Origin: an uncultured Acidobacteriota bacterium
GTDB lineage: Bacteria > Acidobacteriota > UBA6911 > CAINFC01
Direction of reading: 5' to 3'
Length of the DNA stretch: 64,000 nucleotides
Assembly: GCA_903847975.1 (NCBI GenBank)
Contig: CAINFC010000036.1
Span: forward strand, 1-64,000
The notes beneath the pieces were generated by a model. That model searched no databases. It was not told the DNA's origin and saw nothing but the letters and a program-made list of their open reading frames with translations. This document shows, piece by piece, positions 1 through 64,000 of this stretch. Numbering within the stretch: the stretch's first letter is position 1; every line of letters starts with the position of its first letter. The translations under genes and the position numbers were made by a program.

Positions 1-166
1 CTGTTATGCCCACCGGGCCCCAATCAATTAGCTTTCTTGGTGGCCTTGGGTCTGGGTCCTTCCGCATTCATCGACCATCATGCTTGCTGTGTGCCAATAA
101 TTCCTCTCCGTTCCGTATCAAGAGGGTGAGGAATGTGGGATTAAGGCTGCCTCAGGACCGGAAAAG

Positions 167-1939
167 GTGCTTTGGTTTACGGAAGACAACAGTTTCATCG
201 CCATACAGCAGGCCTTTTGTAACGCATTTGGCACACCCAACTTCCTGCAGCATTCCAATCTATGCGATGTAGCCCGAAAGTTCGGATTCGAAAAGACCCT
301 CGGTAACGGCCGGCCATTGCCGGATCTGCGCAACGCCAAATACATGCTGATTTTCGGCTGGAATCCGTTGGGGGCCATGAAGTGGGTACACCTCCCGCGC
401 ATTATTCTGGATGGGTTGGCCAAAGGTGCCAAGCTGGTCATTGTGGATCCGCGCTGCTCGGAAACGGCGGAGAAGGCGATGCAGTACGGCGGACGATGGC
501 TGCCGATTCGGCCCGGTACCGACGGAGCACTGGCCTTGGCTCTGGCTAACGTCATTATTGCCGAAAAACTTTACGATTCGGACTTCGTATACAACTGGAC
601 TCTGGGGTTCCCGGAGTTCTCCAGGATGGTGGCCTCAAAAACTCCGGAATGGGCGCAGCCGATCACGGGGATTTCCGCCACCATGATCCGACAGGTTGCC
701 CGGGAACTGGCTACCACCAAGCCTGCGGTGGTGGACGCCTGGTCCGGTCCCGGACACCACATGAACGGTGCCGAAGGCAGCAGGGCAATCGCCTCATTGG
801 CCGGCCTGATTGGACAGATCGATGCCCCCGGCACGCTGATTCTGCCGGAGCGCAAAGGTCCGGTATTTACCATCCCATCGATGGGTTCACCGGCCCCGGC
901 GCGGATTGACGGCAAAGGGACCAAATATCCCTTTGCCCACTCTTCGGGCGTATATGTCGAAGCGCGCAACGCCATGATCACCGGGCAACCCTACCAGCCC
1001 AGAGCGGCTTTCTTTGTCATGCAGAACTTCCTGTTCTCGGTCCCCAACACGGCGAAAAATCAGCAGGCGCTCAACAATCTGGAACTGATCGTCTCGGTGG
1101 ATACCCATATGTCCGAAACTTCGCTAATGGCGGATTATGTCATACCGGGCACTACCTATCTCGAACGTTACGAAATCCTGCCGCAATGGGTTACTTTTCC
1201 GGTCATCGCCCTGCGCCAGCCGGTGGTCCCGCCGCTTTTCGGGCAGAAGCCGGAGTATGAGTTTGTAAAGGATTTGGCTCTGGCATTGGGTTATAACACG
1301 TATCCTTTCCATGTGCCCTATGAGCAGTTTTTGGATGACGCTCTGTGGGCGGCTAAACTCAGTTTTGGGGGTCTGGATGGATTGAAAAGGTTACCGGGGG
1401 CCACCTGGGTCGGAGGAGATACGCACTACAAAAAATACCAGACGTCCGGTGCCGGCTTTGCTACTCCTTCCAAAAGGTTCGAATTCTATTCCCAGCAAAT
1501 GCTGGATAAGGGCCTCAACCCGCTACCGGATTACGTTCCCACCCAGGATGGCCCCGACAGCAATTATCCTTTCTTTCTGATCAACTGGAAGGAGGCTCTA
1601 CACACCCACTCCCGGACGCAGAACAACCGCTGGCTGATGGAGTTCCACGGCGAGAACGAGTTGTGGATCAACAATAAAAAAGCCGCCGCCATGGGCATTG
1701 GCAATGGCGACACGGTCCTTGTTGAGAATATATACGGGAGCGCCACAGCCCGTGCGAAAGTGACCCGTCGGATTCATCCGGAAGTGGTCGGAATGGTTCA
1801 TGGCTTCGGGCATTGGGCGCTCGGTCCGGTAGCCAAAGGCAAGGGAATCAACGACAGCCAGTTTGTACCGGGAAAAGCGGAAGGGATTACCGGGATGGCC
1901 GCCCATAAGGACGGCGCGGTTCGTGTCAGAAAATTATGA
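167..1939 (+). CDS. Molybdopterin oxidoreductase catalytic subunit, N-terminus missing
   Basis: Bis-MGD enzyme of the DMSO-reductase superfamily, nearest in style to polysulfide/thiosulfate/tetrathionate reductase catalytic subunits. It would work with the Fe-S protein encoded next. Residue 33 is a Cys in HSNLCDVARK, the place of the Mo-coordinating residue. Residues about 60-120 carry cofactor-binding segments (WNPLGAMKW, LVIVDPR, WLPIRPGTD). Residues about 480-590 form the C-terminal dinucleotide-binding barrel (ELWINNKKAAAMGI, HGFGHWALG). The Tat signal and N-terminal [4Fe-4S] motif expected for the family are absent. The frame is open only back to 101, with stops at 98-100 and 29-31, and neither other forward frame in 1-166 shows the missing domain. 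The gene is therefore a remnant, is frameshifted, or is affected by an assembly break. The substrate cannot be told from sequence. Confidence is high for the family and low for function. Confidence 0.8.
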   Translation: MLWFTEDNSFIAIQQAFCNAFGTPNFLQHSNLCDVARKFGFEKTLGNGRPLPDLRNAKYMLIFGWNPLGAMKWVHLPRIILDGLAKGAKLVIVDPRCSETAEKAMQYGGRWLPIRPGTDGALALALANVIIAEKLYDSDFVYNWTLGFPEFSRMVASKTPEWAQPITGISATMIRQVARELATTKPAVVDAWSGPGHHMNGAEGSRAIASLAGLIGQIDAPGTLILPERKGPVFTIPSMGSPAPARIDGKGTKYPFAHSSGVYVEARNAMITGQPYQPRAAFFVMQNFLFSVPNTAKNQQALNNLELIVSVDTHMSETSLMADYVIPGTTYLERYEILPQWVTFPVIALRQPVVPPLFGQKPEYEFVKDLALALGYNTYPFHVPYEQFLDDALWAAKLSFGGLDGLKRLPGATWVGGDTHYKKYQTSGAGFATPSKRFEFYSQQMLDKGLNPLPDYVPTQDGPDSNYPFFLINWKEALHTHSRTQNNRWLMEFHGENELWINNKKAAAMGIGNGDTVLVENIYGSATARAKVTRRIHPEVVGMVHGFGHWALGPVAKGKGINDSQFVPGKAEGITGMAAHKDGAVRVRKL

Positions 1940-2023
1940 AAACCGGCCGTGCCGATTAGGGCGGCCGTCTGAATCCGCTTTTGCCCACGTACGGAAATTG
2001 AAATCGTGTCCAAATAAAAAAAC

Positions 2024-2059
2024 CCGGATCCTTTACGATTTACTCAGTAAAGGATTCGG
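2024..2059 (+). promoter_or_regulatory. Intercistronic hairpin before the Fe-S gene
   Basis: Arms at 2024-2035 (ccggatccttta) and 2048-2059 (taaaggattcgg) pair over 12 bp with one G-T wobble, around a 12-base loop. The hairpin lies between the truncated oxidoreductase and the Fe-S gene, directly before that gene's ribosome binding site (aaggag, 2064-2069). It has no T-run, so RNA processing or stability control is more likely than termination. The role is inferred. Confidence 0.4.
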
Positions 2060-2078
2060 ATTTAAGGAGAAATAAGAG

Positions 2079-2585
2079 ATGGCGACCAATTCAAACGTTT
2101 ATCTTCCTTTGATCCAAGCCGAAAGCCAAAGATCAGGGAGCAGTGCCGTTCCCGTTACCGTGCCGGCCATATACGTCGATCGGAAAAGATGCATCGGCTG
2201 CAACGCATGCTCGCTGGCCTGCAAGCAGGAAAACAACCTTCCCGCCGGGGTTCGCTGGAATGAAGTATTCGAATATGAAAAGGGTACTTACCCTGCGGTT
2301 ACGACCCAGATTGTGGCCCTGACCCGGGACAAGTGTACGATGTGCGCTCATCGCCTGGCGGCCGGACTCCTCCCGGCCTGCGTTATTACCTGCCTGGGAA
2401 TCACCCGTGAGTTCGGAGACTACAATGCGTTGAAGGCCAAATATCCTGATGCCGATCACATGGAAGACGGACTCAAGAAAACAGTGCTATATGGGAACCT
2501 CGGGGGAGAAGTCAAATGGGAATACAATCCTCCGCCTCCCAGCGGCTACATTCCTGCCAACGACTGCCGTCAGTGCCACCGCTGA
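2079..2585 (+). CDS. Short ferredoxin-like Fe-S electron-transfer subunit
   Basis: Electron-transfer partner of the preceding molybdoenzyme, related to DmsB/TtrB/PhsB-type subunits. It shows a complete first Cys set (C38, C41, C44, C48; CIGCNACSLACK) and the CTMCAHRLAAGLLPACVITC set (C86, C89, C101, C105). The two central Cys sets that usually lie between these in four-cluster subunits are missing, so the protein is 168 residues and probably holds fewer clusters. The C-terminus is CRQCHR (C163, C166, H167), a CxxCH motif of the kind that binds heme c. There is no signal peptide; export would have to be by hitch-hiking with a Tat-exported partner. RBS aaggag lies 9 bases before the ATG. The gene sits 12 bases before the chaperone gene. 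Confidence 0.82.
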   Translation: MATNSNVYLPLIQAESQRSGSSAVPVTVPAIYVDRKRCIGCNACSLACKQENNLPAGVRWNEVFEYEKGTYPAVTTQIVALTRDKCTMCAHRLAAGLLPACVITCLGITREFGDYNALKAKYPDADHMEDGLKKTVLYGNLGGEVKWEYNPPPPSGYIPANDCRQCHR

Positions 2586-2597
2586 TGGCCATGCGCC

Positions 2598-3272
2598 ATG
2601 GAGAACCTTATGCAATACGATGAGACGGAAGATTCGGGAGCCGGAGAGCGGGCTGGAATCTATCGGTTTCTGGCAAGCGCCTTTTTCTCTGCTCCTACCA
2701 GGGAAAGCATGGCAACCGTAACCGAGATGTCCCGGATGCTGGAGGTTTCCTGTCCGGAAAACCTCTCCCCCGATGAGCTGCAGCGCGAATTCATGGATCT
2801 GTTCGTGGTGCCGAATCCGCGCTACGTGGCTCCGTACGAGTCGGTCTATCGCGATCGCTGGCAACTGCCCATGGTTCGCGAAGCCGACGGGTCCCGGAAA
2901 AGCATCGGGAGGCTGTTGATGGGGGAATCTACGATGGCGGTCCGGCAGTGTTTTCTGGAGGCCGGGGTTTTGCCGCAAGGGGATCTGCCGGATCACATCG
3001 GCAACGAACTGCGGCTCATGGCCCATCTTTGCGACGATGGAAATTCAGAAAAGAATGGCTCGGATCGTCGGAAAAACGTCAAGACCCTTTTGTGCCAGGA
3101 GCACCTGCTGAAATGGGTGGAGCTGTTGACCCGGAAAGTGTCGGAAAACGAGAAATATGGCTTTTACTCTGCGGTGTTGAATTTGGCAGCCCTTTTTCTG
3201 CGGAGCGAAGTCTATGCGGATGTCCCTGGCTCGCATCGTTTTGCCGCCGAGGCGGAAAGAGCGCAGGCGTAA
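2598..3272 (+). CDS. TorD/DmsD-family redox-enzyme maturation chaperone
   Basis: Cytoplasmic all-helical chaperone that binds the Tat signal of a molybdoenzyme and holds it until cofactor insertion is complete. Family features visible are RAGIYRFLASAFF near residue 14, LQREFMDLFVVP around residue 59-70, and PYESVYRD a little further on, matching the conserved (E)Y..LF...P....YES pattern. The length (224) fits the family. It follows the Fe-S subunit by 12 bases, which ties it to the molybdoenzyme at 167-1939 and suggests that enzyme once had, or still has elsewhere, a Tat-bearing N-terminus. An in-frame ATG at 2610 is an alternative start. The stop is followed by the Moco riboswitch, so the gene closes the first transcription block. 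Confidence 0.8.
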   Translation: MENLMQYDETEDSGAGERAGIYRFLASAFFSAPTRESMATVTEMSRMLEVSCPENLSPDELQREFMDLFVVPNPRYVAPYESVYRDRWQLPMVREADGSRKSIGRLLMGESTMAVRQCFLEAGVLPQGDLPDHIGNELRLMAHLCDDGNSEKNGSDRRKNVKTLLCQEHLLKWVELLTRKVSENEKYGFYSAVLNLAALFLRSEVYADVPGSHRFAAEAERAQA

Positions 3273-3328
3273 AACGTACCCTTTCATGTAGGCATCCGGG
3301 GCCTGCCGGCCTCAAGTGCCTGAAGCAA

Positions 3329-3443
3329 GCGGATTCTCCGAGCCTGCCTCGCTAAACTGAGTGGTCAGCAAGCGGGGCAGGCCGCAACCCGGGGGCGGGT
3401 TGCCGGGGTTCGGCCGGGAAACCTGCCAACCTCCTGAATTGGA
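3329..3443 (+). ncRNA. Molybdenum cofactor (Moco) riboswitch
   Basis: The leader of moaA folds into a Moco-RNA-like architecture. A 12-bp helix has arms 3342-3353 (gcctgcctcgct) and 3371-3382 (agcggggcaggc, one wobble), capped by a small ctga/tcag hairpin. A helix of caaccc (3385-3390) and gggttg (3397-3402) follows, then a ccgg/ccgg stem-loop and a purine-rich gccgggaaacc segment. Outer pairing between about 3331-3336 and 3436-3441 would close the aptamer. The ribosome binding site (aaggag, 3444-3449) touches the closing helix, which suggests control of translation. Moco riboswitches are known to precede moaA and other Mo genes in many bacteria. I recognise it by motif and position and have not scored it against a covariance model. 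Confidence 0.78.
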
Positions 3444-3454
3444 AAGGAGATGGG

Positions 3455-4453
3455 ATGGGAACATTATTCGATACCTACGGGCGGGAATTCAGCTACCTGC
3501 GGCTGTCTATCACGGAGGCATGCAACTTCCGCTGTCTCTACTGCCTTCCTGACGGATCACAAAGACAGGTTGGCTGCGGCAATTCCAGGCAGGACGCGCC
3601 ATTGAATGTGGCGGAGATTGAGAACCTGATCCTCGGCTTTGCCGACCTGGGATTCAGGAAGGTCCGGCTTACCGGGGGCGAACCGACTCTTCGACCGGAA
3701 ATCGTGGAAATCGTTCGGAAAATAGCCGACATTCCCGCCATAACTACACTGGCACTCACGACCAACGGCCACCGGCTGTCGGAACTGGCCGGGCCGCTTC
3801 GACGTGCCGGTCTCAACGTCATTAACGTAAGTATGGACAGTCTGGATTCGACTCGCTTCCAGGAAATTACCGGCTCCCGGCTTTTGGGCCAGGTCCGCCA
3901 AGGGGTGGAAGAGGCAGTTCGCGTCGGGATCGGGCGGGTGAAGATCAACGTAGTGCTGCTGCGGCGTTCCGCTCGACAGAACCTGAAAGATTTCATGGAG
4001 TGGGTCCGGGAGACTCCTATCCGCGTACGTTTTATTGAACTGATGCAGACCCAAGATAACGGGGCATTTTTTCAACAGGAGCACCTGTCCGGCGACGAGT
4101 TTCGCTCCGATATGGAAGCTCTGGGATGGAAAGAACAAGCGCGAGAGGCTCTGGATGGCCCGGCCCGGGAATTCTGCCACCCCGGATTTGTCGGTAGGCT
4201 GGGAATTATCTCGGCATACTCCCATAATTTCTGCGGCCCATGCAACCGGCTGCGAGTTTCTTCCCGCGGAAAACTGAAACTCTGTCTCTTCGGGGAGAAG
4301 GAATACTCTTTGCGGCATCTGCTGCAAAGCCCGGAACAACGCGAGGAATTGGTGTGTGCCGTGCGCTCGCGGATCGGTGAAAAGGCATCCTCCCATTTTC
4401 TGGGGGATGGAATCTACGGCAGCACAAAACACCTGGCAGCCATAGGAGGGTAG
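3455..4453 (+). CDS. moaA: GTP 3',8-cyclase MoaA
   Basis: Radical SAM enzyme for the first step of Moco synthesis, converting GTP to 3',8-cyclo-GTP, which MoaC turns into cPMP. The N-terminal [4Fe-4S] ligands are C23, C27 and C30 (CNFRCLYC), followed by LTGGEPTLR. The C-terminal GTP-binding cluster uses C260, C263 and C277 (CGPCNRLR ... LCLF). The chain ends in Gly-Gly (AAIGG), as MoaA needs for activity. The length (332) is normal. It starts 5 bases after its RBS and directly after the Moco riboswitch, so it is probably switched off by Moco. The next gene begins one base after its stop. A paralogue lies at 63132-64000. Confidence 0.95.
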   Translation: MGTLFDTYGREFSYLRLSITEACNFRCLYCLPDGSQRQVGCGNSRQDAPLNVAEIENLILGFADLGFRKVRLTGGEPTLRPEIVEIVRKIADIPAITTLALTTNGHRLSELAGPLRRAGLNVINVSMDSLDSTRFQEITGSRLLGQVRQGVEEAVRVGIGRVKINVVLLRRSARQNLKDFMEWVRETPIRVRFIELMQTQDNGAFFQQEHLSGDEFRSDMEALGWKEQAREALDGPAREFCHPGFVGRLGIISAYSHNFCGPCNRLRVSSRGKLKLCLFGEKEYSLRHLLQSPEQREELVCAVRSRIGEKASSHFLGDGIYGSTKHLAAIGG

Positions 4454-4454
4454 G

Positions 4455-5441
4455 TTGAGCTCCGCATTTCGAATGATTGATGTCGGATCCAAGCCGGTTA
4501 CCGGTCGCAGGGCCGTCGCCCGCGGTGAAATTCAGCTTTCGGAAAAAGTAAGACGGGCCATCGAGGAAAAGACGGTGCCGAAGGGCGACGTGTTGACCCT
4601 GGCGGAAGTAGCCGGCATTTGTGCCGCCAAGCGAACTTCGGATCTTTTGCCGCTCTGTCATCCGCTGATCCTCGATGCGGTGCAGCTGCACGGCCAGGTC
4701 GATCGGGATCGGAACCGCGTCCTTATTCGCTGTGAGGTTTCTTCCCAGGGAAGAACGGGCGTGGAGATGGAGGCCTTAAGCGGAGTGAGCGCCGCTTTGC
4801 TCTGCGTGTACGATCTGACCAAGGGTTTGGATAAGGGTGCCGTGATTTCCGGGATCCTGCTGGAGCATAAGGAGGGCGGGAAAAGCGGATCCTGGGATCA
4901 TCCCGATTTCTCACCGCCGACTGTTGCCGGTTCTCCTCCCCCGGAATCCCGGAAGGAGCTGCATGGCCTTCGGGCCGCGGTGATGACCGTGAGCGATCGA
5001 TGTTATCGCCGGGAGAGCACGGACCAATCCGGTGCCCTGCTGGCGGCCTACCTGACCGATCACGGCGCTGAGCTTTGCGGCACAGCCCTGGTTCCGGATG
5101 ATGTGCAGACGATTCGGAAGCAGGTGGGAGACTTGGTCCGTGATCGGCAGCTGGATATTCTTCTGGTAACCGGAGGAACCGGCCTGGGCCCGCGCGACGT
5201 GACTCCCGAGGCCTTTCAGCCATTATGGTCCAGGAACTTATCCGGATTCGGCGAACTGTTTCGCAATCGGGGGCTCAGGAACACTCCCCGCGCCTGGCTC
5301 AGCCGCGCGGAAGCCGGGCTCATAGATAAAACACTGGCGGTTCTTTTACCGGGGAGTCCTTCCGGGGTGCGGGACGGTCTCGACCTGCTGGATGGGATGA
5401 TTCCCCATATGATCTTAATGGTTCGAGGAGGGAAACACTAA
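4455..5441 (+). CDS. MoaC-MogA/MoaB fusion (cPMP synthase plus molybdopterin adenylyltransferase)
   Basis: Two Moco enzymes in one 328-residue chain. Residues 1 to about 155 are MoaC, which closes the pyranopterin ring to cPMP: AAKRTSDLLPLCHPL, then GVEMEALSGV and the catalytic D..K in VYDLTKGLDKG. After a short linker, residues about 173-328 are a MogA/MoaB domain that adenylylates molybdopterin (TVSDRCYRRESTDQSG, TGGTGLGPRDVTPEA, LPGSPSGVRDGLDLL). The start is TTG, placed by RBS aggaggg (4444-4450) and one base after the moaA stop. The two steps are not consecutive in the pathway, so the fusion may keep amounts equal rather than channel an intermediate. Separate moaC and a different mogA fusion occur at 57.9-59.4 kb. 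Confidence 0.92.
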   Translation: MSSAFRMIDVGSKPVTGRRAVARGEIQLSEKVRRAIEEKTVPKGDVLTLAEVAGICAAKRTSDLLPLCHPLILDAVQLHGQVDRDRNRVLIRCEVSSQGRTGVEMEALSGVSAALLCVYDLTKGLDKGAVISGILLEHKEGGKSGSWDHPDFSPPTVAGSPPPESRKELHGLRAAVMTVSDRCYRRESTDQSGALLAAYLTDHGAELCGTALVPDDVQTIRKQVGDLVRDRQLDILLVTGGTGLGPRDVTPEAFQPLWSRNLSGFGELFRNRGLRNTPRAWLSRAEAGLIDKTLAVLLPGSPSGVRDGLDLLDGMIPHMILMVRGGKH

Positions 5442-5442
5442 A

Positions 5443-6687
5443 ATGATCGCTTATGCAGAAGCGCTTCCGATCGTTGAAGAGGAAGCGACGAAACGCCGCG
5501 AGCTTTTACGATCCGAACGATTGCCGCTGCCGGAGTGTATAGGGCGATGCTCATCCCGGGATGTCCGTTCGCTTGACAATAACCCGCGATTCGATAATTC
5601 GGCGATGGACGGTTACGCGGTGATGTCGGCGGAAACCGTCGGATCCTTCGCGACCACTCCCGTTCGGCTAACCGTGAAGGGATGCCTGGCGGCCGGCGAT
5701 CCTCCGTCTCCGGATACAGTTCAACGGGGTGGCGGCACTTGTATCGAGATTATGACCGGGGCCAGATTTCCGGAGAGACCCTTCGATGCAGTCGTAAAGC
5801 GGGAAGATGTGGAGGAGGAGCGTGGCCCTTCGGGCCAGGTGACGGCGATTTCCCTGCGTACTCCCGCCAGGCCGGGAGAGAATATCCGATTTGCCGGAGA
5901 GGACTTTCGGATCGGCGATTGCCTGTTTTTAAAAGGGACCAGAATCGGTCCGCAGCATCTGCTGGCTCTTTCGATGGCCGGATACGTGGCTCTCGATGTC
6001 TTCACGCGACCCAAGGTGGTCGTTCTATCCACCGGCAATGAGCTTGTGCCGTTTGATTCCCGGGAGATATCGGCAGAGCAGATCCGCAATTCCGCCGCGC
6101 TGCTGTTATGTTCGGCGTTACAGCTTTACGGGGCGGATGTGGTTTTCCATGGATTGGTTCCCGATCGGCGCGAGGAGATCCATCAGGCATTTCTTCATGC
6201 CCTCGGGCAAAAGCCGGATCTCATTATTTCCACCGGTGGCGTGTCCCTGGGTACATACGACCTGGTCCGGCCGGCTTTGGAGGAATGCGGCGCCGCAATC
6301 CATTTCCACAAAGTTGCAGTCCGGCCAGGGAAGCCGGTTCTTTTCGGAGACTTCCCCTCGAATGGGCCTGCCTTTTTCGGTTTGCCAGGGAATCCCCTGG
6401 CGGTTGCTGCTGCCGCCCGGTTTTTTGTGCGTCCCTATCTGACGGCTCTCAGCGGCGGGAAGCGCGAAATTCCGCACATACTGCCCTTGGAGCAGGAGCT
6501 GCTCAAGCCGGCAGGACTTTCCTTCTTTCAACGGGGAGTCAGAGACGGACAGGGGGTCCGAATTCTTCCCGGCCAGGCTTCCTTTATGGCCGCCTCCTTT
6601 CTTCAGGCCGAAGGCTGGGTCGTCGGGGCGCCGGAAGTAGCCATCCTGAAGAAGGGCGATCTGGTTGAATGGTATCCCTTATGGTAG
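5443..6687 (+). CDS. moeA: Molybdopterin molybdenumtransferase MoeA
   Basis: Inserts molybdate into adenylylated molybdopterin, the last step of basic Moco formation. Family marks are DNSAMDGYAV near residue 50, VVLSTGNELVPFD near 190, STGGVSLGTYDLVRPAL near 260, and FGLPGNPLAVAA near 310. A C-terminal MoeA domain IV ends in VEWYPLW. The length (414) is typical. It starts one base after moaC-mogA, and its 3' end overlaps the start of moaD. A close paralogue with the same C-terminus lies at 61833-63077. Very likely cytoplasmic and co-transcribed from the riboswitch-controlled promoter. Confidence 0.94.
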   Translation: MIAYAEALPIVEEEATKRRELLRSERLPLPECIGRCSSRDVRSLDNNPRFDNSAMDGYAVMSAETVGSFATTPVRLTVKGCLAAGDPPSPDTVQRGGGTCIEIMTGARFPERPFDAVVKREDVEEERGPSGQVTAISLRTPARPGENIRFAGEDFRIGDCLFLKGTRIGPQHLLALSMAGYVALDVFTRPKVVVLSTGNELVPFDSREISAEQIRNSAALLLCSALQLYGADVVFHGLVPDRREEIHQAFLHALGQKPDLIISTGGVSLGTYDLVRPALEECGAAIHFHKVAVRPGKPVLFGDFPSNGPAFFGLPGNPLAVAAAARFFVRPYLTALSGGKREIPHILPLEQELLKPAGLSFFQRGVRDGQGVRILPGQASFMAASFLQAEGWVVGAPEVAILKKGDLVEWYPLW

Positions 6688-6944
6688 TGGAAGTACGTCT
6701 GTTTGGAGCTCTGCGAAGATTTGGCGACGCCGGAATCGTGCGGGTCGATGTGCCGGAAAACGGTTCTGTGCGGGAGATCCGCGATCTGGTCAAACAGGAA
6801 TTATCCAGGGCTTTCCCCGGGGAATTCAAAGGGGAGCTGGTTGATAAGGCCGCCTTGGCTTCCGAAGACCGGGTTATGAGGAGCGAGGAGAAGATCGGCG
6901 CAGGCCGCATGTTGGCATTGCTGCCGCCGGTGTGTGGAGGGTAA
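6669..6944 (+). CDS. moaD: Molybdopterin synthase small subunit MoaD
   Basis: Ubiquitin-like sulfur carrier. Its C-terminal glycine is adenylylated by MoeB, thiocarboxylated, and then delivers sulfur within molybdopterin synthase. The chain ends in LLPPVCGG, with the required Gly-Gly at the very end; the start VVEVRLFGALRRFGDAG matches the first beta strands. The length is 91 residues from the ATG at 6669, or 87 from the ATG at 6681. The second start looks more like the family, but both are possible. It overlaps the last codons of moeA and is followed after two bases by moaE. This is the only moaD in the window, so the right-hand Moco genes depend on it or on a copy elsewhere. Confidence 0.92.
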   Translation: MVSLMVVEVRLFGALRRFGDAGIVRVDVPENGSVREIRDLVKQELSRAFPGEFKGELVDKAALASEDRVMRSEEKIGAGRMLALLPPVCGG

Positions 6945-6946
6945 TC

Positions 6947-7438
6947 ATGGGGATGGATTTGTTGCGGGTACTGACGGAAGCGATCGATATGAGCCTTGTT
7001 TATGAGGCACTTTCCGACCCGGAATGCGGGGCACAGCTGGTCTTTACCGGGACGGTGCGCAATGAAAATGAGGGGCGCGGAGTGCGTGCGGTGCATTATG
7101 AGGCATTCGCCCCTTTGGCCGAGACAGTCTTTGGGGATTTGGCCCGGGAAGTACGGGAAAAGGTGGGCACGCCGCTCCGGCTGGTCATGATGCACCGTGT
7201 GGGCACGCTGAAAGTGGGGGTGATCAGCACGGTAATCGGCGTGGCTTCGGCGCATCGCGCGGAATCCTATGCTGCCTCCCGGTATTTGATCGAGCAGCTT
7301 AAGATCCGGGTTCCCGTTTGGAAGGAGGAGCATTACATTGACGGAGAAAAAACCTGGCTTGACGGAACGGAGCTTTCCGCCCCCTATTGCGGCGGTCATC
7401 CTGGCCGGGGGGCAATCGAAGCGAATGGGGCGGAATAA
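6947..7438 (+). CDS. moaE: Molybdopterin synthase catalytic subunit MoaE, C-terminally extended
   Basis: Large subunit of molybdopterin synthase, which transfers two sulfurs to cPMP. Conserved parts are GAQLVFTGTVRN, HYEAFAPLAE, HRVGTLKVG, ASAHRAESYAA and the C-terminal IRVPVWKEEHYIDG, which holds the catalytic Lys in the KxE-type motif. Family members normally end soon after this point. Here the frame runs on for about 24 more residues (TELSAPYCGG...), and those overlap the start of mobA by 101 bases. The start is the ATG at 6947, after ggaggg at 6936-6941, two bases past the moaD stop; an upstream in-frame ATG at 6932 lies inside moaD and is less likely. Confidence 0.92.
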   Translation: MGMDLLRVLTEAIDMSLVYEALSDPECGAQLVFTGTVRNENEGRGVRAVHYEAFAPLAETVFGDLAREVREKVGTPLRLVMMHRVGTLKVGVISTVIGVASAHRAESYAASRYLIEQLKIRVPVWKEEHYIDGEKTWLDGTELSAPYCGGHPGRGAIEANGAE

Positions 7439-8174
7439 GGCGATGCTTCCCGACCCCGGCAGCGGGGAGCGAACCATGCTGGACCGAGTTCGGTATCAGG
7501 CAGAACGCCTGATGGCTGCACTGGGGCAGGCCAAGGAAGCCGTCTATGTGAGCGGATCGTATTCGCATTGCCGTAGTATCCGTGATCGCATTGCCGATGG
7601 CGGCCCTTTGGGAGGAATCCATGCGGCCCTGACGGAGCTGCGGAACAACGGATCGGGATATCGATACCTGCTGTTTATGCCGGTGGACATGCCCGCTCTG
7701 GGAGTTGCTACGCTGGCTCGCCTCGTGGAATCAGCCTCCCCGTTTCGGGCCGTTCATTATTGCGGCTATGAACTGCCGGCGCTCATCGAGGTCTCGGAAG
7801 AGAATCTGCGGCTTTCGGAGCAAAGGCTGCAATCCATCCTGCGGGAGGATCGCCGGTCGCGGTCCATAAGGGCTTTTTTATCGGCACTTTCTGCGGCGGA
7901 AATCGTACCCTCCGAGGAGCAGAAGGAGGAATTTAAGAATCTGAACACACCCGCTGAATATAGCGAGTGGTGCAGGGGAGAAAAAAATGAATATCCGATT
8001 GTCACCGGAGTCCGTGAGAATGCGTATCAGTCAGGAAGAAGCGAGCGTTTTGGAGCGCGAGAGGCATCTTTCCCAGAGGATTCCTCTCCCGGAGGAAGGG
8101 ATGTCCCTGGACGTGTCTCTCCGGGACGACCTGGCGGAACCGGCCCGATTTTGCCTGAAAGGTCTCCACGTTGA
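7338..8174 (+). CDS. mobA: Molybdenum cofactor guanylyltransferase MobA, with an overrun C-terminus
   Basis: Joins GMP to Moco to make MGD, the cofactor form used by both molybdoenzymes in this window. The nucleotide-binding signature AAVILAGGQSKRMGRNKA begins near residue 18; GGPLGGIHAAL and LLFMPVDMPAL follow. MobA normally ends near the NLNTPAEYSEW motif, here about residue 215. About 65 further residues, rich in Arg, Gly and Pro, are translated out of phase with the next gene and look like read-through coding. The TTG start at 7338 follows aaggaggag (7322-7330) and lies inside moaE. A mobA domain fused to mobB lies at 59406-60440. Confidence 0.88.
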   Translation: MTEKKPGLTERSFPPPIAAVILAGGQSKRMGRNKAMLPDPGSGERTMLDRVRYQAERLMAALGQAKEAVYVSGSYSHCRSIRDRIADGGPLGGIHAALTELRNNGSGYRYLLFMPVDMPALGVATLARLVESASPFRAVHYCGYELPALIEVSEENLRLSEQRLQSILREDRRSRSIRAFLSALSAAEIVPSEEQKEEFKNLNTPAEYSEWCRGEKNEYPIVTGVRENAYQSGRSERFGAREASFPEDSSPGGRDVPGRVSPGRPGGTGPILPERSPR

Positions 8175-8337
8175 AGTGGTTCTTAATCGGCAGGACTTCC
8201 GGGCGGTAGTAGCCGGGAAGGCATCCAAGGATAGCGGCATCCGTATTCCCATCGGGTGTTTCGGGGATGCCCCGCTCGAATTTGTTTTTGAAATCGATGC
8301 CTTTTCCAGGAAATCGAAAAAGGAGGCGGAAAATTGA
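7987..8337 (+). CDS. Small DUF7009-like protein in the Moco operon
   Basis: 116-residue protein with no enzyme signature that I can see. The pattern (basic N-terminus MNIRLSPESVRMRISQEEA, then alternating short strands, VEVVLNRQDF near the middle and a C-terminal Lys-rich tail) recalls the DUF7009 family of small beta-rich proteins, though this is from memory and uncertain. It is real coding sequence rather than a shadow: it has an RBS (aggggag) before its ATG, overlaps moeB by 3 bases at its end, and keeps the operon spacing. It overlaps the mobA tail by 188 bases. Its place between mobA and moeB suggests a role in Moco synthesis or Moco-enzyme assembly, which is inference. Confidence 0.7.
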   Translation: MNIRLSPESVRMRISQEEASVLERERHLSQRIPLPEEGMSLDVSLRDDLAEPARFCLKGLHVEVVLNRQDFRAVVAGKASKDSGIRIPIGCFGDAPLEFVFEIDAFSRKSKKEAEN

Positions 8338-9461
8338 GCGCGGAAGCCTTGTCTTTACCGGAAATGGTTCGATATCAGCGGCAGATGATCCTTCCGGAAG
8401 TAGGCCGGGAGGGGCAGGAGAAGCTGAAGCAGGCTCATGTGCTGGTGGTCGGTGCCGGGGGGTTGGGCTGCCCGGCACTCACCTACCTGGTTGCCGCGGG
8501 GGTCGGCACGATCCGCATCGCCGACGGCGACCGGGTCGATCGGACCAATCTTCACCGGCAGCCACTTTACAGCGAAGCATCCGTCGGCATGCGGAAGGTG
8601 GAGGAGGCAGTGAGGGTTTTGCGAGGAATCAATCCGGAGGTTCACCTGGACGCATGGGCATGCAGAGTCGATGCCGCCAATGTCCGTGAGGTTCTTTCGG
8701 GGATTGAGATTGTGGTGGATGGGTCGGATAACTTTTCCACCAAGTACCTTTTGAACGATGCCTGCGTGGAAATGGACAAGGTCCTGGTGTCCGGATCCGT
8801 TTTCCGCTTTGAAGGGCAGGTGTCGGTGTTTAATGCAGATCTCGGAGGGGGCGTACGCGGACCCACCTATCGATGCCTTTTCCCCGATCCGCCTTCCGCA
8901 GACCTTGTGCCCTCGTGTGCCGAAGCGGGAGTTCTGGGAGTATTGCCCGGAGTGGTGGGCACGCTGCAATCCGCCGAGGTGCTTAAGCTTGTTCTGGGGA
9001 TTGGCAGGACTCTCAGCGGACGTCTGCTGCTTTTCGATTCTCTTTCGATGGCTTTTTCGGAAGTCTCGTTCCGCCGGCAGGACGCTCTAGCCGCCTCCAC
9101 GAAAATTCAGCCGGATTCCTACTATCTTCAGCTGACCTCCGATTGTACCATCGAGGTCTCCCAAATCAGCCCGGCGGAGCTTAGGCGCAGGATGGCCCGG
9201 AACGAAGATATGGAATTAATCGATGTCCGCGAGCCCTTCGAGAAAGAAGAATACGATATCGGTGGGCAGCTGATTCCCGGGAGTCTGCTGCGAATCAATG
9301 CCTACCGTATTCCCCGGGACAAAACGGTGGTGCTCTACTGTCGAAGCGGCGCGCGCAGCCGAAAGGGAATTGCAGAGCTGCGCCGCGAGTTCGGCTTTAC
9401 CAACCTGGTGAACCTGGAAGGGGGGCTGATGGCCTGGCAGGTCGAAGCGAGGGAGAATTGA
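8334..9461 (+). CDS. moeB: MoaD adenylyltransferase MoeB fused to a rhodanese domain
   Basis: Activates the C-terminus of MoaD by adenylylation; the C-terminal rhodanese can supply the sulfur for the thiocarboxylate. Residues about 10-245 are the ThiF/E1-like domain: GAGGLGCPALTYLVAAGVG (ATP loop), DRVDRTNLHRQ, VVDGSDNFSTKYLLNDAC, YRCLFPDPP and VPSCAEAGVLGVLPGVVG. Residues about 275-375 are rhodanese (ELIDVREPFEKEEY, LYCRSGARS with catalytic C336, LEGGLMAW). The zinc-binding Cys pairs of E. coli MoeB are not obvious; only the single C of YRCLF remains. The TTG start follows aggaggcg (8321-8328) and overlaps the preceding stop. It is the only moeB in the window. Confidence 0.92.
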   Translation: MSAEALSLPEMVRYQRQMILPEVGREGQEKLKQAHVLVVGAGGLGCPALTYLVAAGVGTIRIADGDRVDRTNLHRQPLYSEASVGMRKVEEAVRVLRGINPEVHLDAWACRVDAANVREVLSGIEIVVDGSDNFSTKYLLNDACVEMDKVLVSGSVFRFEGQVSVFNADLGGGVRGPTYRCLFPDPPSADLVPSCAEAGVLGVLPGVVGTLQSAEVLKLVLGIGRTLSGRLLLFDSLSMAFSEVSFRRQDALAASTKIQPDSYYLQLTSDCTIEVSQISPAELRRRMARNEDMELIDVREPFEKEEYDIGGQLIPGSLLRINAYRIPRDKTVVLYCRSGARSRKGIAELRREFGFTNLVNLEGGLMAWQVEAREN

Positions 9462-10198
9462 CGAATCCTGCCGATCCCATGTTGCTCGTTCTGATTGGCG
9501 GCATCGCCTTTCTTTATGCGAGCGTCGGGCACGCCGGGGCTTCCGGCTATATTGCCGTGCTCAGCCTGGTGGGATGGACTCCGGCCCAGGTCCGCCCTGT
9601 GGTCTTGCTGTTGAATATCCTTGTGGCCGCGGTAGCGACGCTGAAGTTTTATCGGGCCGGGCATTTTCGACCGCGCCTGTTCCTACCTTTAGCCGCGCTC
9701 TCGGTCCCTGCCGCGGCTCTCGGCGGATACATGCCGATTCCAACGCTCTGGTTGTCCAGGTTTATCGGAGCGGTGCTTCTTTTTTCCGCCATTTGGCTTT
9801 CGATGGCCAAGCGGGAGCCTGAGGGAGTGGCCCCGCCCGGGAACAAGTCGGCTTTGACTGCCGGGGGGTTCATCGGCTTTCTGTCGGGATTGAGCGGTAC
9901 CGGGGGGGGAATCTTCCTGAGTCCGTTTATGCTTTATTTCCGCTGGGCTAAATTAAAAGAGATTTCAGCCATCGCCGCACCCTACATTCTTTTGAATTCG
10001 GCTGCCGGGCTCGTTGGAATGAATTTCAGTGGATTTACCCCCCCCAGCGGATGGTGGTTGTATGCCGGCACGGCGGTTCTTTGTGGAACGGCGGGAGCCG
10101 GCTACGGGACAAGAGTTCTAAATGTCCGAGTCATACAAGTGCTGCTTGCCTCGGTGCTCTCCATTGCAGCGGCGAAGCTGCTGCTTTTGGCCCACTGA
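9458..10198 (+). CDS. TauE/SafE (TSUP) membrane transporter
   Basis: Inner-membrane protein with seven or eight predicted hydrophobic helices. It belongs to the TauE/SafE family, whose characterised members move sulfite, sulfoacetate or other sulfur anions. Family marks are AFLYASVGHAGASGYIAVLSL at the N-terminus and its half-repeat GFLSGLSGTGGGIFLSPFMLY in the second half. The TTG start overlaps the moeB stop by four bases (RBS gaggga), making this the last gene of the Moco operon. A paralogue sits beside the second moeA (61059-61802). The repeated pairing suggests export of a sulfur product of the neighbouring sulfur-type molybdoenzymes, or transport linked to Moco sulfur chemistry. Neither is shown by the sequence. 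Confidence 0.9.
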   Translation: MTNPADPMLLVLIGGIAFLYASVGHAGASGYIAVLSLVGWTPAQVRPVVLLLNILVAAVATLKFYRAGHFRPRLFLPLAALSVPAAALGGYMPIPTLWLSRFIGAVLLFSAIWLSMAKREPEGVAPPGNKSALTAGGFIGFLSGLSGTGGGIFLSPFMLYFRWAKLKEISAIAAPYILLNSAAGLVGMNFSGFTPPSGWWLYAGTAVLCGTAGAGYGTRVLNVRVIQVLLASVLSIAAAKLLLLAH

Positions 10199-10787
10199 CC
10201 CGCTTGGGCAAATCGCTCTGCGGTTACCGCCTATTCCTTTCCTCCTTCAACGGCAACATAGCTTGTCGGGTTACCTCCGCATCGACGGGGGGGGCGCCGG
10301 ATAGGGCGACGGTAATCTCGGCTTCTATACAGAGCGTCATAAATGATTGCGTATAGGATAAGAATACTGAGGCCAAGGCTTTTTTCGCGCCCCGATACGG
10401 TAAGAGCTTGCCAGGAAATGGTCCCGTCTGGGGTACCTGTTCCAGACGAACTTGCCACCCGAAGGGGCGTGCGGCACGCGCCCCTACAACGGTAAAGTCC
10501 TCTCGTGGATGAAAACCAGAGGTTTTTTGCGCAAGGACTTATGACGCTCTGTATAACAGAATGCTTCGCGCCTGTGGGGGGGGGTGGTGGCGGCTCGGTA
10601 CCATTCCGGCGCGCCGACGTCCGTCTCCTTCTGTCCTGCCCAAAGAATAATGGAATAGGATCCGGCGCTTGTCATATACCGGAAAGTACTCTAAACTTGT
10701 TTATCGTTTGAAAAGCCGATAAGGGGTTGGGACTATCCATGCCACCGGAGGCGCAAATAAGCATCAAAGTATGAAAAGGAGCGTGCC
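10199..10787. other. Intergenic region with a 17-bp inverted repeat and a hairpin
   Basis: No convincing gene. It contains a perfect inverted repeat: tatacagagcgtcataa at 10326-10342 and its complement at 10539-10555, about 200 bases apart, with partial similarity continuing inward. A hairpin lies at about 10464-10486 (aggggcg ... cgcccct). The stretch ends with the RBS aaaggag (10773-10779) of the TonB receptor gene. It separates the Moco operon from the envelope region. Confidence 0.45.
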
Positions 10788-13700
10788 ATGATTTCTTCAT
10801 CCAAACATCGAATGGCCGGGCTTCGGGCCCTCAAGGCTTTGAGCCGCAAGGTGCTCGCCGTTGCTTTGGCGATGGCCTGGATCGTTTTTATCCCTTGCGC
10901 CTTCGGACAGTCATTCACCGCCAGTCTTATCGGAAACGTGACCGACCCCACGGGTGCGGTCGTACCGAACGTTGCTTTAACCGCCACCAATACGGCCACC
11001 AACGTCCGTACCGAAGCCCGCAGTGATGCCGCGGGCCGGTTTGTCGTCTCCCCTCTGGTGCCGGGGACCTATCGTCTGGAAGCCTCGGCGCAGGGCTTTC
11101 GCAAATTCGTTCAAAGCGGCATCGGGCTGGCCGTGGGCCAGCAGGCCCGAGTCGACATCGCCATGGTTGTGGGAGAGATCACCGAGAACGTCACGGTGGA
11201 GGCCTCCCTGTCGGCCATCGAGACGGATTCTTCCACCATCGGCAAGGTGGTATCCAACACCGCCATTCTGAATATGCCGCTCAATACCCGCAATATCTAT
11301 TCGCTGATCTACCTGACACCCGGAGTGGCCGGTTCCATCGGCAACAATTACAACAGCATGAGTTATTCCGTCAACGGCGCCCGCGCCTCGATGATGGAAA
11401 CGCTGATCGACGGGGCCACGGCTTCCCATCCCACCGTTCAGGGCTACGCGGGCATCTCCGCTTTTCCCAGCGTGGATGCCATTGGCGAGTTCAAGGTTCT
11501 GGGAGCCAATTTCGCCGCGGAATACGGGCGCACTGCAGGCAGCGTGTTGAATGTGGTTTACAAGTCGGGAACCAATGACTTCCACGGCTCGGCTTATGAA
11601 TTCCTGCGCAATTCGGCGCTGGACGCCAACACCTTCTATAACAACACGCGCGCGGTTCCGCTGTCCAGCTTCAAGCGCAGCCAGTACGGAGGCACCTTCG
11701 GCGGGCCGATCCGGCGCGACCGCACCTTCTTCATGACCTCTTACGAGGGATTGCGCCAGAGGAGTTTTTCCTCCCGCACCACCACGGTGCCCACGCAGCT
11801 GGAGCGCACGGGAAACTTCTCCCAGACCCTGGCGGGCGCCAATAACCCGGTGATCATCTACGATCCCTTCACCACCCGGGCCTCGGGCACGGGATTCATT
11901 CGCGACGCTTTCAAGGACAATATCATCCCCGCTACGCGGCAGGACGCCGTGGGCCGTCGCATCGCGCAATTATATCCGCTGCCCAACACCCAGGGCGCGG
12001 CCTACACCAACGCCAACAATTATTACAATCAAGGCTCTTCGGCCCTGGATATCGACCAGTTCGACAGCCGGGTGGATCACATCCTCTCCTCCAGCCATCG
12101 TATGTTCGTGCGCTATTCCTACCGCAACCAGGACAGCCTTCCGGCGGTTCTCTGGCCGAAAGAACTGAAGGCGGCAGAGACAGCCAACAACGAGCGCAAC
12201 CGCATGCACAATGCGGTGATCGATTACACCTGGAGCGCCGGTCCGAGCACGGTGATCTCCGTGCGGGGCGCCTTTGCGCGCAGCCTCTATTTGTATGAAA
12301 ACCTGGGGCTCGATTTCCTGGCCTCCTCTCTGGGATTTCCGGTGGCGCTGGATACGGCCGGCGGATTGGCCAAATTTCCGCAAATCTCGGCGAGCGGCTA
12401 CACCTCCCTGGGAAATAACGACAACCGCCGCAACGCCTTCATGACCTACACTCTGGTCGGCAGCATCACCCAGGTAAAAGGGGCCCACACCCTGAAGGCG
12501 GGCTATGAAGGGCGATTGATCCGGGTCAATAACCGCGAGTCGCGGGCCACTACGGGTACCTACTCCTTCACCGCCGGCTTCACCCAGGGGCCGAATCCGA
12601 CCACGGCGGCCTCCAACCGCGGCAATTCCATCGCCAGTCTGCTGCTGGGCACCGGCAGCAGCGGATCGCTGATCCAGAACTTCAAGGACGCTGCCGCCCA
12701 AAGCATCTATACCGCCCTCTATTTCCAGGACGACTGGCGGGTCACCCGCAAGCTCACCCTTAACCTGGGAGTGCGCTACGACCTGGACACCCCGCGCACC
12801 GAGCGCTATAACCGCATGAACTACTTCGATCCCACAGCCGTTTCCCCGCTGGCCGGAAAAGTCCCCGGCTTCCCCGATCTCAAGGGCGGCCTGGTATTCG
12901 TAGGGATCGACGGCCGTCCCCGCACGCAATACATCATGGACACCAACAACCTGGCGCCGCGCTTCGGGTTCGCCTACCAGCTGAACAAGAAAACCGCGCT
13001 TCGCGGCGGCTTCGGCAACATTTTCGCCATCTCTCTGCAGCAGGCCCACGGCACCGTGGGCCCCTTTGGATTTCGAACGGAAACACCGTGGGTTTCCACT
13101 GTGGACGGAATCACACCGAACTACCTGCTGTCGAACCCCTTCCCCGGAGGGTTTGCCAATTTGCCGGGTTCTTCGCAGGGCCTTCTGACCCAGGCCGGCG
13201 CCAATCTCCAGGCCCCGGTGCGGGAAACCCTGACTCCTCACACCCTGCAATGGAATCTCAACATTCAGCGGAATCTGCCGGCGGGGATTGTTCTGGAGGT
13301 GGCTTACGTGGGGACCCGCGGGCTGCAGCTGTCGCGCAACGACGAAAGCGGGCTGAGCCTGAATCAGCTCGATCCCAAGTACATGGCGCTGGGTTCGCAG
13401 CTCAACCAGCAGGTGGCCAATCCCTTCTACGGCATCGTCAAAACAGGAGTGCTGGCCACCCCGACGATCGGGCGGGCCCAGCTGCTGCGCCCCTATCCGC
13501 AATTCACGGATATCATTCCGCTGTATTCCACGGGAGGCTCGTCCATCTACCACTCTCTGCAAAGCAGCTTCAGCCGGAGGTTCAGCAACGGATTCCAGTT
13601 CGAAGGCAGCTACACATGGGCCAAGGCCATTCAGGAGGGTTTAAGCCACGTCAATAGCTACAATGTCCGGGCATCGCGGTGCCTGGCGGACTACGACATC

Positions 13701-14255
13701 GCCCACCGGTTCGTTTCCAGCTTCATTTATGAGCTGCCTTTCGGTCACGGGCGGCGGATCGGAGCCAACTGGAACAAACTGGCCAACGCTATTTTGGGAA
13801 TGTGGCAGTTCAACGGAATCACCTCCTATCAGGTGGGTACTCCGCTTTCCATCAGCGCCAATAACGTGGCCGGCATCGGCAACCCGCGCGGCCTGGCCAA
13901 CAACAACGGCCAGAGCGCCAGGCTGAGCGGCGATATTCACCAGCGCCTGACGCGCTACTTCGATTCCAGCGTCTATTCCCAGCCGGCGGCCTTCACCTTC
14001 GGGAATACCCAGCCCACTTCTCCCGATCTGCGTTCGCCCGGGGTGCGCAACTGGGATCTGTCCATATTCAAGGAATTCCGGATTGCAGGCTGGGACCAAG
14101 CCAAAATCCAGTTCCGCGTCGAGGCTTTCAACGCCTTCAACCGGGTCCAGTTCGGCAGCCCCAACACCTCGGTGACCTCGAACCAGTTCGGCCAGATCAG
14201 CACCCAGGCCAACTCGCCCCGCCAGATGCAGTTCGGCTTGAAGCTTCTCTTCTAA
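10788..14255 (+). CDS. TonB-dependent receptor with N-terminal carboxypeptidase-regulatory domain (Oar-like)
   Basis: Large outer-membrane receptor of the type common in Acidobacteriota, probably for an oligosaccharide or similar large substrate. Residues 1-41 are a signal peptide with a long basic start (hydrophobic core [20 protein letters not shown]). Residues about 43-130 form a carboxypeptidase-regulatory-like beta-sandwich ([32 protein letters not shown]). A plug domain follows ([56 protein letters not shown]), then a beta-barrel ending in an aromatic residue (MQFGLKLLF), as outer-membrane barrels do. The substrate is unknown; the glycosidases and sulfatase downstream suggest a glycan. 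RBS aaaggag lies before the ATG. Monocistronic by spacing. Confidence 0.92.
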
Positions 14256-14569
14256 GGCCAACAGGGATGTTTTGTCCCGCTCGTCGCCGGAGAGGGCGGC
14301 GAGCGGAACCTCTCTTTCGGCAACGCCTGGCACGCGCCGCAGTCACCCCGGGACCTCTGTGTGCCTTTCCATCCTGCGGTTTCCGCATGTTCCACTTTCC
14401 CTTCTGCGATTGACAAAAGATATTCGCGCCGGGACACTGCATGGCGAACGGCAAAATGATCGAGGTCGCACGGCGATGTTGCCCTGTCGTGTAAATCGGA
14501 CAGGGCTCCCGCCACAGGAATTGGCCAACGTAGTCACCGCGTAAATGTTCGCGCTTCGCAAGAAGAAGA

Positions 14570-14973
14570 GATGAGGCCCGTGCCTGCCGGTCGCATGGGG
14601 ACTGGCGGCGTAATTCTATTGGCCCATTCATAATACCAGAAGCCGTTTCCGCTGTGGAACTCGATGTCGGCATGGTCAAGAATGCGGGCGCAAGCGAATC
14701 CTTCTCGAAACAGCGGCACTCTTTGGCAACCGGGTTATATTCCATGATGCAGTGGCCTGTCCACGCCGCAGGAGGCTGCTGGGAAACAACCTCCTGATTC
14801 TCGAACGTTTCGGCGTTGCCGATGGTCGTCCGGACCCGCTTCCCGGAATTGACTTCCTCAAAGATATGCCGGCCACGGCTTATCTGCTCAAACTGCTGGC
14901 CATATACCTGCCAAACACCGCCCGACAAGAGAAAACACCCGACAACGGTAAAAGGAGACATCGACGCCAACAT
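14570..14973 (-). pseudogene. Possible frameshifted small secreted protein gene
   Basis: On the minus strand, an ORF starting at 14973 begins with a plausible signal peptide (MLASMSPFTVVGCFLLSGG) and reads sensibly for about 85 residues (FEEVNSGKRVRTTIGNAE, WTGHCIMEYNPVAKECR). At about 14700-14710 the sense seems to pass to another frame (LFREGFACARILDHADIEF, GNGFWYYEWANRI) that ends near 14570. A single frameshift would join the two parts into one protein of about 135 residues. No family is recognised. The long minus ORF that continues in the first frame into the TonB receptor gene (to 14197) is not believable beyond this point. Low confidence. Confidence 0.25.
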
Positions 14974-14987
14974 TTACCGCCTTTCGC

Positions 14988-15056
14988 TTGACGTCCATCC
15001 TTACTTCGCGTACCTTTTCTTTCATGTGGGGGGGGCTTCCTTGTGATTAATTTGTT
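14988..15056 (+). promoter_or_regulatory. Shared 5' element, copy 1
   Basis: Begins with cttgacg, has the 16-base block ttacttcgcgtacctt (15001-15016), then a pyrimidine run, a G-rich stretch and gtga.t..a.ttgttc. The same order occurs at 23559-23628. Both copies lie a short way upstream of plus-strand secreted-protein genes, and both sit between divergent genes. The ttgacg could be a -35 box, but no matching -10 is clear. The role (promoter or leader) is inferred from duplication and position. Another 230 bases without a gene separate it from the next start. Confidence 0.45.
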
Positions 15057-15285
15057 CATTACATTTTCTTTCCGCATCATAGCTATGCCATCCAATGAGG
15101 AGCTCCCACCAGAGAATCCATCTGCCCTTTGTGAAAAATTTCTTTGTTGTGAAGTGGTTTTTTGACACCATAAATTTCAACTGTTTATTCCGGTTGATCA
15201 TAAAATGCCGGCAGCCAGGCCTATTCTACGGCGGCGCCGGTGCTTGTCGCTACCCCTTACTCATTTCCTAACAAAGGAGCTCATC

Positions 15286-16491
15286 ATGAAAACCCATCTC
15301 TCCAAACTCCTCGGCGCGCTGGCCACTGTGGTCGTGCTGGCGCTATCCACGGGCATCGGCCTGGCGCAGTCTCCGACGCCAAAAGATCCGGCTGCGCCGG
15401 CGCAGATCGCGCCGGGCGCTATTCCCGTCCAGGGCCGGCTCACCAACGCCGCCGGAGTGCCGCTGACCGGCACCTACTCGATGACCTTCCGGCTGTATGA
15501 GGCGGTTGACACCCCGGTCGGCAGTGCTCTCTGCCTGGATACGCGCAACGTGGAGGTCGTCAACGGCCTGTTTTACGACGTCATCGACCACTGCTATGAC
15601 AATTTGAACGGCCAGAAGGTCTGGCTGGGTATCCAGGTCGGCGCCGACGCCGAGATGACCCCGCGCCAGGTGGTCTATCCCGCGCCATACGCAGTCGGCC
15701 TGGTGCCCGGCACGGTGATGAACGCCAATTACCCTGGCGCGGCGGTCACGTTCAATAATGAATACAGCACAGGAACCGTTCTGAAAGTGCAGGCCACTGC
15801 CGGCAGCGGCACGAACTACGGCGTTTATGCCAGCAACGCTTCGCCCTCCGGCACGACGGGATATTTCGCCAACCTGTCGAACGGCACGGGGGTGAGGGCC
15901 GTCAGCGTGGGCGGGGCAGGGCTGCATGCCGGCAGCCTGGATACGGCCGTTCGTGCCGAAGGCACGACCACTGCGATTTCAGCGGAGGGCTCCGGTGTCA
16001 TAAAAAGCACGGCGGTCTCCTACCTGTGGGTCAGCGGCAACAACCTGCGCCCATACTATAAAGCGAATTCTTTATCCTTTGAGATCAACTCGACCGGCGG
16101 AGTGGTCGTTTCCAGCGTGTCGACGGGTTTACAGAGTGTATTCCTGCCCATCACCATGATCAGCACCCTCTACGGCCAGAACATAACGGTCAGCATGCTC
16201 GACATTTATTGGACCGCTACTTCCACGGTGGACGGGATTCAAAATATCCGGTTGCGCCGGGCCACCGGGACGGGTTGGACTCAATTCGTGGATCTGGTGT
16301 CCAGTGCCACAAAGCAGACCTGCAACAAGACGACCTACCCGAACGGCTGCATCGACTCTTACCCGATCAGTTCTTCGAATACGTTAAGTGACGTCTCCGG
16401 CATCCTCTACCTGGGGCTGGACCTGTATTTCAATTCCACCGCCAACGAGATCACCATCGGCGGCATCCGCCTGACCCTGCAGCACGATTAG
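15286..16491 (+). CDS. Secreted beta-rich protein of unknown function (Chloroflexota-like)
   Basis: 401-residue exported protein. The start is the ATG at 15286, after aaaggagc, not the further-upstream codon, because a signal peptide begins there (MKTHLSKLLGALATVVVLA, cleaved near GLAQ). Residues about 40-145 form a recognisable module: VQGRLTNAAGVPLTGTYSMT, then FRLYEAVDTPVGSALCLDT, WLGIQVGADAEMTPRQVVYP and PYAVGL. Modules of this kind occur in phage tail-fibre-like and Chloroflexota/cyanobacterial exported proteins. The rest is Gly/Ser/Thr-rich strand repeats with two late cysteines (CNKTTYPNGC). There is no enzymatic motif. It is followed 117 bases later by another small secreted gene on the same strand. 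Possibly a surface or appendage protein. Confidence 0.8.
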   Translation: MKTHLSKLLGALATVVVLALSTGIGLAQSPTPKDPAAPAQIAPGAIPVQGRLTNAAGVPLTGTYSMTFRLYEAVDTPVGSALCLDTRNVEVVNGLFYDVIDHCYDNLNGQKVWLGIQVGADAEMTPRQVVYPAPYAVGLVPGTVMNANYPGAAVTFNNEYSTGTVLKVQATAGSGTNYGVYASNASPSGTTGYFANLSNGTGVRAVSVGGAGLHAGSLDTAVRAEGTTTAISAEGSGVIKSTAVSYLWVSGNNLRPYYKANSLSFEINSTGGVVVSSVSTGLQSVFLPITMISTLYGQNITVSMLDIYWTATSTVDGIQNIRLRRATGTGWTQFVDLVSSATKQTCNKTTYPNGCIDSYPISSSNTLSDVSGILYLGLDLYFNSTANEITIGGIRLTLQHD

Positions 16492-16608
16492 ACAGAGGCG
16501 CCGCACGAAGAAAACGGCAGACGAAGGGGATCCGCAAGGCGTGGCAGGATGGCGCAATCATGCTTTTGATCTACGGATCTCCTTAAGGAACAAAAACAGG
16601 AGTGACCC

Positions 16609-16893
16609 ATGAAAATTCCATTTACAAAACGTCTGATAATCGCATTATGGTTCTCTTTCCTTCTGGCCGTCAGCATCCTGGCGATTTCTTCTACACACTA
16701 CCGGCTCGACTGGTATACACCGCTGACCACCGGTGGCGGTGGTACCTCCAGTTCTGCCGGTTATACGGTCCAGTTCAGTGTCGGGCAGACGGCCACACAA
16801 CCTTCGACAAGCACACACTACAAGGTCGGGATGGGCTTCTGGTACGGCGAGACTCAGAACCCGAAACTCTACCTGCCCGTCATTGTTAAATAA
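16609..16893 (+). CDS. Small exported protein with C-terminal YLPVIVK tail
   Basis: 94 residues: a hydrophobic signal or anchor at 9-27 (LIIALWFSFLLAVSILAI), a central segment YRLDWYTPLTTGGGGTSSSA with FSVGQTATQP, and MGFWYGETQNP leading into the tail KLYLPVIVK. Similar short proteins are familiar from Chloroflexota, where they also end in a YLPLVxR/K tail (from memory, not searched). RBS taaggaac lies before the ATG. It follows the gene at 15286 on the same strand and may be co-transcribed. It converges with the glycosidase gene, leaving a 22-base gap. Function unknown. Confidence 0.72.
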   Translation: MKIPFTKRLIIALWFSFLLAVSILAISSTHYRLDWYTPLTTGGGGTSSSAGYTVQFSVGQTATQPSTSTHYKVGMGFWYGETQNPKLYLPVIVK

Positions 16894-16915
16894 CAGTCTC
16901 TTCCCGCCGCATCGG

Positions 16916-18979
16916 TCACGGTTCCGAGGAAAGGAACAGCAGCGCGGAGTTTCTCCCCCGCGGGAAAGAAACATCCAGGCCATGGCTATGCAGTTCGGCG
17001 GCGGCAACGGTCCGGTATCGGTCGCGATCGACATCTTCCACACGGAAGGTTCCCCGGCGGGAGAGGCCGGAAAGCGGTACTTTCGCTTCCAAGGACTCCT
17101 CGGATTCCCATCTCAGCAAAAGAATTCCGGCCCTGGTGCCGGCAGAATCGTAATAAACAACACCCGCCGCCGGTGTTGTATCGGACGGATAAATCACTTC
17201 ATACCGGCAATCGTTCTTTAAAACGTTCAGACGCCGATAATGGGCCAATTGCGCGAGAATGACATCTCTCTGCCGGTCTCCAATTCTGGCCAGATCGGCC
17301 GATAACCCCCAGGTGCCCGCCATCGCGCTGCGGCAATACGTTCGTGTAAATTCGTCATCGTCCGGATTATTCCGATCCGGATTATTGGTCCAGCGGTTGA
17401 CCGTCCAGGGAGGCAGAATGTGAAGTGCTCCCAGCGCTTCCAGAAAATTGCTTTTGGCATGGCCGGGGCCGGTACCTCCTCCGTCTCGAATCCACTGATT
17501 CTGGGTGATCAGCACGGTGAATTCATTGATCATGCGGCCGCCGCTCTGACAATTCTCCAGGTAAAGGTCCGGGTGGGCTTTGCGCACCGCCGCCAGAGCC
17601 GACTGCCATGCCAGGACGTTCTTCATCAAGCCGAAGCGGGATTGGGGGGCAAAGAAGTCCTGGTCATATTTCCACCAATCCATGGAATACCGGCTTCGCA
17701 AAAGGGCGGTGTGGTCGAGCAGAACCCGGCCCAGGTCCATCCCGGCATATTCGAGCAGGAATCCGTCGATGAACTTCCGGTAAAAAGGCGGTTGGACCGC
17801 GTTTGCAGGTAGATCCCGGGCATCCGCCTTTACAAATTGGGGGCAGGACCATAAACCGGCGCGTGTGCCGCCGGCTTTTACTTTGGCCAGGATGGTTTCG
17901 AATTGCCTGTCGCGGAACTTCGCCGTGTCCGGCGTCCATTGTCCCACGGCCTGATACCACCCCGCATCCACGATGAAAGCATCGAAGCCGTAAGGTTTCA
18001 TGCACTCCACTTGACGCTGCAGGAATTCCCCGTTGCATTGAAACCGTGCCGCGTACCAGTGGTTATAGGTGAAAGGGAAACTGGGGGCCGGTCCGCCATA
18101 GAGCTGGCGGCTGAGGGCCAGACGCTGTGCCATCCATTCCGCACGGCGGTCACGTTCTTCGGCCGCCCGTGTGGCTACTGCGGTAAGCACCGGCCCCTCT
18201 ACGGTCTCTCCGGGGGAGAGTGCCAACTGAGTCTCCTCCGGCGGCAAGTAAACATGGAACGAGAAGCTATTTCCTTCCGTGGCTTTCCCCAGCTGTGCTC
18301 TCCATCCTCCGCACCAGTCCAGGGAAAAATAAACAGCTGCCTTTTCACCGCCCCAGGCCCAATAGGGATTTTGCCCTTGCGGCGTGGCGTCTGAACTGTG
18401 CAGATGACTGCCCAGTTCGACTGTTTTCTTATCCGCGAGCAGTTCCGATTCGGGGTGGAAGGTCAACGCCTGCCAGTAATGGAGTTGTGTGGTCCGGCCG
18501 GAACCCTTCCAATTTCCATTCCACACCGGATACCAGGATATGGTTTTTCTGTCGGCTCCCGAATTCGTCAGACGCACGGAAGTGCGGAACAGGGAACCTT
18601 TGCGGAACAGATCCACTACCCATGTTATGCACAATCCATCCCTCAGGGGCCGGGTTGCTTCCGCACGAAAAAAGACCGGGTGGTCCACCTGCTTCCACGG
18701 GCCGGTCTGCCCGGAAGAGGCGAGCAAGTCCCGGGCTAACCAGGCATCCATTCCCTGTAATCGGTTCGCTTCCTCGAACAGCCTGTCCCCGGAATTCCAA
18801 CGGACCTCGGATATGAAGGGCACACCGTCCGGATTTACTTCCAGCCGCATGGTTACGGCCTCATTCTTCAGCGTCAAGCTTTGGCTCAATGCCGGGAGTA
18901 GCCCCGCCAGAAGGCAGATGACGAACCCGCTGATCCGCATGAAAACGAAAATACCGTATCGAATTTTGGCGCTCCGCAT
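16916..18979 (-). CDS. Secreted clan GH-D glycoside hydrolase (GH36/GH27-like alpha-galactosidase)
   Basis: Retaining glycosidase, probably acting on alpha-galactosides, exported to the periplasm or outside. An N-terminal beta-sandwich (residues about 25-290) precedes a TIM barrel. The barrel shows FDAFIVDAGWY, WKYDQDFF (the Asp of KYD is the expected nucleophile), LYLENCQSGGRMI and WIRDGGG (candidate acid/base region). A C-terminal beta domain follows. The start at 18979 was chosen for its gggag RBS and the signal peptide downstream (RISGFVICLLAGLLPALSQ); the frame is open to 19108. The length (about 687) fits GH36-type enzymes. It lies in a region with a sulfatase, GH97 and TonB receptor, which supports a glycan-breakdown role. 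The exact family number is uncertain. Confidence 0.82.
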   Translation of the reverse strand: MRSAKIRYGIFVFMRISGFVICLLAGLLPALSQSLTLKNEAVTMRLEVNPDGVPFISEVRWNSGDRLFEEANRLQGMDAWLARDLLASSGQTGPWKQVDHPVFFRAEATRPLRDGLCITWVVDLFRKGSLFRTSVRLTNSGADRKTISWYPVWNGNWKGSGRTTQLHYWQALTFHPESELLADKKTVELGSHLHSSDATPQGQNPYWAWGGEKAAVYFSLDWCGGWRAQLGKATEGNSFSFHVYLPPEETQLALSPGETVEGPVLTAVATRAAEERDRRAEWMAQRLALSRQLYGGPAPSFPFTYNHWYAARFQCNGEFLQRQVECMKPYGFDAFIVDAGWYQAVGQWTPDTAKFRDRQFETILAKVKAGGTRAGLWSCPQFVKADARDLPANAVQPPFYRKFIDGFLLEYAGMDLGRVLLDHTALLRSRYSMDWWKYDQDFFAPQSRFGLMKNVLAWQSALAAVRKAHPDLYLENCQSGGRMINEFTVLITQNQWIRDGGGTGPGHAKSNFLEALGALHILPPWTVNRWTNNPDRNNPDDDEFTRTYCRSAMAGTWGLSADLARIGDRQRDVILAQLAHYRRLNVLKNDCRYEVIYPSDTTPAAGVVYYDSAGTRAGILLLRWESEESLEAKVPLSGLSRRGTFRVEDVDRDRYRTVAAAELHSHGLDVSFPRGRNSALLFLSSEP

Positions 18980-19487
18980 AGTCGTTCTCCCTTCTCGTAT
19001 CCACATCGGCGGCGGCGGAAAAACCGGGATTATGGCGATCCTCTGTCGGAGGGCGCGCTGCCTGGGGCGGATTCCTTCCACACCCATCCATCGGCGGACC
19101 CGAACCAAGATTGTAGCTTCTGCACCCGTTAAAAATCATCTTATTTTGGTCGGGCCGACAGAAGGCATTCCGTCCGTTGTGGACCAGGCCGGGATTGGCG
19201 GGTGTATCCCCTTCCTCAATGAAAGCGAACTGCGGGTAAGCCTTCCCATGCGGTCCCGGGCACCGGGACAGGGGCATCGAGCCAGGCATCACCCTTTGGT
19301 TGTCGCTTCCGGCCTTACGGTTCCGCTTCGCCGGAGACGGCGCCCGCTATTCATTCGCAGAAAAAACAAGGCGCGATAACATGATTGGCTTTTGGGTTCC
19401 GGGATAACATGGAAGAAGCGTTATGTCCCGAACAACGGCAGGCTCTATCACCTGGGTGAAGCATCTTTTGCCAAAGGAGAGGCAATT
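18980..19487. other. Intergenic region between divergent glycosidase and kinase genes
   Basis: About 500 bases with no credible gene. ORFs here lack signal peptides, RBS or family motifs. It must carry the promoters of the glycosidase gene (leftward) and the kinase gene (rightward). The only clear signals are the two ribosome binding sites at its ends, gggag for the glycosidase and aaaggag (19474-19480) for the kinase. Confidence 0.4.
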
Positions 19488-21878
19488 ATGATCGGCGACG
19501 GTCGGATGGTATCTCAATACCGGATTCTCAGAAAGATCGGCCAGGGCGGAATGGGGGAAGTATACCTGGCAGAGGATACGCTTCTGAAGCGTCCGGTTGC
19601 CCTGAAATTCCTTTCCCCGGAAATGCAGAAGGAGTCCACGGCTCAAAAACGCCTGCTGCGCGAAGCCCGCTCCGCGGCGGCATTGGACCATCCTTTCATC
19701 TGCCATATCAATGAGATTGGCGAGGTGGACGGCCTGCCTTACATCGCCATGGAGTACGTGGAAGGCCAGACTCTGAAGGAGCGGTTATCGAAAGGGGCCA
19801 TGCCGCTCCCGGAAGCGCTGCAGGTTACCCGGGAGGTTGCCGAGGCCTTGACGGCTGCCCATGCCAAGGGAATCATCCACCGCGATATCAAACCGGCCAA
19901 TATCATGCTCACCCAATCGGGCCATGCCAAGGTGATGGATTTCGGACTTGCCAAGGCGGTCCTGCCCTCTTCCGAAGAAAGAGGAGAGGACGAAACGCTC
20001 ACCGAGCTGACGCAGCGTGGCATGGCGGTCGGGACTCTGGCCTATATGTCTCCGGAACAGCTGCGGGGAACTCCGGCCAGCGCGCAAAGCGACCTTTGGG
20101 CTCTGGGGGTGACCCTGTTCGAAATGATCTCCGGGTCCCGGCCGTTCCAGGGACAAAGCGGATTTGAATTGAGCTCTTCCATTTTGCACGATCCGCCGAG
20201 GACGCTGCCGGCCGGAACCTCTTCTGCAGTGCAGGAAATCATTGGGCGCTGCCTGGAGAAAGACCTTCCAAAGCGTTTCCAGCAGGCTGACGAAGTAGGG
20301 CAGGCCTTAGAGAGGATACAGTCCGGGGCCGGGGAAGTGCCGCCGGCACAGTTTCCTCGTCTGCGTAATGGCCCCCGGTTTGTCCGGGTGGCCGGCGGAC
20401 TGGCCCTCCTGGCTCTGGCCGGCGTTCTGCTGGCGGGATTCTACCTGGGTGGATGGCCGGATCGCCTGCTGGGTTTCCTCGCACAACCCAGGCTGCACTC
20501 CCTGGCCGTTCTGCCCATCGCCAACCTGTCCGGCGATGCCGAACAGGAATACTTTGCGGATGGGATGACCGAAGCGCTGATCACCTACCTGTCCAAAATC
20601 AGCGCCCTGCGGGTCATTTCCCGAAGGTCCGTCATGCAGTTTAAAGGCACCCGGCAAACCCTGCCGGAGATCGCCCGCACGTTGAACGTGGAGGCCATCC
20701 TGGCGGGATCGGTGGTCCGCGAAGCGAGCCGCGTGCGGGTGACCGCCCAGCTGATCGAAGCGAAAACCGAGCGGCCCTTGTGGGCCGAAAGTTATGAGCA
20801 TGAGCTGACCAGCATTCTGGCCCTGCAGAGCCAGATTGCCCGCTCGGTTGCCGGGATCATACGGGTTAAGCTCACGCCGGAGGAGGACGGCCATCTGGGC
20901 CGAACTCGCACTGTGAATCCTTCCACCTACGAAGCCTATCTGAAGGGGATGTCGCTGCTGAACAAGGGTACGCCGGCTGAAATCAAGAAGGGCCTGGGCT
21001 ACTTTCATGAAGCCGTAGAGAAGGATCCGGCCGATCCTCAGGCCTACGCCGGCCTGGCACTTGCCTATGTCGAGCTGGCCCACGGTGCGGAAGCAAGAGA
21101 AGACTCCCTGGTACGAGCCAGGGCGGCAGCCATGACCGCGCTCCGCCTGGACAGCACCGTGGCCGAGGCCTTTGCCGCCAAAGCCATGGTGGAAGGGTAT
21201 TTCAAGTGGAATTGGGAGGAGGCTTTCCGGGACTTCGATCGCGCGCTCACGCTGAATCCCAGCCTTTCGATCGCCTATTATCATCGGGCCTGGTTTCATA
21301 TCCTCTTCGGAAGGTTGGACCAGGGGGAGGAGGATCAGAAGAGAGCCCTGGAATTGAATCCGCTCGACTACGTGCAGGTTTCTCATCTGGCCCTTCTTTA
21401 CTCCTGGCAGCGGCGATGGGACGATGCGACAGTCGAAGCCCAGAAAGCGATCGAGATGGCTCCCCGGTTCCCCCTGGGCTATGCTTTCCTGGCCGAAATC
21501 TATCGGGGCAAGGGCATGCTGCCGGAGGCTTTGCAGACCGCGCAGCAGGCGGGAGAGCTTTCCCGTGCCTGGTACTGGGCGATCGGCCCCATATTTTCGG
21601 CCGCGGGCCGGAAAGAAGAAGCGCGCCAACTGCTCGATGAGTTGAACCGGCAGAAACCGTCGCCCTGGCTTGCTTTCTGGCAGGTTCATGCCTGTGCGGC
21701 CTCCGGGAATATAGAGGATGCATTCCGCTGGCTCGCTTACCGTCCGCACCATGCCTGGCTCCCCTGGATCAGGGTCTGGCCGAACCTGGAGACCTTGCAA
21801 CGGGATCCCCGTTTTTCCGCCGCTCTGCAGAAAATGAACCTGCCGCCCATCAAAGAACCGCCTTCCGGTGCACCATGA
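19488..21878 (+). CDS. Ser/Thr protein kinase with TolB-like and TPR sensor region
   Basis: Membrane-bound PknB-type kinase, 796 residues. Kinase domain (residues 11-280): GQGGMGEVYL loop, catalytic Lys40 in VALK, HRDIKPANIM (131-140), DFGLA (151-155), and SPEQLRGTP in place of APE. Residues about 300-321 are a single membrane helix. Then comes a TolB/FlgO-like domain (LAVLPIANLSGD, YFADGMTEALITYL, GSVVREASRVRVTAQLI) and at least five TPRs to the end. Such kinase-TolB-TPR chains are typical of Acidobacteriota. The C-terminal part would lie in the periplasm and could sense partners there. The start at 19488 is set by RBS aaaggag (19474-19480); two earlier in-frame starts lack one. No obvious substrate gene is adjacent. 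Confidence 0.92.
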   Translation: MIGDGRMVSQYRILRKIGQGGMGEVYLAEDTLLKRPVALKFLSPEMQKESTAQKRLLREARSAAALDHPFICHINEIGEVDGLPYIAMEYVEGQTLKERLSKGAMPLPEALQVTREVAEALTAAHAKGIIHRDIKPANIMLTQSGHAKVMDFGLAKAVLPSSEERGEDETLTELTQRGMAVGTLAYMSPEQLRGTPASAQSDLWALGVTLFEMISGSRPFQGQSGFELSSSILHDPPRTLPAGTSSAVQEIIGRCLEKDLPKRFQQADEVGQALERIQSGAGEVPPAQFPRLRNGPRFVRVAGGLALLALAGVLLAGFYLGGWPDRLLGFLAQPRLHSLAVLPIANLSGDAEQEYFADGMTEALITYLSKISALRVISRRSVMQFKGTRQTLPEIARTLNVEAILAGSVVREASRVRVTAQLIEAKTERPLWAESYEHELTSILALQSQIARSVAGIIRVKLTPEEDGHLGRTRTVNPSTYEAYLKGMSLLNKGTPAEIKKGLGYFHEAVEKDPADPQAYAGLALAYVELAHGAEAREDSLVRARAAAMTALRLDSTVAEAFAAKAMVEGYFKWNWEEAFRDFDRALTLNPSLSIAYYHRAWFHILFGRLDQGEEDQKRALELNPLDYVQVSHLALLYSWQRRWDDATVEAQKAIEMAPRFPLGYAFLAEIYRGKGMLPEALQTAQQAGELSRAWYWAIGPIFSAAGRKEEARQLLDELNRQKPSPWLAFWQVHACAASGNIEDAFRWLAYRPHHAWLPWIRVWPNLETLQRDPRFSAALQKMNLPPIKEPPSGAP

Positions 21879-22008
21879 GAACGCCGGAACCGGGAAGGGG
21901 CGCGGTGCAGGCAGATTCCCTTATACGGCGGGCACCCAGACGATGGCTGGATTTTTTTATGACAGTTCAGGCGGAATGCCCTTGGCTTTCTTCGCAATAA
22001 GTTTGAGG

Positions 22009-22304
22009 CTTTCTACCGGGCGATCACAGCGGATGGCCCGGCAAAAAGTTAAACACCTGTGGATCTCCGTTGGGAAAGCCCTGAAAGGGCTTCGTAACAC
22101 AGCCCGCGGTTGGCGCGCTTCGCGCCTACCCCGGGTAAGGACACCGTTAGGCGTCAACCCTGAAAGGGTTGCGCAAAATCCAGCGATGGCAGGTGGTTGC
22201 GCAGCGCTTTCAGGGCTGGGTTATAAACAAATCCGCCTACCCGGGGTAGCGCCTATGCGGCGCAACCCCGGGCTGTGATCCGGAACCCCTATTGGGGTTC
22301 CAGA
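22009..22304. repeat. 296-bp hairpin-rich tandem repeat, unit 1
   Basis: First of two nearly identical 296-bp units placed head to tail. Each unit is a string of hairpins: gccct-gaa-agggc, a long GC-rich cccggggt..ggcgcg/cgcgcc..accccggg stem, caaccct-gaa-agggttg, cccggggtagcgcc/ggcgcaaccccggg and ggaacccc-tatt-ggggttcc. The junction motif is ctttctaccgggcgatcac...gatggcccggcaaaaagtt. ORFs that run through it are artefacts of the repeat. Related single copies lie at 53.0 and 60.7 kb. It contains no transposase. Confidence 0.9.
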
Positions 22305-22600
22305 CTTTCTACCGGGCGATCACAGCGGATGGCCCGGCAAAAAGTTACACACCTGTGGATCTCCGTTGGGAAAGCCCTGAAAGGGCTTCGTAACACAGCC
22401 CGGGGTTGGCGCGCTTCGCGCCTACCCCGGGTAAGGACACCGTTAGGCGTCAACCCTGAAAGGGTTGCGCAAAATCCGGCTATGGCAGGTGGTTGCGCAG
22501 CGCTTTCAGGGCTGGGTTATAAACAAATCCGCCTACCCGGGGTAGCGCCTATGCGGCGCAACCCCGTGCTGTGATCCGGAACCCCTATTGGGGTTCCAGA
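22305..22600. repeat. 296-bp hairpin-rich tandem repeat, unit 2
   Basis: Second unit, differing from unit 1 at about five positions (for example aaacacc/acacacc and cgcggt/ggggtt). The start of a third unit follows at 22601 (ctttctaccgggccatc) and stops after about 15 bases, so the array ends within the junction motif. The near identity shows a recent duplication or active homogenisation. Confidence 0.9.
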
Positions 22601-22757
22601 CTTTCTACCGGGCCATCATTACAGATTTTCGCGAACTTATCGAAGCGGTCTTCAACCCACCCGGAAATCGGTGAGGCTTTGGGGGCTGTAAGGGAAGATA
22701 GGTGCCTGCGATTCGTTCCGCCCCATACGATCCAAATGGAGGATTCCCTGGAAGGGC

Positions 22758-22988
22758 TTAACGGCAAATAAGCGGGAGGTAATTCTGGTGGAGTGGCATA
22801 TCGGTCAACAGACCGCTGGCACCCAGTATGGCCGCTTTTTGATTAAGGGTTATTGCCGCGCTTTCACGGAAAAAAGTGCGGGCAAGATTGGCGGAGGCGA
22901 CAGGCGGCCGGGGCCATAGCGCCATACCCAGGCACACGAGCAGAACTAAACTGACAAGGGTGCAACGAGAGGCCAGGACAGTTTTCAT
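22758..22988 (-). CDS. Tiny exported protein with C-terminal NYLPLICR tail
   Basis: 76 residues: a signal peptide (LVSLVLLVCLGMALWP, cleavage near VASA), a short mature part of about 40 residues and the tail QNYLPLICR. The tail matches four other exported proteins of this window. Its ATG overlaps the last bases of the upstream gene by four bases, a sign of translational coupling, so it is probably a real gene despite its size. Function unknown; the mature part is too short for an enzyme and could be a peptide or a small anchor. Confidence 0.6.
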   Translation of the reverse strand: MKTVLASRCTLVSLVLLVCLGMALWPRPPVASANLARTFFRESAAITLNQKAAILGASGLLTDMPLHQNYLPLICR

Positions 22989-23446
22989 GGCAGCGTTGTC
23001 AGCCAGGTGATCTGGCGGCAGTCAGAGACATTGCAGTTGACCGGGTTACTGGCCGAGTCGCTGTAAAACCGGATACTGATCTGTTTGTTCAAAGCATAGG
23101 CTGTATTGAGCAGCACCAGAAAACGATTGGCGGTGGCAGCATGCAGGCTATCGGTGGGGAAAGCGAAATAATAGACGTAGTTCGCGCCAACTGTCGTGCT
23201 GTTCGTGCAACGGACGTGGATACGGTCTTCGAACACACTCACATCGCCGATCGTGCAGGTTGTAGATGCGAAGGAGGCACTGGAATCAGAGCCGGAAGCG
23301 AGTGCCCGACTGGAAACACCTGTCGGTTTGTTAGCCTCAGCGCTCCGCGCCCCGGCTTGCGGGAAAACAGTTGCCAGCAGCACTCCGGCAACGCACAAGA
23401 GAAGCAGAGCTATAATATGGACCTGGAAAGGACAATTTCGGAACAT
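22985..23446 (-). CDS. Exported protein of unknown function
   Basis: About 153 residues from the ATG at 23446 (ggggaaaatc before it); a GTG at 23482 would add 12. The signal peptide is FQVHIIALLLLCVAGVLLAT. The mature part has four Cys in two pairs (CTIGDVSVFEDRIHVRC and CNVSDCRQITW) and beta-strand-like text (VYYFAFPTDSLHAATANRF). The module resembles short domains in other exported proteins that describe single-stranded beta structure, but I cannot name it. It overlaps the gene at 22758-22988 by four bases, so the two form an operon. Divergent from the large secreted protein at 23639. Confidence 0.65.
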   Translation of the reverse strand: MFRNCPFQVHIIALLLLCVAGVLLATVFPQAGARSAEANKPTGVSSRALASGSDSSASFASTTCTIGDVSVFEDRIHVRCTNSTTVGANYVYYFAFPTDSLHAATANRFLVLLNTAYALNKQISIRFYSDSASNPVNCNVSDCRQITWLTTLP

Positions 23447-23558
23447 GATTTTCCCCACAAAGAAAGGCAACCCGTTTCCCACATCTACTTATTGCCTGAA
23501 AAGTATACGACTCCGCGAAAGCAAAATCAAGTGCAGCGCCTGACGAAAATACTTTTCC

Positions 23559-23628
23559 CTTGACGCCCGTGATTACTTCGCGTACCTTCTTTCTCTGAGG
23601 TGGCTCTCCTCGTGAATGAACTGTTCCT
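23559..23628 (+). promoter_or_regulatory. Shared 5' element, copy 2
   Basis: Same layout as 14988-15056: cttgacgcccg, the identical block ttacttcgcgtacctt (23573-23588), a pyrimidine run, then gtgaatgaactgttcc, which parallels gtgattaatttgttc in copy 1. It lies directly upstream of the large secreted protein. Here the G-rich stretch (gaggtgg) could act as the RBS for the GTG at 23612. Confidence 0.5.
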
Positions 23629-23638
23629 TGAAAAAATC

Positions 23639-26600
23639 ATGAAACCCTGTCGGACCTGGAAGAAAATCGTGCTGGCCCGGATGGCCTGGCTTGTGGTCCC
23701 TCTTCTGGCCCTTGGGTCGGTGACGTTGGACGGCAGGCTGCGCACCGCCGGCCGGCGCTCTGGCGTAACGTCCGAGCGCGGGCCGGCGCGGTCGGGCGAG
23801 GCTCCGCCGACCCGCACCGCGCTGCGCGATCTGGATGTCGCGCTTCAGTACCGGATCTCCGCGGAGCACGGACGAGACATCCCTGCGTTTCACTTTCGGC
23901 AAAGAGCAGGAGAATACACGGCGGACCGGTTCGCCCCCGGGTTGACGGCTGCCGTGGGTGCCGGCGAAACGACGTTTCGTGCCGGGTCTTCGCATTGGTC
24001 CCTCCACCTGGCAGGTATTAACAATGCCCGGGCGGGCATTGCCTTCCGCCGCCGGGAAGCGTTCGCTCGAGCCGAGGTGGCGGGCAATCGCCTGGAGCTG
24101 GGGGACGGGATGATCACCGAGTGGTACGTCAACGGACCCGGTGGGTTCCAGCAGGGCTGGACGATTGCGGAGCGGATGGGAGGGGTTCGGGGGGAACTCC
24201 GACTGGCTCTGAATTTCGCGGGAAATCTCACCCCGCGCGTGGTGGACGAGGGGCGCGGCCTCGCGCTGCGCAACCGGACCGGCAGAGAAGCCTTCTCCCT
24301 TCGAGGGCTTTTGGCCTACGACGCCGGTGGCAAGGAGCTACCCGTTCGATTCGAGTACGGGCGCTCTCTGGCGATTCGCCTCGACGACCGGGATGCGCAA
24401 TACCCGATCGTCATCGATCCCTGGGCCCAGGTCGCGGAGCTTTCCGCGTCGGACAAGGCGGCAGACGACTACCTCTCCCGGGCGGTGGCGGTGAGTGCCG
24501 ACGGGTCGACCGTGGTGGCCGGTGCCGGCTACGAAGATCCCGAGGGCGTCACCAATGCGGGCTCCCTATACGTATTTGTCAGGAACGGAAGCTGGGCGAC
24601 CGGGACCCAGACCGCCAAGCTCTTCCGGACGGGGAAAGCCACGAACGATAGCCTGCCCAACTCGGTGGCCGTTAGCGCCGACGGTGCGACCATCGTGGCG
24701 GGGGGGGCTTCCATTGACGGTGGGACGACCGATGCGGGGGCGTTGGTGGTCTTCGAAAGACTGACCGGCTGGACCGATGGTTCGGGGAACCAGACGGCGC
24801 TGCTGACGGCCTCGGATCCCAAATTCGGCGGCTATCTCGGCTGGTCGGTGGCCATTTCCTCGGATGGCTCGACGATTGTGGGAGGGGCCAGCCATGCCAA
24901 TGGCGATGCAGCCGACTCGGGTGCCCTGTACGTCTACCTCAAAGGCACAGGATGGTCCTCCAGGACGCAGGACTACAAGCTCACGGCATCCGGCGGTTTG
25001 GTCAACGACTACCTGGGCACATCGGTGGGGATGGATCCGGAAGGAGCGACGATTGCGGGCGGGGCCTATGTTGCCGAGGGGGCTTCGGGCCTCGTCAACT
25101 CCGGCGCCGTGTACGTGTACGAGAAGGGAACTGCCTGGGCCAACGGCTCTGCCAGCCAGACGGCGAAGCTCTCGCACTCCGATGCGGCCATCGAGGACTG
25201 GTTCAGCAACGATCAGCCGGGATCCATCGGAGTCTCGAGCGGCGGCGCCACGATCGTGGTGGCTGCCTACAAAAAGAACGCGGTTTACGTATTCGAAAAA
25301 GGAGACGGCTGGACCAGCCGAACCGAAAGCTACAAGCTGACTTCCACCGACGGGGCCGCACTCCAGGCCTCGGCCATCCGCGCCGACGGAAACAGGATCG
25401 CGGCGGGCGCCCCCTCGAGCGCCGCTCTCTACATTTTCGACAAGGGAACCGGCTGGGCCAATGGCTCGAGCAAGCAGACCCAGAAGCTCGCCGGCACCGG
25501 ATCGATGGGTTACAACGTGGGGGTCGCCTCCGGCGAGGATACGGCCGTTTCCGGGGCCTGGCTGGCCACCGTCGGCGGTGTCACCAATGCCGGTGCCGCC
25601 GAGGTGTTTCAGCTCCTGTCCGCGCCGGGCACGCAAGCCACCAACGTGACCTTCAGCAATGTCGGCCAGACGCAAATGCAGATCGACTGGGCCAACGGAA
25701 GCGGAGCCAAACGCGCCGTATTTGTAAAGCAGACGACCACAGGCTCGGCAAGTCCGGTCGACAGCACGACCTACGCCTGCGATGCGAGATTCACGATGGG
25801 GGCCCAGGCCGGGACGGGGTGGTATTGCGTCTACAACGGCACGGGCACCACGGTCACCGTGACCTGGCTCAATGCCAACACCACGTACCGAACGATGGTA
25901 ACCGAGTACAACGGCATCGCCGCCAACGAGCTGTACAACACCAGCACGGCGACCAACAACCCGAACAATCAAACCACGCTTCCCATCGTGAGCAAGCCCA
26001 CCGTGACGACCGAAGCGGCGACGGGCCTCCTGGCGACCAGCGCCACGGGCAACGGCACCATCACGGCCACCGGTGGCGCCAACGCGACTAACCGCGGGGT
26101 CATTTGGTGTCCGTACCCCTGCTCCAGCCTGACAATCGGCGGAACCAACGTGACCAATGTCAGCGAGATCGGCGATTTCGGGACGGGCTCCTTCACGGCC
26201 AGCCTGATTTCGCTGTCGGCCAATGTTCGCTATGTCGCCCAGGCCCATGCCACCAACTCCGCGGGAACGAACTACGGTTCGCAGGTCGAGTTCTGGACCG
26301 CCGCCCAGGTGCCTGCGGCCCCGACCGTGGGCGGCGCGACCGCCAGCACGTTGAACGTGGCGGTCAATGCCAACGGCAACCCCACCAGCACGGTGTTTTG
26401 CATCCACGAAACCGGCACCGGCAATTACGTTCAGTCCGGTGGCACGCTGGGCGGTTCGTGTGTCTGGCAAACGGCGGCCATTTGGGGCAACAAGACCGTC
26501 ACGGGCCTGACGCTCGGCACCCCCTATACGTTTGAAGTCAAGGCCCGAAACGGGGCGAGCGTCGAGACCGCTTACGGGGTGAGCGCCTCGGGCACGCCGA

Positions 26601-27865
26601 TCGTACCGCCAGGGGTCACCACCGAGGCGGCAGCGTCCATCACCCCCACGAGCGCTGTCGGCAACGGCACCATCACCTCCACCGGCGGCGCAAACGCAAC
26701 CGCCCGCGGTCTGGTCTATTACGCCTACACCGACACGGACAAAGTCATCGGCAACGCCGGGGTCACCAGCGTCTCCGAGAGCGGCAGTTTCGGCACGGGT
26801 GCTTTCACCGTGTCGCTGACCCCCCTCGGGGTGAACACGCAGTACAATGCCCGCGCCTGGGCCACTTCACCCGCCGGTACGGGCTACGGTTCCCGGGTGG
26901 CCTTCTGGACCCTGGCCAACGCGCCGGCGGCTCCGACGGTCGATCACGCCACGACGACGACGCTGGATGTGGCGGTCAACGTCAACAGCAACCCGTCCGG
27001 TACGGAGTTCTGCATCCAGGAGACCGGCACCGGCAAGTATGTCCAGGCGGATGGGACCCTGGGAGCGGCGGCCGTCTGGCAGAGTGCCGCCGCCTGGGGG
27101 ACGAAAACCGTGACCGGTCTGACGGCGGGGACGACCTATACCTTCCAGGTCAAGGCACGCAATGGCGGTTCAACGGAGACCGCCTACGGTCCGACGGCTT
27201 CAGGTATAACGAATGCCGCACCCACCGTGACGACCCAGGCGGCCGGCAGCATCACCGCCACTGCGGCCACCGGCAACGGCACCATCAGTGCCACGAACGG
27301 CGACCATGCCACCGGACGCGGAGTGATTTATTATGCCTACACCGACACGGACAAAGTCATCGGCGACGCCGGGGTCACCAGCGTTTCCGAGAGCGGCAGC
27401 TTCGGCACAGGTGCTTTCACCGCGTCCCTGACCCCTCTGGGGGTGAACACGCAGTACAATGCCCGCGCCTGGGCCACTTCACCCGGCGGTACGGGTTACG
27501 GTTCGCGGGTGGCGTTCTGGACCCTGGCCAACGTGCCGGCGGCGCCGACGGTCGATACCACGACAGCGATGATGTTCGAAGTGGTGGTCCATGTCGAAGT
27601 CAACGGTAATCCGGCGGGTACGGAGTTCTGCATCCAGGAGACCGGCACCGGTCATTATGTCCAGGCGGACGGGACCCTGGGAGCGGCGGCCGTCTGGCAG
27701 ATCGCAGCCGTCTGGGGGGCGAAAACCCTGACCGGCCTGACGAGGGGGAGGACCTATACGTTCCAGGTGAAGGCCCGCAATGGCGAATACACAGAAACGG
27801 CTTTCGGTCCTCCGGCAACCAAAACCCTTCCTTTTCAGCTGATACTGATGCCGATCTATAAATAA
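23639..27865 (+). CDS. Large secreted FG-GAP/Fn3-like repeat protein with MPIYK tail
   Basis: About 1408 residues. The ATG at 23639 opens a signal peptide (KKIVLARMAWLVVPLLALG); the GTG at 23612, with gaggtg upstream, would add nine residues. Residues about 30-270 are a unique head. Residues about 275-680 hold roughly seven FG-GAP-like propeller blades (SADGSTVVAGAG, SSDGSTIVGGAS and similar). The rest is a series of fibronectin-III-like modules alternating two types, such as TATGNGTI.ATGG and APTV..A....LNVAVN.N.NP with VTGLT.GT.YTF.VKARNG. The last modules are almost identical in DNA, so they duplicated recently. The tail is LILMPIYK. Probably a cell-surface or adhesion protein; no enzyme motif. 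It is divergent from the small exported gene pair. Confidence 0.85.
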   Translation: MKPCRTWKKIVLARMAWLVVPLLALGSVTLDGRLRTAGRRSGVTSERGPARSGEAPPTRTALRDLDVALQYRISAEHGRDIPAFHFRQRAGEYTADRFAPGLTAAVGAGETTFRAGSSHWSLHLAGINNARAGIAFRRREAFARAEVAGNRLELGDGMITEWYVNGPGGFQQGWTIAERMGGVRGELRLALNFAGNLTPRVVDEGRGLALRNRTGREAFSLRGLLAYDAGGKELPVRFEYGRSLAIRLDDRDAQYPIVIDPWAQVAELSASDKAADDYLSRAVAVSADGSTVVAGAGYEDPEGVTNAGSLYVFVRNGSWATGTQTAKLFRTGKATNDSLPNSVAVSADGATIVAGGASIDGGTTDAGALVVFERLTGWTDGSGNQTALLTASDPKFGGYLGWSVAISSDGSTIVGGASHANGDAADSGALYVYLKGTGWSSRTQDYKLTASGGLVNDYLGTSVGMDPEGATIAGGAYVAEGASGLVNSGAVYVYEKGTAWANGSASQTAKLSHSDAAIEDWFSNDQPGSIGVSSGGATIVVAAYKKNAVYVFEKGDGWTSRTESYKLTSTDGAALQASAIRADGNRIAAGAPSSAALYIFDKGTGWANGSSKQTQKLAGTGSMGYNVGVASGEDTAVSGAWLATVGGVTNAGAAEVFQLLSAPGTQATNVTFSNVGQTQMQIDWANGSGAKRAVFVKQTTTGSASPVDSTTYACDARFTMGAQAGTGWYCVYNGTGTTVTVTWLNANTTYRTMVTEYNGIAANELYNTSTATNNPNNQTTLPIVSKPTVTTEAATGLLATSATGNGTITATGGANATNRGVIWCPYPCSSLTIGGTNVTNVSEIGDFGTGSFTASLISLSANVRYVAQAHATNSAGTNYGSQVEFWTAAQVPAAPTVGGATASTLNVAVNANGNPTSTVFCIHETGTGNYVQSGGTLGGSCVWQTAAIWGNKTVTGLTLGTPYTFEVKARNGASVETAYGVSASGTPIVPPGVTTEAAASITPTSAVGNGTITSTGGANATARGLVYYAYTDTDKVIGNAGVTSVSESGSFGTGAFTVSLTPLGVNTQYNARAWATSPAGTGYGSRVAFWTLANAPAAPTVDHATTTTLDVAVNVNSNPSGTEFCIQETGTGKYVQADGTLGAAAVWQSAAAWGTKTVTGLTAGTTYTFQVKARNGGSTETAYGPTASGITNAAPTVTTQAAGSITATAATGNGTISATNGDHATGRGVIYYAYTDTDKVIGDAGVTSVSESGSFGTGAFTASLTPLGVNTQYNARAWATSPGGTGYGSRVAFWTLANVPAAPTVDTTTAMMFEVVVHVEVNGNPAGTEFCIQETGTGHYVQADGTLGAAAVWQIAAVWGAKTLTGLTRGRTYTFQVKARNGEYTETAFGPPATKTLPFQLILMPIYK

Positions 27866-28259
27866 GCCCCGTCAGCAAAAGGTTCAGGTCAGAGGGGCTT
27901 GTGCCATGGAACGGTGAGCGACGGGCCTCCGGATTGTTTGTCGAAATAATGACTGCCTCCCGCATTCCCTTTCTCCGGCGTGGGAAGTCCGGGAGACCGG
28001 GGGGATACTCCTTGATACCTGTGTCCTGAACTCGGTTGCCCTCCGGCCACAGGGCAGGTCAGCTGGAGAGCAGGCCTGCAAAGCTCACCGGGAAAGCTTT
28101 TCGTGAGACGGGGAATTATGTCAAAATACCTGTCTCTGATTTCCAGGCAAGAGCATAGGATACGTTACCTCTTGTTTTGTTCGTTGATTCCATCCGAGTA
28201 TCTGGCTTCGCTCGGCTGCTGTCCGGAGCGGATCACTCCCAACGGCTGGCCGGGCCTGG

Positions 28260-28700
28260 ACATCGGTCTTTTTTCGTGCCGAACTGTTGCATGCCCTGGG
28301 CATATTGCCCTCGAGCCTGGAAATCCTCTCCGGGATCCTGTCGACGGTCGGTCTCTCCGGCGAGTTCCTGGAGGACGCCGCCTCTAACGGCGTGCCCCCG
28401 GGCATCTGCTTCTTTCACCAGCTGTTCATCGGGCTGGCCGGCAGCGGATATTTCGCGCCGCCGAAACTGGTGGCCGCCAGCTCCCTGCTCTGCGATGGAA
28501 ACCTGGAGTCGTTTTCCCGGGCCGCCCGGGAAGCCGGGGTCGAGTTCTTCTACCTCGATGTCCCCTACCGCGAGGATCGTGATGCGGTGGCCTATTGGAG
28601 GGAACAGTTCGTCGACCTGGCCGCTGGTCTTCTCCGGAAGATGCCCGCCGGCAAGGATCATCCTCGCGGCTGTTCTTCCCGAAAGCTGTCTTCCCACGCC
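28260..28700 (+). pseudogene. Remnant of a 2-hydroxyacyl-CoA dehydratase-type (HgdB/BcrB-like) subunit
   Basis: The frame reads FFRAELLHALGILPSSLEI, then GICFFHQLFIGLAGSGYF, APPKLVAASSLLCDGN and VEFFYLDVPYREDRDAVAYW. This matches the first third of the HgdB/BcrB/FldB family: the P.EL..A.G..P start, the C-FH and LCDG cysteines that hold the cluster, and the DVP...YW segment. After about 28690 the reading becomes meaningless in this frame and another frame takes over briefly. Full members are about 370-430 residues, so this is a truncated and probably frameshifted remnant. No convincing start codon or RBS. The family call is from motif memory. Confidence 0.4.
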
Positions 28701-28809
28701 GGGAGGCTCCTGTGGATGCATATCGTTCCCAGTACGATACCATGCTCCGGGACATGCCGGATGACGAAAGGAGGGCCAGGATCGGCTGCGAAGAATATGC
28801 CGCACCCTA

Positions 28810-30405
28810 TTATTTTCGGATGAGCGGCAGAAAGGTATAGGTGGGCGGGGTATAGAGGATCTTCACCGAAGCTCCAACCAGATCCCCCGGTCCAGGCGGA
28901 ACAGGCAGGGTGGAAACCGGCAGCTCATAGATAAAAAAATAAGCATATTGGGTGTTATCGATCGTATGGGTTGCAGGATCATCCGCCTTGATGATTTCAT
29001 AGGAGTACCCGGCGGTGTACGTGCTCTCGCCGTGAGCCAGGTAATGAAAGGTGTTGCCGAACTTGCGCACCAGGGAAGCATATCCTGCGGCGGGAAACGA
29101 GGATCGATTGAAAAACTCGGGCAGTATGTAGGTAACGCGGGCGCCCTGGGGCAGGTAAACCGGCGCGAAGTAGAAACCATTCGCGGTGCCGCCTGCGGCG
29201 TTGCTAAAGCGATGCACGACCCATTGCCCGTTGTTCAGGAAATAGTAGCGGTTGGTCAGCGGCGTAAACTCTGCGGTGGACAGGGACAGGATCCGCGTCG
29301 TTTTTTCGATCAGAGCCTCCGTTGCCTTGGGTCCGTCGGCGGCGGCAGGTGTTCGGTCTGAGGCGGCGCGGAACGCGGGCAGCGTATACTGAGCGATGGC
29401 CCCGTAAGCGAACAGATCGCCGCTGATGCTTTCATTGGGATGGCGCAGTTCGAGCCAGTAGGAATAAGTCAGGTTGTCGACGACGGTTCCTCCGGAAGGG
29501 ATCGCGAAGTTTTGGCCCTGGGCGGCCCCGGAATTCAGGCTCTGCACCGTGGCTAACACGTCGTGGACGGTATAGTCCTGGTTGGCACGATGCAGGGACA
29601 GCGATAGGGATGCGGAGGGGTGCGTATCGATATAGCGCAAGGTCAGCCGGGTCAAAACCGCCCCATCCGGGAAGTTCAACCCTGCCACATAACATCCGGT
29701 TCCGACCGGGCCACCATAGCAATCCCCGTTCACATGTTCCAGGTGGGAAGAAGCTTTGTTCCAGGAATAACCGATTGCCTCCGGCTTGAAGCCGGAGGCC
29801 GGAACGGACAGAATCCCGGTGTTAACGGCGGGCGGAGTGTAGTGGATGGTCACGCCGCAACCCCACGCCCGGGTGCCGGCGCTATGAGTGGATGGCGGAA
29901 GGTGCAGTTCGAGCCAGTAAACCGAGGCGAGGTTATTGATAAGCGGGTCGGTAATGCTGGAGTCTGTGGTGATAAAATAGTTGCTGCCGACTCCCGTGGG
30001 AGGGGAAACGGCCATTTCCACTCGTTGGTGGCTCAGGTCCGAACGTACCAGGTTGGTACTGGATAGACTGTTGGAATAATCCTGGAAGAAGCAGAAATCC
30101 ACCTTTTTAACGACCGCGCCATGAGGCAAATTCACCGGGGCGTAATAGACGCCGTCCGCATAGGAAGCGTCCATATGTGCCAGGTAGTTGCCGTAATTTT
30201 CGTAATCGTAAAGGTCGTCGGCAGGTACGAAGGCCGCCGGCGGGACTGCCAGGTATTCGGTCCCGGGGGCCGCCGGTGCGGCCGGCCCGTTCCGGTCAGG
30301 AAAATCTGCGTCCGCCCGTGCCACCGATAAGGGCGCGGTCATAAGAAAGCCGCAGACCAGAATGGCTGCCATACGATCCAGCCGATCCATGGGCCGTTTT
30401 TTCAT
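28810..30405 (-). CDS. Secreted three-repeat beta protein with FLPLIRK tail
   Basis: About 531 residues. The start at 30405 is set by gggag and a signal peptide (MAAILVCGFLMTAPLSVARA); the frame extends to 30525 without support. The mature protein has three related domains of about 150 residues. Each holds a phrase such as YYAPVNLPHGAVVKKVDFCF, VAGLNFPDGAVLTRLTLRY or YFAPVYLPQGARVTYILPEF, and each ends in a YWLEL.LP or YFFIYELP strand and a YTPP strand. The tail is TYTFLPLIRK. No catalytic motif. A role in surface binding or as an appendage is possible. Function unknown. Confidence 0.75.
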   Translation of the reverse strand: MKKRPMDRLDRMAAILVCGFLMTAPLSVARADADFPDRNGPAAPAAPGTEYLAVPPAAFVPADDLYDYENYGNYLAHMDASYADGVYYAPVNLPHGAVVKKVDFCFFQDYSNSLSSTNLVRSDLSHQRVEMAVSPPTGVGSNYFITTDSSITDPLINNLASVYWLELHLPPSTHSAGTRAWGCGVTIHYTPPAVNTGILSVPASGFKPEAIGYSWNKASSHLEHVNGDCYGGPVGTGCYVAGLNFPDGAVLTRLTLRYIDTHPSASLSLSLHRANQDYTVHDVLATVQSLNSGAAQGQNFAIPSGGTVVDNLTYSYWLELRHPNESISGDLFAYGAIAQYTLPAFRAASDRTPAAADGPKATEALIEKTTRILSLSTAEFTPLTNRYYFLNNGQWVVHRFSNAAGGTANGFYFAPVYLPQGARVTYILPEFFNRSSFPAAGYASLVRKFGNTFHYLAHGESTYTAGYSYEIIKADDPATHTIDNTQYAYFFIYELPVSTLPVPPGPGDLVGASVKILYTPPTYTFLPLIRK

Positions 30406-30744
30406 TTTGGATCTCCCATTTCCATTTTCATATCTTACCGTAAAACGTACCAGAACCGCTACAATGTCGGCATGCTTTGGAGACACTCCTGGAAGCGCGT
30501 TGGCTTTTCGAGTAGCATCATTCAATGAATTTTTCGACGGATCCCGTGGTCATTGGTCCAAGAGAAGGCAAGCCCTCCACCAGAGAGGTGGTCCGGGAGA
30601 CGGCGGCGATGGCCGGATACGCGCTGCGCCTGACTTTCCAAGGGATTGCGCGGGTCATCTTGCCGACACCTTATTGGGTTATCATTGGAGCGGGACTATC
30701 ATCCGGAGTCAAATCAAGCCTGCCAAGGAGGGAATTTAAACCAT

Positions 30745-31854
30745 ATGTCCCATACGACCAACCTCGCCCACATTTCGCTTAGGCTGTTCCTTGGGTTCAT
30801 GGCGATCCGGTTATGGGATGCCGGAGCCCTGGCACAGGAAAACTTACCGGCGGTGTCTCTTGCCAATGAGCGGATCGAGTTGACCATCCGTCTCCAGGGA
30901 GGCGCTTTTTCCGGGATCGGATTACGCGACGGCCCGGAAAGTCTCAACCCCCTCGCCGCCATGGGTCATTTTTTGTGCCTGGACGGTTTCGGTCAGCCTT
31001 CTCCGGAAGAGAAGGCGGCCGGCATGCCCTTTCATGGCGAGGCTTCGCGACAAAAATGGACTGCTTCTGCCGAACGGTCCGACGGCAATGCCCGCTCGGT
31101 TTCTCTTCGCTGCTCCCTTCCATTGGCGCAGGAGTCTTTTTCCCGAACACTTGAGATCGTCGATGGAGAAAGCATCGTTTATGTCAAAAGCCAGCTCGAA
31201 AGCTGGATAGGAGTGGATCGCCCGGTTTCCTGGGCGGAGCATGCCACTCTTGGGCCACCCTTTCTTGAGAAGGGCGAGGTGGTTGTGGACATGCCCGCAA
31301 CCCGGTGTCGGGTGCGCGCCGAGAAGCCCGGCCCGATTCCAGGACGCCTGATCTACCTTCAGGAATTCCTCTGGCCTATGGCTCCTGTAAAGGAAGGCGG
31401 AGAAGCGGATTTACGTCTCATCCCGGATCGGAAATTCCTGGATCTGGCCACTTGCCGGATCGATCCCCAAAGAAAGCTGGGCTTTGTGACCGCCCTTCAA
31501 CTTAAGAGGCGTCTGCTTTTCGGGTATCTGTTCCGCCGAGAGGAGTATCCCTGGCTGATGAGTTGGATGAACTATACCGGTGACGCCCGGGCCGCGCGCG
31601 GAATGGAGTTCTCCACCCAGCCATTTGACATTTCGCGGCGTGAGACGGTAGAAGCCAATCCCATGTTCGGATCGCCGACTTTCCGCTGGCTGCCTGCCAA
31701 ATCCAAAATCAGCTCGAGCTTCCTGCTCTTCTATACCCCGGTACCGGCAGGGTTCTCGAGAGTGGATGAAATCACATGGAGGGAAGGGAAACTCGTGATC
31801 GAAGATCATTCCTCAGGAACCACCATCGTTCTCTCCGCATCCCGGCCGCTCTGA
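30745..31854 (+). CDS. Exported aldose-epimerase-like beta-supersandwich protein
   Basis: About 369 residues with a signal peptide (LRLFLGFMAIRLWDAGALAQ). The start is the ATG at 30745, after aaggaggg; the frame reaches back to 30646. The mature part reads like a galactose-mutarotase-like supersandwich: VSLANERIELTIRLQGGAF at its start, WAEHATLGPPFLEKGEVVVD (an H-x-T/P-x-G-type segment) near the middle, then YLFRREEYPWLMSWMNY. These proteins bind sugars and may be epimerases or non-catalytic sugar-binding domains. The exact activity is not certain. It lies in the glycan region and converges with the lectin-like gene. Confidence 0.65.
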   Translation: MSHTTNLAHISLRLFLGFMAIRLWDAGALAQENLPAVSLANERIELTIRLQGGAFSGIGLRDGPESLNPLAAMGHFLCLDGFGQPSPEEKAAGMPFHGEASRQKWTASAERSDGNARSVSLRCSLPLAQESFSRTLEIVDGESIVYVKSQLESWIGVDRPVSWAEHATLGPPFLEKGEVVVDMPATRCRVRAEKPGPIPGRLIYLQEFLWPMAPVKEGGEADLRLIPDRKFLDLATCRIDPQRKLGFVTALQLKRRLLFGYLFRREEYPWLMSWMNYTGDARAARGMEFSTQPFDISRRETVEANPMFGSPTFRWLPAKSKISSSFLLFYTPVPAGFSRVDEITWREGKLVIEDHSSGTTIVLSASRPL

Positions 31855-31895
31855 CACAAAAAAACGGTAACGATGGGAAATTGCCTGTCCCTTGC

Positions 31896-33146
31896 TCACC
31901 GGGTCATCACCGGTAGGAAGACTCGGCTGGCGGTTTCCAGGTTGTGATGCAGAGCGCCATCGCTGCCCACCGCGAATATTTCCAGGCTTCCATCCAGATT
32001 GCGGGCCACCGCCAGCTGATTGGTCAGACTGGCGCCGGCCGGTTTGCCGAGGTTCGACCACAGGCCCCAGCTGCTGCTGGGCGCCGTTTGAACGATGTGC
32101 CACAGCAGGCCGTCGCTGCCCAGCACAAATAACGCCATTCTTCCGCTGCTTTGAAGGCCCACGACCGGGTCACTGCCGGAAAATGAGGTGAACAGCACGG
32201 TCCCCAGACTGGCCCAACCGCTCCAGAATGAATTCGGAGCCACCTGCCATTTGTGCCAGATGCCACCGTCGTCGCCGCTGGCAAACAGCTCCAGGCGTCC
32301 ATCCTGGTTCTGGCTGACAACGGGGGAGCCAAGACGGACGCCGTTCGGCTTGCCCATCCCTACCCAGCCGCTCCATCCACCGTTGGGAGCCGTTTGATAA
32401 TTCAAGTAGATTTCATAGTTGCTGCCCCGCACAAATATTGCCTGGCTCCCGTTCTGCTGCCGGCTGGCGCACAGGATCGGATCGATAGAAATTCCGCCTG
32501 GCATCCCCATGCTGGACCAACTTCCCCAGCTGCCGTTGGCTGCAACTTGGGCTTTTCGCCAGACGTTGCCATCGCTTCCCTTGACGAAAATTTCCAGCCG
32601 GCCATCCTGGTTGCGACCGGCATATGGGCCATTGGCGTCAATGCAGCTGGAGGCGGAAATGGTCTCCATGGAAGCCCAACTATTCCAGCCATTATTGATA
32701 GCGGTTTGGCCGATATGTTCGATGTCGTAGTGCGGACCCGGGCACGGTCCGCCTTTCGCAACCTTCAGGCTCTGGGCGAACACCTCCAGTCGTCCATCCT
32801 GGTTCCATCCGACGGATGGCGCCGCTTGGGCGTCGCTTGAGCCAAGGGCATTCCAGTTGCTGAGAAACCAGGTTCCCGGTAGCCATTGGAAAATCTGGTA
32901 AATACTCAGATACGGCCAGCTCCCTAAACCCCGCACCTGGGCAAATATTTCCAGGCGTCCATCCTGATTCTGGCCGATTACCGGCCATTCCACAGTGCCC
33001 CCGGTCGGTTTCCCGAGACTATACCATCCGCTCCAGGCAACAGCTTCTAAAGAAGCGGCAGGGGAGGCCGACAGAGCCCCGTAGTGCATGAGCATGCCAG
33101 CCACCAGAAGCAGAGCACACCCGGTTGAAATGCCTCTGAGCCACAT
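31896..33146 (-). CDS. Secreted PLL-like beta-propeller lectin with FLPVMTR tail
   Basis: About 416 residues from the ATG at 33146 (aagga before it); the longer frame to 33374 lacks an RBS. After a signal peptide (GCALLLVAGMLMHYGALSA) come about seven copies of a roughly 50-residue blade: W.GW.SLG.P.G with Q.QDGRLEIFA.G.DG..WH (for example VIGQNQDGRLEIFAQ, GRNQDGRLEIFVK, QNQDGRLELFASG). This is the PLL/DUF346-type propeller of bacterial fucose/glycan lectins. The tail is SRVFLPVMTR. Probably a surface lectin for host or matrix glycans; the ligand is unknown. Confidence 0.82.
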   Translation of the reverse strand: MWLRGISTGCALLLVAGMLMHYGALSASPAASLEAVAWSGWYSLGKPTGGTVEWPVIGQNQDGRLEIFAQVRGLGSWPYLSIYQIFQWLPGTWFLSNWNALGSSDAQAAPSVGWNQDGRLEVFAQSLKVAKGGPCPGPHYDIEHIGQTAINNGWNSWASMETISASSCIDANGPYAGRNQDGRLEIFVKGSDGNVWRKAQVAANGSWGSWSSMGMPGGISIDPILCASRQQNGSQAIFVRGSNYEIYLNYQTAPNGGWSGWVGMGKPNGVRLGSPVVSQNQDGRLELFASGDDGGIWHKWQVAPNSFWSGWASLGTVLFTSFSGSDPVVGLQSSGRMALFVLGSDGLLWHIVQTAPSSSWGLWSNLGKPAGASLTNQLAVARNLDGSLEIFAVGSDGALHHNLETASRVFLPVMTR

Positions 33147-33744
33147 ACGTTCCTTGGAGAAGGAGAACATGATAAAAAATGGGTATATGGATAGGCCGGC
33201 AAGCGCTTTTCCACATTTTAATACTATTTCCCAAGTATAAGGCCCAATTACAGCGAAAGCAAGCATTAAAGGAAAAAATGGAGGCGTCAGAGATGAATCG
33301 GCGGCCTGTCTGGCGGGATTCCCGACGAAAAGCCGGTACCGGGAAGCGGGAGATACGAAATTGATTATCCTCAATTAACAATTCCTCGATTCGCGTGTCG
33401 CGCATGGCAGACGATGGCGCTGCAACCCAATTCCGTCAGCGCATATGGGAAATGTCCCAACCCGCCGGCTTCAGGTTTTTCCGCGATCCGGGGAAAGGGG
33501 TTAAAAACGGAGCCCGTCCAGGCTGTCCCTGATTCAGGCCGCGGTTATCTCCCTGTCGTCGAGGACCGTATACCATAAACAGGAAGTGCTCGGATCCCTC
33601 CTCGGCGCGATAGTGGCCCGCGGGAATGCAGATGGTATCGACTGCCCTGTATCCGTCGATCTTTGCCGGCATGCCCCGTGGCCCATGTTTCCCATTTGCT
33701 TACCACTTTGCAGGAAACAGCATCCACGAGGTCATGGGCGCTCC
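33147..33744. other. Intergenic region with a possible gene remnant
   Basis: No complete gene. On the minus strand, 33436-33672 reads DGYRAVDTICIPAGHYRAEE with EHFLFMVYGPR in one frame, which looks like protein-like text but has no start, no RBS and no recognisable family. It could be the end of a lost gene next to the sulfatase. The rest shows no features. Confidence 0.3.
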
Positions 33745-35160
33745 TTACCGCGGCCAGGGGAAATTCATTTGACCGGCGCCGGCGTCGGTCGGTCCGGGGG
33801 GGAGTTCCTTCTTCCAGCCAAGAAGTTTTTGGCGGAGCGGTGCGACCGTTTCGGGATATTTTTCTGCCACATTGTTGAGCTGGGTCAGATCCCGGCGAAC
33901 ATCGTATAATTCCACCCGACTGCCGTCCGGGTTCATCAGCAGCTTCCAGTCGCCATCGCGGATGGCCAGCATCGGGCTGTGATGGAAGGGTTCTCCGGCA
34001 ATCCGGAAACGCCACTCCCACAGCAAAGGAGTCTTCCGGGCCCGCGGGCGCCCCAGGAAAACATCGCTCATGTCTTCGCCATCCAGCGGGTGCCGAGCCG
34101 GGACTTCCACCCCGGCCAGATTGCAGACCGTAGGCAGCCAATCCACGCCGGCGACCACGGAAGTATCGTCCATTTTCCCCGGGGTAACTCCTCCGGGCCC
34201 CGGCCAGCGGATGATCCCCGGAACACGGACGCCGCCTTCATAGAGACTCCGCTTTCGGCCGCGGAAGGGTCCGGCACTGCCGATGCCGCTATGGCCCGCA
34301 TTGCGGATGTGGATATCCTCCGGCCCGTTGTCGCTGCTGAAAAGGATCAAAGTATTCTCCGTCAATTTCAGGTCGTCGAGTGCCTGGAGGAGCCGGCCGA
34401 GGTGCCGGTCCAAATCGGTCACGGAGCTGTTGAAAACCTGGGCGGCGCTGGCCAAAGGAAAATCCTTGCCTCCGGCCCGGAGGTTGGAATAAAGCGCCAT
34501 CTGCTCCGCGGTCGGATTCAGAATGGCATGCGGCACGAGGGTCCAGAGTTGCAGATAAAAGGGTTCCTCTTTATGGGTACGGATGAACCGGATTGCCTCG
34601 TCGACAAAGAGCGCCGATGACCTGGCCCGATAGTAGGGATCCTCTGCCGGTCCCTCGGCGCTGCCGCTTTCCCCGCTGCCCACGAAATCGAATCCGTAGG
34701 CATCCGGAGAAGGCCCTCCGGAGTTGCTTCCCAGGTGCCACTTGCCGATATGCCCGGTGACATAGCCGGCCTGCTTCAGCAGAGTGGGCAGGTTTGGCAC
34801 CTTGGGATCCAGGAACTGAGACATGCCGCGGGCCGTGTTCTGTTCCGGGGTGGCGAAGTGGCCATGGATACGATGTCGCGCCGGGTACTGGCCGGTCAGG
34901 AAAGCGCAGCGACTGGGAGAACAGACCGAGCCGTTGACGTAGAACTGGGTGAACAGAGTGCCTTCCCTGGCCAGGCGGTCGATATGCGGTGTCTTGATTT
35001 GAGGATGGCCGTAACAGCCGAGATCGCTCCAGCCCAGGTCATCCGCGAGGATAAAGATGAAGTTGGCTTTTCCTTTGGCGGCAACCGTTGGTGCGGAAAG
35101 CAGAAATGTCCCGCAGAGCATCAGAACGGCAGAGAATGTCGAAAACCTGTATCCCTTCAT
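33745..35160 (-). CDS. Secreted sulfatase (type I, formylglycine-dependent)
   Basis: Hydrolyses a sulfate ester, most likely on a sulfated glycan. The start at 35160 is set by aagga and a signal peptide (FSAVLMLCGTFLLSAPTVAA). Metal-site residues D40-D41 lie in LADDLGWSDLGCYGHP. The modification motif C80-S-P-S-R with A-x-L-T-G (SVCSPSRCAFLTGQYPARH) gives the catalytic formylglycine. Later marks are IGKWHLG, LILFSSDNGPE, and a C-terminal WKLLMNPDG and ELYDVRRD. The length (472) fits the family. A maturing enzyme is not in this window. Neighbours include a lectin, GH36, GH97 and a beta-helix protein, in line with sulfated-polysaccharide use. Confidence 0.93.
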   Translation of the reverse strand: MKGYRFSTFSAVLMLCGTFLLSAPTVAAKGKANFIFILADDLGWSDLGCYGHPQIKTPHIDRLAREGTLFTQFYVNGSVCSPSRCAFLTGQYPARHRIHGHFATPEQNTARGMSQFLDPKVPNLPTLLKQAGYVTGHIGKWHLGSNSGGPSPDAYGFDFVGSGESGSAEGPAEDPYYRARSSALFVDEAIRFIRTHKEEPFYLQLWTLVPHAILNPTAEQMALYSNLRAGGKDFPLASAAQVFNSSVTDLDRHLGRLLQALDDLKLTENTLILFSSDNGPEDIHIRNAGHSGIGSAGPFRGRKRSLYEGGVRVPGIIRWPGPGGVTPGKMDDTSVVAGVDWLPTVCNLAGVEVPARHPLDGEDMSDVFLGRPRARKTPLLWEWRFRIAGEPFHHSPMLAIRDGDWKLLMNPDGSRVELYDVRRDLTQLNNVAEKYPETVAPLRQKLLGWKKELPPGPTDAGAGQMNFPWPR

Positions 35161-35383
35161 GTCGGACGCATCCTTGTTTTTTCCCGGGATCCGTGGAGTT
35201 GGGCAGTCTGCTGATTTGTCGGTTCCATGGTATCCGTGGTGAATTTTAGCACACTTCCAGGCCGGCCTCCCGGGGAGGCGATTCCCTGTCCCCGGGTTGC
35301 GGACCGGCTCTGCTCGCCCCCCGGTTGAAACCTGCAGATTCATAATGAAAGTGCAAAAACTATCATGAAAAGCCATTAAGCGG

Positions 35384-35499
35384 CGAAATAGCGGATATCG
35401 TACCGGTGTGTTCCGTCATGGCCATGGGTTGCCCAGCATAATCCGGCACAGGACTGTGATTCCGAGGCATAGTCCCGTCGGGGACGGCAGAATCATGAT
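35384..35499. repeat. Dispersed repeat, type 2 copy A
   Basis: A block that starts cgaaatagcggatatcgtacc and continues through ggactgtgattccgaggcatagtcccg. It matches 60529-60634 in the same order and orientation. It is followed by atcatgataatctcgaaaaaagtcccgc, the junction-type sequence of the hairpin repeats. No ORF. Confidence 0.65.
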
Positions 35500-35565
35500 A
35501 ATCTCGAAAAAAGTCCCGCTTCTGGATTCCGGAAAAAGCCAAGGGCCAAAGGCCCGGCACACAGT

Positions 35566-35777
35566 AGCCTGGGGTGGAGCGTAGCACAGCTCCAGGTGCG
35601 CAGTTGAAATCTACATAAGGGCTGGAAGCCCGAGACATTCTTTCGCCTTATCCCCAGAGGAAGATCCCGGACAAATATCTTTGTAAAGGATCGATCCCAG
35701 AGGATGGGTCGCGGGCTTTCAGCCCTTCGTACGTAAGGCAAACCGACCTGGGGCTCCGCTGCGCTTCACCCCAGGCT
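35566..35777. repeat. Inverted repeat in the sulfatase upstream region
   Basis: agcctggggtggagcgtagc at 35566-35585 is the imperfect inverse of the 3' block that ends cttcaccccaggct at 35777. The intervening DNA holds several short hairpins of the ...gggctt-gaagccc... type. The rest of 35161-36245 holds no credible gene, and its ORFs are shadows of GC-rich palindromes. Confidence 0.5.
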
Positions 35778-36245
35778 ATTATGTCAGCGGGCCTTCAGCC
35801 CGCCTGCCAAATACAAATCCTTAACGACCCACACGTCCTCCTGCGGAGCAGGAAAAACCTTTTCCGGAAGGCACCAGATCGAATTGTTCTGGAAGCCATC
35901 ACCCCTGATAAGTTCGAAAAATTCTCTCCCCATCCGAATTACACGGACGGCTTCTTTCTTCCTTTATGATCTTCCCGCCTTCCTGTGAAAAGATAGGGCC
36001 AGCAGGAAGACAAGGAAGAGCGGGGACGTTTCCTGCCACTGCAAGCTGGGTCGGATCGACTCTCCGGAGGTTATCCCCGCAGCCCGAATGACCCGGAACA
36101 CCTGATCCCACCCGGCTCGCAATGGATATTGCAGAGCAAGGGCATGCTCGGGGCTTCTGAAGGAGGAGGCCATTGCTGGCAAACAAAAACCGGATCGGGC
36201 CCGCAGCCGGAAACGGTGGAGGCCGCCGAGGGGAAACATGAGAAG

Positions 36246-36866
36246 CTACGTCGGGTTCTGCTGACCGGCGATCGGGCCAGCCAGCTCCTGGGCGCAATTG
36301 GGACAGTAGCGATCCGTACCGGCCACCTCCTGCCGGCAGCTGGGACAACTCGGGCGCAGATTACACTTGCATGCCGGGCAATAGTTGTAACGGGCGCTGA
36401 CCACCTGCGCACAGCTCGGGCAGGCGTAAGGCAGCGGCTCCCTTAACAGGAAGTAGAGGATAAATCCGAAGACCAGGTAGGCAGGCAGCATGATCAGCAC
36501 CAGCATGGTCCAGAGTGTGGGGTTCATCCCCCGTCTCTGGGCATCCTGGTGAACATAAGCCACCAGGAACGCAAGCATGGCAATGAGGATCGAGCCTGCG
36601 GTGACCATTCCGGCCAAAGCCAGACCGTTCCACAATGGACTGGGATCCCGGAGGGGGCGATCATCCCCGAAATAGAGGATCGTCTGGGAAATGATATGGG
36701 CAACGAGAAAAAGGATTCCCAGAATAAGATAGACCTTCCGGGGGATCAGGCGTATCTCCTCCCGCAGGCGATAGCGCTCCCGTGTCCTCCGGAAGCGCAG
36801 CCGCCTCAGCTTGTCGCTGAGCGGGGCTCCGGCATTTTTTTGCAATGCTTCCTGCAGTTCCGTCAT
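36246..36866 (-). CDS. Membrane protein with C-terminal double zinc ribbon
   Basis: Third gene of the ECF operon. Two or three membrane helices (YLILGILFLVAHIISQTILY, GLALAGMVTAGSILIAMLAF, LWTMLVLIMLPAYLVFGFIL) are followed by two zinc-ribbon-like Cys sets: ACPSCAQVVSARYNYCPAC, and SCPSCRQEV with YCPNCAQEL. Two good starts exist: 36866 (gaggagg) and 36908 (aaggagag), giving 206 or 220 residues; the second begins MFENTLTHDH. Zinc-ribbon membrane proteins downstream of anti-sigma genes are common in this kind of operon, but the role is unknown. It could be a sensor or a redox-linked regulator of the sigma/anti-sigma pair. Confidence 0.75.
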   Translation of the reverse strand: MTELQEALQKNAGAPLSDKLRRLRFRRTRERYRLREEIRLIPRKVYLILGILFLVAHIISQTILYFGDDRPLRDPSPLWNGLALAGMVTAGSILIAMLAFLVAYVHQDAQRRGMNPTLWTMLVLIMLPAYLVFGFILYFLLREPLPYACPSCAQVVSARYNYCPACKCNLRPSCPSCRQEVAGTDRYCPNCAQELAGPIAGQQNPT

Positions 36867-36923
36867 GATGCCTCCTCGATGGTCATGCGTCAGGGTATTT
36901 TCGAACATAGTGATCTCTCCTTT

Positions 36924-37430
36924 TCATCCTTCCTCCTGAAAACTTTGAAAGGGAATTCCCGATTCGGCTGCTGACCGCTGCTGTTCCCGATGAAGGCTCA
37001 GGACAACGGCGACAGCGACGGCCGGCAATAGCCACCAGAACCCAAAAGCCATCTGCCAGGTCCAGGCCGGGAGGCGAAGGCTATTCCCCAGCCGATCGAG
37101 AATACTCCAGAGCCAGGAAGCGCTCCACAGGATCCAGATCCAGGAGGACGCCGCCGCACTCCAAAACAGCAGATCACCCGGGCGCGAATCCTGCAGTTCC
37201 TGGGCCCGATTATGAACGGCCTGTTTTGTGGACCGGATCAGCTCCGGACTGACCTGCACCTGGAAGGCTTTCAGGCTTTGCAGTACCGGCTGCCATTGCC
37301 GGGATCTATCCTTACACGCAGGACAGTTGTCCAGGTGTTGATGTAGCCACTCGCTTTCCGCCCGGGTTATCTCTCCTGCGGTTTCGGAAAGAAGCAGCTC
37401 TTCCGCCCGATGGTGCGATTTGAAATTCAT
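36924..37430 (-). CDS. Anti-sigma factor with zinc-binding N-terminus and membrane helices
   Basis: Holds the ECF sigma factor in an inactive complex at the membrane. The N-terminus carries the ZAS/zf-HC2 pattern H-x3-C-x2-C (HLDNCPACKD, about residues 31-40). The C-terminal half has two hydrophobic stretches: LFWSAAASSWIWILWSASWLW and WQMAFGFWWLLPAVAVAVVLS. The start overlaps the sigma gene stop by four bases (translational coupling), as usual for such pairs. The length of 168 is normal. The signal that releases the sigma factor is unknown; the nearby secreted and glycan genes suggest an envelope or substrate cue. Confidence 0.85.
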   Translation of the reverse strand: MNFKSHHRAEELLLSETAGEITRAESEWLHQHLDNCPACKDRSRQWQPVLQSLKAFQVQVSPELIRSTKQAVHNRAQELQDSRPGDLLFWSAAASSWIWILWSASWLWSILDRLGNSLRLPAWTWQMAFGFWWLLPAVAVAVVLSLHREQQRSAAESGIPFQSFQEEG

Positions 37431-38026
37431 AGAACAGCCCCTTCCATTTTCTCCCGGAGCAGATCCAGGCCCCGGTATATTCTCGATTTCACGGTGGAGA
37501 GCGGGGCATGAATGACCCCCGATATCTCTTCCAGAGCCAGCTCTTCCAGAAACCGCAGCACCAGCACTTCCCGGTAGCCGGCCGGCAGTTCATTCAAAGC
37601 CTGCTGGATATGGGTTCGTTGTTCGTTTTGCATGAAATCTTCGAGAGGGGCGGCCGTTCTTGCGGCGGTGGGAATACTCTTCTCACCGGAAACCTCATCC
37701 GCCCACTCGTCCCAGCCGATCGAAACCTTTTGCTGCCGGATCCGGTCAATGGCCAGGTTGCGGGCTATAGCGAAAAGCCAGGCCTCGAAGCGATGGCGGC
37801 CGTTATACTGACCTCCCCGCTCTACGACCCGAATCCAGGTTTCCTGGAAAAGATCTTCCGCCGTCGGACGATCCCGGGTCAAAGTCGTGAGGTAGCGCAA
37901 CAAACGATATTGGTAGCGCTCGATCAGCCGGTCCAGGACCTCCGTGTCCCGGCGCCGCAGGGCCCGGGCCAGTTCCTGGTTTTCGCTCTCCTGGTTTAAC
38001 GTAATCGGTTCCGCCACGGTCATCAT
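37427..38026 (-). CDS. ECF RNA polymerase sigma factor
   Basis: Extracytoplasmic-function sigma-70 of 199 residues. Region 2 shows LTRDRPTAEDLFQETWIRVV and WLFAIARNLAIDRIRQ (about residues 50-100). Region 4 shows ELPAGYREVLVLRFLEELAL and TVKSRIYRGLDLLREKME (about residues 145-195), with the helix-turn-helix. It is the first gene of a three-gene minus operon with the anti-sigma factor and the zinc-ribbon protein. The promoter must lie in 38027-38296, which holds no gene. Targets are not known; genes for secreted proteins nearby are candidates. Confidence 0.93.
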   Translation of the reverse strand: MMTVAEPITLNQESENQELARALRRRDTEVLDRLIERYQYRLLRYLTTLTRDRPTAEDLFQETWIRVVERGGQYNGRHRFEAWLFAIARNLAIDRIRQQKVSIGWDEWADEVSGEKSIPTAARTAAPLEDFMQNEQRTHIQQALNELPAGYREVLVLRFLEELALEEISGVIHAPLSTVKSRIYRGLDLLREKMEGAVL

Positions 38027-38296
38027 ACTATTGTCAAATACGGGCCAGAGCCGGAAAAAGACGCATGGCCGCCCCTTTTTTATCCTTATTATTCCAGCGC
38101 CCCAAGGGGACGGGCTTCCTGTTGCCTGGCAGGGATTGAGCGCAGCGACAACGCACGGACACGCAAACGGAGCGTCAGCTGCGAACCGGCGGTCTGCCGG
38201 AAGACAAGGGTGATCCAGGGAGCCGCGGAGGGCTCGCTTTCGAATGCCCGCAGGGGGAAGCTTGCCGACCTGCTTTTCGGACCTTCGAAGAACGGC

Positions 38297-39130
38297 TCAG
38301 TAACGGATACTGCCCTTAACGTTGGCCCACCACGGAATGGGCGCAGTCCATATAGGATTGCCGTTCGGATCCAGAGCCGGCTGAATCTTCCAATCCACGC
38401 TGGTTGTGCCTTCCGCGCTCTTGAAACGGCCGGTGCCGCCCTGGATGCGACCCTCAAACGGAGGTTGCCCGTCGCTGTCTTCGTAGGTAGCCCAGATCTC
38501 GTCCCGGTTGTCCAGCACCAGGGTCATGCGTCCGTTGGTGGTCGGCAGCGTCGTCCCCGGAGGTGCCGGGCAGTGCGAGAAAAGTGCTTCCACCCGGCCC
38601 AGGTCAGACAGGTTGCCCGAGGCGGTGGTAATGGTTCTGACCCCGCTCGGACACTCGGTATCACCAAACACCAGCTTGGCCACACCGGTCATGGAACCTG
38701 CGAACGGGAAGCTGGCCGCCAGCTCCTGGGCGATAATCGTATCGACGGTGGACAGGTCGCTGGAGTAAAGGGCCTGATATGCCTTGGCTTTTTTTGCCCC
38801 CGGGCCGATCACGCTGAATTTCATCGAACCGTTCATCCCTGTGCCGACCAGCTCGGAGGCCAGTTTGGAGAAACGGCCAAACGCCGGTACGGTAAAACTC
38901 TTACCGGTAGCCGTTTTAACTTCCCCGGTGGTGGAATAGAAGACAAAATTAGTCACCGTCAGGGGCTTGTCGGTGGTATTCACTACCGTGATGCCCGTAT
39001 CCCAACCCGGAAGCGTAGCCACAATAGGGGCCAGTTGAATGGTGGATGGCTCCGGCTGAGCGGTTTGGGCAGAAACCGCCCCACTCAGAACAATGACAGC
39101 GGTTAAAGGCAGAAGGAACCCGTATCTCAT
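38297..39130 (-). CDS. Exported protein of unknown function
   Basis: 277 residues from the ATG at 39130 (gaggaggatttc before it). The signal peptide is RYGFLLPLTAVIVLSGAVSA. The first half is Ig-like in pattern (LAPIVATLPGWDTGITVVNT, then FVFYSTTGEVKTATGK). The second half holds GRVEALFSHCPAPP and a phrase FEGRIQGGTGRFKSAEGTTS of the type found in many small exported beta-barrels (GG.G.F..A.G). No catalytic motif. Function unknown. Oriented away from the beta-helix gene, leaving 318 bases between starts with no further gene. Confidence 0.7.
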   Translation of the reverse strand: MRYGFLLPLTAVIVLSGAVSAQTAQPEPSTIQLAPIVATLPGWDTGITVVNTTDKPLTVTNFVFYSTTGEVKTATGKSFTVPAFGRFSKLASELVGTGMNGSMKFSVIGPGAKKAKAYQALYSSDLSTVDTIIAQELAASFPFAGSMTGVAKLVFGDTECPSGVRTITTASGNLSDLGRVEALFSHCPAPPGTTLPTTNGRMTLVLDNRDEIWATYEDSDGQPPFEGRIQGGTGRFKSAEGTTSVDWKIQPALDPNGNPIWTAPIPWWANVKGSIRY

Positions 39131-39449
39131 GAAATCCTCCTCGTGTCGGCAGGACATTTGAAATAAGGCAGTTAGTAAATGCTAATTCCGATGATAATCA
39201 AGATAACATTAGGTTTCGGAGGAGTCAAGAATTGACGGATTTTCAATGCATGCCTGATCGACGGAAGGGGAGCCCGGAGCGAAGAGCCGTTCTTCGTGAG
39301 GATTCGCAGCCCTTCACAGGCTGTGCGGCCGGTCGTGGAAATCGGGAAGCCTGCGGCCAGGGCCGATCCAAACCAGCATCCCGGGAAAGAGCGGGACGTC
39401 GGGAAGGAAGAGAAGACCGCTGCCTGAGCCCGGCTGCCCCAACGTTCTT

Positions 39450-41651
39450 ATGTTGCCTCGTTCCATCGTTCTTCTCCATAGCTGCATGGCGCTGGCCCTG
39501 GTGCCGGTTTCCCTCGTCGCCGCCACGCAAATCTGCGTCGCCCCCCAGGGCAGCGATGCCAACGCCGGAACGGCCGAAAGCCCTCTGGCCACACCCCGGG
39601 CCGCGCGCGACAAGGTGCGGCGGCTCATTTCCCGGGGACTCGCCGGGCCGGTGGAAATCGTTTTTGCGGCAGGCACCTACACGCTTGAATCCCCCCTCGA
39701 ACTCCGACCCGAAGATTCCGGTACGGAAAAATATGCCGTCACCTGGAAAGCGGCGCCCGGGGCCAAGGTCGTCTGGTGCGGGGGCCTGGCGATTCCCGGA
39801 AAGTGGAGCAGGGGCCAGGGCGGCGTGTGGCAGGTGGACCTCCGGGGCATCGGTCCGGAGGGTTGGAACTTCCGTCAGCTGTTCGTGGATGAGAAACGCG
39901 CCATACGCGCCCGCTTTCCCAATGCCGATGCGCCCAACCCCTTTCTATACGCCACGGGCGGTGACACCGATCACGTCCTCATGGCCCCGGATCTGGTAAA
40001 GGAGGCCTGGGGCCGAGCCCCTGATGCGCAGATCAACATCGTGCCCCAATGGAAGTTCTTTAACCAGTGGAACACGGTCACCCGGGTCGAGCCCGGGACC
40101 GGGCGCATCGACATCGCCGACAGCGAAAGGCACGCGAAGATTCTCCCGGGAAACTGGTTCTGGATCGAGGGAGTGCGCGAGGAACTCGACCGGCCCGGCG
40201 AATGGTTTTTCGACCGGCCATCCCGTTGCCTCTACTACATGGGCGCTCCGGGCGAAGATCCGAACCCCCGGAACATCGTCGCCCCCGTGCTCCACCGGCT
40301 CGTCAGCGCCAGGGGCGACGTGAATGCCGGCACCTACGTCCGGAACGTTCACTTCGACGGCATCGAGTTTCGCCATACCGACTTCACCCTGGGGCACATC
40401 GAGGCGCGGGTGCACACCGACACGGCGATCCTGTTCGAGAACACTCTCGATTGTTCCGTTCGGAACTGCCGCTTTGAAAACATCGGTGGTTATGCGCTGT
40501 GGCTGCACCTGGACAGCCGAGGCAACCGATTCGACCGCAATACGGTCCGCTACTCCGGGGGCGGGGGAGTGCTCCTGACCGGCGCGCGGTTGTCCTACAT
40601 GGATGACACCAAGGTCTACACCCCCGGCGAGGCGGCGGCCAAGGTGGCGCCCATCCTCAACGAGATCACCCGCAACACCGTCGAGCATTGCGGGAAGATC
40701 CGCTACTACGGGGGCGGTGTGCACCTCGACTCGCGGCCCTTCTCCATGTCGATGGCGCCCGGCAACCGGATTGCCCACAATTATTTCAACGACCTCTCGC
40801 GCAACGGCATCTTCGCCTTCCGCAATCAGGGCGGCAACGTGATCGAATACAACCACATCCACAACGCCATGCAGACCACCATTGACGGCGCCTGCATTCA
40901 CTTCGCGGCGATGAACCACCTCAATGCGCCGAATTTCATTCTCCATAACTGGTTGTACGATGTCTGGGGCTACGAACAGAAGCCGGATGGCAAGCCCGTC
41001 CGCAAGCTCGGCAACGGCATCTTCCTTGACTGGGACACCAGCAACACCACCGTGCGCGACAACTGGATCTACAACTCCGTCGGCGGGGCGATCAAACCGA
41101 TCTGGGAAAACCAGAACCTGGTCATTCGGGACAACCGCGAGTCCGACACCCGCATCGTTCCGCCCTTCGCCGACGATCTCGGCCCCGAAGGCCAGGCCAC
41201 CGAAGGCATCGACCTGGCCTCGAACCGCCTCACCGGCAGCGTGATCCATACCACGGATTCCGGCCGCTTCACCGCGACGGGTACCTGGAGCTCCAAAACG
41301 ATCGCCGGCATGTGGGGGCTCTTCCGCTTCCGCTTCCTGGTCGGCACCTCCGCCGTTCCCTCGGCGGCCATTTACACGCTGCCCGTTCCGGAAGACGGCA
41401 CGTACCGGATTTCGCTGCTTTATAAACCCGGTGCGGATTGCGCCTCCAACGTGCCGGTGACCATCGACCATGCCGACGGAAAAGCACAACTCACCTGGAA
41501 CATGCGCCAGGGTTCCCCGCACGGCTTTGCCGTCCCGGTCGGTACGTACCGGTTCCGGGCCGGAACACGCCACACGGTCACGCTTTCCACTGCCAACACG
41601 GATGGCGAAGTGATCGCCGACGGGGTGGCCTTCGTGAAAGTGGGGAATTGA
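39450..41651 (+). CDS. Secreted right-handed parallel beta-helix protein with golvesin-like C-terminal domain
   Basis: 733 residues. Signal peptide SIVLLHSCMALALVPVSLVA, then CVAPQGSDANAGTAESPLAT, the usual opening of exported polysaccharide-lyase-like beta-helix proteins. The central part (about 270-580) is a run of beta-helix coils with N..I..N and asparagine-ladder phrases (NTLDCSVRNCRFENI, NRIAHNYFNDLSRNGIFAF). From about 640 a beta-sandwich follows (YRISLLYKPGADCASNVPVT, VPVGTYRFRAGTRHTVTLST, DGEVIADGVAFVKV), similar to golvesin/xanthan-lyase C-terminal domains that bind polysaccharide. Likely a polysaccharide lyase or hydrolase; the catalytic residues and substrate are not clear. No RBS is obvious. 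Confidence 0.85.
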   Translation: MLPRSIVLLHSCMALALVPVSLVAATQICVAPQGSDANAGTAESPLATPRAARDKVRRLISRGLAGPVEIVFAAGTYTLESPLELRPEDSGTEKYAVTWKAAPGAKVVWCGGLAIPGKWSRGQGGVWQVDLRGIGPEGWNFRQLFVDEKRAIRARFPNADAPNPFLYATGGDTDHVLMAPDLVKEAWGRAPDAQINIVPQWKFFNQWNTVTRVEPGTGRIDIADSERHAKILPGNWFWIEGVREELDRPGEWFFDRPSRCLYYMGAPGEDPNPRNIVAPVLHRLVSARGDVNAGTYVRNVHFDGIEFRHTDFTLGHIEARVHTDTAILFENTLDCSVRNCRFENIGGYALWLHLDSRGNRFDRNTVRYSGGGGVLLTGARLSYMDDTKVYTPGEAAAKVAPILNEITRNTVEHCGKIRYYGGGVHLDSRPFSMSMAPGNRIAHNYFNDLSRNGIFAFRNQGGNVIEYNHIHNAMQTTIDGACIHFAAMNHLNAPNFILHNWLYDVWGYEQKPDGKPVRKLGNGIFLDWDTSNTTVRDNWIYNSVGGAIKPIWENQNLVIRDNRESDTRIVPPFADDLGPEGQATEGIDLASNRLTGSVIHTTDSGRFTATGTWSSKTIAGMWGLFRFRFLVGTSAVPSAAIYTLPVPEDGTYRISLLYKPGADCASNVPVTIDHADGKAQLTWNMRQGSPHGFAVPVGTYRFRAGTRHTVTLSTANTDGEVIADGVAFVKVGN

Positions 41652-41871
41652 TCAGTAAGGCGAACGGACTCCCGGCTGCTCGAAGAGGAAGAACCCGGGG
41701 CCCCGGGCCCGACTTTCATTACTCCTCGAAAGACGGCTGATCTAACCCCGGACGCCCCTCAGTGGCTTGATTTCCCTGTGTCCGCATCGTACACTTGCGA
41801 TGTGTTTCAGAAAGTGGTTGCAAAATCCAATACAACATGTTCGCTTCCATCGCAAACGGCTGGGCATAACA

Positions 41872-44682
41872 ATGAAAAAAACAGTCCCTATCACCCCGAT
41901 TTTGCTGCTCCTGGCCGCAGTTTGTACATTCACCGCCGGAAAAGCGCAAACAAAAAACCCTGCACCGGACGTCAGAATCCTGCCCTCCGGGACGATTGAA
42001 TTCGCCACTGCGGACGGGAAAACCGAAACCGCGTTTCGCCCGGAATTTACCGTACTGTACCGGGCGGATGATCCCGGGTTGGGGCAGAACCGCTTTACCG
42101 GGCTGTCCTACACGTTGCCCTTCTGGAAGTCACGGGACAACCGGGAACCGCAAAACCGTGACTATTACAAGTCTGCGGAAGCGATTGCGGTAAATGCGGT
42201 GAAATCGGTTAAAAAGGGTGATATCTTTACGCTCCTGTTTCCGGAACATCCGCTGTTTGCGCTGGAAGCAGACATAAAAATCCCAGCCGGGGGCTTTCCG
42301 GAGATCCTCTTCCGCTTTTTCCCAAAAAAAGAGGGATATTATTCTGTGGGATACACAGGAGCCATGACCTATCCTCCGGATCGGCTGGAGGAATTGTGGC
42401 AGCCCTATATATGGCAGGAACGGCGCTTCCCCGATCAATGTTACCTCACCGTCGACAACGCCAGCCCATTGCCGGCCACAACCGTCACTTTCGGCGGCAT
42501 TACCTCCGGTGTGGTAGTAAATCCTTCTTTCATACCCTACCGAATGCCCAATTTTTCCAGGGTGAAATACGGCCTGTTGGTGCGCAATTCCAAGGGAGAT
42601 GCGCAGCCTCAGCTGTTTTCGCCGGTGCTGGGAACCCCCGCCTCAAAAATGAATCCCGGCGATTCCTACACCTTTGGATTCCACGTCTTTTCCATCCGCG
42701 GAAGATGGGTGGAGGCCTACAAGTATCTGGCCTATCAGCTGTTCGGGTTTGGCGATTACCGGCGCAATGCCACCTGTTCGCTCAACGAAACCATTGAAAA
42801 CATGGTTCAATTCGCCATGAACGACTTCTACAGCGGCTGGAATGAGGAGCTGAAGGCTTTTGATTACACGACCGACGTAAAGCATACGGTGAAGCTGGTC
42901 TCTTCTCTGCATCCCCTCTCCCTGGCGGTGATCACCGACAACGAAGAGATCTATCAACGGCGTGCAAAGCCGATGATCGAATATCTTATGTCGAGGGAAA
43001 AGTACCTGTTTTCCTCGGTGAAAGGAGTTACCGGTCAAAGTCCCTCGCACGCCATGAACGGTCCCGCGGCGGAAGTGTCGGAACTGGGCGCTTTGTTTGC
43101 TTTTTCAAGACAGCGAACGCCGGTCTTTTCCCGATATGCCGTCGGGCTTCTGGATAAACCCCGGGCGCTTAATCTTCAGCTCATCAGCGAAGCCGACAGC
43201 TGGCAGAATCTGCTGGCGGTTTACCGGGTGACCGGCGAGCAGCGCTACCTCGACCGGGCGGTCGTGAAGGCCCGCGAGTATGTCCGGAATCGCATCGATA
43301 CCTCCCAGCGGGATTTCAAGGATGTCAGCCTGAACGACGTCCTGGGCGGGCAGTTCTGGACGGATTTCACTCCGAAGTGGATGGATTTGATCGAGCTGTT
43401 CGAAACCACCGGGGACAGGCTGTTTTTACAGGCTGCCCTGCAAGGCGCTTACCGTTATGCCGGTTACGTCTGGATGCAGCCCAAAATACCGCAGGGGGCC
43501 GTACCGATACATGAATCCGGCCAGCTGCCTATGGGGGACAGGCACAACAAGGCGAATCCAAAACCCATCCTGGTTGCACCGCAGAAAGTACCGGCCTGGA
43601 GGGTTTCGCCCATTGGCCTTACCCCCGAGTCATCCTACACCTATTCACAAAATCAGGGAATGTTCATGACGTGTTACGCGGCCTGGATGCTGCGGCTGGC
43701 ACATTATACGGGCGATGTCTTTCTGAAGGATATTGCCCGCTCGGCGGTGGTCGGCCGCTACGCCAATTTTCCAGGATACGATATCAACGATGAGTTCACC
43801 AATTTTTATGAGCGTCCCGATTATCCCTTGCGCAACTGGACCGAACTGACCTACAACCAGATTTACTACAACCACGTATGGCCGCATATTGCCCTGCTGA
43901 CCGATTTTCTGGTCACCGAAGCCATGTACCGGTCCGGAGCAAAGATAAGCTTTCCTTCCCAGTATGCGCAGGGCTATGCCTATATGCAAAGCAAGGTGTA
44001 CGGGAGTGAAGAGGGCGTTTTTTTCTCCGACCGGAATGTAAGGCTCTGGATGCCGGCCAAGTTACTTCGATCCGACCATATACAGGTTAATTATGTCAGC
44101 GGATACGGAAACGGAAACCTGTACCTGGCTCTCATGAACCAGAGCGATGAAAGCATTGAACCCGTCGTTTCCTTGCAGCCCGATCTGGTGCCGGTGGACG
44201 AAGGTAAGATCTATAAGGTCCGGATGTGGGACAAGGAAGGAAAATTGACTTTTGGTTCCATGCAGGATGCCAGGCTGAAAACGTCCATTCCTCCCAAAGG
44301 GCTGGTGGCTGTTGCCGTGGAGGGTCTGGAAGTGCTTCCGAAGTTTCAGAAGAAATTTTTCAGCCGGGAAGCTGTCGCCTGGAACAGCAAAAGCCATCTC
44401 CAAGGGACCACACCCTTCGGGAAAGCGACCGGAATGATCATTTCCATGGGGGCCGGCCTGGTTCATGCTTATGTCTGGCTGGAAGCGGATGAAAGCGTGC
44501 TCCAAAAGGCCGTCCTTTACTACAAAATGGACCAGGAGTGGCGGAGCATGGAAGATGTTCAGTTTCCCTTTGAATACAGCATCCCCTTGGATGACTCCTC
44601 GGAAGTCATTCAATTCAGACTGGAAGGGATGACGCCGGAAGGCCGGCCGGTGAAAAGTGAAGTGTTTACATTAAGTCGTTGA
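41872..44682 (+). CDS. Large exported protein, probable helical-barrel glycosidase-like, unassigned
   Basis: 936 residues from the ATG at 41872, which opens a signal peptide (KKTVPITPILLLLAAVCTFT). No family is recognised with certainty. Residues about 30-330 read as beta-sandwich strands. About 330-700 are helix-rich with repeated W, Y and F (MVQFAMNDFYSGWNEELKAF, NLLAVYRVTGEQRYLDRAV, MFMTCYAAWMLRLAHYTGD), as in alpha-alpha barrel glycosidases or lyases. About 750-936 are again beta-rich. The neighbours (beta-helix protein before, GH97 after, all +) suggest joint transcription and glycan processing. The activity is not known. Confidence 0.7.
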   Translation: MKKTVPITPILLLLAAVCTFTAGKAQTKNPAPDVRILPSGTIEFATADGKTETAFRPEFTVLYRADDPGLGQNRFTGLSYTLPFWKSRDNREPQNRDYYKSAEAIAVNAVKSVKKGDIFTLLFPEHPLFALEADIKIPAGGFPEILFRFFPKKEGYYSVGYTGAMTYPPDRLEELWQPYIWQERRFPDQCYLTVDNASPLPATTVTFGGITSGVVVNPSFIPYRMPNFSRVKYGLLVRNSKGDAQPQLFSPVLGTPASKMNPGDSYTFGFHVFSIRGRWVEAYKYLAYQLFGFGDYRRNATCSLNETIENMVQFAMNDFYSGWNEELKAFDYTTDVKHTVKLVSSLHPLSLAVITDNEEIYQRRAKPMIEYLMSREKYLFSSVKGVTGQSPSHAMNGPAAEVSELGALFAFSRQRTPVFSRYAVGLLDKPRALNLQLISEADSWQNLLAVYRVTGEQRYLDRAVVKAREYVRNRIDTSQRDFKDVSLNDVLGGQFWTDFTPKWMDLIELFETTGDRLFLQAALQGAYRYAGYVWMQPKIPQGAVPIHESGQLPMGDRHNKANPKPILVAPQKVPAWRVSPIGLTPESSYTYSQNQGMFMTCYAAWMLRLAHYTGDVFLKDIARSAVVGRYANFPGYDINDEFTNFYERPDYPLRNWTELTYNQIYYNHVWPHIALLTDFLVTEAMYRSGAKISFPSQYAQGYAYMQSKVYGSEEGVFFSDRNVRLWMPAKLLRSDHIQVNYVSGYGNGNLYLALMNQSDESIEPVVSLQPDLVPVDEGKIYKVRMWDKEGKLTFGSMQDARLKTSIPPKGLVAVAVEGLEVLPKFQKKFFSREAVAWNSKSHLQGTTPFGKATGMIISMGAGLVHAYVWLEADESVLQKAVLYYKMDQEWRSMEDVQFPFEYSIPLDDSSEVIQFRLEGMTPEGRPVKSEVFTLSR

Positions 44683-44870
44683 TGTCGGAGTGCCGCCTGT
44701 TGCCTTATCCATCCAGGGGTCCGTATCCGGAGAGTCAGCTTCGCTATACTTTCTCTTGGGATCCTCCTGGAGTGCGGCCCGATTGCGGCGGATGCGCAAA
44801 AACGGCAGGCACAATCGGTTCGCAACGGGTCCCGACACGAATCCGAACCGCAAGAATGAGGTACTATGCC

Positions 44871-46853
44871 ATGAAACCGCGATGCACGCATCACCACCAC
44901 CGGCCCTGTTCTCCCTTCCCGCCAGGACCCTGGCCATTTTGCCGGATGCTGCCCCTGCTTCTCCTGGGAAGCCTTTCCCTCCATGCCGTCGGCATCGACT
45001 GCGAGAGTCCTTCCGGCCTCGTACGGGCTCGCGTGGAAACCGACCGGGAGGGGCGGCTCGTCTGGTCGCTGATGCACGGGGCCAGGCGGGTGATGGAAGC
45101 GTCGCCGCTGGGCCTTACCGTAGACGGAACGGATCTGGGTCGCGGAACGACCCCGGGTGTCCCCCGGGCCGAGACTGTGAATGAGAGCTTCTTCTGGCGC
45201 GGAGGAAAATCCGAAGCCTTCAACCGCTGCCGTGTCTTCCCTATTCCCATGGACCACAAGAGCGGCCTGCGGTGGACCCTGGAGGCGCGGGTCTTCGATG
45301 ACGGCTTCGCCTGGCGTTACCGTGTGCCGGGCCACGGCGTTCGAACCGTTTCCGGAGAGGCCTCGAGCTGGACCGCTCCCGAAGGGGCCTGGGCCTGGTA
45401 CCAGACCGACACGCGAAATTATGAAGGGGTCTACCAGCGGAGACTCATTCCCGAAATTCCGCTGCAGGTCAAGGCAAAGGACCGGGAGATACCGGTGCAC
45501 CTCGGCCCTCCGGTAACCCTGGAACTCCCGGGAGGAGGATACGCCCTGATTACCGAGGCCAATCTGCGCCGCTACAGCGGCATGACTTTGCGTCCGACCG
45601 GCACGGCCCGGCTGCAGGCGGCTTTTGAGGATGATCCCAGCGGCTTTCCTGTGGAGGGGGAAATCATAACTCCCTGGCGGGTGACGGTTACCGTTCCGGA
45701 CCTGGATGCCCTGATCCAAAGCGATGTTGTAGCGGCCCTGGCGGATCCGCCCGACCCCGGACTGTTTCCCCTGGGAGGGCGGGAGGCATGGATTCGCCCC
45801 GGGCGCGCCTTGATCACCTGGTGCGTGTTTGGCAACGACGGGGCCCAATGGCATTTGCAGAAGTGGTTTGTGGATCAGGCCGCCGCCCTGCATTGCGAAT
45901 TCCTGCTGCTGGACGGAGGCTGGCGATCGGCTCGCTGGGGATTTCTGGCTGACGGCGCCGATCCATGGGCACGCCTGAAGGAGCTGTGCGGGTATGCCCG
46001 AACCAGGGGGGTGGGCATATTGGTCTGGCATGCCTATCCGGAAGGGCGCAACGACGGGCCGGGCCTGACCCGAAAAGAGGCGCGGGATGAGTTCTTCCTG
46101 CGGTGCCGGGAGGCCGGAGTGCAGGGGGTTAAGATCGACTTCTTCGATTCCGAAAGCAGGGAGGTGGTGGAAGCCTGGGAGGATTTATCCCGGCGGGCGG
46201 CTGAAAATCAAATGACCATCAACTTCCACGGCGCCAACAAGCCGACGGGGGAGAGCCGCACCTGGCCGAACCAGATCACCCGGGAGGGAATTCGCGAACA
46301 GGAGTATGTACTCTGGGGAGAGCTGCCCCTCCCGCATTATGCCGCTCTGCCCTTCACCCGGCTGGTGGCCGGCCCCGGCGATTTTCTGCCCGGATATGTG
46401 CGCGCCAGGTACCTGCGCAATACCTCCGCGGTGTTCCAGATGGGCACGGCGATAACGGCCACCTCGCCCTTCCTTTGCTGGCCGGACCATCCGGAAGATT
46501 ACCGGGGAAGTGTGTTTCTGGGGCTGGTGCAGGCCATGCCGACCGTATGGGACGAAACCCGCGTCCTGCAAGGAACGGAAATCGGCAAGCGTATTGCCGT
46601 GGCGCGGCGCTCCGGACGGGAATGGTTCACGGCGGCCATCCATTGCGAGGATCAGCCTCGCCCCTGGTCCCTGGACCTTTCCTTTTTACCTGCAGACTAC
46701 GTAGGCACGACTTACCTGGACCAGCCGGGGGCAGCCGGTAAGGTGGCGGTCGAGGTCGGCAAAGCACTCCCCCCGGGAGCCAAAATCGAATTGAATCTGG
46801 CGCCCGGTGCAGGTTTTATCGGCTGGTGGAAGCCGGCGGTCCGTCCGCGCTGA
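44871..46853 (+). CDS. Secreted GH97-family alpha-glycosidase
   Basis: About 660 residues. The ATG at 44871 begins an unusual signal with HHHH and the hydrophobic core MLPLLLLGSLSLHAVG. An N-terminal beta-sandwich (about residues 40-290) is followed by a TIM barrel with ALITWCVFGNDGAQWH, FLLLDGGWRSARWG, GVKIDFFDSESREVVEAW and TINFHGANKPTGESRTWPN, then REGIREQEYVLWGELPLPHY. This order matches GH97 alpha-glucosidase/alpha-galactosidase enzymes, which need calcium. A C-terminal beta domain follows (YLDQPGAAGKVAVEVG). The mechanism (retaining or inverting) cannot be read from this. The start is uncertain: the frame is open to 44679, without a better RBS. Confidence 0.86.
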   Translation: MKPRCTHHHHRPCSPFPPGPWPFCRMLPLLLLGSLSLHAVGIDCESPSGLVRARVETDREGRLVWSLMHGARRVMEASPLGLTVDGTDLGRGTTPGVPRAETVNESFFWRGGKSEAFNRCRVFPIPMDHKSGLRWTLEARVFDDGFAWRYRVPGHGVRTVSGEASSWTAPEGAWAWYQTDTRNYEGVYQRRLIPEIPLQVKAKDREIPVHLGPPVTLELPGGGYALITEANLRRYSGMTLRPTGTARLQAAFEDDPSGFPVEGEIITPWRVTVTVPDLDALIQSDVVAALADPPDPGLFPLGGREAWIRPGRALITWCVFGNDGAQWHLQKWFVDQAAALHCEFLLLDGGWRSARWGFLADGADPWARLKELCGYARTRGVGILVWHAYPEGRNDGPGLTRKEARDEFFLRCREAGVQGVKIDFFDSESREVVEAWEDLSRRAAENQMTINFHGANKPTGESRTWPNQITREGIREQEYVLWGELPLPHYAALPFTRLVAGPGDFLPGYVRARYLRNTSAVFQMGTAITATSPFLCWPDHPEDYRGSVFLGLVQAMPTVWDETRVLQGTEIGKRIAVARRSGREWFTAAIHCEDQPRPWSLDLSFLPADYVGTTYLDQPGAAGKVAVEVGKALPPGAKIELNLAPGAGFIGWWKPAVRPR

Positions 46854-46883
46854 CCCGGCGGGATCGTTTTATCCGGAAACACT

Positions 46884-48248
46884 TTATTTTCCGGAAACGG
46901 CAATCAGAAAATGCTGTGTCCGGAAAAACAGCGTCCCCTCGGAAATTGCCGGCGTGGCCATACAGACGTCCTTCATGGAGTTGGTGCCGAGCAGCTGATA
47001 CTCCGGGCCTGCCTTGACTACGAAAACGCTGCCGTCTTCGGCCGTAAAATACAATTTCCCGTCGGCGGCCACACCGGAGGCCGAAAAGGCGGTCATCTTT
47101 CCCAGGGTCTGGCTGTATACTTTCTCCCCGCTTCGGGCCCGGTAGCAGGTCAGAGCTCCGTTTACCTGCAGGTTGTAGAGCCAATCGCCGTAGATCAGAG
47201 GGGTCTGCATATAGGAGCCGCCCCGTCCCACGCTCCAGGCGACGTAATCGCTGGAAGACTGGTTTTCCGGCAGGGAGATATCGCCGGCGGCATCGGGCTT
47301 AATGGCGTAAATCGGCGACAGGCGTCCATGGGCACTGTTGATGAAAATGAGGCCGTCGGCGAAGACCGGGGTGGGGATGGGAATATCTCCGCCGCCGGAC
47401 ATGTTCCATAGTTCCCGCCCGGTCCGGAAGTCGTACCCGCCGATATGCTTATAGCCGTTGACGAGGACCTGGGTCCGCTCCTTTCCCGCCAGAACGGTCG
47501 GGGTGCTCCAGGTCGGCACATCCTTTCGCGGGGTGCGCCAGCGCTCCTGGCCGGTGCTCACATCCAGGGCGGCCAGGAAGGAATTTTTCTGCACATCGCA
47601 TTGCAGAAGAACGGTGCCCTCATGAATGATCGGCGAGGAGGCAAAGCCCCACTGGGCGGAGGGGTCGGTGAAGAAGCCGGAATCGAGAATCCCGAAATCT
47701 TTTTTCCAGAGCAGCCGACCTTCCAGATCATAGCAGTAGAGCCCCTCCGAGCCGAAAAAGGCCACCAGGTGCCGGCCGTCGGTAGCCGGAGTGGAATTGG
47801 CGTGTGTGGATTTTGGGTGCCGCTTGACTTTCGGGACGCCCTGGTAGGCCAGGCGTTCCCACCGTATTTTCCCCGTCCGCTTGTCCAGGCAGTACACTTT
47901 GTATTGCTGGACGATGTCTTCGGCGACCGGTTCCACGTCGCCATACAGCCCGACTTTCAATTCCGGATTTCCTTTTGTCGGGATGGCCGTGGTCACGAAC
48001 AGTCGATCTCCCCAGACAATCGGGCTGGAATGGGACAGCCCGGGTAGCGGGGTTTTCCAGGCAATATTTCTGGGGGCATCCACGTCCCAGGACACCGGGG
48101 CAGGGAAACCATCCGCCACCCCGTTTGCCGAAGGGCCGCGAAAGCCGGGCCAGTTGGACGGGCTGTCCTTTCCGGCCGACCGGACGGCCCAGGGCAGAAT
48201 CAAGCTGAAACAAAACACCCACACACAGGTCAGCGGGAATCGTCTCAT
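46884..48248 (-). CDS. Exported PQQ-type beta-propeller protein
   Basis: 454 residues with a signal peptide (VWVFCFSLILPWAVRSAG) and RBS aaggaga. Blade motifs of the PQQ-like/WD propeller type repeat: WPGFRGPSANGVADGFPAPV at the start, VYCLDKRTGKIRWERLAY, YCYDLEGRLLWKKDFG, AALDVSTGQERWRTP, YDFRTGRELWNMSGG and VVKAGPEYQLLG. Such proteins in planctomycete/acidobacterial-type genomes are exported and bind partners or cofactors; only some are PQQ dehydrogenases. No heme motif or catalytic signature is seen, so a scaffold or BamB-like role is more likely. It converges with the GH97 gene and diverges from the SLH protein. Confidence 0.8.
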   Translation of the reverse strand: MRRFPLTCVWVFCFSLILPWAVRSAGKDSPSNWPGFRGPSANGVADGFPAPVSWDVDAPRNIAWKTPLPGLSHSSPIVWGDRLFVTTAIPTKGNPELKVGLYGDVEPVAEDIVQQYKVYCLDKRTGKIRWERLAYQGVPKVKRHPKSTHANSTPATDGRHLVAFFGSEGLYCYDLEGRLLWKKDFGILDSGFFTDPSAQWGFASSPIIHEGTVLLQCDVQKNSFLAALDVSTGQERWRTPRKDVPTWSTPTVLAGKERTQVLVNGYKHIGGYDFRTGRELWNMSGGGDIPIPTPVFADGLIFINSAHGRLSPIYAIKPDAAGDISLPENQSSSDYVAWSVGRGGSYMQTPLIYGDWLYNLQVNGALTCYRARSGEKVYSQTLGKMTAFSASGVAADGKLYFTAEDGSVFVVKAGPEYQLLGTNSMKDVCMATPAISEGTLFFRTQHFLIAVSGK

Positions 48249-48573
48249 AATTTCTCCTTATCCCGTAAAAAACCTGCCCCCGGAAGGGAAGGCACCATGA
48301 TGGCCGGCAACTAATAAAATGATCTCCCCGACCGTTATGCCGCACTCCCTAAAGTTGTACTCCAAAAGCGCTTCCCGTGGTATGGTTTTCGCGCTATTCA
48401 TCGGCACGCTCTTCCGCTCCCGCCCGCTCGCTCCTTTTCGATTTTCAGGACAAAAGTGGCTTCATCAAGCCCCCCCCCGTTATCGGCTTGATTTCTCCGG
48501 CCCGGAGACGTATCATTGCGAATCGGTCAGAAATTTCGGAAAAGCATTTTCCGATCCATGGTGGAGCTATCCA
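48249..48573. other. Intergenic region between divergent propeller and SLH-protein genes
   Basis: About 325 bases. The plus frame is open from 48319, but it lacks a signal sequence and RBS before 48574, so it is treated as non-coding. No hairpin or repeat stands out. Confidence 0.35.
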
Positions 48574-51500
48574 ATGATGAAGCCTTACAATTTCCTGATG
48601 GCAATTCCCGTTTTTTTTCTGATCTTCCTGGGCGTCCTGGTTCCGGGGCGAAAAGACGCATGGCTCCATGCGGAATCCGTGCCGTGTGCGGCCACCGCAT
48701 CCGGTTCCATTTTCAGCAGCCGCGGAGCATCCGGAATTCTGACTCTATCCGGCGACTGCACCGGCCCATGGCAGGTATCGTCGGATGTCCATTGGATCTC
48801 CTTCCCCGCCAGCTCTTTGTCCGGAGGCATCGCATCGGGTTCCAAGGCCTATGGAAGCGGGAATGGAACGGTCGCCTTCCAAATTGCAGGCAACTTCAGC
48901 GGAGCGGCCCGCAGCGGGCATATCCTTTTCGAGAAGGCGGGTGGGAGCGTTTTTCTCCCACTGATCAAGTCCGGCTCATCCTCTCAAAGCGTTTTCTCTG
49001 CGCCGGCTGGCGGCTCGGTTGCCCCGGCGAGCATCCCCGCCGAAAAATCGGCCTTTCTTTACAACTCGGTCCCTGTGAACCAAAACGCTACCCTGTCGTG
49101 CGGGTCCTGTTCGATCCGTTTCGGCGATGTCCCCGAGGATGGAACCCAGGCAGCCGTTTTTGCCATCGCCTGTGCGGGAATCATTCCCGGTTGCAGCAGC
49201 GGTAATTTTTGCGGGGCCACTGCAATCACCCATGCGCAAATGGCTCAATATCTGGTCCGGGCGAAGGAAGGAGAACCGCCCGCCGACTACTGCGCCGCCG
49301 GATCTCCCTTCGGCGATTTGCCCGCCGGCGACGGATATTGCAAATATGCCAGGCGATTGAAGGAACTGAATATCACTCCGGGCTGCACGAATGGCAATTT
49401 CTGCCCGAACGCCGATTTTACCCGGGAGCAGCTGGCCGCTTACCTGGTGAGGGCGGTTTACGGGGAACCGCCGACCGATTACTGCAGCAGCGGTGCGCCT
49501 TTTGGCGATGTGGCGGCCGGCAGCACTTTTTGTCCTTATATCAAAAAGCTCAAAGAATTGGGAGGGGCGCCGGGCTGCGGCGGCAGCAATTACTGTCCTG
49601 CGGGAAAGGTTACCAAATCGGAAGCCGCCTCGTTCCTGTATTTGTCTTTCCTGAAAGGCCAGTGCGAAGGGACCGTCGCCCTGATCGGAAGCTCCGGCGG
49701 GAAAGTGTCCGTCGACGGAGCGACGGTTACCGTCCCCGCGGGCGCTTTCACTTCGACTATGGCGGTGGTGCTTTCCAGGATACGGAACCTCCCGGGTGCT
49801 CAGGCAAAATCTCTCCATCCGGTTGAACTCCTGGCTGCATCGGAGGAGCTGTCCGCCGGCTATCTCCTGAGCGGGCTGCAAAAGAATTTTTTAAAGGACA
49901 TTCTGGTGGAGATCCCCATCCCCGGCATACCTTCCCTGGAGGCAGACGAGAAACTCTTTGTTCGATTGGGCATCCGCGAAGGCGGGCGATTGAAGAGTAC
50001 CGAAAAGCCGGTCCACCTGGTTACCAGCCTGGAAGGAACGATTTCCGGTAATCTCCTGAAGGCTCTGATTAAGGCCTACCCGGTTCCGTCCATCACCCGG
50101 GCAAGACCGCAGATCGGAGAGGATGAATCGGAAGCAGCCATGGATTTTGCGGCTGTCAGAGAGAGAACGATGGAGACCAGCCATTTTGTCGGGTACGGAA
50201 CGATGTCGGGCAGTGACATGAGCGCCAGCCTGAACCAGATGGAACAGTACTATGCCGCCTTGGCGGCAGACGGGTTTAACTGGACGATCAACAACTGCCG
50301 GATGCACAACGGGGTCTACACTAAAATACCGGTCTATTTCCAGGATAGCGGTGCCGGCGACGAAGGACAGTATGTGCGGGGATCGATTACCGGCTGGGAC
50401 CCGTGTGCGCAGAATTCCGCCTGGAGAAGCGATCGAATCCGGATTAACACCAACAGCAGCAACACGCCGCTCCGGGTTCGCATGACCATGGCGCATGAGT
50501 TATTTCACATGATCCAGGTGGTCTATGCGGCAGGGGCGGATGACTGGATCGGCGACGCCTCCTCCAACGCACTGGAAACCGTTCTGACCCCCACGACCTG
50601 TCCCGATCTGGTGCGGGCCTATCCGTGCTTCATGCTCAAAGGCGTTTTCAATGCGGATCAGACCGCCTGCCTGGCGGATCCCTGGTACAACATCGGCCGG
50701 GTTTCGCCGGGTGTTCGCCACGGTTATGGTTCGGCTCCTCTTCTCGAATATTTCGTGAAGAGGAGCGCTGCCTCCTTCCACACCATATGGAATTCCCTGC
50801 GCACCGGCAGCAACACCTATACCGCCGTGAAAAATGCGGCAGAGCCCTTTTGGAGCTGCACAAATTGCATGGGAACCATCTGGGAAGAGTTCATCGTCAA
50901 GTATTTTTTTAACGATCCCATCTTTTCCTGCCGGGACACGCCAGACGGATTGATCAGCACGCTGGCGTCCAGTGCCGGAATGGCAGTAAGCAATTTCAAG
51001 ACAAAAGCCGGCGATGAAAATGCCTTCCCGATTTCCCAGTCCATTCCTGCCTACCCGCTTTCGGCTTATCCTTATGAAATAGTCCTCAATCCGTTTTCCA
51101 GCTCGCGGAAACCTCTTCCGGTACCCATTCACGCCATCGGCCTGCTGCCCAGCCAGAAGGTCTTCATAAACAGAATCTCCGGTGCGACCCTCACGCCGCT
51201 TCCGACCCTTACCAGTACAGCCAGCGTTACCCTCATTCCTGACTTTAACGCTCTGAGCCCAGCCTATCTTACGTTTCTTTTCGTGGATTCGAGCACTCCG
51301 GGAGCCGCCGCACGGATGAGCACGGCAGCCACGAATACGGTGACTCTGGCCATCGGCGGTCCGTGGATAGAAAGTGTGTCAACGGTTGCCGGCTGCAATA
51401 CCCTGGTTCTCACGGGTTTCTTCCCGAAGGGATCCCTGCAGGTTTTTCTGGACAGCGTCGCTGCAACCGTAGTCAGCCGGTACGAATCGTCCGAACTCTC

Positions 51501-52059
51501 CGTTGCCGTACCGCAAGGCGTCTCCGGCAGCGTCAATCTCTCCGTCTACGTCAACGGCCTGAAGAGCAATGTGATGCCGTTTGCGCTGACGGGAACCGCC
51601 TGTCCCGCCCGTGCGGACATTGACCTGGCTACCTCCGCCTGGAATAGTATGGGGGTGGGGCCATTTGTAAAGTATATGTATGTGGCCACCTGGAACAACA
51701 CCAGCGGGCTCACCGTTGTCCGTGTAGAAGACCGCCCCTGCACTCCTCCCGGTTCCTGGGCGGCCCCTTATTCGAGCACGATTTATATTCATAACGTCGT
51801 CGGAACGGTGTACTGGCGTACGACCGTCACCGGCCATTCCGGCTCGGTGACCGGCCCGGAGGAAAAGGCTGCCGAAATCCCCATGAACGGTACCTGGGAC
51901 ACAATCGAAATGTGGGACCATCCGCCGCCGAAAGCGCCCGGGCCCACCCGCCCGGTGGCATCCGACCCGGGAATGCCGGCCCGGAATGATTTTTCTGGGC
52001 TTGAGGCCTTCCTATCCCTTTCCCACCGCCCATTCTATCGGAGCGGCAACCGCCGGTAG
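48574..52059 (+). CDS. Surface protein with BACON-like, S-layer-homology and HEXXH metallopeptidase-like regions
   Basis: 1161 residues. The ATG at 48574 (ggag before it) opens a signal peptide (NFLMAIPVFFLIFLGVLVPG). Residues about 35-130 are a BACON-like domain ending in SVFLPLIKSG. Residues about 170-370 hold three S-layer-homology-like modules with extra Cys (FGDVPEDGTQAAVFAIACAG, LKELNITPGCTNGNFCPN, LKELGGAPGCGGSNYCPAG). A ZU5-like strand set follows (VSVDGATVTVPAGAF). Then comes a peptidase-like region with H641-E-L-F-H (MTMAHELFHMIQVVYAAGAD), an HEXXH zinc motif; E664 or a nearby residue could be the third ligand but is not clear. The last third is Ig/TIG-like (IESVSTVAGCNTLVLTGFFP). 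The SLH modules would hold it to the wall or outer surface. The enzyme is probable, not proven. Confidence 0.8.
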   Translation: MMKPYNFLMAIPVFFLIFLGVLVPGRKDAWLHAESVPCAATASGSIFSSRGASGILTLSGDCTGPWQVSSDVHWISFPASSLSGGIASGSKAYGSGNGTVAFQIAGNFSGAARSGHILFEKAGGSVFLPLIKSGSSSQSVFSAPAGGSVAPASIPAEKSAFLYNSVPVNQNATLSCGSCSIRFGDVPEDGTQAAVFAIACAGIIPGCSSGNFCGATAITHAQMAQYLVRAKEGEPPADYCAAGSPFGDLPAGDGYCKYARRLKELNITPGCTNGNFCPNADFTREQLAAYLVRAVYGEPPTDYCSSGAPFGDVAAGSTFCPYIKKLKELGGAPGCGGSNYCPAGKVTKSEAASFLYLSFLKGQCEGTVALIGSSGGKVSVDGATVTVPAGAFTSTMAVVLSRIRNLPGAQAKSLHPVELLAASEELSAGYLLSGLQKNFLKDILVEIPIPGIPSLEADEKLFVRLGIREGGRLKSTEKPVHLVTSLEGTISGNLLKALIKAYPVPSITRARPQIGEDESEAAMDFAAVRERTMETSHFVGYGTMSGSDMSASLNQMEQYYAALAADGFNWTINNCRMHNGVYTKIPVYFQDSGAGDEGQYVRGSITGWDPCAQNSAWRSDRIRINTNSSNTPLRVRMTMAHELFHMIQVVYAAGADDWIGDASSNALETVLTPTTCPDLVRAYPCFMLKGVFNADQTACLADPWYNIGRVSPGVRHGYGSAPLLEYFVKRSAASFHTIWNSLRTGSNTYTAVKNAAEPFWSCTNCMGTIWEEFIVKYFFNDPIFSCRDTPDGLISTLASSAGMAVSNFKTKAGDENAFPISQSIPAYPLSAYPYEIVLNPFSSSRKPLPVPIHAIGLLPSQKVFINRISGATLTPLPTLTSTASVTLIPDFNALSPAYLTFLFVDSSTPGAAARMSTAATNTVTLAIGGPWIESVSTVAGCNTLVLTGFFPKGSLQVFLDSVAATVVSRYESSELSVAVPQGVSGSVNLSVYVNGLKSNVMPFALTGTACPARADIDLATSAWNSMGVGPFVKYMYVATWNNTSGLTVVRVEDRPCTPPGSWAAPYSSTIYIHNVVGTVYWRTTVTGHSGSVTGPEEKAAEIPMNGTWDTIEMWDHPPPKAPGPTRPVASDPGMPARNDFSGLEAFLSLSHRPFYRSGNRR

Positions 52060-52142
52060 AGGGTAAACCCGGCGGATACGGTGTGGTAACTCCATGCGCG
52101 CCGGTTGATTGCCCCCGAAAAGTCCGGAAAAATCCGGAAAGA

Positions 52143-52170
52143 GAGACGGCCGAAGCCGTCTCCCTTTTTT
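52143..52170 (+). terminator. Rho-independent terminator after the SLH protein gene
   Basis: A perfect 8-bp stem (gagacggc 52143-52150, gccgtctc 52155-52162) with a cgaa tetraloop, followed by cc and six T. It lies 84 bases after the stop of the plus-strand gene and before the minus-strand Cys-rich gene. Confidence 0.85.
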
Positions 52171-52200
52171 ACCCTTCCGGCAAAGAGAGCCGAATTGGGA

Positions 52201-52521
52201 CTATTTGGGCGAGCAGGCCTTGGAGGAATCGCATTTTCCCTTCCGGCATGCCTTGCCATCCTTGCAACCACAATGGTCCTTACCGGCACAGTCGCCGGAT
52301 GGGCACCCTTCGCATGGGCAGGACCCGCCTTCCTGGCAGCTCCCCGCTGCCGGGCAGCAGTCGGAAGAGCAGGCACAAGGTTCGGAGGCACAACAAGCGG
52401 CTTTCCCCTCCTTACCGGATGCCTGGGAACAGCAGCTGTCGGAGGCCTGCAGGGCATATCCGCCGATCAACAGAAAAAGAGCAAGCGCCAATAAGGCAAA
52501 ACGTAAAACGGACTTCTTCAT
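52201..52521 (-). CDS. Small secreted Cys-rich protein (metal-binding type)
   Basis: 106 residues: a signal peptide (LRFALLALALFLLIGGYALQ), then about 80 mature residues with 18 cysteines in CC, CxC and CxxC patterns (SCCSQASGK, EPCACSSDCCPAAGSC, CPCEGCPSGDC, HCGCKDGKAC), mixed with Gly, Lys and acidic residues. The composition suggests metal binding, metallothionein-like, or a disulfide-rich surface protein. RBS ggag lies before the ATG (52521). A shorter relative is encoded just upstream (52579-52932). Function is inferred from composition only. The acidic and Lys-rich ends may help binding to charged surfaces. Confidence 0.78.
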   Translation of the reverse strand: MKKSVLRFALLALALFLLIGGYALQASDSCCSQASGKEGKAACCASEPCACSSDCCPAAGSCQEGGSCPCEGCPSGDCAGKDHCGCKDGKACRKGKCDSSKACSPK

Positions 52522-52578
52522 TTAAAAAATCTCCATAATAAATTGTAATTTGTGTCAGTGAAGGCGAATTACAAAATA

Positions 52579-52932
52579 TTATGTTTCCGGAGGGTGAAAG
52601 ATGTCCTGTTCTGCGAGGAAAGAATAAACGGAGTATGGTTTTTGACCGGTGTAACCGGTACAGGAAAGACGAGGTATGGAAAAGATTTTTGCCTGGGCGA
52701 TGGAAAAAGTTCGTGCCCATCCGTTACACGGACAAGTTCCGCCTTCCTGCGGACACTCGGCCGGTCCCGTCGAATCGGCAGGACAACAGGAGCAGGGCAG
52801 ATCCCGGTTATCGCTTCCGGTTCCCGGCAACCACATGAGTCCGCCAAGTATGAGCAGTACCAAGGTCAGGCCGGGAAACCACCTTATTCCCCGACCTGGC
52901 GCGTGAACTGTATTTTCTCTGGATTGGGTCAC
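52579..52932 (-). CDS. Relative of the Cys-rich secreted protein, possibly degenerate
   Basis: From a GTG at 52932 the frame reads IRWFPGLTLVLLILGGLMWL, a membrane/signal stretch, then LPCSCCPADSTGPAECPQ with QEGGTCPCNGWARTF. The CPxEGGxCPC phrase matches the QEGGSCPCEG of the neighbouring protein, so the two genes share origin. After this phrase the text (IPRLSCTGYTGQKPYSVYSF) loses the Cys pattern, which suggests a frameshift or decay. The start is uncertain and there is no clear RBS. The DNA just upstream is the hairpin repeat at 53017-53324. Confidence 0.42.
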   Translation of the reverse strand: MTQSRENTVHAPGRGIRWFPGLTLVLLILGGLMWLPGTGSDNRDLPCSCCPADSTGPAECPQEGGTCPCNGWARTFSIAQAKIFSIPRLSCTGYTGQKPYSVYSFLAEQDIFHPPET

Positions 52933-53016
52933 GGGAAGATTGTAGGATAGAGCGGAATCGGATGTCAATGACTTCCCGCCCGCTTTTCTCTTCGCAGAGC
53001 GGGAAACGGAGCCCCG

Positions 53017-53324
53017 ATCATTCCTGATCATCTCGCAAAAAGTCCCGCATCTTCGGATTTCCGTTGGAAAAGCCCTGCAAGGGCTTCGAACCACAGCCCG
53101 GGGTTGGCGCGCTTCGCGCCTACCCCGGGTAGGAATGTTCGTAGGAGGCAACCCTGAAAGGGTTGCGCTAAATGCAGCCATGGCAGGTGTTAGCGCAGCC
53201 CTTACAGGGCTGGGTTTTAAACAGATCCGCCTACCCGGGGTAGCGCCTATGCGGCGCAACCCCGGGCTGTGATCCGGAACCCCTCACGGGGTTCCAGACT
53301 TTTTGCCGGGCCATCATTCCTGAT
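53017..53324. repeat. Dispersed hairpin-rich repeat (same family as 22009-22600), copy at 53 kb
   Basis: Carries the same string of palindromes (agccctg-caa-gggct, cccggggt..cgcgcc..accccggg, aaccct-gaa-agggtt, cccggggtagcgcc...aaccccggg, ggaacccc-tcac-ggggttcc). The ends hold gcaaaaagt and actttttgc as inverted termini. The 12-base sequence atcattcctgat occurs on both sides (53017-53028 and 53313-53324). The region 53325-53628 beyond it has no gene: it holds another junction-like piece (cactttttgcgagattattattcctgat, about 53459-53485) and the hairpins before ttrA's end. Confidence 0.85.
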
Positions 53325-53566
53325 ATTCTCACAAAAAAGAAAACACCCGAACACAAACTTACAAACGAAAACCGTTTCGAGTCGGCCTTCAGGCTGCGTG
53401 CTGCAAGCAGGTTTCCGCTCGTGCCAGGCAAGCTAAAGCTTGTACTCCCATGAACAAACACTTTTTGCGAGATTATTATTCCTGATGGACGTGCGGATGC
53501 ACGTAGTCGGACTTTATTAGGCCGTCGGTCGAGAATCCGAGCCGCCGGACGCGGATTCTTTCGTGA

Positions 53567-53622
53567 CCTTTCAGGCCGGGTGGGAGAAGATCGGGAGACA
53601 ACTCCCACCCGGCGGTGAAAGG
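53567..53622 (-). terminator. Long hairpin just after the ttrA stop
   Basis: Arms of about 20 bases (cctttca..ccgggtgggag and its complement ctcccacccgg..tgaaagg) around a 14-base loop, placed 6 bases beyond the TAA of ttrA on the minus strand. There is no T-run, so it may protect or process the transcript end rather than act as a classic intrinsic terminator. Confidence 0.6.
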
Positions 53623-53628
53623 ATCCGG

Positions 53629-56600
53629 TTAGAGTTTTGTGACGAAGACCCTGGTGTCGTAAAAGACGGCACTGCCTCCGACCACATCGCTCAGAGGAGA
53701 ACGTAAATGGCTGTCCACCACCATCAGGGAATTGGCGTGCAGCCCCAGGCCGCGACTCGCTTCTCCGGCAATTTTTTTCCCGTCGATGGTTTGGTCCTCC
53801 GAACCGTACGCCCAGTGGCCGTAACCCAGTTCAAAGCTGATGACCCCGCTGCGAATTCGGTTGGTCAGATGCACGCGCCCGATGAGGGCCTTGGTCCGGC
53901 CGGATCCCAGGTCCCACTGGCCCTTGGGATTGTCGGCAGAGTGAAGACGCACTAAGTCGTACTCTTTGAGCCCAAGCCTCTGCCCGTCATAGGTATTCAT
54001 CTCGATATAGTTGGTGGGCTGGACCTTGGTGAGCCAGTAGTTGGAGATGGTTCGGCTTTTGGTGGCCAGCATGCTCCGGTGGGTGATCAGAGTGAATGGG
54101 GCATTCTTCTGATCCAGGGATTTGCCCAATCCGTCGACAATGGGCAGATAGGCGGGTATCCCTTTCATGTAGGCACCGGTCAGGGAATTGCGCGTCGTAC
54201 CCGGCTTCTCGTGATACAGGTTCACCAGTTTTCCATACTTGGCCTTGACCTGTTCGCCAGACCAGCCATCGTTGTAGCTCCACCAGCGTCCTCCGCGATT
54301 GAGCACGTAGACGACCTTTTTCCACCACTTGTCCCCGACAATGGCCGACCATTTTGCCTCGTCGAACGATGTCTTAGGCAGATGCCTGCGCGCTTCCCGC
54401 AGAATTCTCAGCTCCTCCTCATCGGCGTCCGGGCATACATCCGTGGCGGAATCCCCGAAGGCGATATTGGCTACCATGCGCAGGTAGTATTCCTCCGGCC
54501 GGGACAGACTGTCGGTTCCAAATCCCTTGGGACCAAAGCCCGGCAGCTGCAGCCGCTCGGCGATAGCCAGCATGACGCTCTCCATCGAAACCGGCATTTC
54601 CTCGTTAAAGACCTTCACGGTCTCGTTCGGAGAAGCAATGACCGGCTGCCGAACCGGAGAAACACGATGCACGATGGACGGGTGCGTCCGGTGGAACTCC
54701 CAGCGCTCCAGGTAACTCAGGTCCGGGAAAATGTAATCGGCATACTGACTGGTCTCGCCGATCACGATATCGCTGCAGACCAGCAACGGGATCTTCCCGG
54801 GATCCATCAGGGTCGGGATGAGCGAATGCCCTGCCGGCAGGGCATAGACGGGGGATCCCATGTACAGAAACAGGACCTTGATGGGGTATGGGTAGGCATC
54901 GCCGGCAGAGGGGATGATTTCCTGATAGACATCGCTGGCCAGCGGGTACCACGGCCTCTTGGCGGGATAGCCGGAGAAGATGGTACTCTTCTCATAGCTG
55001 GCTCCGCCGCGGATGATGTCGATTCCGAAGGGGGTAATCTTGCTGGGGTGGTCGCTGAGCTGGAAAGGACGTCCGGTGCCGCCCGCTTCGCCATAGGCTC
55101 CGCCGCCATAAACCAATCCGCCCTTCCAATCCAGGTTGCCGATGAGGGTGTTCAGCGCCCCCATGGTGGCGAGCACATTGTAGAAGCCGTTGGTGTGCTG
55201 GGATACTCCGCGATGAATCTCGACCACGGCCTTCTTGCCATGGGCTGTAAATTCCTCGGCCAGGGCGACAATATCGCCCGGTTCCAAACCGGCGATTTCG
55301 GCCCATTCGTCCATGGTCTTGCGCATGGATTCTTCATACAGAAGCCGGAGCCCCGATTTGACCATAATGCCGTTAACGACGGTGTCCACCAACAGGTCGC
55401 CTTCCACCGCTTTAGCGCTGTCGTCGGATTTGAAAGCCACCGGCTGGTTCGCGCGCAGGCAGACAAACGTGTCGGCATCGCCCCCCAGGCCCGCTTCCGA
55501 GCCCCGTAAAAAGGCACCGGCGGTTCCGTCGGGGCGGATTTTGACCAGCCAGGCGGCGTTGGACCAGGTGGGCTCATTGTCGGCTGCCGCTGCGGCTTTA
55601 TTGCAGTTTTCCAGGTAACGCCGATCGAATCGCTGCTTGCCGATGATCCACTGAATCATGGCCATGGCGCAGGCGGCATCTTCGCCCGGCTTGATCGGCA
55701 GCCATTTCCACGCCTTGGCTGCGATCTTGCTGTAGCGGGGATCGATGACTGCCACCCGCAGCTTGCCGCTCGCCAGTCCGCGGGTGATTTTGGGCACCTT
55801 CAAGGGCGGGCCGTAGTTGCCCTCCAGGATGTTGGCGCCCCAATAAAGGATAAATTCGGCATTGGCGGTGTCGGCCATCCAGTATGCCTTGGCGCCTCCG
55901 GTCCAGCTGCCGCCGCTGGGTTGATCGGACATGGACTTGCCGGCGAAGTAAATCGATCCCTGGCACACGGTGGTGTGACCGTGGCCGTTGGTGCTGCCGA
56001 AACTGTCTTTGACGAAGCGCAGGAAAAAGTCCTGACGACCCGCCTTGAGACGGCCCCAGTTGAACACGAACTGGTTGTTGCGCGGTCCAAAATCGGGGTG
56101 ATCCGGATCGATCATCTTATCCAGATGATCTTTATATTTGTCTTTGAACTGAGCCACGGTCATCTTGCCGCTCTGAATGCTGGAAACGTCGGCCGTCATG
56201 GAAGCAAATACGGCTTTGTCGCGCAGGGCATACAGATCGCGCATGCCCGTCACCGGGCCGACGCCGTCCTGGGGGAAAAGATTTCCGCCCTCGCAAATCT
56301 CGCGAATGGCATCCTGGAAGGCGATGGTGGTCCACTTGCCTTCCCCCCGGCGCCCCGCCCGTTTGAGTACCTTTATGACGCGATAGGGATCATAGGCGGT
56401 TTGAATTCCGGACTGTCCTTTGGGGCACAGAACTCCTTTGAGTCGGGTCGCCTGGGTGACAGGCGTATTCCAACCGATGTGCGGGTCCATGGTGCGGGGG
56501 GCGTAGGGATTGCCTTCGATCTTGACGGCCAGGCCTTCCTGGACTCGGACTTTGATTTCGCACCCGGTGTTGCACTGCAGGCAGGTGGAATATATGTAGT

Positions 56601-56781
56601 CCGTCGGCTGAGCCGGAAGAGGTGTGACCGGAGTTCCGGACTGCGCTGCGGTACGTTCCTGCAGGAGAGCCAGGCAGGCCCCGCCCAGCAAAGCACCGCT
56701 GCCGATCATCTCGCGCCGGCTGGGAGTCTTCGTCTCGCTCCGGGAGCTTCGGGTTAAATTCTTGGCATCATGGCGGCTCAT
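53629..56781 (-). CDS. ttrA: Tetrathionate reductase-type molybdopterin catalytic subunit TtrA
   Basis: Exported bis-MGD enzyme, 1050 residues, nearest to TtrA (tetrathionate to thiosulfate); related arsenate or other reductases cannot be excluded. The Tat signal SRREMIG is at residues 21-27 with GALLGGACLALL after it. The [4Fe-4S] ligands are C67, C70, C74 and C119 (CLQCNTGC ... GVLCPKG). The Mo ligand candidate is C273 (TTVCQGSIYFAGK). Cofactor-binding segments are WGANILEGNYGPP, VAVIDPRYSK and WLPIKPGEDAA, then YADYIFPDLSYLERWEF and the C-terminal barrel (ELGYGHWAYGSE). Its start overlaps ttrB by four bases. No membrane anchor (TtrC/NrfD) gene is beside it. Moco genes lie divergently upstream. 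Confidence is good for family and moderate for substrate. Confidence 0.9.
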   Translation of the reverse strand: MSRHDAKNLTRSSRSETKTPSRREMIGSGALLGGACLALLQERTAAQSGTPVTPLPAQPTDYIYSTCLQCNTGCEIKVRVQEGLAVKIEGNPYAPRTMDPHIGWNTPVTQATRLKGVLCPKGQSGIQTAYDPYRVIKVLKRAGRRGEGKWTTIAFQDAIREICEGGNLFPQDGVGPVTGMRDLYALRDKAVFASMTADVSSIQSGKMTVAQFKDKYKDHLDKMIDPDHPDFGPRNNQFVFNWGRLKAGRQDFFLRFVKDSFGSTNGHGHTTVCQGSIYFAGKSMSDQPSGGSWTGGAKAYWMADTANAEFILYWGANILEGNYGPPLKVPKITRGLASGKLRVAVIDPRYSKIAAKAWKWLPIKPGEDAACAMAMIQWIIGKQRFDRRYLENCNKAAAAADNEPTWSNAAWLVKIRPDGTAGAFLRGSEAGLGGDADTFVCLRANQPVAFKSDDSAKAVEGDLLVDTVVNGIMVKSGLRLLYEESMRKTMDEWAEIAGLEPGDIVALAEEFTAHGKKAVVEIHRGVSQHTNGFYNVLATMGALNTLIGNLDWKGGLVYGGGAYGEAGGTGRPFQLSDHPSKITPFGIDIIRGGASYEKSTIFSGYPAKRPWYPLASDVYQEIIPSAGDAYPYPIKVLFLYMGSPVYALPAGHSLIPTLMDPGKIPLLVCSDIVIGETSQYADYIFPDLSYLERWEFHRTHPSIVHRVSPVRQPVIASPNETVKVFNEEMPVSMESVMLAIAERLQLPGFGPKGFGTDSLSRPEEYYLRMVANIAFGDSATDVCPDADEEELRILREARRHLPKTSFDEAKWSAIVGDKWWKKVVYVLNRGGRWWSYNDGWSGEQVKAKYGKLVNLYHEKPGTTRNSLTGAYMKGIPAYLPIVDGLGKSLDQKNAPFTLITHRSMLATKSRTISNYWLTKVQPTNYIEMNTYDGQRLGLKEYDLVRLHSADNPKGQWDLGSGRTKALIGRVHLTNRIRSGVISFELGYGHWAYGSEDQTIDGKKIAGEASRGLGLHANSLMVVDSHLRSPLSDVVGGSAVFYDTRVFVTKL

Positions 56782-57722
56782 AATTGTTGGCTCCTTGATT
56801 CATGACAGGCAAGGCACGGGATTTCCCGGGTGTCCGGCATCGATTCCGTAAAATAGATCACTCGCGGCTTCAGCCCCTGGTTTTGGTACCCTTCAAAGTA
56901 GTGCCGGCCTTGGGTGATCTCATACAGCAGACTGTTGGGATTGTTGGCATCGCCAAAGTACATGGCCCCTCCCACGCAGGTAGTCACACAGGCGGGAAGC
57001 ATGCCGGTGTCAAGAAGGTGGCTGCAGAAAGTGCACTTGCGGGCAGAACCGGCCAGGGGATTGGCTCCAGGCGTGCGGCTGCAGGCTTTGCCGTTTTCCA
57101 CAAAACTCCGGCGCTCATATTCCTGCGGCCGGGGGGAATCCTGCGTGAAAGTTTTACCGTCGTCGATATGAATGGCCCCAACGGGGCAGGCGTCAGCTGC
57201 CGCTTTGGCGTAGTTGCCTTTGAGCTGGTCCCGGTTGAATTCGACGATGCCGTCGGGTCTTCGGGTAATCATACCGGCGGGAACGGCGCGAGCGCAGGGG
57301 GCATTATCGCACTGCAGGCAGTTGGACGGTTTGAATATGACCCACGGCTGGGGCCAGAAACGAACTTCCAGCTGTACCACTTTGCGGAACTGCCCTGCGG
57401 GGCCGCAGGGATTTTCGGCCCGGCAGGCCACCGTGCAGGCATCGCAGCCGATGCACTTGCGGGTGTCCACTACCATATGCCAGTCGATAGGCCGTTTGGC
57501 AGCGAGAGACTCCTCCAGATCTCGCTGCATGCGCAGGATCACGCTTCCCGTAGGCTCTGCCAGCGGGGCGGGCGTTGCCGCCATCCCCTGCCCCATGTTC
57601 AGGGCCTGCTGGGTCACGGTGCCGGCGACGGCACACGCGCCTGCTCCCGCCAGGGCGCCCAGGAAACCCCTGCGGTGCGTCTCCTTCCCGGGTTGACTTT
57701 TTTCCCGATTGGATTCTTCCAT
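56778..57722 (-). CDS. ttrB: Tetrathionate reductase-type Fe-S subunit TtrB, with altered central cluster sites
   Basis: Electron-transfer subunit, 314 residues, with its own Tat motif (HRRGFLGAL, residues 16-24). It has full Cys sets at C90/C93/C96/C100 (CIGCDACTVAC) and C230/C233/C245/C249 (CTFCSHLLDTGMLPACVTTC). The second set (C135, C138, C143) lacks its fourth Cys: V147 stands where VCP would be (CARAVPAG). The set that normally reads CIGCxxCxxACP keeps only C179 (AADACPVGAI). The C-terminus has CLACHESRSQ (C303, C306, H307), a CxxCH motif shared with the Fe-S protein at 2079. So the number of clusters may be two or three rather than four. First gene of the ttrBA operon, 199 bases from the divergent moaC. 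Confidence 0.87.
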   Translation of the reverse strand: MEESNREKSQPGKETHRRGFLGALAGAGACAVAGTVTQQALNMGQGMAATPAPLAEPTGSVILRMQRDLEESLAAKRPIDWHMVVDTRKCIGCDACTVACRAENPCGPAGQFRKVVQLEVRFWPQPWVIFKPSNCLQCDNAPCARAVPAGMITRRPDGIVEFNRDQLKGNYAKAAADACPVGAIHIDDGKTFTQDSPRPQEYERRSFVENGKACSRTPGANPLAGSARKCTFCSHLLDTGMLPACVTTCVGGAMYFGDANNPNSLLYEITQGRHYFEGYQNQGLKPRVIYFTESMPDTREIPCLACHESRSQQL

Positions 57723-57921
57723 CGTTCACACTCCTAGTGAAAATATTGCCGTCTCTCAACGGATGACGAGCATCTCCCCATAATTGAGTTGGCCCCTCTT
57801 CACCTGGGCAGTCCGGAAAATCAAAATGAATCCAGCCACGATGTATCTGCTCCTCCCGCTCAGGTGCCGGACGGAATGAGTGTATTATAATGGAGGGAAT
57901 TGGAGGGAAACAAGCGATAAA
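57723..57921. promoter_or_regulatory. Divergent promoter region of ttrBA and the second Moco operon
   Basis: About 200 bases between the starts of ttrB (-) and moaC (+). It must hold both promoters. I see no clear Moco-type aptamer, operator palindrome or -10/-35 pair worth naming; tataatggaggg at about 57885-57896 resembles a -10 box followed by purines. The arrangement suggests joint control of the enzyme and its cofactor genes. Confidence 0.4.
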
Positions 57922-58434
57922 ATGAAAAAATCGAGGATGAAGCCTTTTCCGTTTTCTCACCTGGAGCCGGGAGGCGGAGCCAAAATGGTGAATGTCGGCA
58001 ATAAGGCGGTTACCGCTCGGGAAGCGCGTGCCGAAGCGGTGGTGCGGGTCGGGGCCAAAATTGCCCGTTTGATTGCCGGCCAGGGCGGCCTGGCCAAGGG
58101 AGGAGTGGTGGAGACAGCGCGCATCGCCGGCATGATGGCCGCCAAGCGAACCGCCGACCTCATACCCATGTGCCATCCGGTGCCGATCGATCATATCCGG
58201 ATCTCCATCGTCGTCAGCCGGAGCGATCTGGTGATCACCACGGAGGTCGGCTGTCATGGGGTAACCGGGGTTGAAATGGAGGCCTTGACGGCGGCTGCCG
58301 TCGCTGCGCTCACGGTTTACGACATGTGCAAATCGGCCGATAAGGGAATTGAGATCCGGTCCGTCCGCCTTCTGGAGAAGAAAGGCGGAAAGTCCGGACA
58401 CTGGCGAGCCGCGCCGGTACCGTCCGAATCTTAG
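57922..58434 (+). CDS. moaC: Cyclic pyranopterin monophosphate synthase MoaC, second copy
   Basis: Makes cPMP from 3',8-cyclo-GTP. Family marks are MVNVGNKAVTAREARAEAVV near the N-terminus, AAKRTADLIPMCHPVPIDHI (active-site region), GCHGVTGVEMEALTAAAVAA and VYDMCKSADKGIEI with the catalytic Asp and Lys. 170 residues from the ATG at 57922; an in-frame ATG at 57937 and an earlier one at 57880 are alternatives. First gene of a three-gene plus operon, 9 bases before the MOSC-mogA gene, and divergent from ttrB. Unlike the left copy it is not fused to mogA. Confidence 0.93.
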   Translation: MKKSRMKPFPFSHLEPGGGAKMVNVGNKAVTAREARAEAVVRVGAKIARLIAGQGGLAKGGVVETARIAGMMAAKRTADLIPMCHPVPIDHIRISIVVSRSDLVITTEVGCHGVTGVEMEALTAAAVAALTVYDMCKSADKGIEIRSVRLLEKKGGKSGHWRAAPVPSES

Positions 58435-58443
58435 GAGCAACCG

Positions 58444-59406
58444 ATGGGAAAAATTGAATCCATTTGCATCAGTGCCGAAAAGGGAGAGAAGAAGAAACCT
58501 TTGCCTTCGGTGCGGTTGATCGCCAATCACGGGATCGAAGGGGACGCGCATGCCGGGCCTTGGCACCGGCAGGTCAGTTTTCTGGCGGCGGAAGATGTGG
58601 AAAGGATGCGAGCGCAAGGTCTGCCGGGCCTGGCTCCGGGCGATTTTGCGGAAAACGTCGTCGTGTCCGGAATGGATCTCCGCGCTCTTGGGCTGGGGAG
58701 TTTGCTGCGCCTGGGCCCGGAAGCCACGGTTCGCGTCACCCAGCTCGGAAAGGTGTGCCACACGCCCTGCGCGATCTATTACCAGACCGGCGATTGCATC
58801 ATGCCGCGTTACGGCCTTTTCGCCCGGGTCACGGTCGGGGGTCTGATTGCCGTTGGCGACGGGGTGTCCCTGCTCCATCCTGTTCCCTCCGATCGATGGC
58901 AGGTGGTGGTTCTGACCGCCAGCGACCGCTGCTCGCGGCAGGAGGCGGAAGATACCGCGGGTCCGGCGGTGGAAGAGCTTTTGCGGCAGCAGCTGGCCGC
59001 ACATATCTATACTCGGGAGATCCTGCCCGACGATCGCGAGCGAATCGCCGATCGGCTGAAGCACTACAGCGCAGGCCACTCCATCGATCTGGTTCTGGTG
59101 GTGGGGGGGACGGGATTTGCACCCCGAGACGTAACTCCGGAAGCGGTGCGGGATGTTGTTGAACGCCCCACGCCCGGTCTGGATGAAGCCATGCGTCATG
59201 CCTCCCGGCAACTTACCCCCCACGCCATTCTGTCCCGGGCCATGTCCGGAATTCGGCAAAGCACGCTCATTATCAGCCTGCCGGGCTCCCGGCGGGCCGC
59301 TGTGGAAAACCTGGAAGCTGTTATACCGGCGCTGGAACATGGACTGCGCAAGCTCCGTGGGGATCCGGAGGACTGCGGCCGGCCCCATGAGGTACATCGC
59401 CGGTGA
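58444..59406 (+). CDS. MOSC domain-MogA fusion
   Basis: 320-residue two-domain protein. Residues 1-150 are a MOSC domain (IESICISAEKGEKKKPLPSV, HGIEGDAHAGPWHRQVSFL, FAENVVVSGMDLRALGLGSL, GKVCHTPCAIYYQTGDCIMP), a sulfur-carrier fold that in other proteins moves Moco sulfur or binds Mo. Residues about 160-310 are MogA (TASDRCSRQEAEDTAGPAVE, VVGGTGFAPRDVTPEAVRDV, SLPGSRRAAVENLEAVIPA), which adenylylates molybdopterin. The fusion partner differs from that of the left mogA copy, where the partner is MoaC. Cys in CHTPC and CIMP are candidate sulfur or metal ligands. The stop overlaps the next start by one base. Confidence 0.9.
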   Translation: MGKIESICISAEKGEKKKPLPSVRLIANHGIEGDAHAGPWHRQVSFLAAEDVERMRAQGLPGLAPGDFAENVVVSGMDLRALGLGSLLRLGPEATVRVTQLGKVCHTPCAIYYQTGDCIMPRYGLFARVTVGGLIAVGDGVSLLHPVPSDRWQVVVLTASDRCSRQEAEDTAGPAVEELLRQQLAAHIYTREILPDDRERIADRLKHYSAGHSIDLVLVVGGTGFAPRDVTPEAVRDVVERPTPGLDEAMRHASRQLTPHAILSRAMSGIRQSTLIISLPGSRRAAVENLEAVIPALEHGLRKLRGDPEDCGRPHEVHRR

Positions 59407-60440
59407 TGAGCGATCTGCCGGTTTTCGGTATCTGCGGTTACAGCGGCTCCGGGAAAACCACACTGATTGAAGCGATGATTCCGGGCCTCAAGGCCAGATG
59501 CCTGCGGGTTGCCGTGGTCAAACATGATTGCCATGGGCTTCAGATCGACTGCCCGGGGAAAGATTCGGATCGTTTCTTTAACGCCGGCGCGGATGTCCTT
59601 AGCCAGGGGCCCGGCCAGGCGTTCTTCCGGATTCATGGCCCGCAGGACCGTTTGTCGGAGATGCTTCCCCATCTTTGCCGGCGCTATGATCTGGTCCTGG
59701 TGGAAGGCCATAAAACTTCCCCGCTACCCCACAAAGTCTGGCTTTTGGGCGATAAGGAAACCAGCCCGCCCCGGGAAGCGGGCCAACTGGAGCATGCTCT
59801 TGCCCGCGATGCGGACCGCTTGAAAATCGTTTCCGGCTGGATTCAGGACCATTTGGCAAAGATCTGGCGCCGCGTTCCCCTGTATGCCGGGATTCTCGTC
59901 GGCGGCAAGGCAAGCCGAATGGGGGGCAGCAAGCATTTGAACCAATTCGGAGGCCGGACCTGGATGGAGCAAATCGTGAAAACGGTTGCACCCTTTGTTT
60001 CGGAGGTCATTTGTGCCGGAAAAAACAGGCTGCCGGAATCGTTACAGGGTTTGCCGGCTATACCGGACGCTCCTGGCGTGCCGGGGCCTCTGGCAGGGAT
60101 GCTCAGTGCCATGCGCTGGAATCCATGGGCCTCCTGGCTGTTTGTGGCTTGTGACATGCCAGCCATTTCCGAAGCGGCGCTCCATTGGCTTTTGGCTGAG
60201 CCGCGTCCGGGCATCTGGGCGACTCTGCCTCGTCTGGAGAAGGGGAACGGGGTAGAACCCCTCCTGGCCCACTACGACTTCCGTTCGGGTGCCCTTCTGG
60301 AGTTCTGTCGCTGTCCGGCGGATATTGTTCGCTGGCCGCAGGTTGCCACCCCGGTGGTTCCGGCGGAATTGGAAAAAGCATGGCAAAATATCAATACCCC
60401 GGAAGACCTCGTGGCACTGTCTTCGGAAAGCCGGGGATAA
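59406..60440 (+). CDS. MobB-MobA fusion
   Basis: 345 residues. The N-terminal MobB domain (about 1-160) has the P-loop GYSGSGKTTLIEAMIP and phrases such as VVKHDCHGLQIDCPGKDSDR and LVLVEGHKTSPLPHKVWLL; MobB binds GTP and helps MobA. The C-terminal MobA domain (about 170-345) has AGILVGGKASRMGGSKHLNQ, a variant of the LAGGxxxRMGxxK signature, then GPLAGMLSAMRWNP and LFVACDMPAISEAAL, ending near NINTPEDLVAL. Together they make MGD for enzymes such as TtrA. The ATG at 59406 shares a base with the preceding stop; a GTG at 59403 is an alternative. It is the last gene of the operon. Confidence 0.92.
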   Translation: MSDLPVFGICGYSGSGKTTLIEAMIPGLKARCLRVAVVKHDCHGLQIDCPGKDSDRFFNAGADVLSQGPGQAFFRIHGPQDRLSEMLPHLCRRYDLVLVEGHKTSPLPHKVWLLGDKETSPPREAGQLEHALARDADRLKIVSGWIQDHLAKIWRRVPLYAGILVGGKASRMGGSKHLNQFGGRTWMEQIVKTVAPFVSEVICAGKNRLPESLQGLPAIPDAPGVPGPLAGMLSAMRWNPWASWLFVACDMPAISEAALHWLLAEPRPGIWATLPRLEKGNGVEPLLAHYDFRSGALLEFCRCPADIVRWPQVATPVVPAELEKAWQNINTPEDLVALSSESRG

Positions 60441-60528
60441 TCGGCGGTTCTCTTGGATGCCGGTGCTAAAAGTTTTTTTTGCTATGCTCTGACGTCCTTT
60501 ACAGGACTGGCGTGCGCGGCACGCATGG

Positions 60529-60634
60529 CGAAATGGCGGATGTCGTACCGTTGCGCTCCGCGACGGCCTTGGGATGCCCGGCGCAAACCGGCACCGGACT
60601 GTTATTCCGAGGCAAAGTCCCGTAAGGTTCTATG
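60529..60634. repeat. Dispersed repeat, type 2 copy B
   Basis: Matches 35384-35499 in order (cgaaatggcggatgtcgtacc ... ggactgttattccgaggcaaagtcccg), differing at many single positions. It lies between mobBA and the hairpin repeat at 60739. The region 60441-61058 has no gene. Confidence 0.65.
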
Positions 60635-60738
60635 ATGAAGCGGTAAAAGGCCTTGAAGGAGGCTGAAAGCCTCCCCTATCCTCAGCCCGAGGCGAAGCCC
60701 CGGGAAGGAAGCATTTCGCCCCTAAACGACTTTTCCGT

Positions 60739-61059
60739 ACTTTTTGCCGGGCCATCTTCTGTGATGGCTTCGCAAAAAGTACGGGAACCCTGAAGGGGTT
60801 CCGGAACACAGCCCGGGGTAGCGCCTGCGGCGCAACCCCGGGCAAACGGATTTGTTTTAAAATCAGCCCGGAAAGGGCTGCGCAAACAAAGGCCATTGCG
60901 GATTTTGCGCAACCCTTTCCGGGTTGTCGCCTGCGGGTGTCCCAGCCCGGGGTAGGCGCGAAGCGCGCCAACCCCGGGCTGGGTTCCGAAGCCCTTCCAG
61001 GACTTTCCCCAACGGAAATCCATAGGTGCGGGACTTTTTGCGAGATTATCTTCTGTGAT
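60739..61059. repeat. Dispersed hairpin-rich repeat, inverted copy at 60.7 kb
   Basis: Same family as 22009-22600 and 53017-53324, in reverse order. It starts with actttttgc (60739-60747) and a hairpin gccatc-ttctgt-gatggc, then holds cccggggtagcgcc..aaccccggg, agcccgg-aa-agggct, caaccctttccgggttg and the long cccggggtaggcgcg-aag-cgcgccaaccccggg stem. It ends with actttttgc at 61033-61041. The 12-base sequence atcttctgtgat is present at both ends (60754-60765 and 61048-61059), and the right one touches the stop codon of the TauE/SafE gene. Confidence 0.85.
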
Positions 61060-61802
61060 TACCCGCGAAACGACAGGAAAAGCTTCCCTGCGGCAATGGA
61101 GAGTACGGCTGCCAGCAGGATTTGGATGGTACGGCCGTTGAGAAGCCTGATCCCGAAGCTGGACCCGGCTGCGCCACCGACGACCGCTGCCAGCACATAG
61201 GGCAGCCAACCGGCAGGCAGCGAAAATCCGCTCAGGTTTAATCCGACAAGGCCGGCTACCGAGTTCACTAAAACATAGGGTGCGGCAATGGCTGAGATCT
61301 CCGCCAGTTTTGCCCACCGCAGGTAAATCATTAACGGACTCAAAAAAATTCCGCCCCCGGTTCCACTCGCTCCCGCCAGAAAACCGATGGCCCCTCCCGC
61401 AAGGAGGAAAGCGCTTTTGCCCGGCGGGGAACATTCGGCGGGTTCCCGTTTGCCCGTCAGCAGCCATAGAGCGGAAAAAAGCAGAACGGCCCCCAGAAAA
61501 ACGGACAGCAGGGGAGTAGGGATTCGAACATAGCCTCCCAGCATGGAAGCCGGTATGGAGAGCAGGGTCAGGGGAATAAAGAGGGCAGGGCGAAAATGTC
61601 CGGACCGGTAGAATTTCAGGGAAGTCACCGTGGCAACCAGAACATTCAGCAGCAGGACCAGAGGGCGTGTTTGCGCAGGAGCCCAGCCGACCAGGCTGAA
61701 GACCGCTAAATAGCCGGAGGCCCCCGCATGCCCTACGCTGGAATAGAGAAAGGCCACTCCCCCGATCAATCCCCAAAGGCAGGTTTCAGCAAACACGGTC
61801 AT
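61059..61802 (-). CDS. TauE/SafE (TSUP) membrane transporter, second copy
   Basis: 247 residues from the ATG at 61802 (a TTG three codons upstream is an alternative). Seven or eight hydrophobic helices with AFLYSSVGHAGASGYLAVFS at the start and GFLAGASGTGGGIFLSPLMI in the second half: the two half-repeats of the family. Clearly paralogous to 9458-10198. It follows the second moeA on the same strand after 30 bases, repeating the link with Moco genes and sulfur-type molybdoenzymes. Probable role: export of sulfite, thiosulfate-like or other sulfur anions; not shown. Confidence 0.88.
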   Translation of the reverse strand: MTVFAETCLWGLIGGVAFLYSSVGHAGASGYLAVFSLVGWAPAQTRPLVLLLNVLVATVTSLKFYRSGHFRPALFIPLTLLSIPASMLGGYVRIPTPLLSVFLGAVLLFSALWLLTGKREPAECSPPGKSAFLLAGGAIGFLAGASGTGGGIFLSPLMIYLRWAKLAEISAIAAPYVLVNSVAGLVGLNLSGFSLPAGWLPYVLAAVVGGAAGSSFGIRLLNGRTIQILLAAVLSIAAGKLFLSFRG

Positions 61803-61832
61803 GGTGCACAAAGCGGAAACAGCGGGATTCTC

Positions 61833-63077
61833 TTACCATAAGGGATACCATTCCACCAGGTCGCCCGGTTGGAGGACCGCGGCTTCGGAGCGGCCAACCG
61901 CCCAACCCTCCGCCGTGAGAAATGAGGCGGCCATAAAAGAAGCCTGGCCGGAGAGGACCCTGACCCCCTGACCGTCTCTTACGGCCCGCAGGAAAAAAGA
62001 AAGGCCGGACGGTTTACGAACTTCAGCCGTCAATGGCAGGATGTGGGGAGCTTCCGGCGCCTCCCCGCAGATTGCCGATAAAAAAGGACGCACAAAAAAG
62101 CGGACCCCAGCCGCGACGGCCATCGGATTTCCCGGCAGCCCGAAGAATGCGGGGCCGCCATGGGGAAAGCTGCCGAAAAGGACAGGCTTTCCGGGTCGGA
62201 CCGCTACATTGTGAAACCGGAGAACCGCCCCGCATTCGACAAGTGCGGACCGGACGAGATCGTATTTTCCGACGGATACGCCTCCGGTGGTGACGATGAG
62301 GTCCGGTCGCGCTTCCCTGGCCTGCAAAATCGCCTGGCGAATCCCTTCCGGCCGGTCGGAAACGATGCCATGAAAAACCGTCTCTGCTCCATAGAGTTTC
62401 AATGCCGCGCATAATAACGGGGCCGCTGAGTTACGGATCTGCTGCGCGGCAATGGCAGGCGAATCGAAGGGGACCAGTTCGCTGCCCGTGGAAAAGACCA
62501 CGATACGAGGCGGCACCAGAACGTCGAGTTCGGAATGCCCGGCCATGGCGAGTGCCAATACATGCTGCGGACCGAACCGAGTTCCCCGCGATAACAGGCG
62601 GTCGCCCTTGCGGAAATCCTCCCCTGCACGGCGGATATTTTCGTTCTTCTGGACGGGAGAGCGCAAGGTAATTGCGGAAACGCGTCCGGCAGGGTCCATG
62701 TCCGGCTCCACCTCTTCCATCTTTACGACCGCATCGTAAGGACCCTCCGGAATACCGGCACCGGTCATTATCTCGATACAGCTGCCTGACCCGCTACCGG
62801 CTGTGGCCCGGACAAATGCTTCCCCGGCGGCCAGGCACCCCGTCACCGGAATTCGAACGGGTGCCTCCTGTGTGGCATGCCGGGTTTCCGATGAAATCAC
62901 CGCATAGCCATCCATGGCAGCATTGTCAAACCGGGGATTGCTGTCGAGCGAATCGAGGTCGGCGGCGGAATACCTTCCAACGCAATCCAATAGCGACAGC
63001 CTTTCGGAACGTAAATGCTCTCGGTGACGGGCCCCTTCGGCGGCCACCAGGCGAAGCGCTTCATTGTAGGAAATCAT
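61833..63077 (-). CDS. moeA: Molybdopterin molybdenumtransferase MoeA, second copy
   Basis: 414 residues, the same length as the left copy and with the same C-terminal VEWYPLW. Marks: FDNAAMDGYAVISSET near residue 50, VVFSTGSELVPFDSPAIAAQ near 190, TTGGVSVGKYDLVRSALVE near 260, FGLPGNPMAVAAGVRFF near 310. The two copies are clearly similar along their whole length but differ at many positions, so the duplication is not recent, or one copy came by transfer. The gene lies 54 bases after moaA and before the TauE/SafE gene on the same strand. It may handle tungstate in place of molybdate, which is speculation. Confidence 0.94.
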   Translation of the reverse strand: MISYNEALRLVAAEGARHREHLRSERLSLLDCVGRYSAADLDSLDSNPRFDNAAMDGYAVISSETRHATQEAPVRIPVTGCLAAGEAFVRATAGSGSGSCIEIMTGAGIPEGPYDAVVKMEEVEPDMDPAGRVSAITLRSPVQKNENIRRAGEDFRKGDRLLSRGTRFGPQHVLALAMAGHSELDVLVPPRIVVFSTGSELVPFDSPAIAAQQIRNSAAPLLCAALKLYGAETVFHGIVSDRPEGIRQAILQAREARPDLIVTTGGVSVGKYDLVRSALVECGAVLRFHNVAVRPGKPVLFGSFPHGGPAFFGLPGNPMAVAAGVRFFVRPFLSAICGEAPEAPHILPLTAEVRKPSGLSFFLRAVRDGQGVRVLSGQASFMAASFLTAEGWAVGRSEAAVLQPGDLVEWYPLW

Positions 63078-63131
63078 AGAGTGACCTTTATTCCTGGATA
63101 AGGGAGAATCATAAGACGCACCGCCGGCCTC

Positions 63132-64000
63132 CTAGCCGCCAATCCCCGCCAGATGGCGGGTGCTGCCCCAGATCCCCTCATGCAGCATATGGGAAAGTTG
63201 TTTGTCTTTCATGAGGGAGAAAACTGTTTGTATCAGCTCCTCCTGCCGGTCGGGGCTTTGCAGGAGGTGCCGCAGGGAATACTCCCCTCCTCCAAAGAGA
63301 CAGAGCTTCAATTTCCCACGGGAGGAGATGCGCAGGCGATTGCACTCTTTGCAGAACGGATGAGAATAGGGAGAGATGATCCCGAGGCGTCCGGCAAAAC
63401 CCGGGTGGGTAAACTCCCGGGCGGGTCCATCCAGCGGACCCCGCATCCGCTCCGCCCATCCGTGACCTTCCAACCGCGCCAGTAGGTCATCTCCCGGCAA
63501 ATATTCCGAATGAAAGAACGGGCTATTATCCCTGGTTTGCATCAGCTCAATGAAACGCACATGGACGGGAGTTTCCCGCACCCACTCGAAGAAGGCATCC
63601 AACTCCGCGGAAATGAAGTTCCTGAGCAGCAGGACGTTTACTTTGACATGTTCTATTCCCACTCGTAAGGCTGTTTGAATTCCCTGGTGGATCCGCTCGA
63701 AATCCCTCGAGCCGGTAATCCGCGCAAACTGGCGGGGATTCAAGCTGTCGAGGCTGATATTAATCGCGGTAAGGCCGGCCTCGCGCAGCGGTGCCGCCAA
63801 TTCCGCCAGGCGGTGGCCATTGGTGGTAAGAGCAACCGTTTGAATGGCCGGCACCAGGGCGATCTTTCGTACTATATCGACCAGGTCTCCGCGCAGGGTA
63901 GGCTCTCCGCCCGTGAGTCGAATTTTCCTGAACCCGAGACGGGAAAAGCCGGCAACCAGATTTTCGATTTCCATTATACTTAGGGACTGGTCTTCAAAGG
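63132..64000 (-). CDS. moaA: GTP 3',8-cyclase MoaA, second copy (cut by the window end)
   Basis: The C-terminal three quarters of MoaA; the N-terminus with the radical SAM CxxxCxxC motif lies beyond 64000. The coding frame continues to the window edge (QSLSI before MEIENLVAG), so the Met at 63974 is internal. Visible are IRLTGGEPTLRGDLVDIVRK, IALVPAIQTVALTTNGHRLA and FCKECNRLRISSRGKLKLCL with the C-terminal cluster Cys, and the Gly-Gly end (AGIGG). It is the first visible gene of the minus set moaA-moeA-TauE/SafE. Whether a Moco riboswitch precedes it cannot be seen. Confidence 0.93.
   Translation of the reverse strand, partial: FEDQSLSIMEIENLVAGFSRLGFRKIRLTGGEPTLRGDLVDIVRKIALVPAIQTVALTTNGHRLAELAAPLREAGLTAINISLDSLNPRQFARITGSRDFERIHQGIQTALRVGIEHVKVNVLLLRNFISAELDAFFEWVRETPVHVRFIELMQTRDNSPFFHSEYLPGDDLLARLEGHGWAERMRGPLDGPAREFTHPGFAGRLGIISPYSHPFCKECNRLRISSRGKLKLCLFGGGEYSLRHLLQSPDRQEELIQTVFSLMKDKQLSHMLHEGIWGSTRHLAGIGG

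Follow-up and report, generated by a model that had tools for sequence, protein, structure and literature searches.

PEP-CTERM, GlyGly-CTERM and MYXO-CTERM signals are tripartite, combining a motif, a transmembrane helix and a basic cluster, and a T9SS signal comprises an entire Ig-like domain of 70 to 100 residues or so. PEP-CTERM/exosortase, GlyGly-CTERM/rhombosortase and MYXO-CTERM/myxosortase are systems with C-terminal addresses on exported proteins (PMC1569441, PMC3237569, PMC11980579). A much shorter C-terminal element is listed in NCBIfam under two models, NF050076 (sort_motif_YLP) and NF053834 (ultrashort_CTERM), both named "YLP-box putative sorting motif." Literature searches for the YLP-box or its sequence returned no relevant paper.

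We analyzed a tail of this kind in an uncultured Acidobacteriota bacterium (assembly GCA_903847975.1). Like the PEP-, GlyGly- and MYXO-CTERM signals, it is carried by many unrelated Sec-exported bodies, has a basic end and is patchily distributed; unlike them, it has no transmembrane helix, and none of the tails of this genome shows the tripartite arrangement. It resembles a T9SS signal in being C-terminal, in lacking a membrane helix and in residing on Sec-exported proteins, but it is a short tail rather than a whole domain, and the genome encodes no SprA translocon. With LPxTG it shares an L-P core, but it lacks T-G and a membrane segment. Nothing hydrophobic follows the motif, and the tails do not show the LPxTG, membrane helix and basic tail of sortase substrates.

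Results

Five genes in the window encode proteins with the tail

The window, which is the whole 64,000-nucleotide stretch analyzed (positions 1 to 64,000 of contig CAINFC010000036.1), contains five genes whose products end in the tail or a loose variant of it, and one internal copy of the motif:

16609-16893, plus strand: small exported protein of 94 amino acids ending KLYLPVIVK (tail and stop, 16870-16893)
22758-22988, minus strand: tiny exported protein of 76 amino acids ending NYLPLICR (tail and stop, 22758-22781)
23612-27865, plus strand: FG-GAP/Fn3 protein (Pfam FG-GAP_2 and fn3) ending QLILMPIYK, a loose tail variant
28810-30405, minus strand: exported repeat protein of 531 amino acids ending YTFLPLIRK (tail and stop, 28810-28833)
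31896-33146, minus strand: beta-propeller lectin-like exported protein of 416 amino acids ending RVFLPVMTR (tail and stop, 31896-31919)
48952-48969, plus strand: internal FLPLIK, residues 127-132 of the protein encoded at 48574-52059, after its N-terminal domain; not C-terminal and not counted as a tail

The first-pass annotation had described five secreted proteins with a shared ending, the third a looser match. All five are open reading frames with the endings it gave (YLPVIVK, YLPLICR, ILMPIYK, FLPLIRK and FLPVMTR), and the internal copy that it noted in the 48574 protein was confirmed as FLPLIKSG, at residue 127. The strict motif, [YF]LP[LVI][IVM]x[KR]-stop, is exact in four of the five tails, ILMPIYK being loose. 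A sixth tail, YLPMVLR, ends a protein encoded just beyond the window on the same contig (75442-77115).

The 16609 protein, one of the two tiny proteins that the first-pass annotation saw as possible minimal substrates, belongs to a small protein family, with relatives bearing the same tail on another contig of this genome (C50) and in Chloroflexota (loci L207 and L210); its structure model was poor (pLDDT of 54), and no use was made of it. The start codon of the 22758-22988 gene overlaps the stop codon of the upstream open reading frame at 22985-23482, also on the minus strand. The repeat protein at 28810-30405 has no match to any Pfam or NCBIfam family, and the match of the 31896-33146 protein to the NCBIfam family beta_propeller_lectin is weak and under the cut-off.

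Other features of the window were also recorded. A tandem direct repeat of two adjacent 296-nucleotide copies, 97% identical, occupies 22001-22592, in the gap between a kinase gene and the 22758 gene. Comparison of translations by eye found similar molybdenum-cofactor-type and membrane gene sets at both ends (2079-10198 and 57985-64130), with paired MoaA-like genes (3455/63132), LVEWYPLW endings (6687/61833) and TauE-like genes (9479/61059), as if a molybdenum-cofactor-type cluster had been duplicated. The predicted protein at 2079-2585 begins MATNSNVYLPLIQ, with a YLPLI word at its N terminus (the start codon is uncertain), and ends in NDCRQCHR, which contains CxxCH.

The tail is enriched at the C termini of exported proteins

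Across the genome, the tail-stop pattern gave 34 DNA matches versus 3 for a reversed-pattern control. About 29 contigs have tails, among them the one that carries atpD. For a proteome-level test, genes were called on 1.58 Mb of the 8.13-Mb genome (26 contigs, 960 genes), a sample chosen partly around tails, so that the fraction of tailed proteins is biased upward; exported and other proteins were compared on the same contigs, with no obvious bias. Signal peptides were called by a simple home-made rule, under which individual calls may err.

In this sample, strict tails ended 23 of 432 genes whose products may have a signal peptide, versus 5 of 512 others (Fisher, 7e-5), and loose tails ended 41 of 432 versus 7 of 512 (Fisher, 6e-9). 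When the last 15 residues of the 432 signal-peptide proteins were shuffled, strict tails arose at a mean of 0.01 with a maximum of 1, compared to the 23 observed. Among exported proteins the motif occurs at the C terminus at a rate of 5.3% per protein and internally at 2.2e-5 per position, which makes the seven-mer ~2,400 times rarer per position inside these proteins than at their ends. Of the five internal cases, three are within one or two residues of the end, and a few tails run on for another residue or two (KND, RP, SRD endings), so the exact end is not required. These data confirm that the shared C-terminal tail is real and not due to chance; both enrichments anticipated at the outset, over shuffled ends and over nonexported proteins, were found.

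The tail consists of five or six hydrophobic residues followed by K or R, a composition that would suit direct insertion into, or adhesion to, a membrane through a hydrophobic patch and a positive charge at the end, without the help of a protein partner. We consider such a mechanism very improbable: some seven residues are too short to span a membrane, L-P is held at fixed positions although composition alone needs no L-P, and shuffling abolishes strict tails.

Tail genes are often adjacent, with three in a row on one contig (C21, 8032-19370; locus L068) and further cases on contigs C118, C148, C180 and C252. On contig C79 (loci L051 to L061), 72,000 bases read as N, and genes there are invisible.

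The tail is appended to unrelated protein bodies

By BLAST, the 47 tail proteins in the 1.58-Mb sample form no fewer than 30 body families, in agreement with the earlier impression of unrelated bodies under a common tail. They include clostripain (C11) peptidases with TIG repeats, sulfatase-modifying-factor-like proteins, beta-helices, DUF5650 repeats, propellers and Fn3/FG-GAP proteins. The tail outscored the preceding 15 residues in 12 of 12 related pairs, which overlap and are not independent, so that the P value is indicative only.

Many of these bodies are beta-rich (TIG, Fn3, BACON-like domains, propellers) and the motif is strand-like, as would be expected if the tail were the final strand or terminus of a shared structural domain and its similarity came from shared folds. 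The first-pass annotation had named this as one outcome that would overturn its proposal, and the C11 peptidases argue against it. Three C11 proteins of this genome and several from Chloroflexota align through to the tail, whereas in tailless relatives from Acidobacteriota of the same class (L263 and L269) the sequence terminates with the catalytic domain, before the linker; the tailed proteins have an extra linker of ~20 residues and the tail beyond the domain edge. In an AlphaFold2 model of the C11 part of a protein of this genome, the last helix spans residues 394-405, and the linker and tail that follow (411-435) are modeled at low confidence (pLDDT of <50), beyond the last folded element. 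The C11 alignments, the tailless relatives, the model and the unrelated bodies, with enzymes such as clostripain and sulfatase-modifying-factor-like proteins among them, together indicate that the tail is an appended element rather than a strand of a shared domain. A terminal-strand explanation is largely refuted, and we give it hardly any weight.

Choice-of-anchor domains Z, Q and X scored above the cut-off in five tail proteins; the name "choice-of-anchor" refers to variable C-terminal anchors.

The tail probably corresponds to the YLP-box of NCBIfam

The first-pass annotation had called the tail undescribed and knew of no named system for it, which proved incorrect, since NCBIfam lists the YLP-box and a scan of tail peptides hit both of its models. 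These models have only 10 to 11 positions, and HMMER filters drop models this short, leaving most tails of this genome unscored; the filters are also the most likely reason why full-length tail proteins gave no match to NF050076 or NF053834. Two of seven tails of this genome, scored singly, exceeded the 10-bit cut-off of NF053834 (11.8 and 14.5), and none exceeded the 15-bit cut-off of NF050076 (best, 12.9). Three Chloroflexota tails scored singly passed both cut-offs. A doubled-tail query scored 20.2 and 18.6, values that are not comparable with those of single copies. The tails of this genome share position and consensus with both models and, like the YLP-box, lie at the very C terminus of exported proteins; they differ from NF050076 in often ending in K and in scoring singly under its cut-off.

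The tail occurs mainly in Chloroflexota

Scanning 84,980 named species with a stricter DNA pattern yielded 62 stretches, 55 of them labeled Chloroflexota, in support of the link to Chloroflexota that the first-pass annotation had made. The other seven end open reading frames of 8 to 44 codons with no detected signal peptide and are most likely chance matches. In 14 Chloroflexota-labeled genomes, picked because of a hit, there were 247 matches versus 29 for the control. A genome counted as strongly enriched from 8 matches upward, provided that these were three times the control. By this measure about 10 of 201 sampled Chloroflexota were strongly enriched, most of the rest being at control level, and no other genome reached enrichment among 297 sampled from the phylum of the host or among 38 from its class. 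By AtpD identity the genome belongs with Acidobacteria bacterium OLB17, whose AtpD is 83% identical to that of one member of the phylum and 72-75% to those of most others, the other phyla compared reaching 70% at most. The YLP tail, mainly a Chloroflexota trait, is thus isolated in what is most likely an Acidobacteriota lineage.

The C11 body of this genome is closest to Chloroflexota proteins (E value of 1e-90, 42%), those of its class being far more distant (best E value, 5e-18). This affinity of the tailed clostripains suggests that at least the clostripain-type substrate family was acquired horizontally.

The isolation of the genome in its class and the Chloroflexota affinity of its clostripains would also fit tails that are functionless passengers on horizontally acquired proteins, or that lie on contaminating contigs. 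Contamination was rejected as the source: the genome is rated 1.82% contaminated, the atpD contig itself carries a tail, and the tetranucleotide signatures of long tail contigs match that of the atpD contig (0.90-0.95, versus 0.51-0.58 for Chloroflexota). The shorter tail contigs mostly resemble 20-kb pieces of contig C6. Tails are, moreover, still conserved between diverged paralogues of this genome. Both versions of this explanation are weakened, and we regard their combined likelihood as close to negligible.

Exosortase, SprA and sortase do not track the tail

Exosortase is present in this genome and in four of the six class relatives examined, but all 15 tail-rich Chloroflexota searched lack it, and it was rejected as the partner because of this absence. 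SprA of the T9SS was found neither in this genome nor in 14 tail-rich Chloroflexota, with both Bacteroidota controls positive, which led us to reject the T9SS as the tail machinery.

The L-P of the tail recalls the LPxTG box, and sortases occur in all 15 tail-rich Chloroflexota (two to five each) and once in this genome, as they would if a sortase cleaved or joined at the L-P and attached the proteins covalently to the envelope. However, sortases are also found in 9 of 13 tail-poor Chloroflexota and in three of six tailless class relatives. In a tree of a subset of copies, the sortase of this genome groups with those of its tailless Acidobacteriota classmates (100/96) and not with Chloroflexota, and no single clade covers all tail-rich genomes. 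The missing T-G and membrane segment also argue against such a reaction. The co-occurring sortase-like gene that the first-pass annotation proposed to look for therefore does not track the tail; sortase was rejected as a co-inherited partner, and we judge covalent attachment by sortase at the tail to be improbable. That the native sortase was co-opted as the tail reader is a possibility.

No non-tail family recurred in the tail neighborhoods of 55 Chloroflexota loci, and no partner family recurred in those of this genome. A family resembling TonB-dependent outer-membrane proteins had 8 of its 18 members near tails in this genome, a weak association.

The main rival to sorting is a role in stability or folding, in which the tail would shield the C terminus from tail-specific proteases of the envelope or bind an envelope chaperone. 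A very short element at the extreme C terminus of many exported proteins would serve this role well, and no co-distributed sorting enzyme was found. The scattered occurrence (strong enrichment in about 10 of 201 Chloroflexota and in one Acidobacteriota) and the choice-of-anchor context are nevertheless more in keeping with a dedicated pathway than with a general need, and we consider a stability role unlikely.

Discussion

We propose that the YLP-box is probably a C-terminal sorting or anchoring signal read by a partner outside the cytoplasm, at home mainly in Chloroflexota and acquired by this Acidobacteriota lineage. A seven-residue tail, [YF]-L-P-[LVI]-[VIL]-x-[KR]-COOH, ends Sec-exported proteins, often after a linker. 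After Sec export it would be recognized outside the cytoplasm as a free C-terminal peptide on that linker, and the reader, a putative receptor or transpeptidase, would sort or anchor the protein at the cell envelope. This lineage may have acquired the system with at least one substrate family, the clostripain-type peptidases, and now appears to carry the tail on many bodies.

The C-terminal restriction, export association, body independence and distribution of the tail are direct results. In favor of sorting we count, besides these, the choice-of-anchor domains Z, Q and X in tail proteins and the independent NCBIfam label of "putative sorting motif"; against it we count the lack of a partner gene, the endings with extra residues and the single internal motif copy in the window (the 48574 protein). 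Of the initial proposal, a sorting role stands as the best reading of the tail; we infer recognition by a putative partner, with sorting or anchoring as its probable outcome.

The tail is already catalogued as a putative motif. What is new is that it occurs in isolation outside Chloroflexota, that T9SS and exosortase are excluded as its machinery and that the case for sortase in this role is weakened. More tentatively, the tail may be an exceptionally short address (some seven residues, with no membrane helix), used by a putative enzyme or receptor that operates in Chloroflexota and, once transferred, also in a bacterium of a different phylum, whose envelope is probably unlike theirs.

In some Chloroflexota and in this lineage, a single genome has dozens of exported proteins labeled in this way. 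As the genome is alone in its phylum, it offers a strong contrast for phylogenetic profiling: a partner gene is expected to be shared by this genome with tail-rich Chloroflexota and should be missing from the tailless classmates, which brings the search for the machinery within reach of a direct test. The tail is also a practical marker of secreted or surface proteins in organisms most of which are uncultured.
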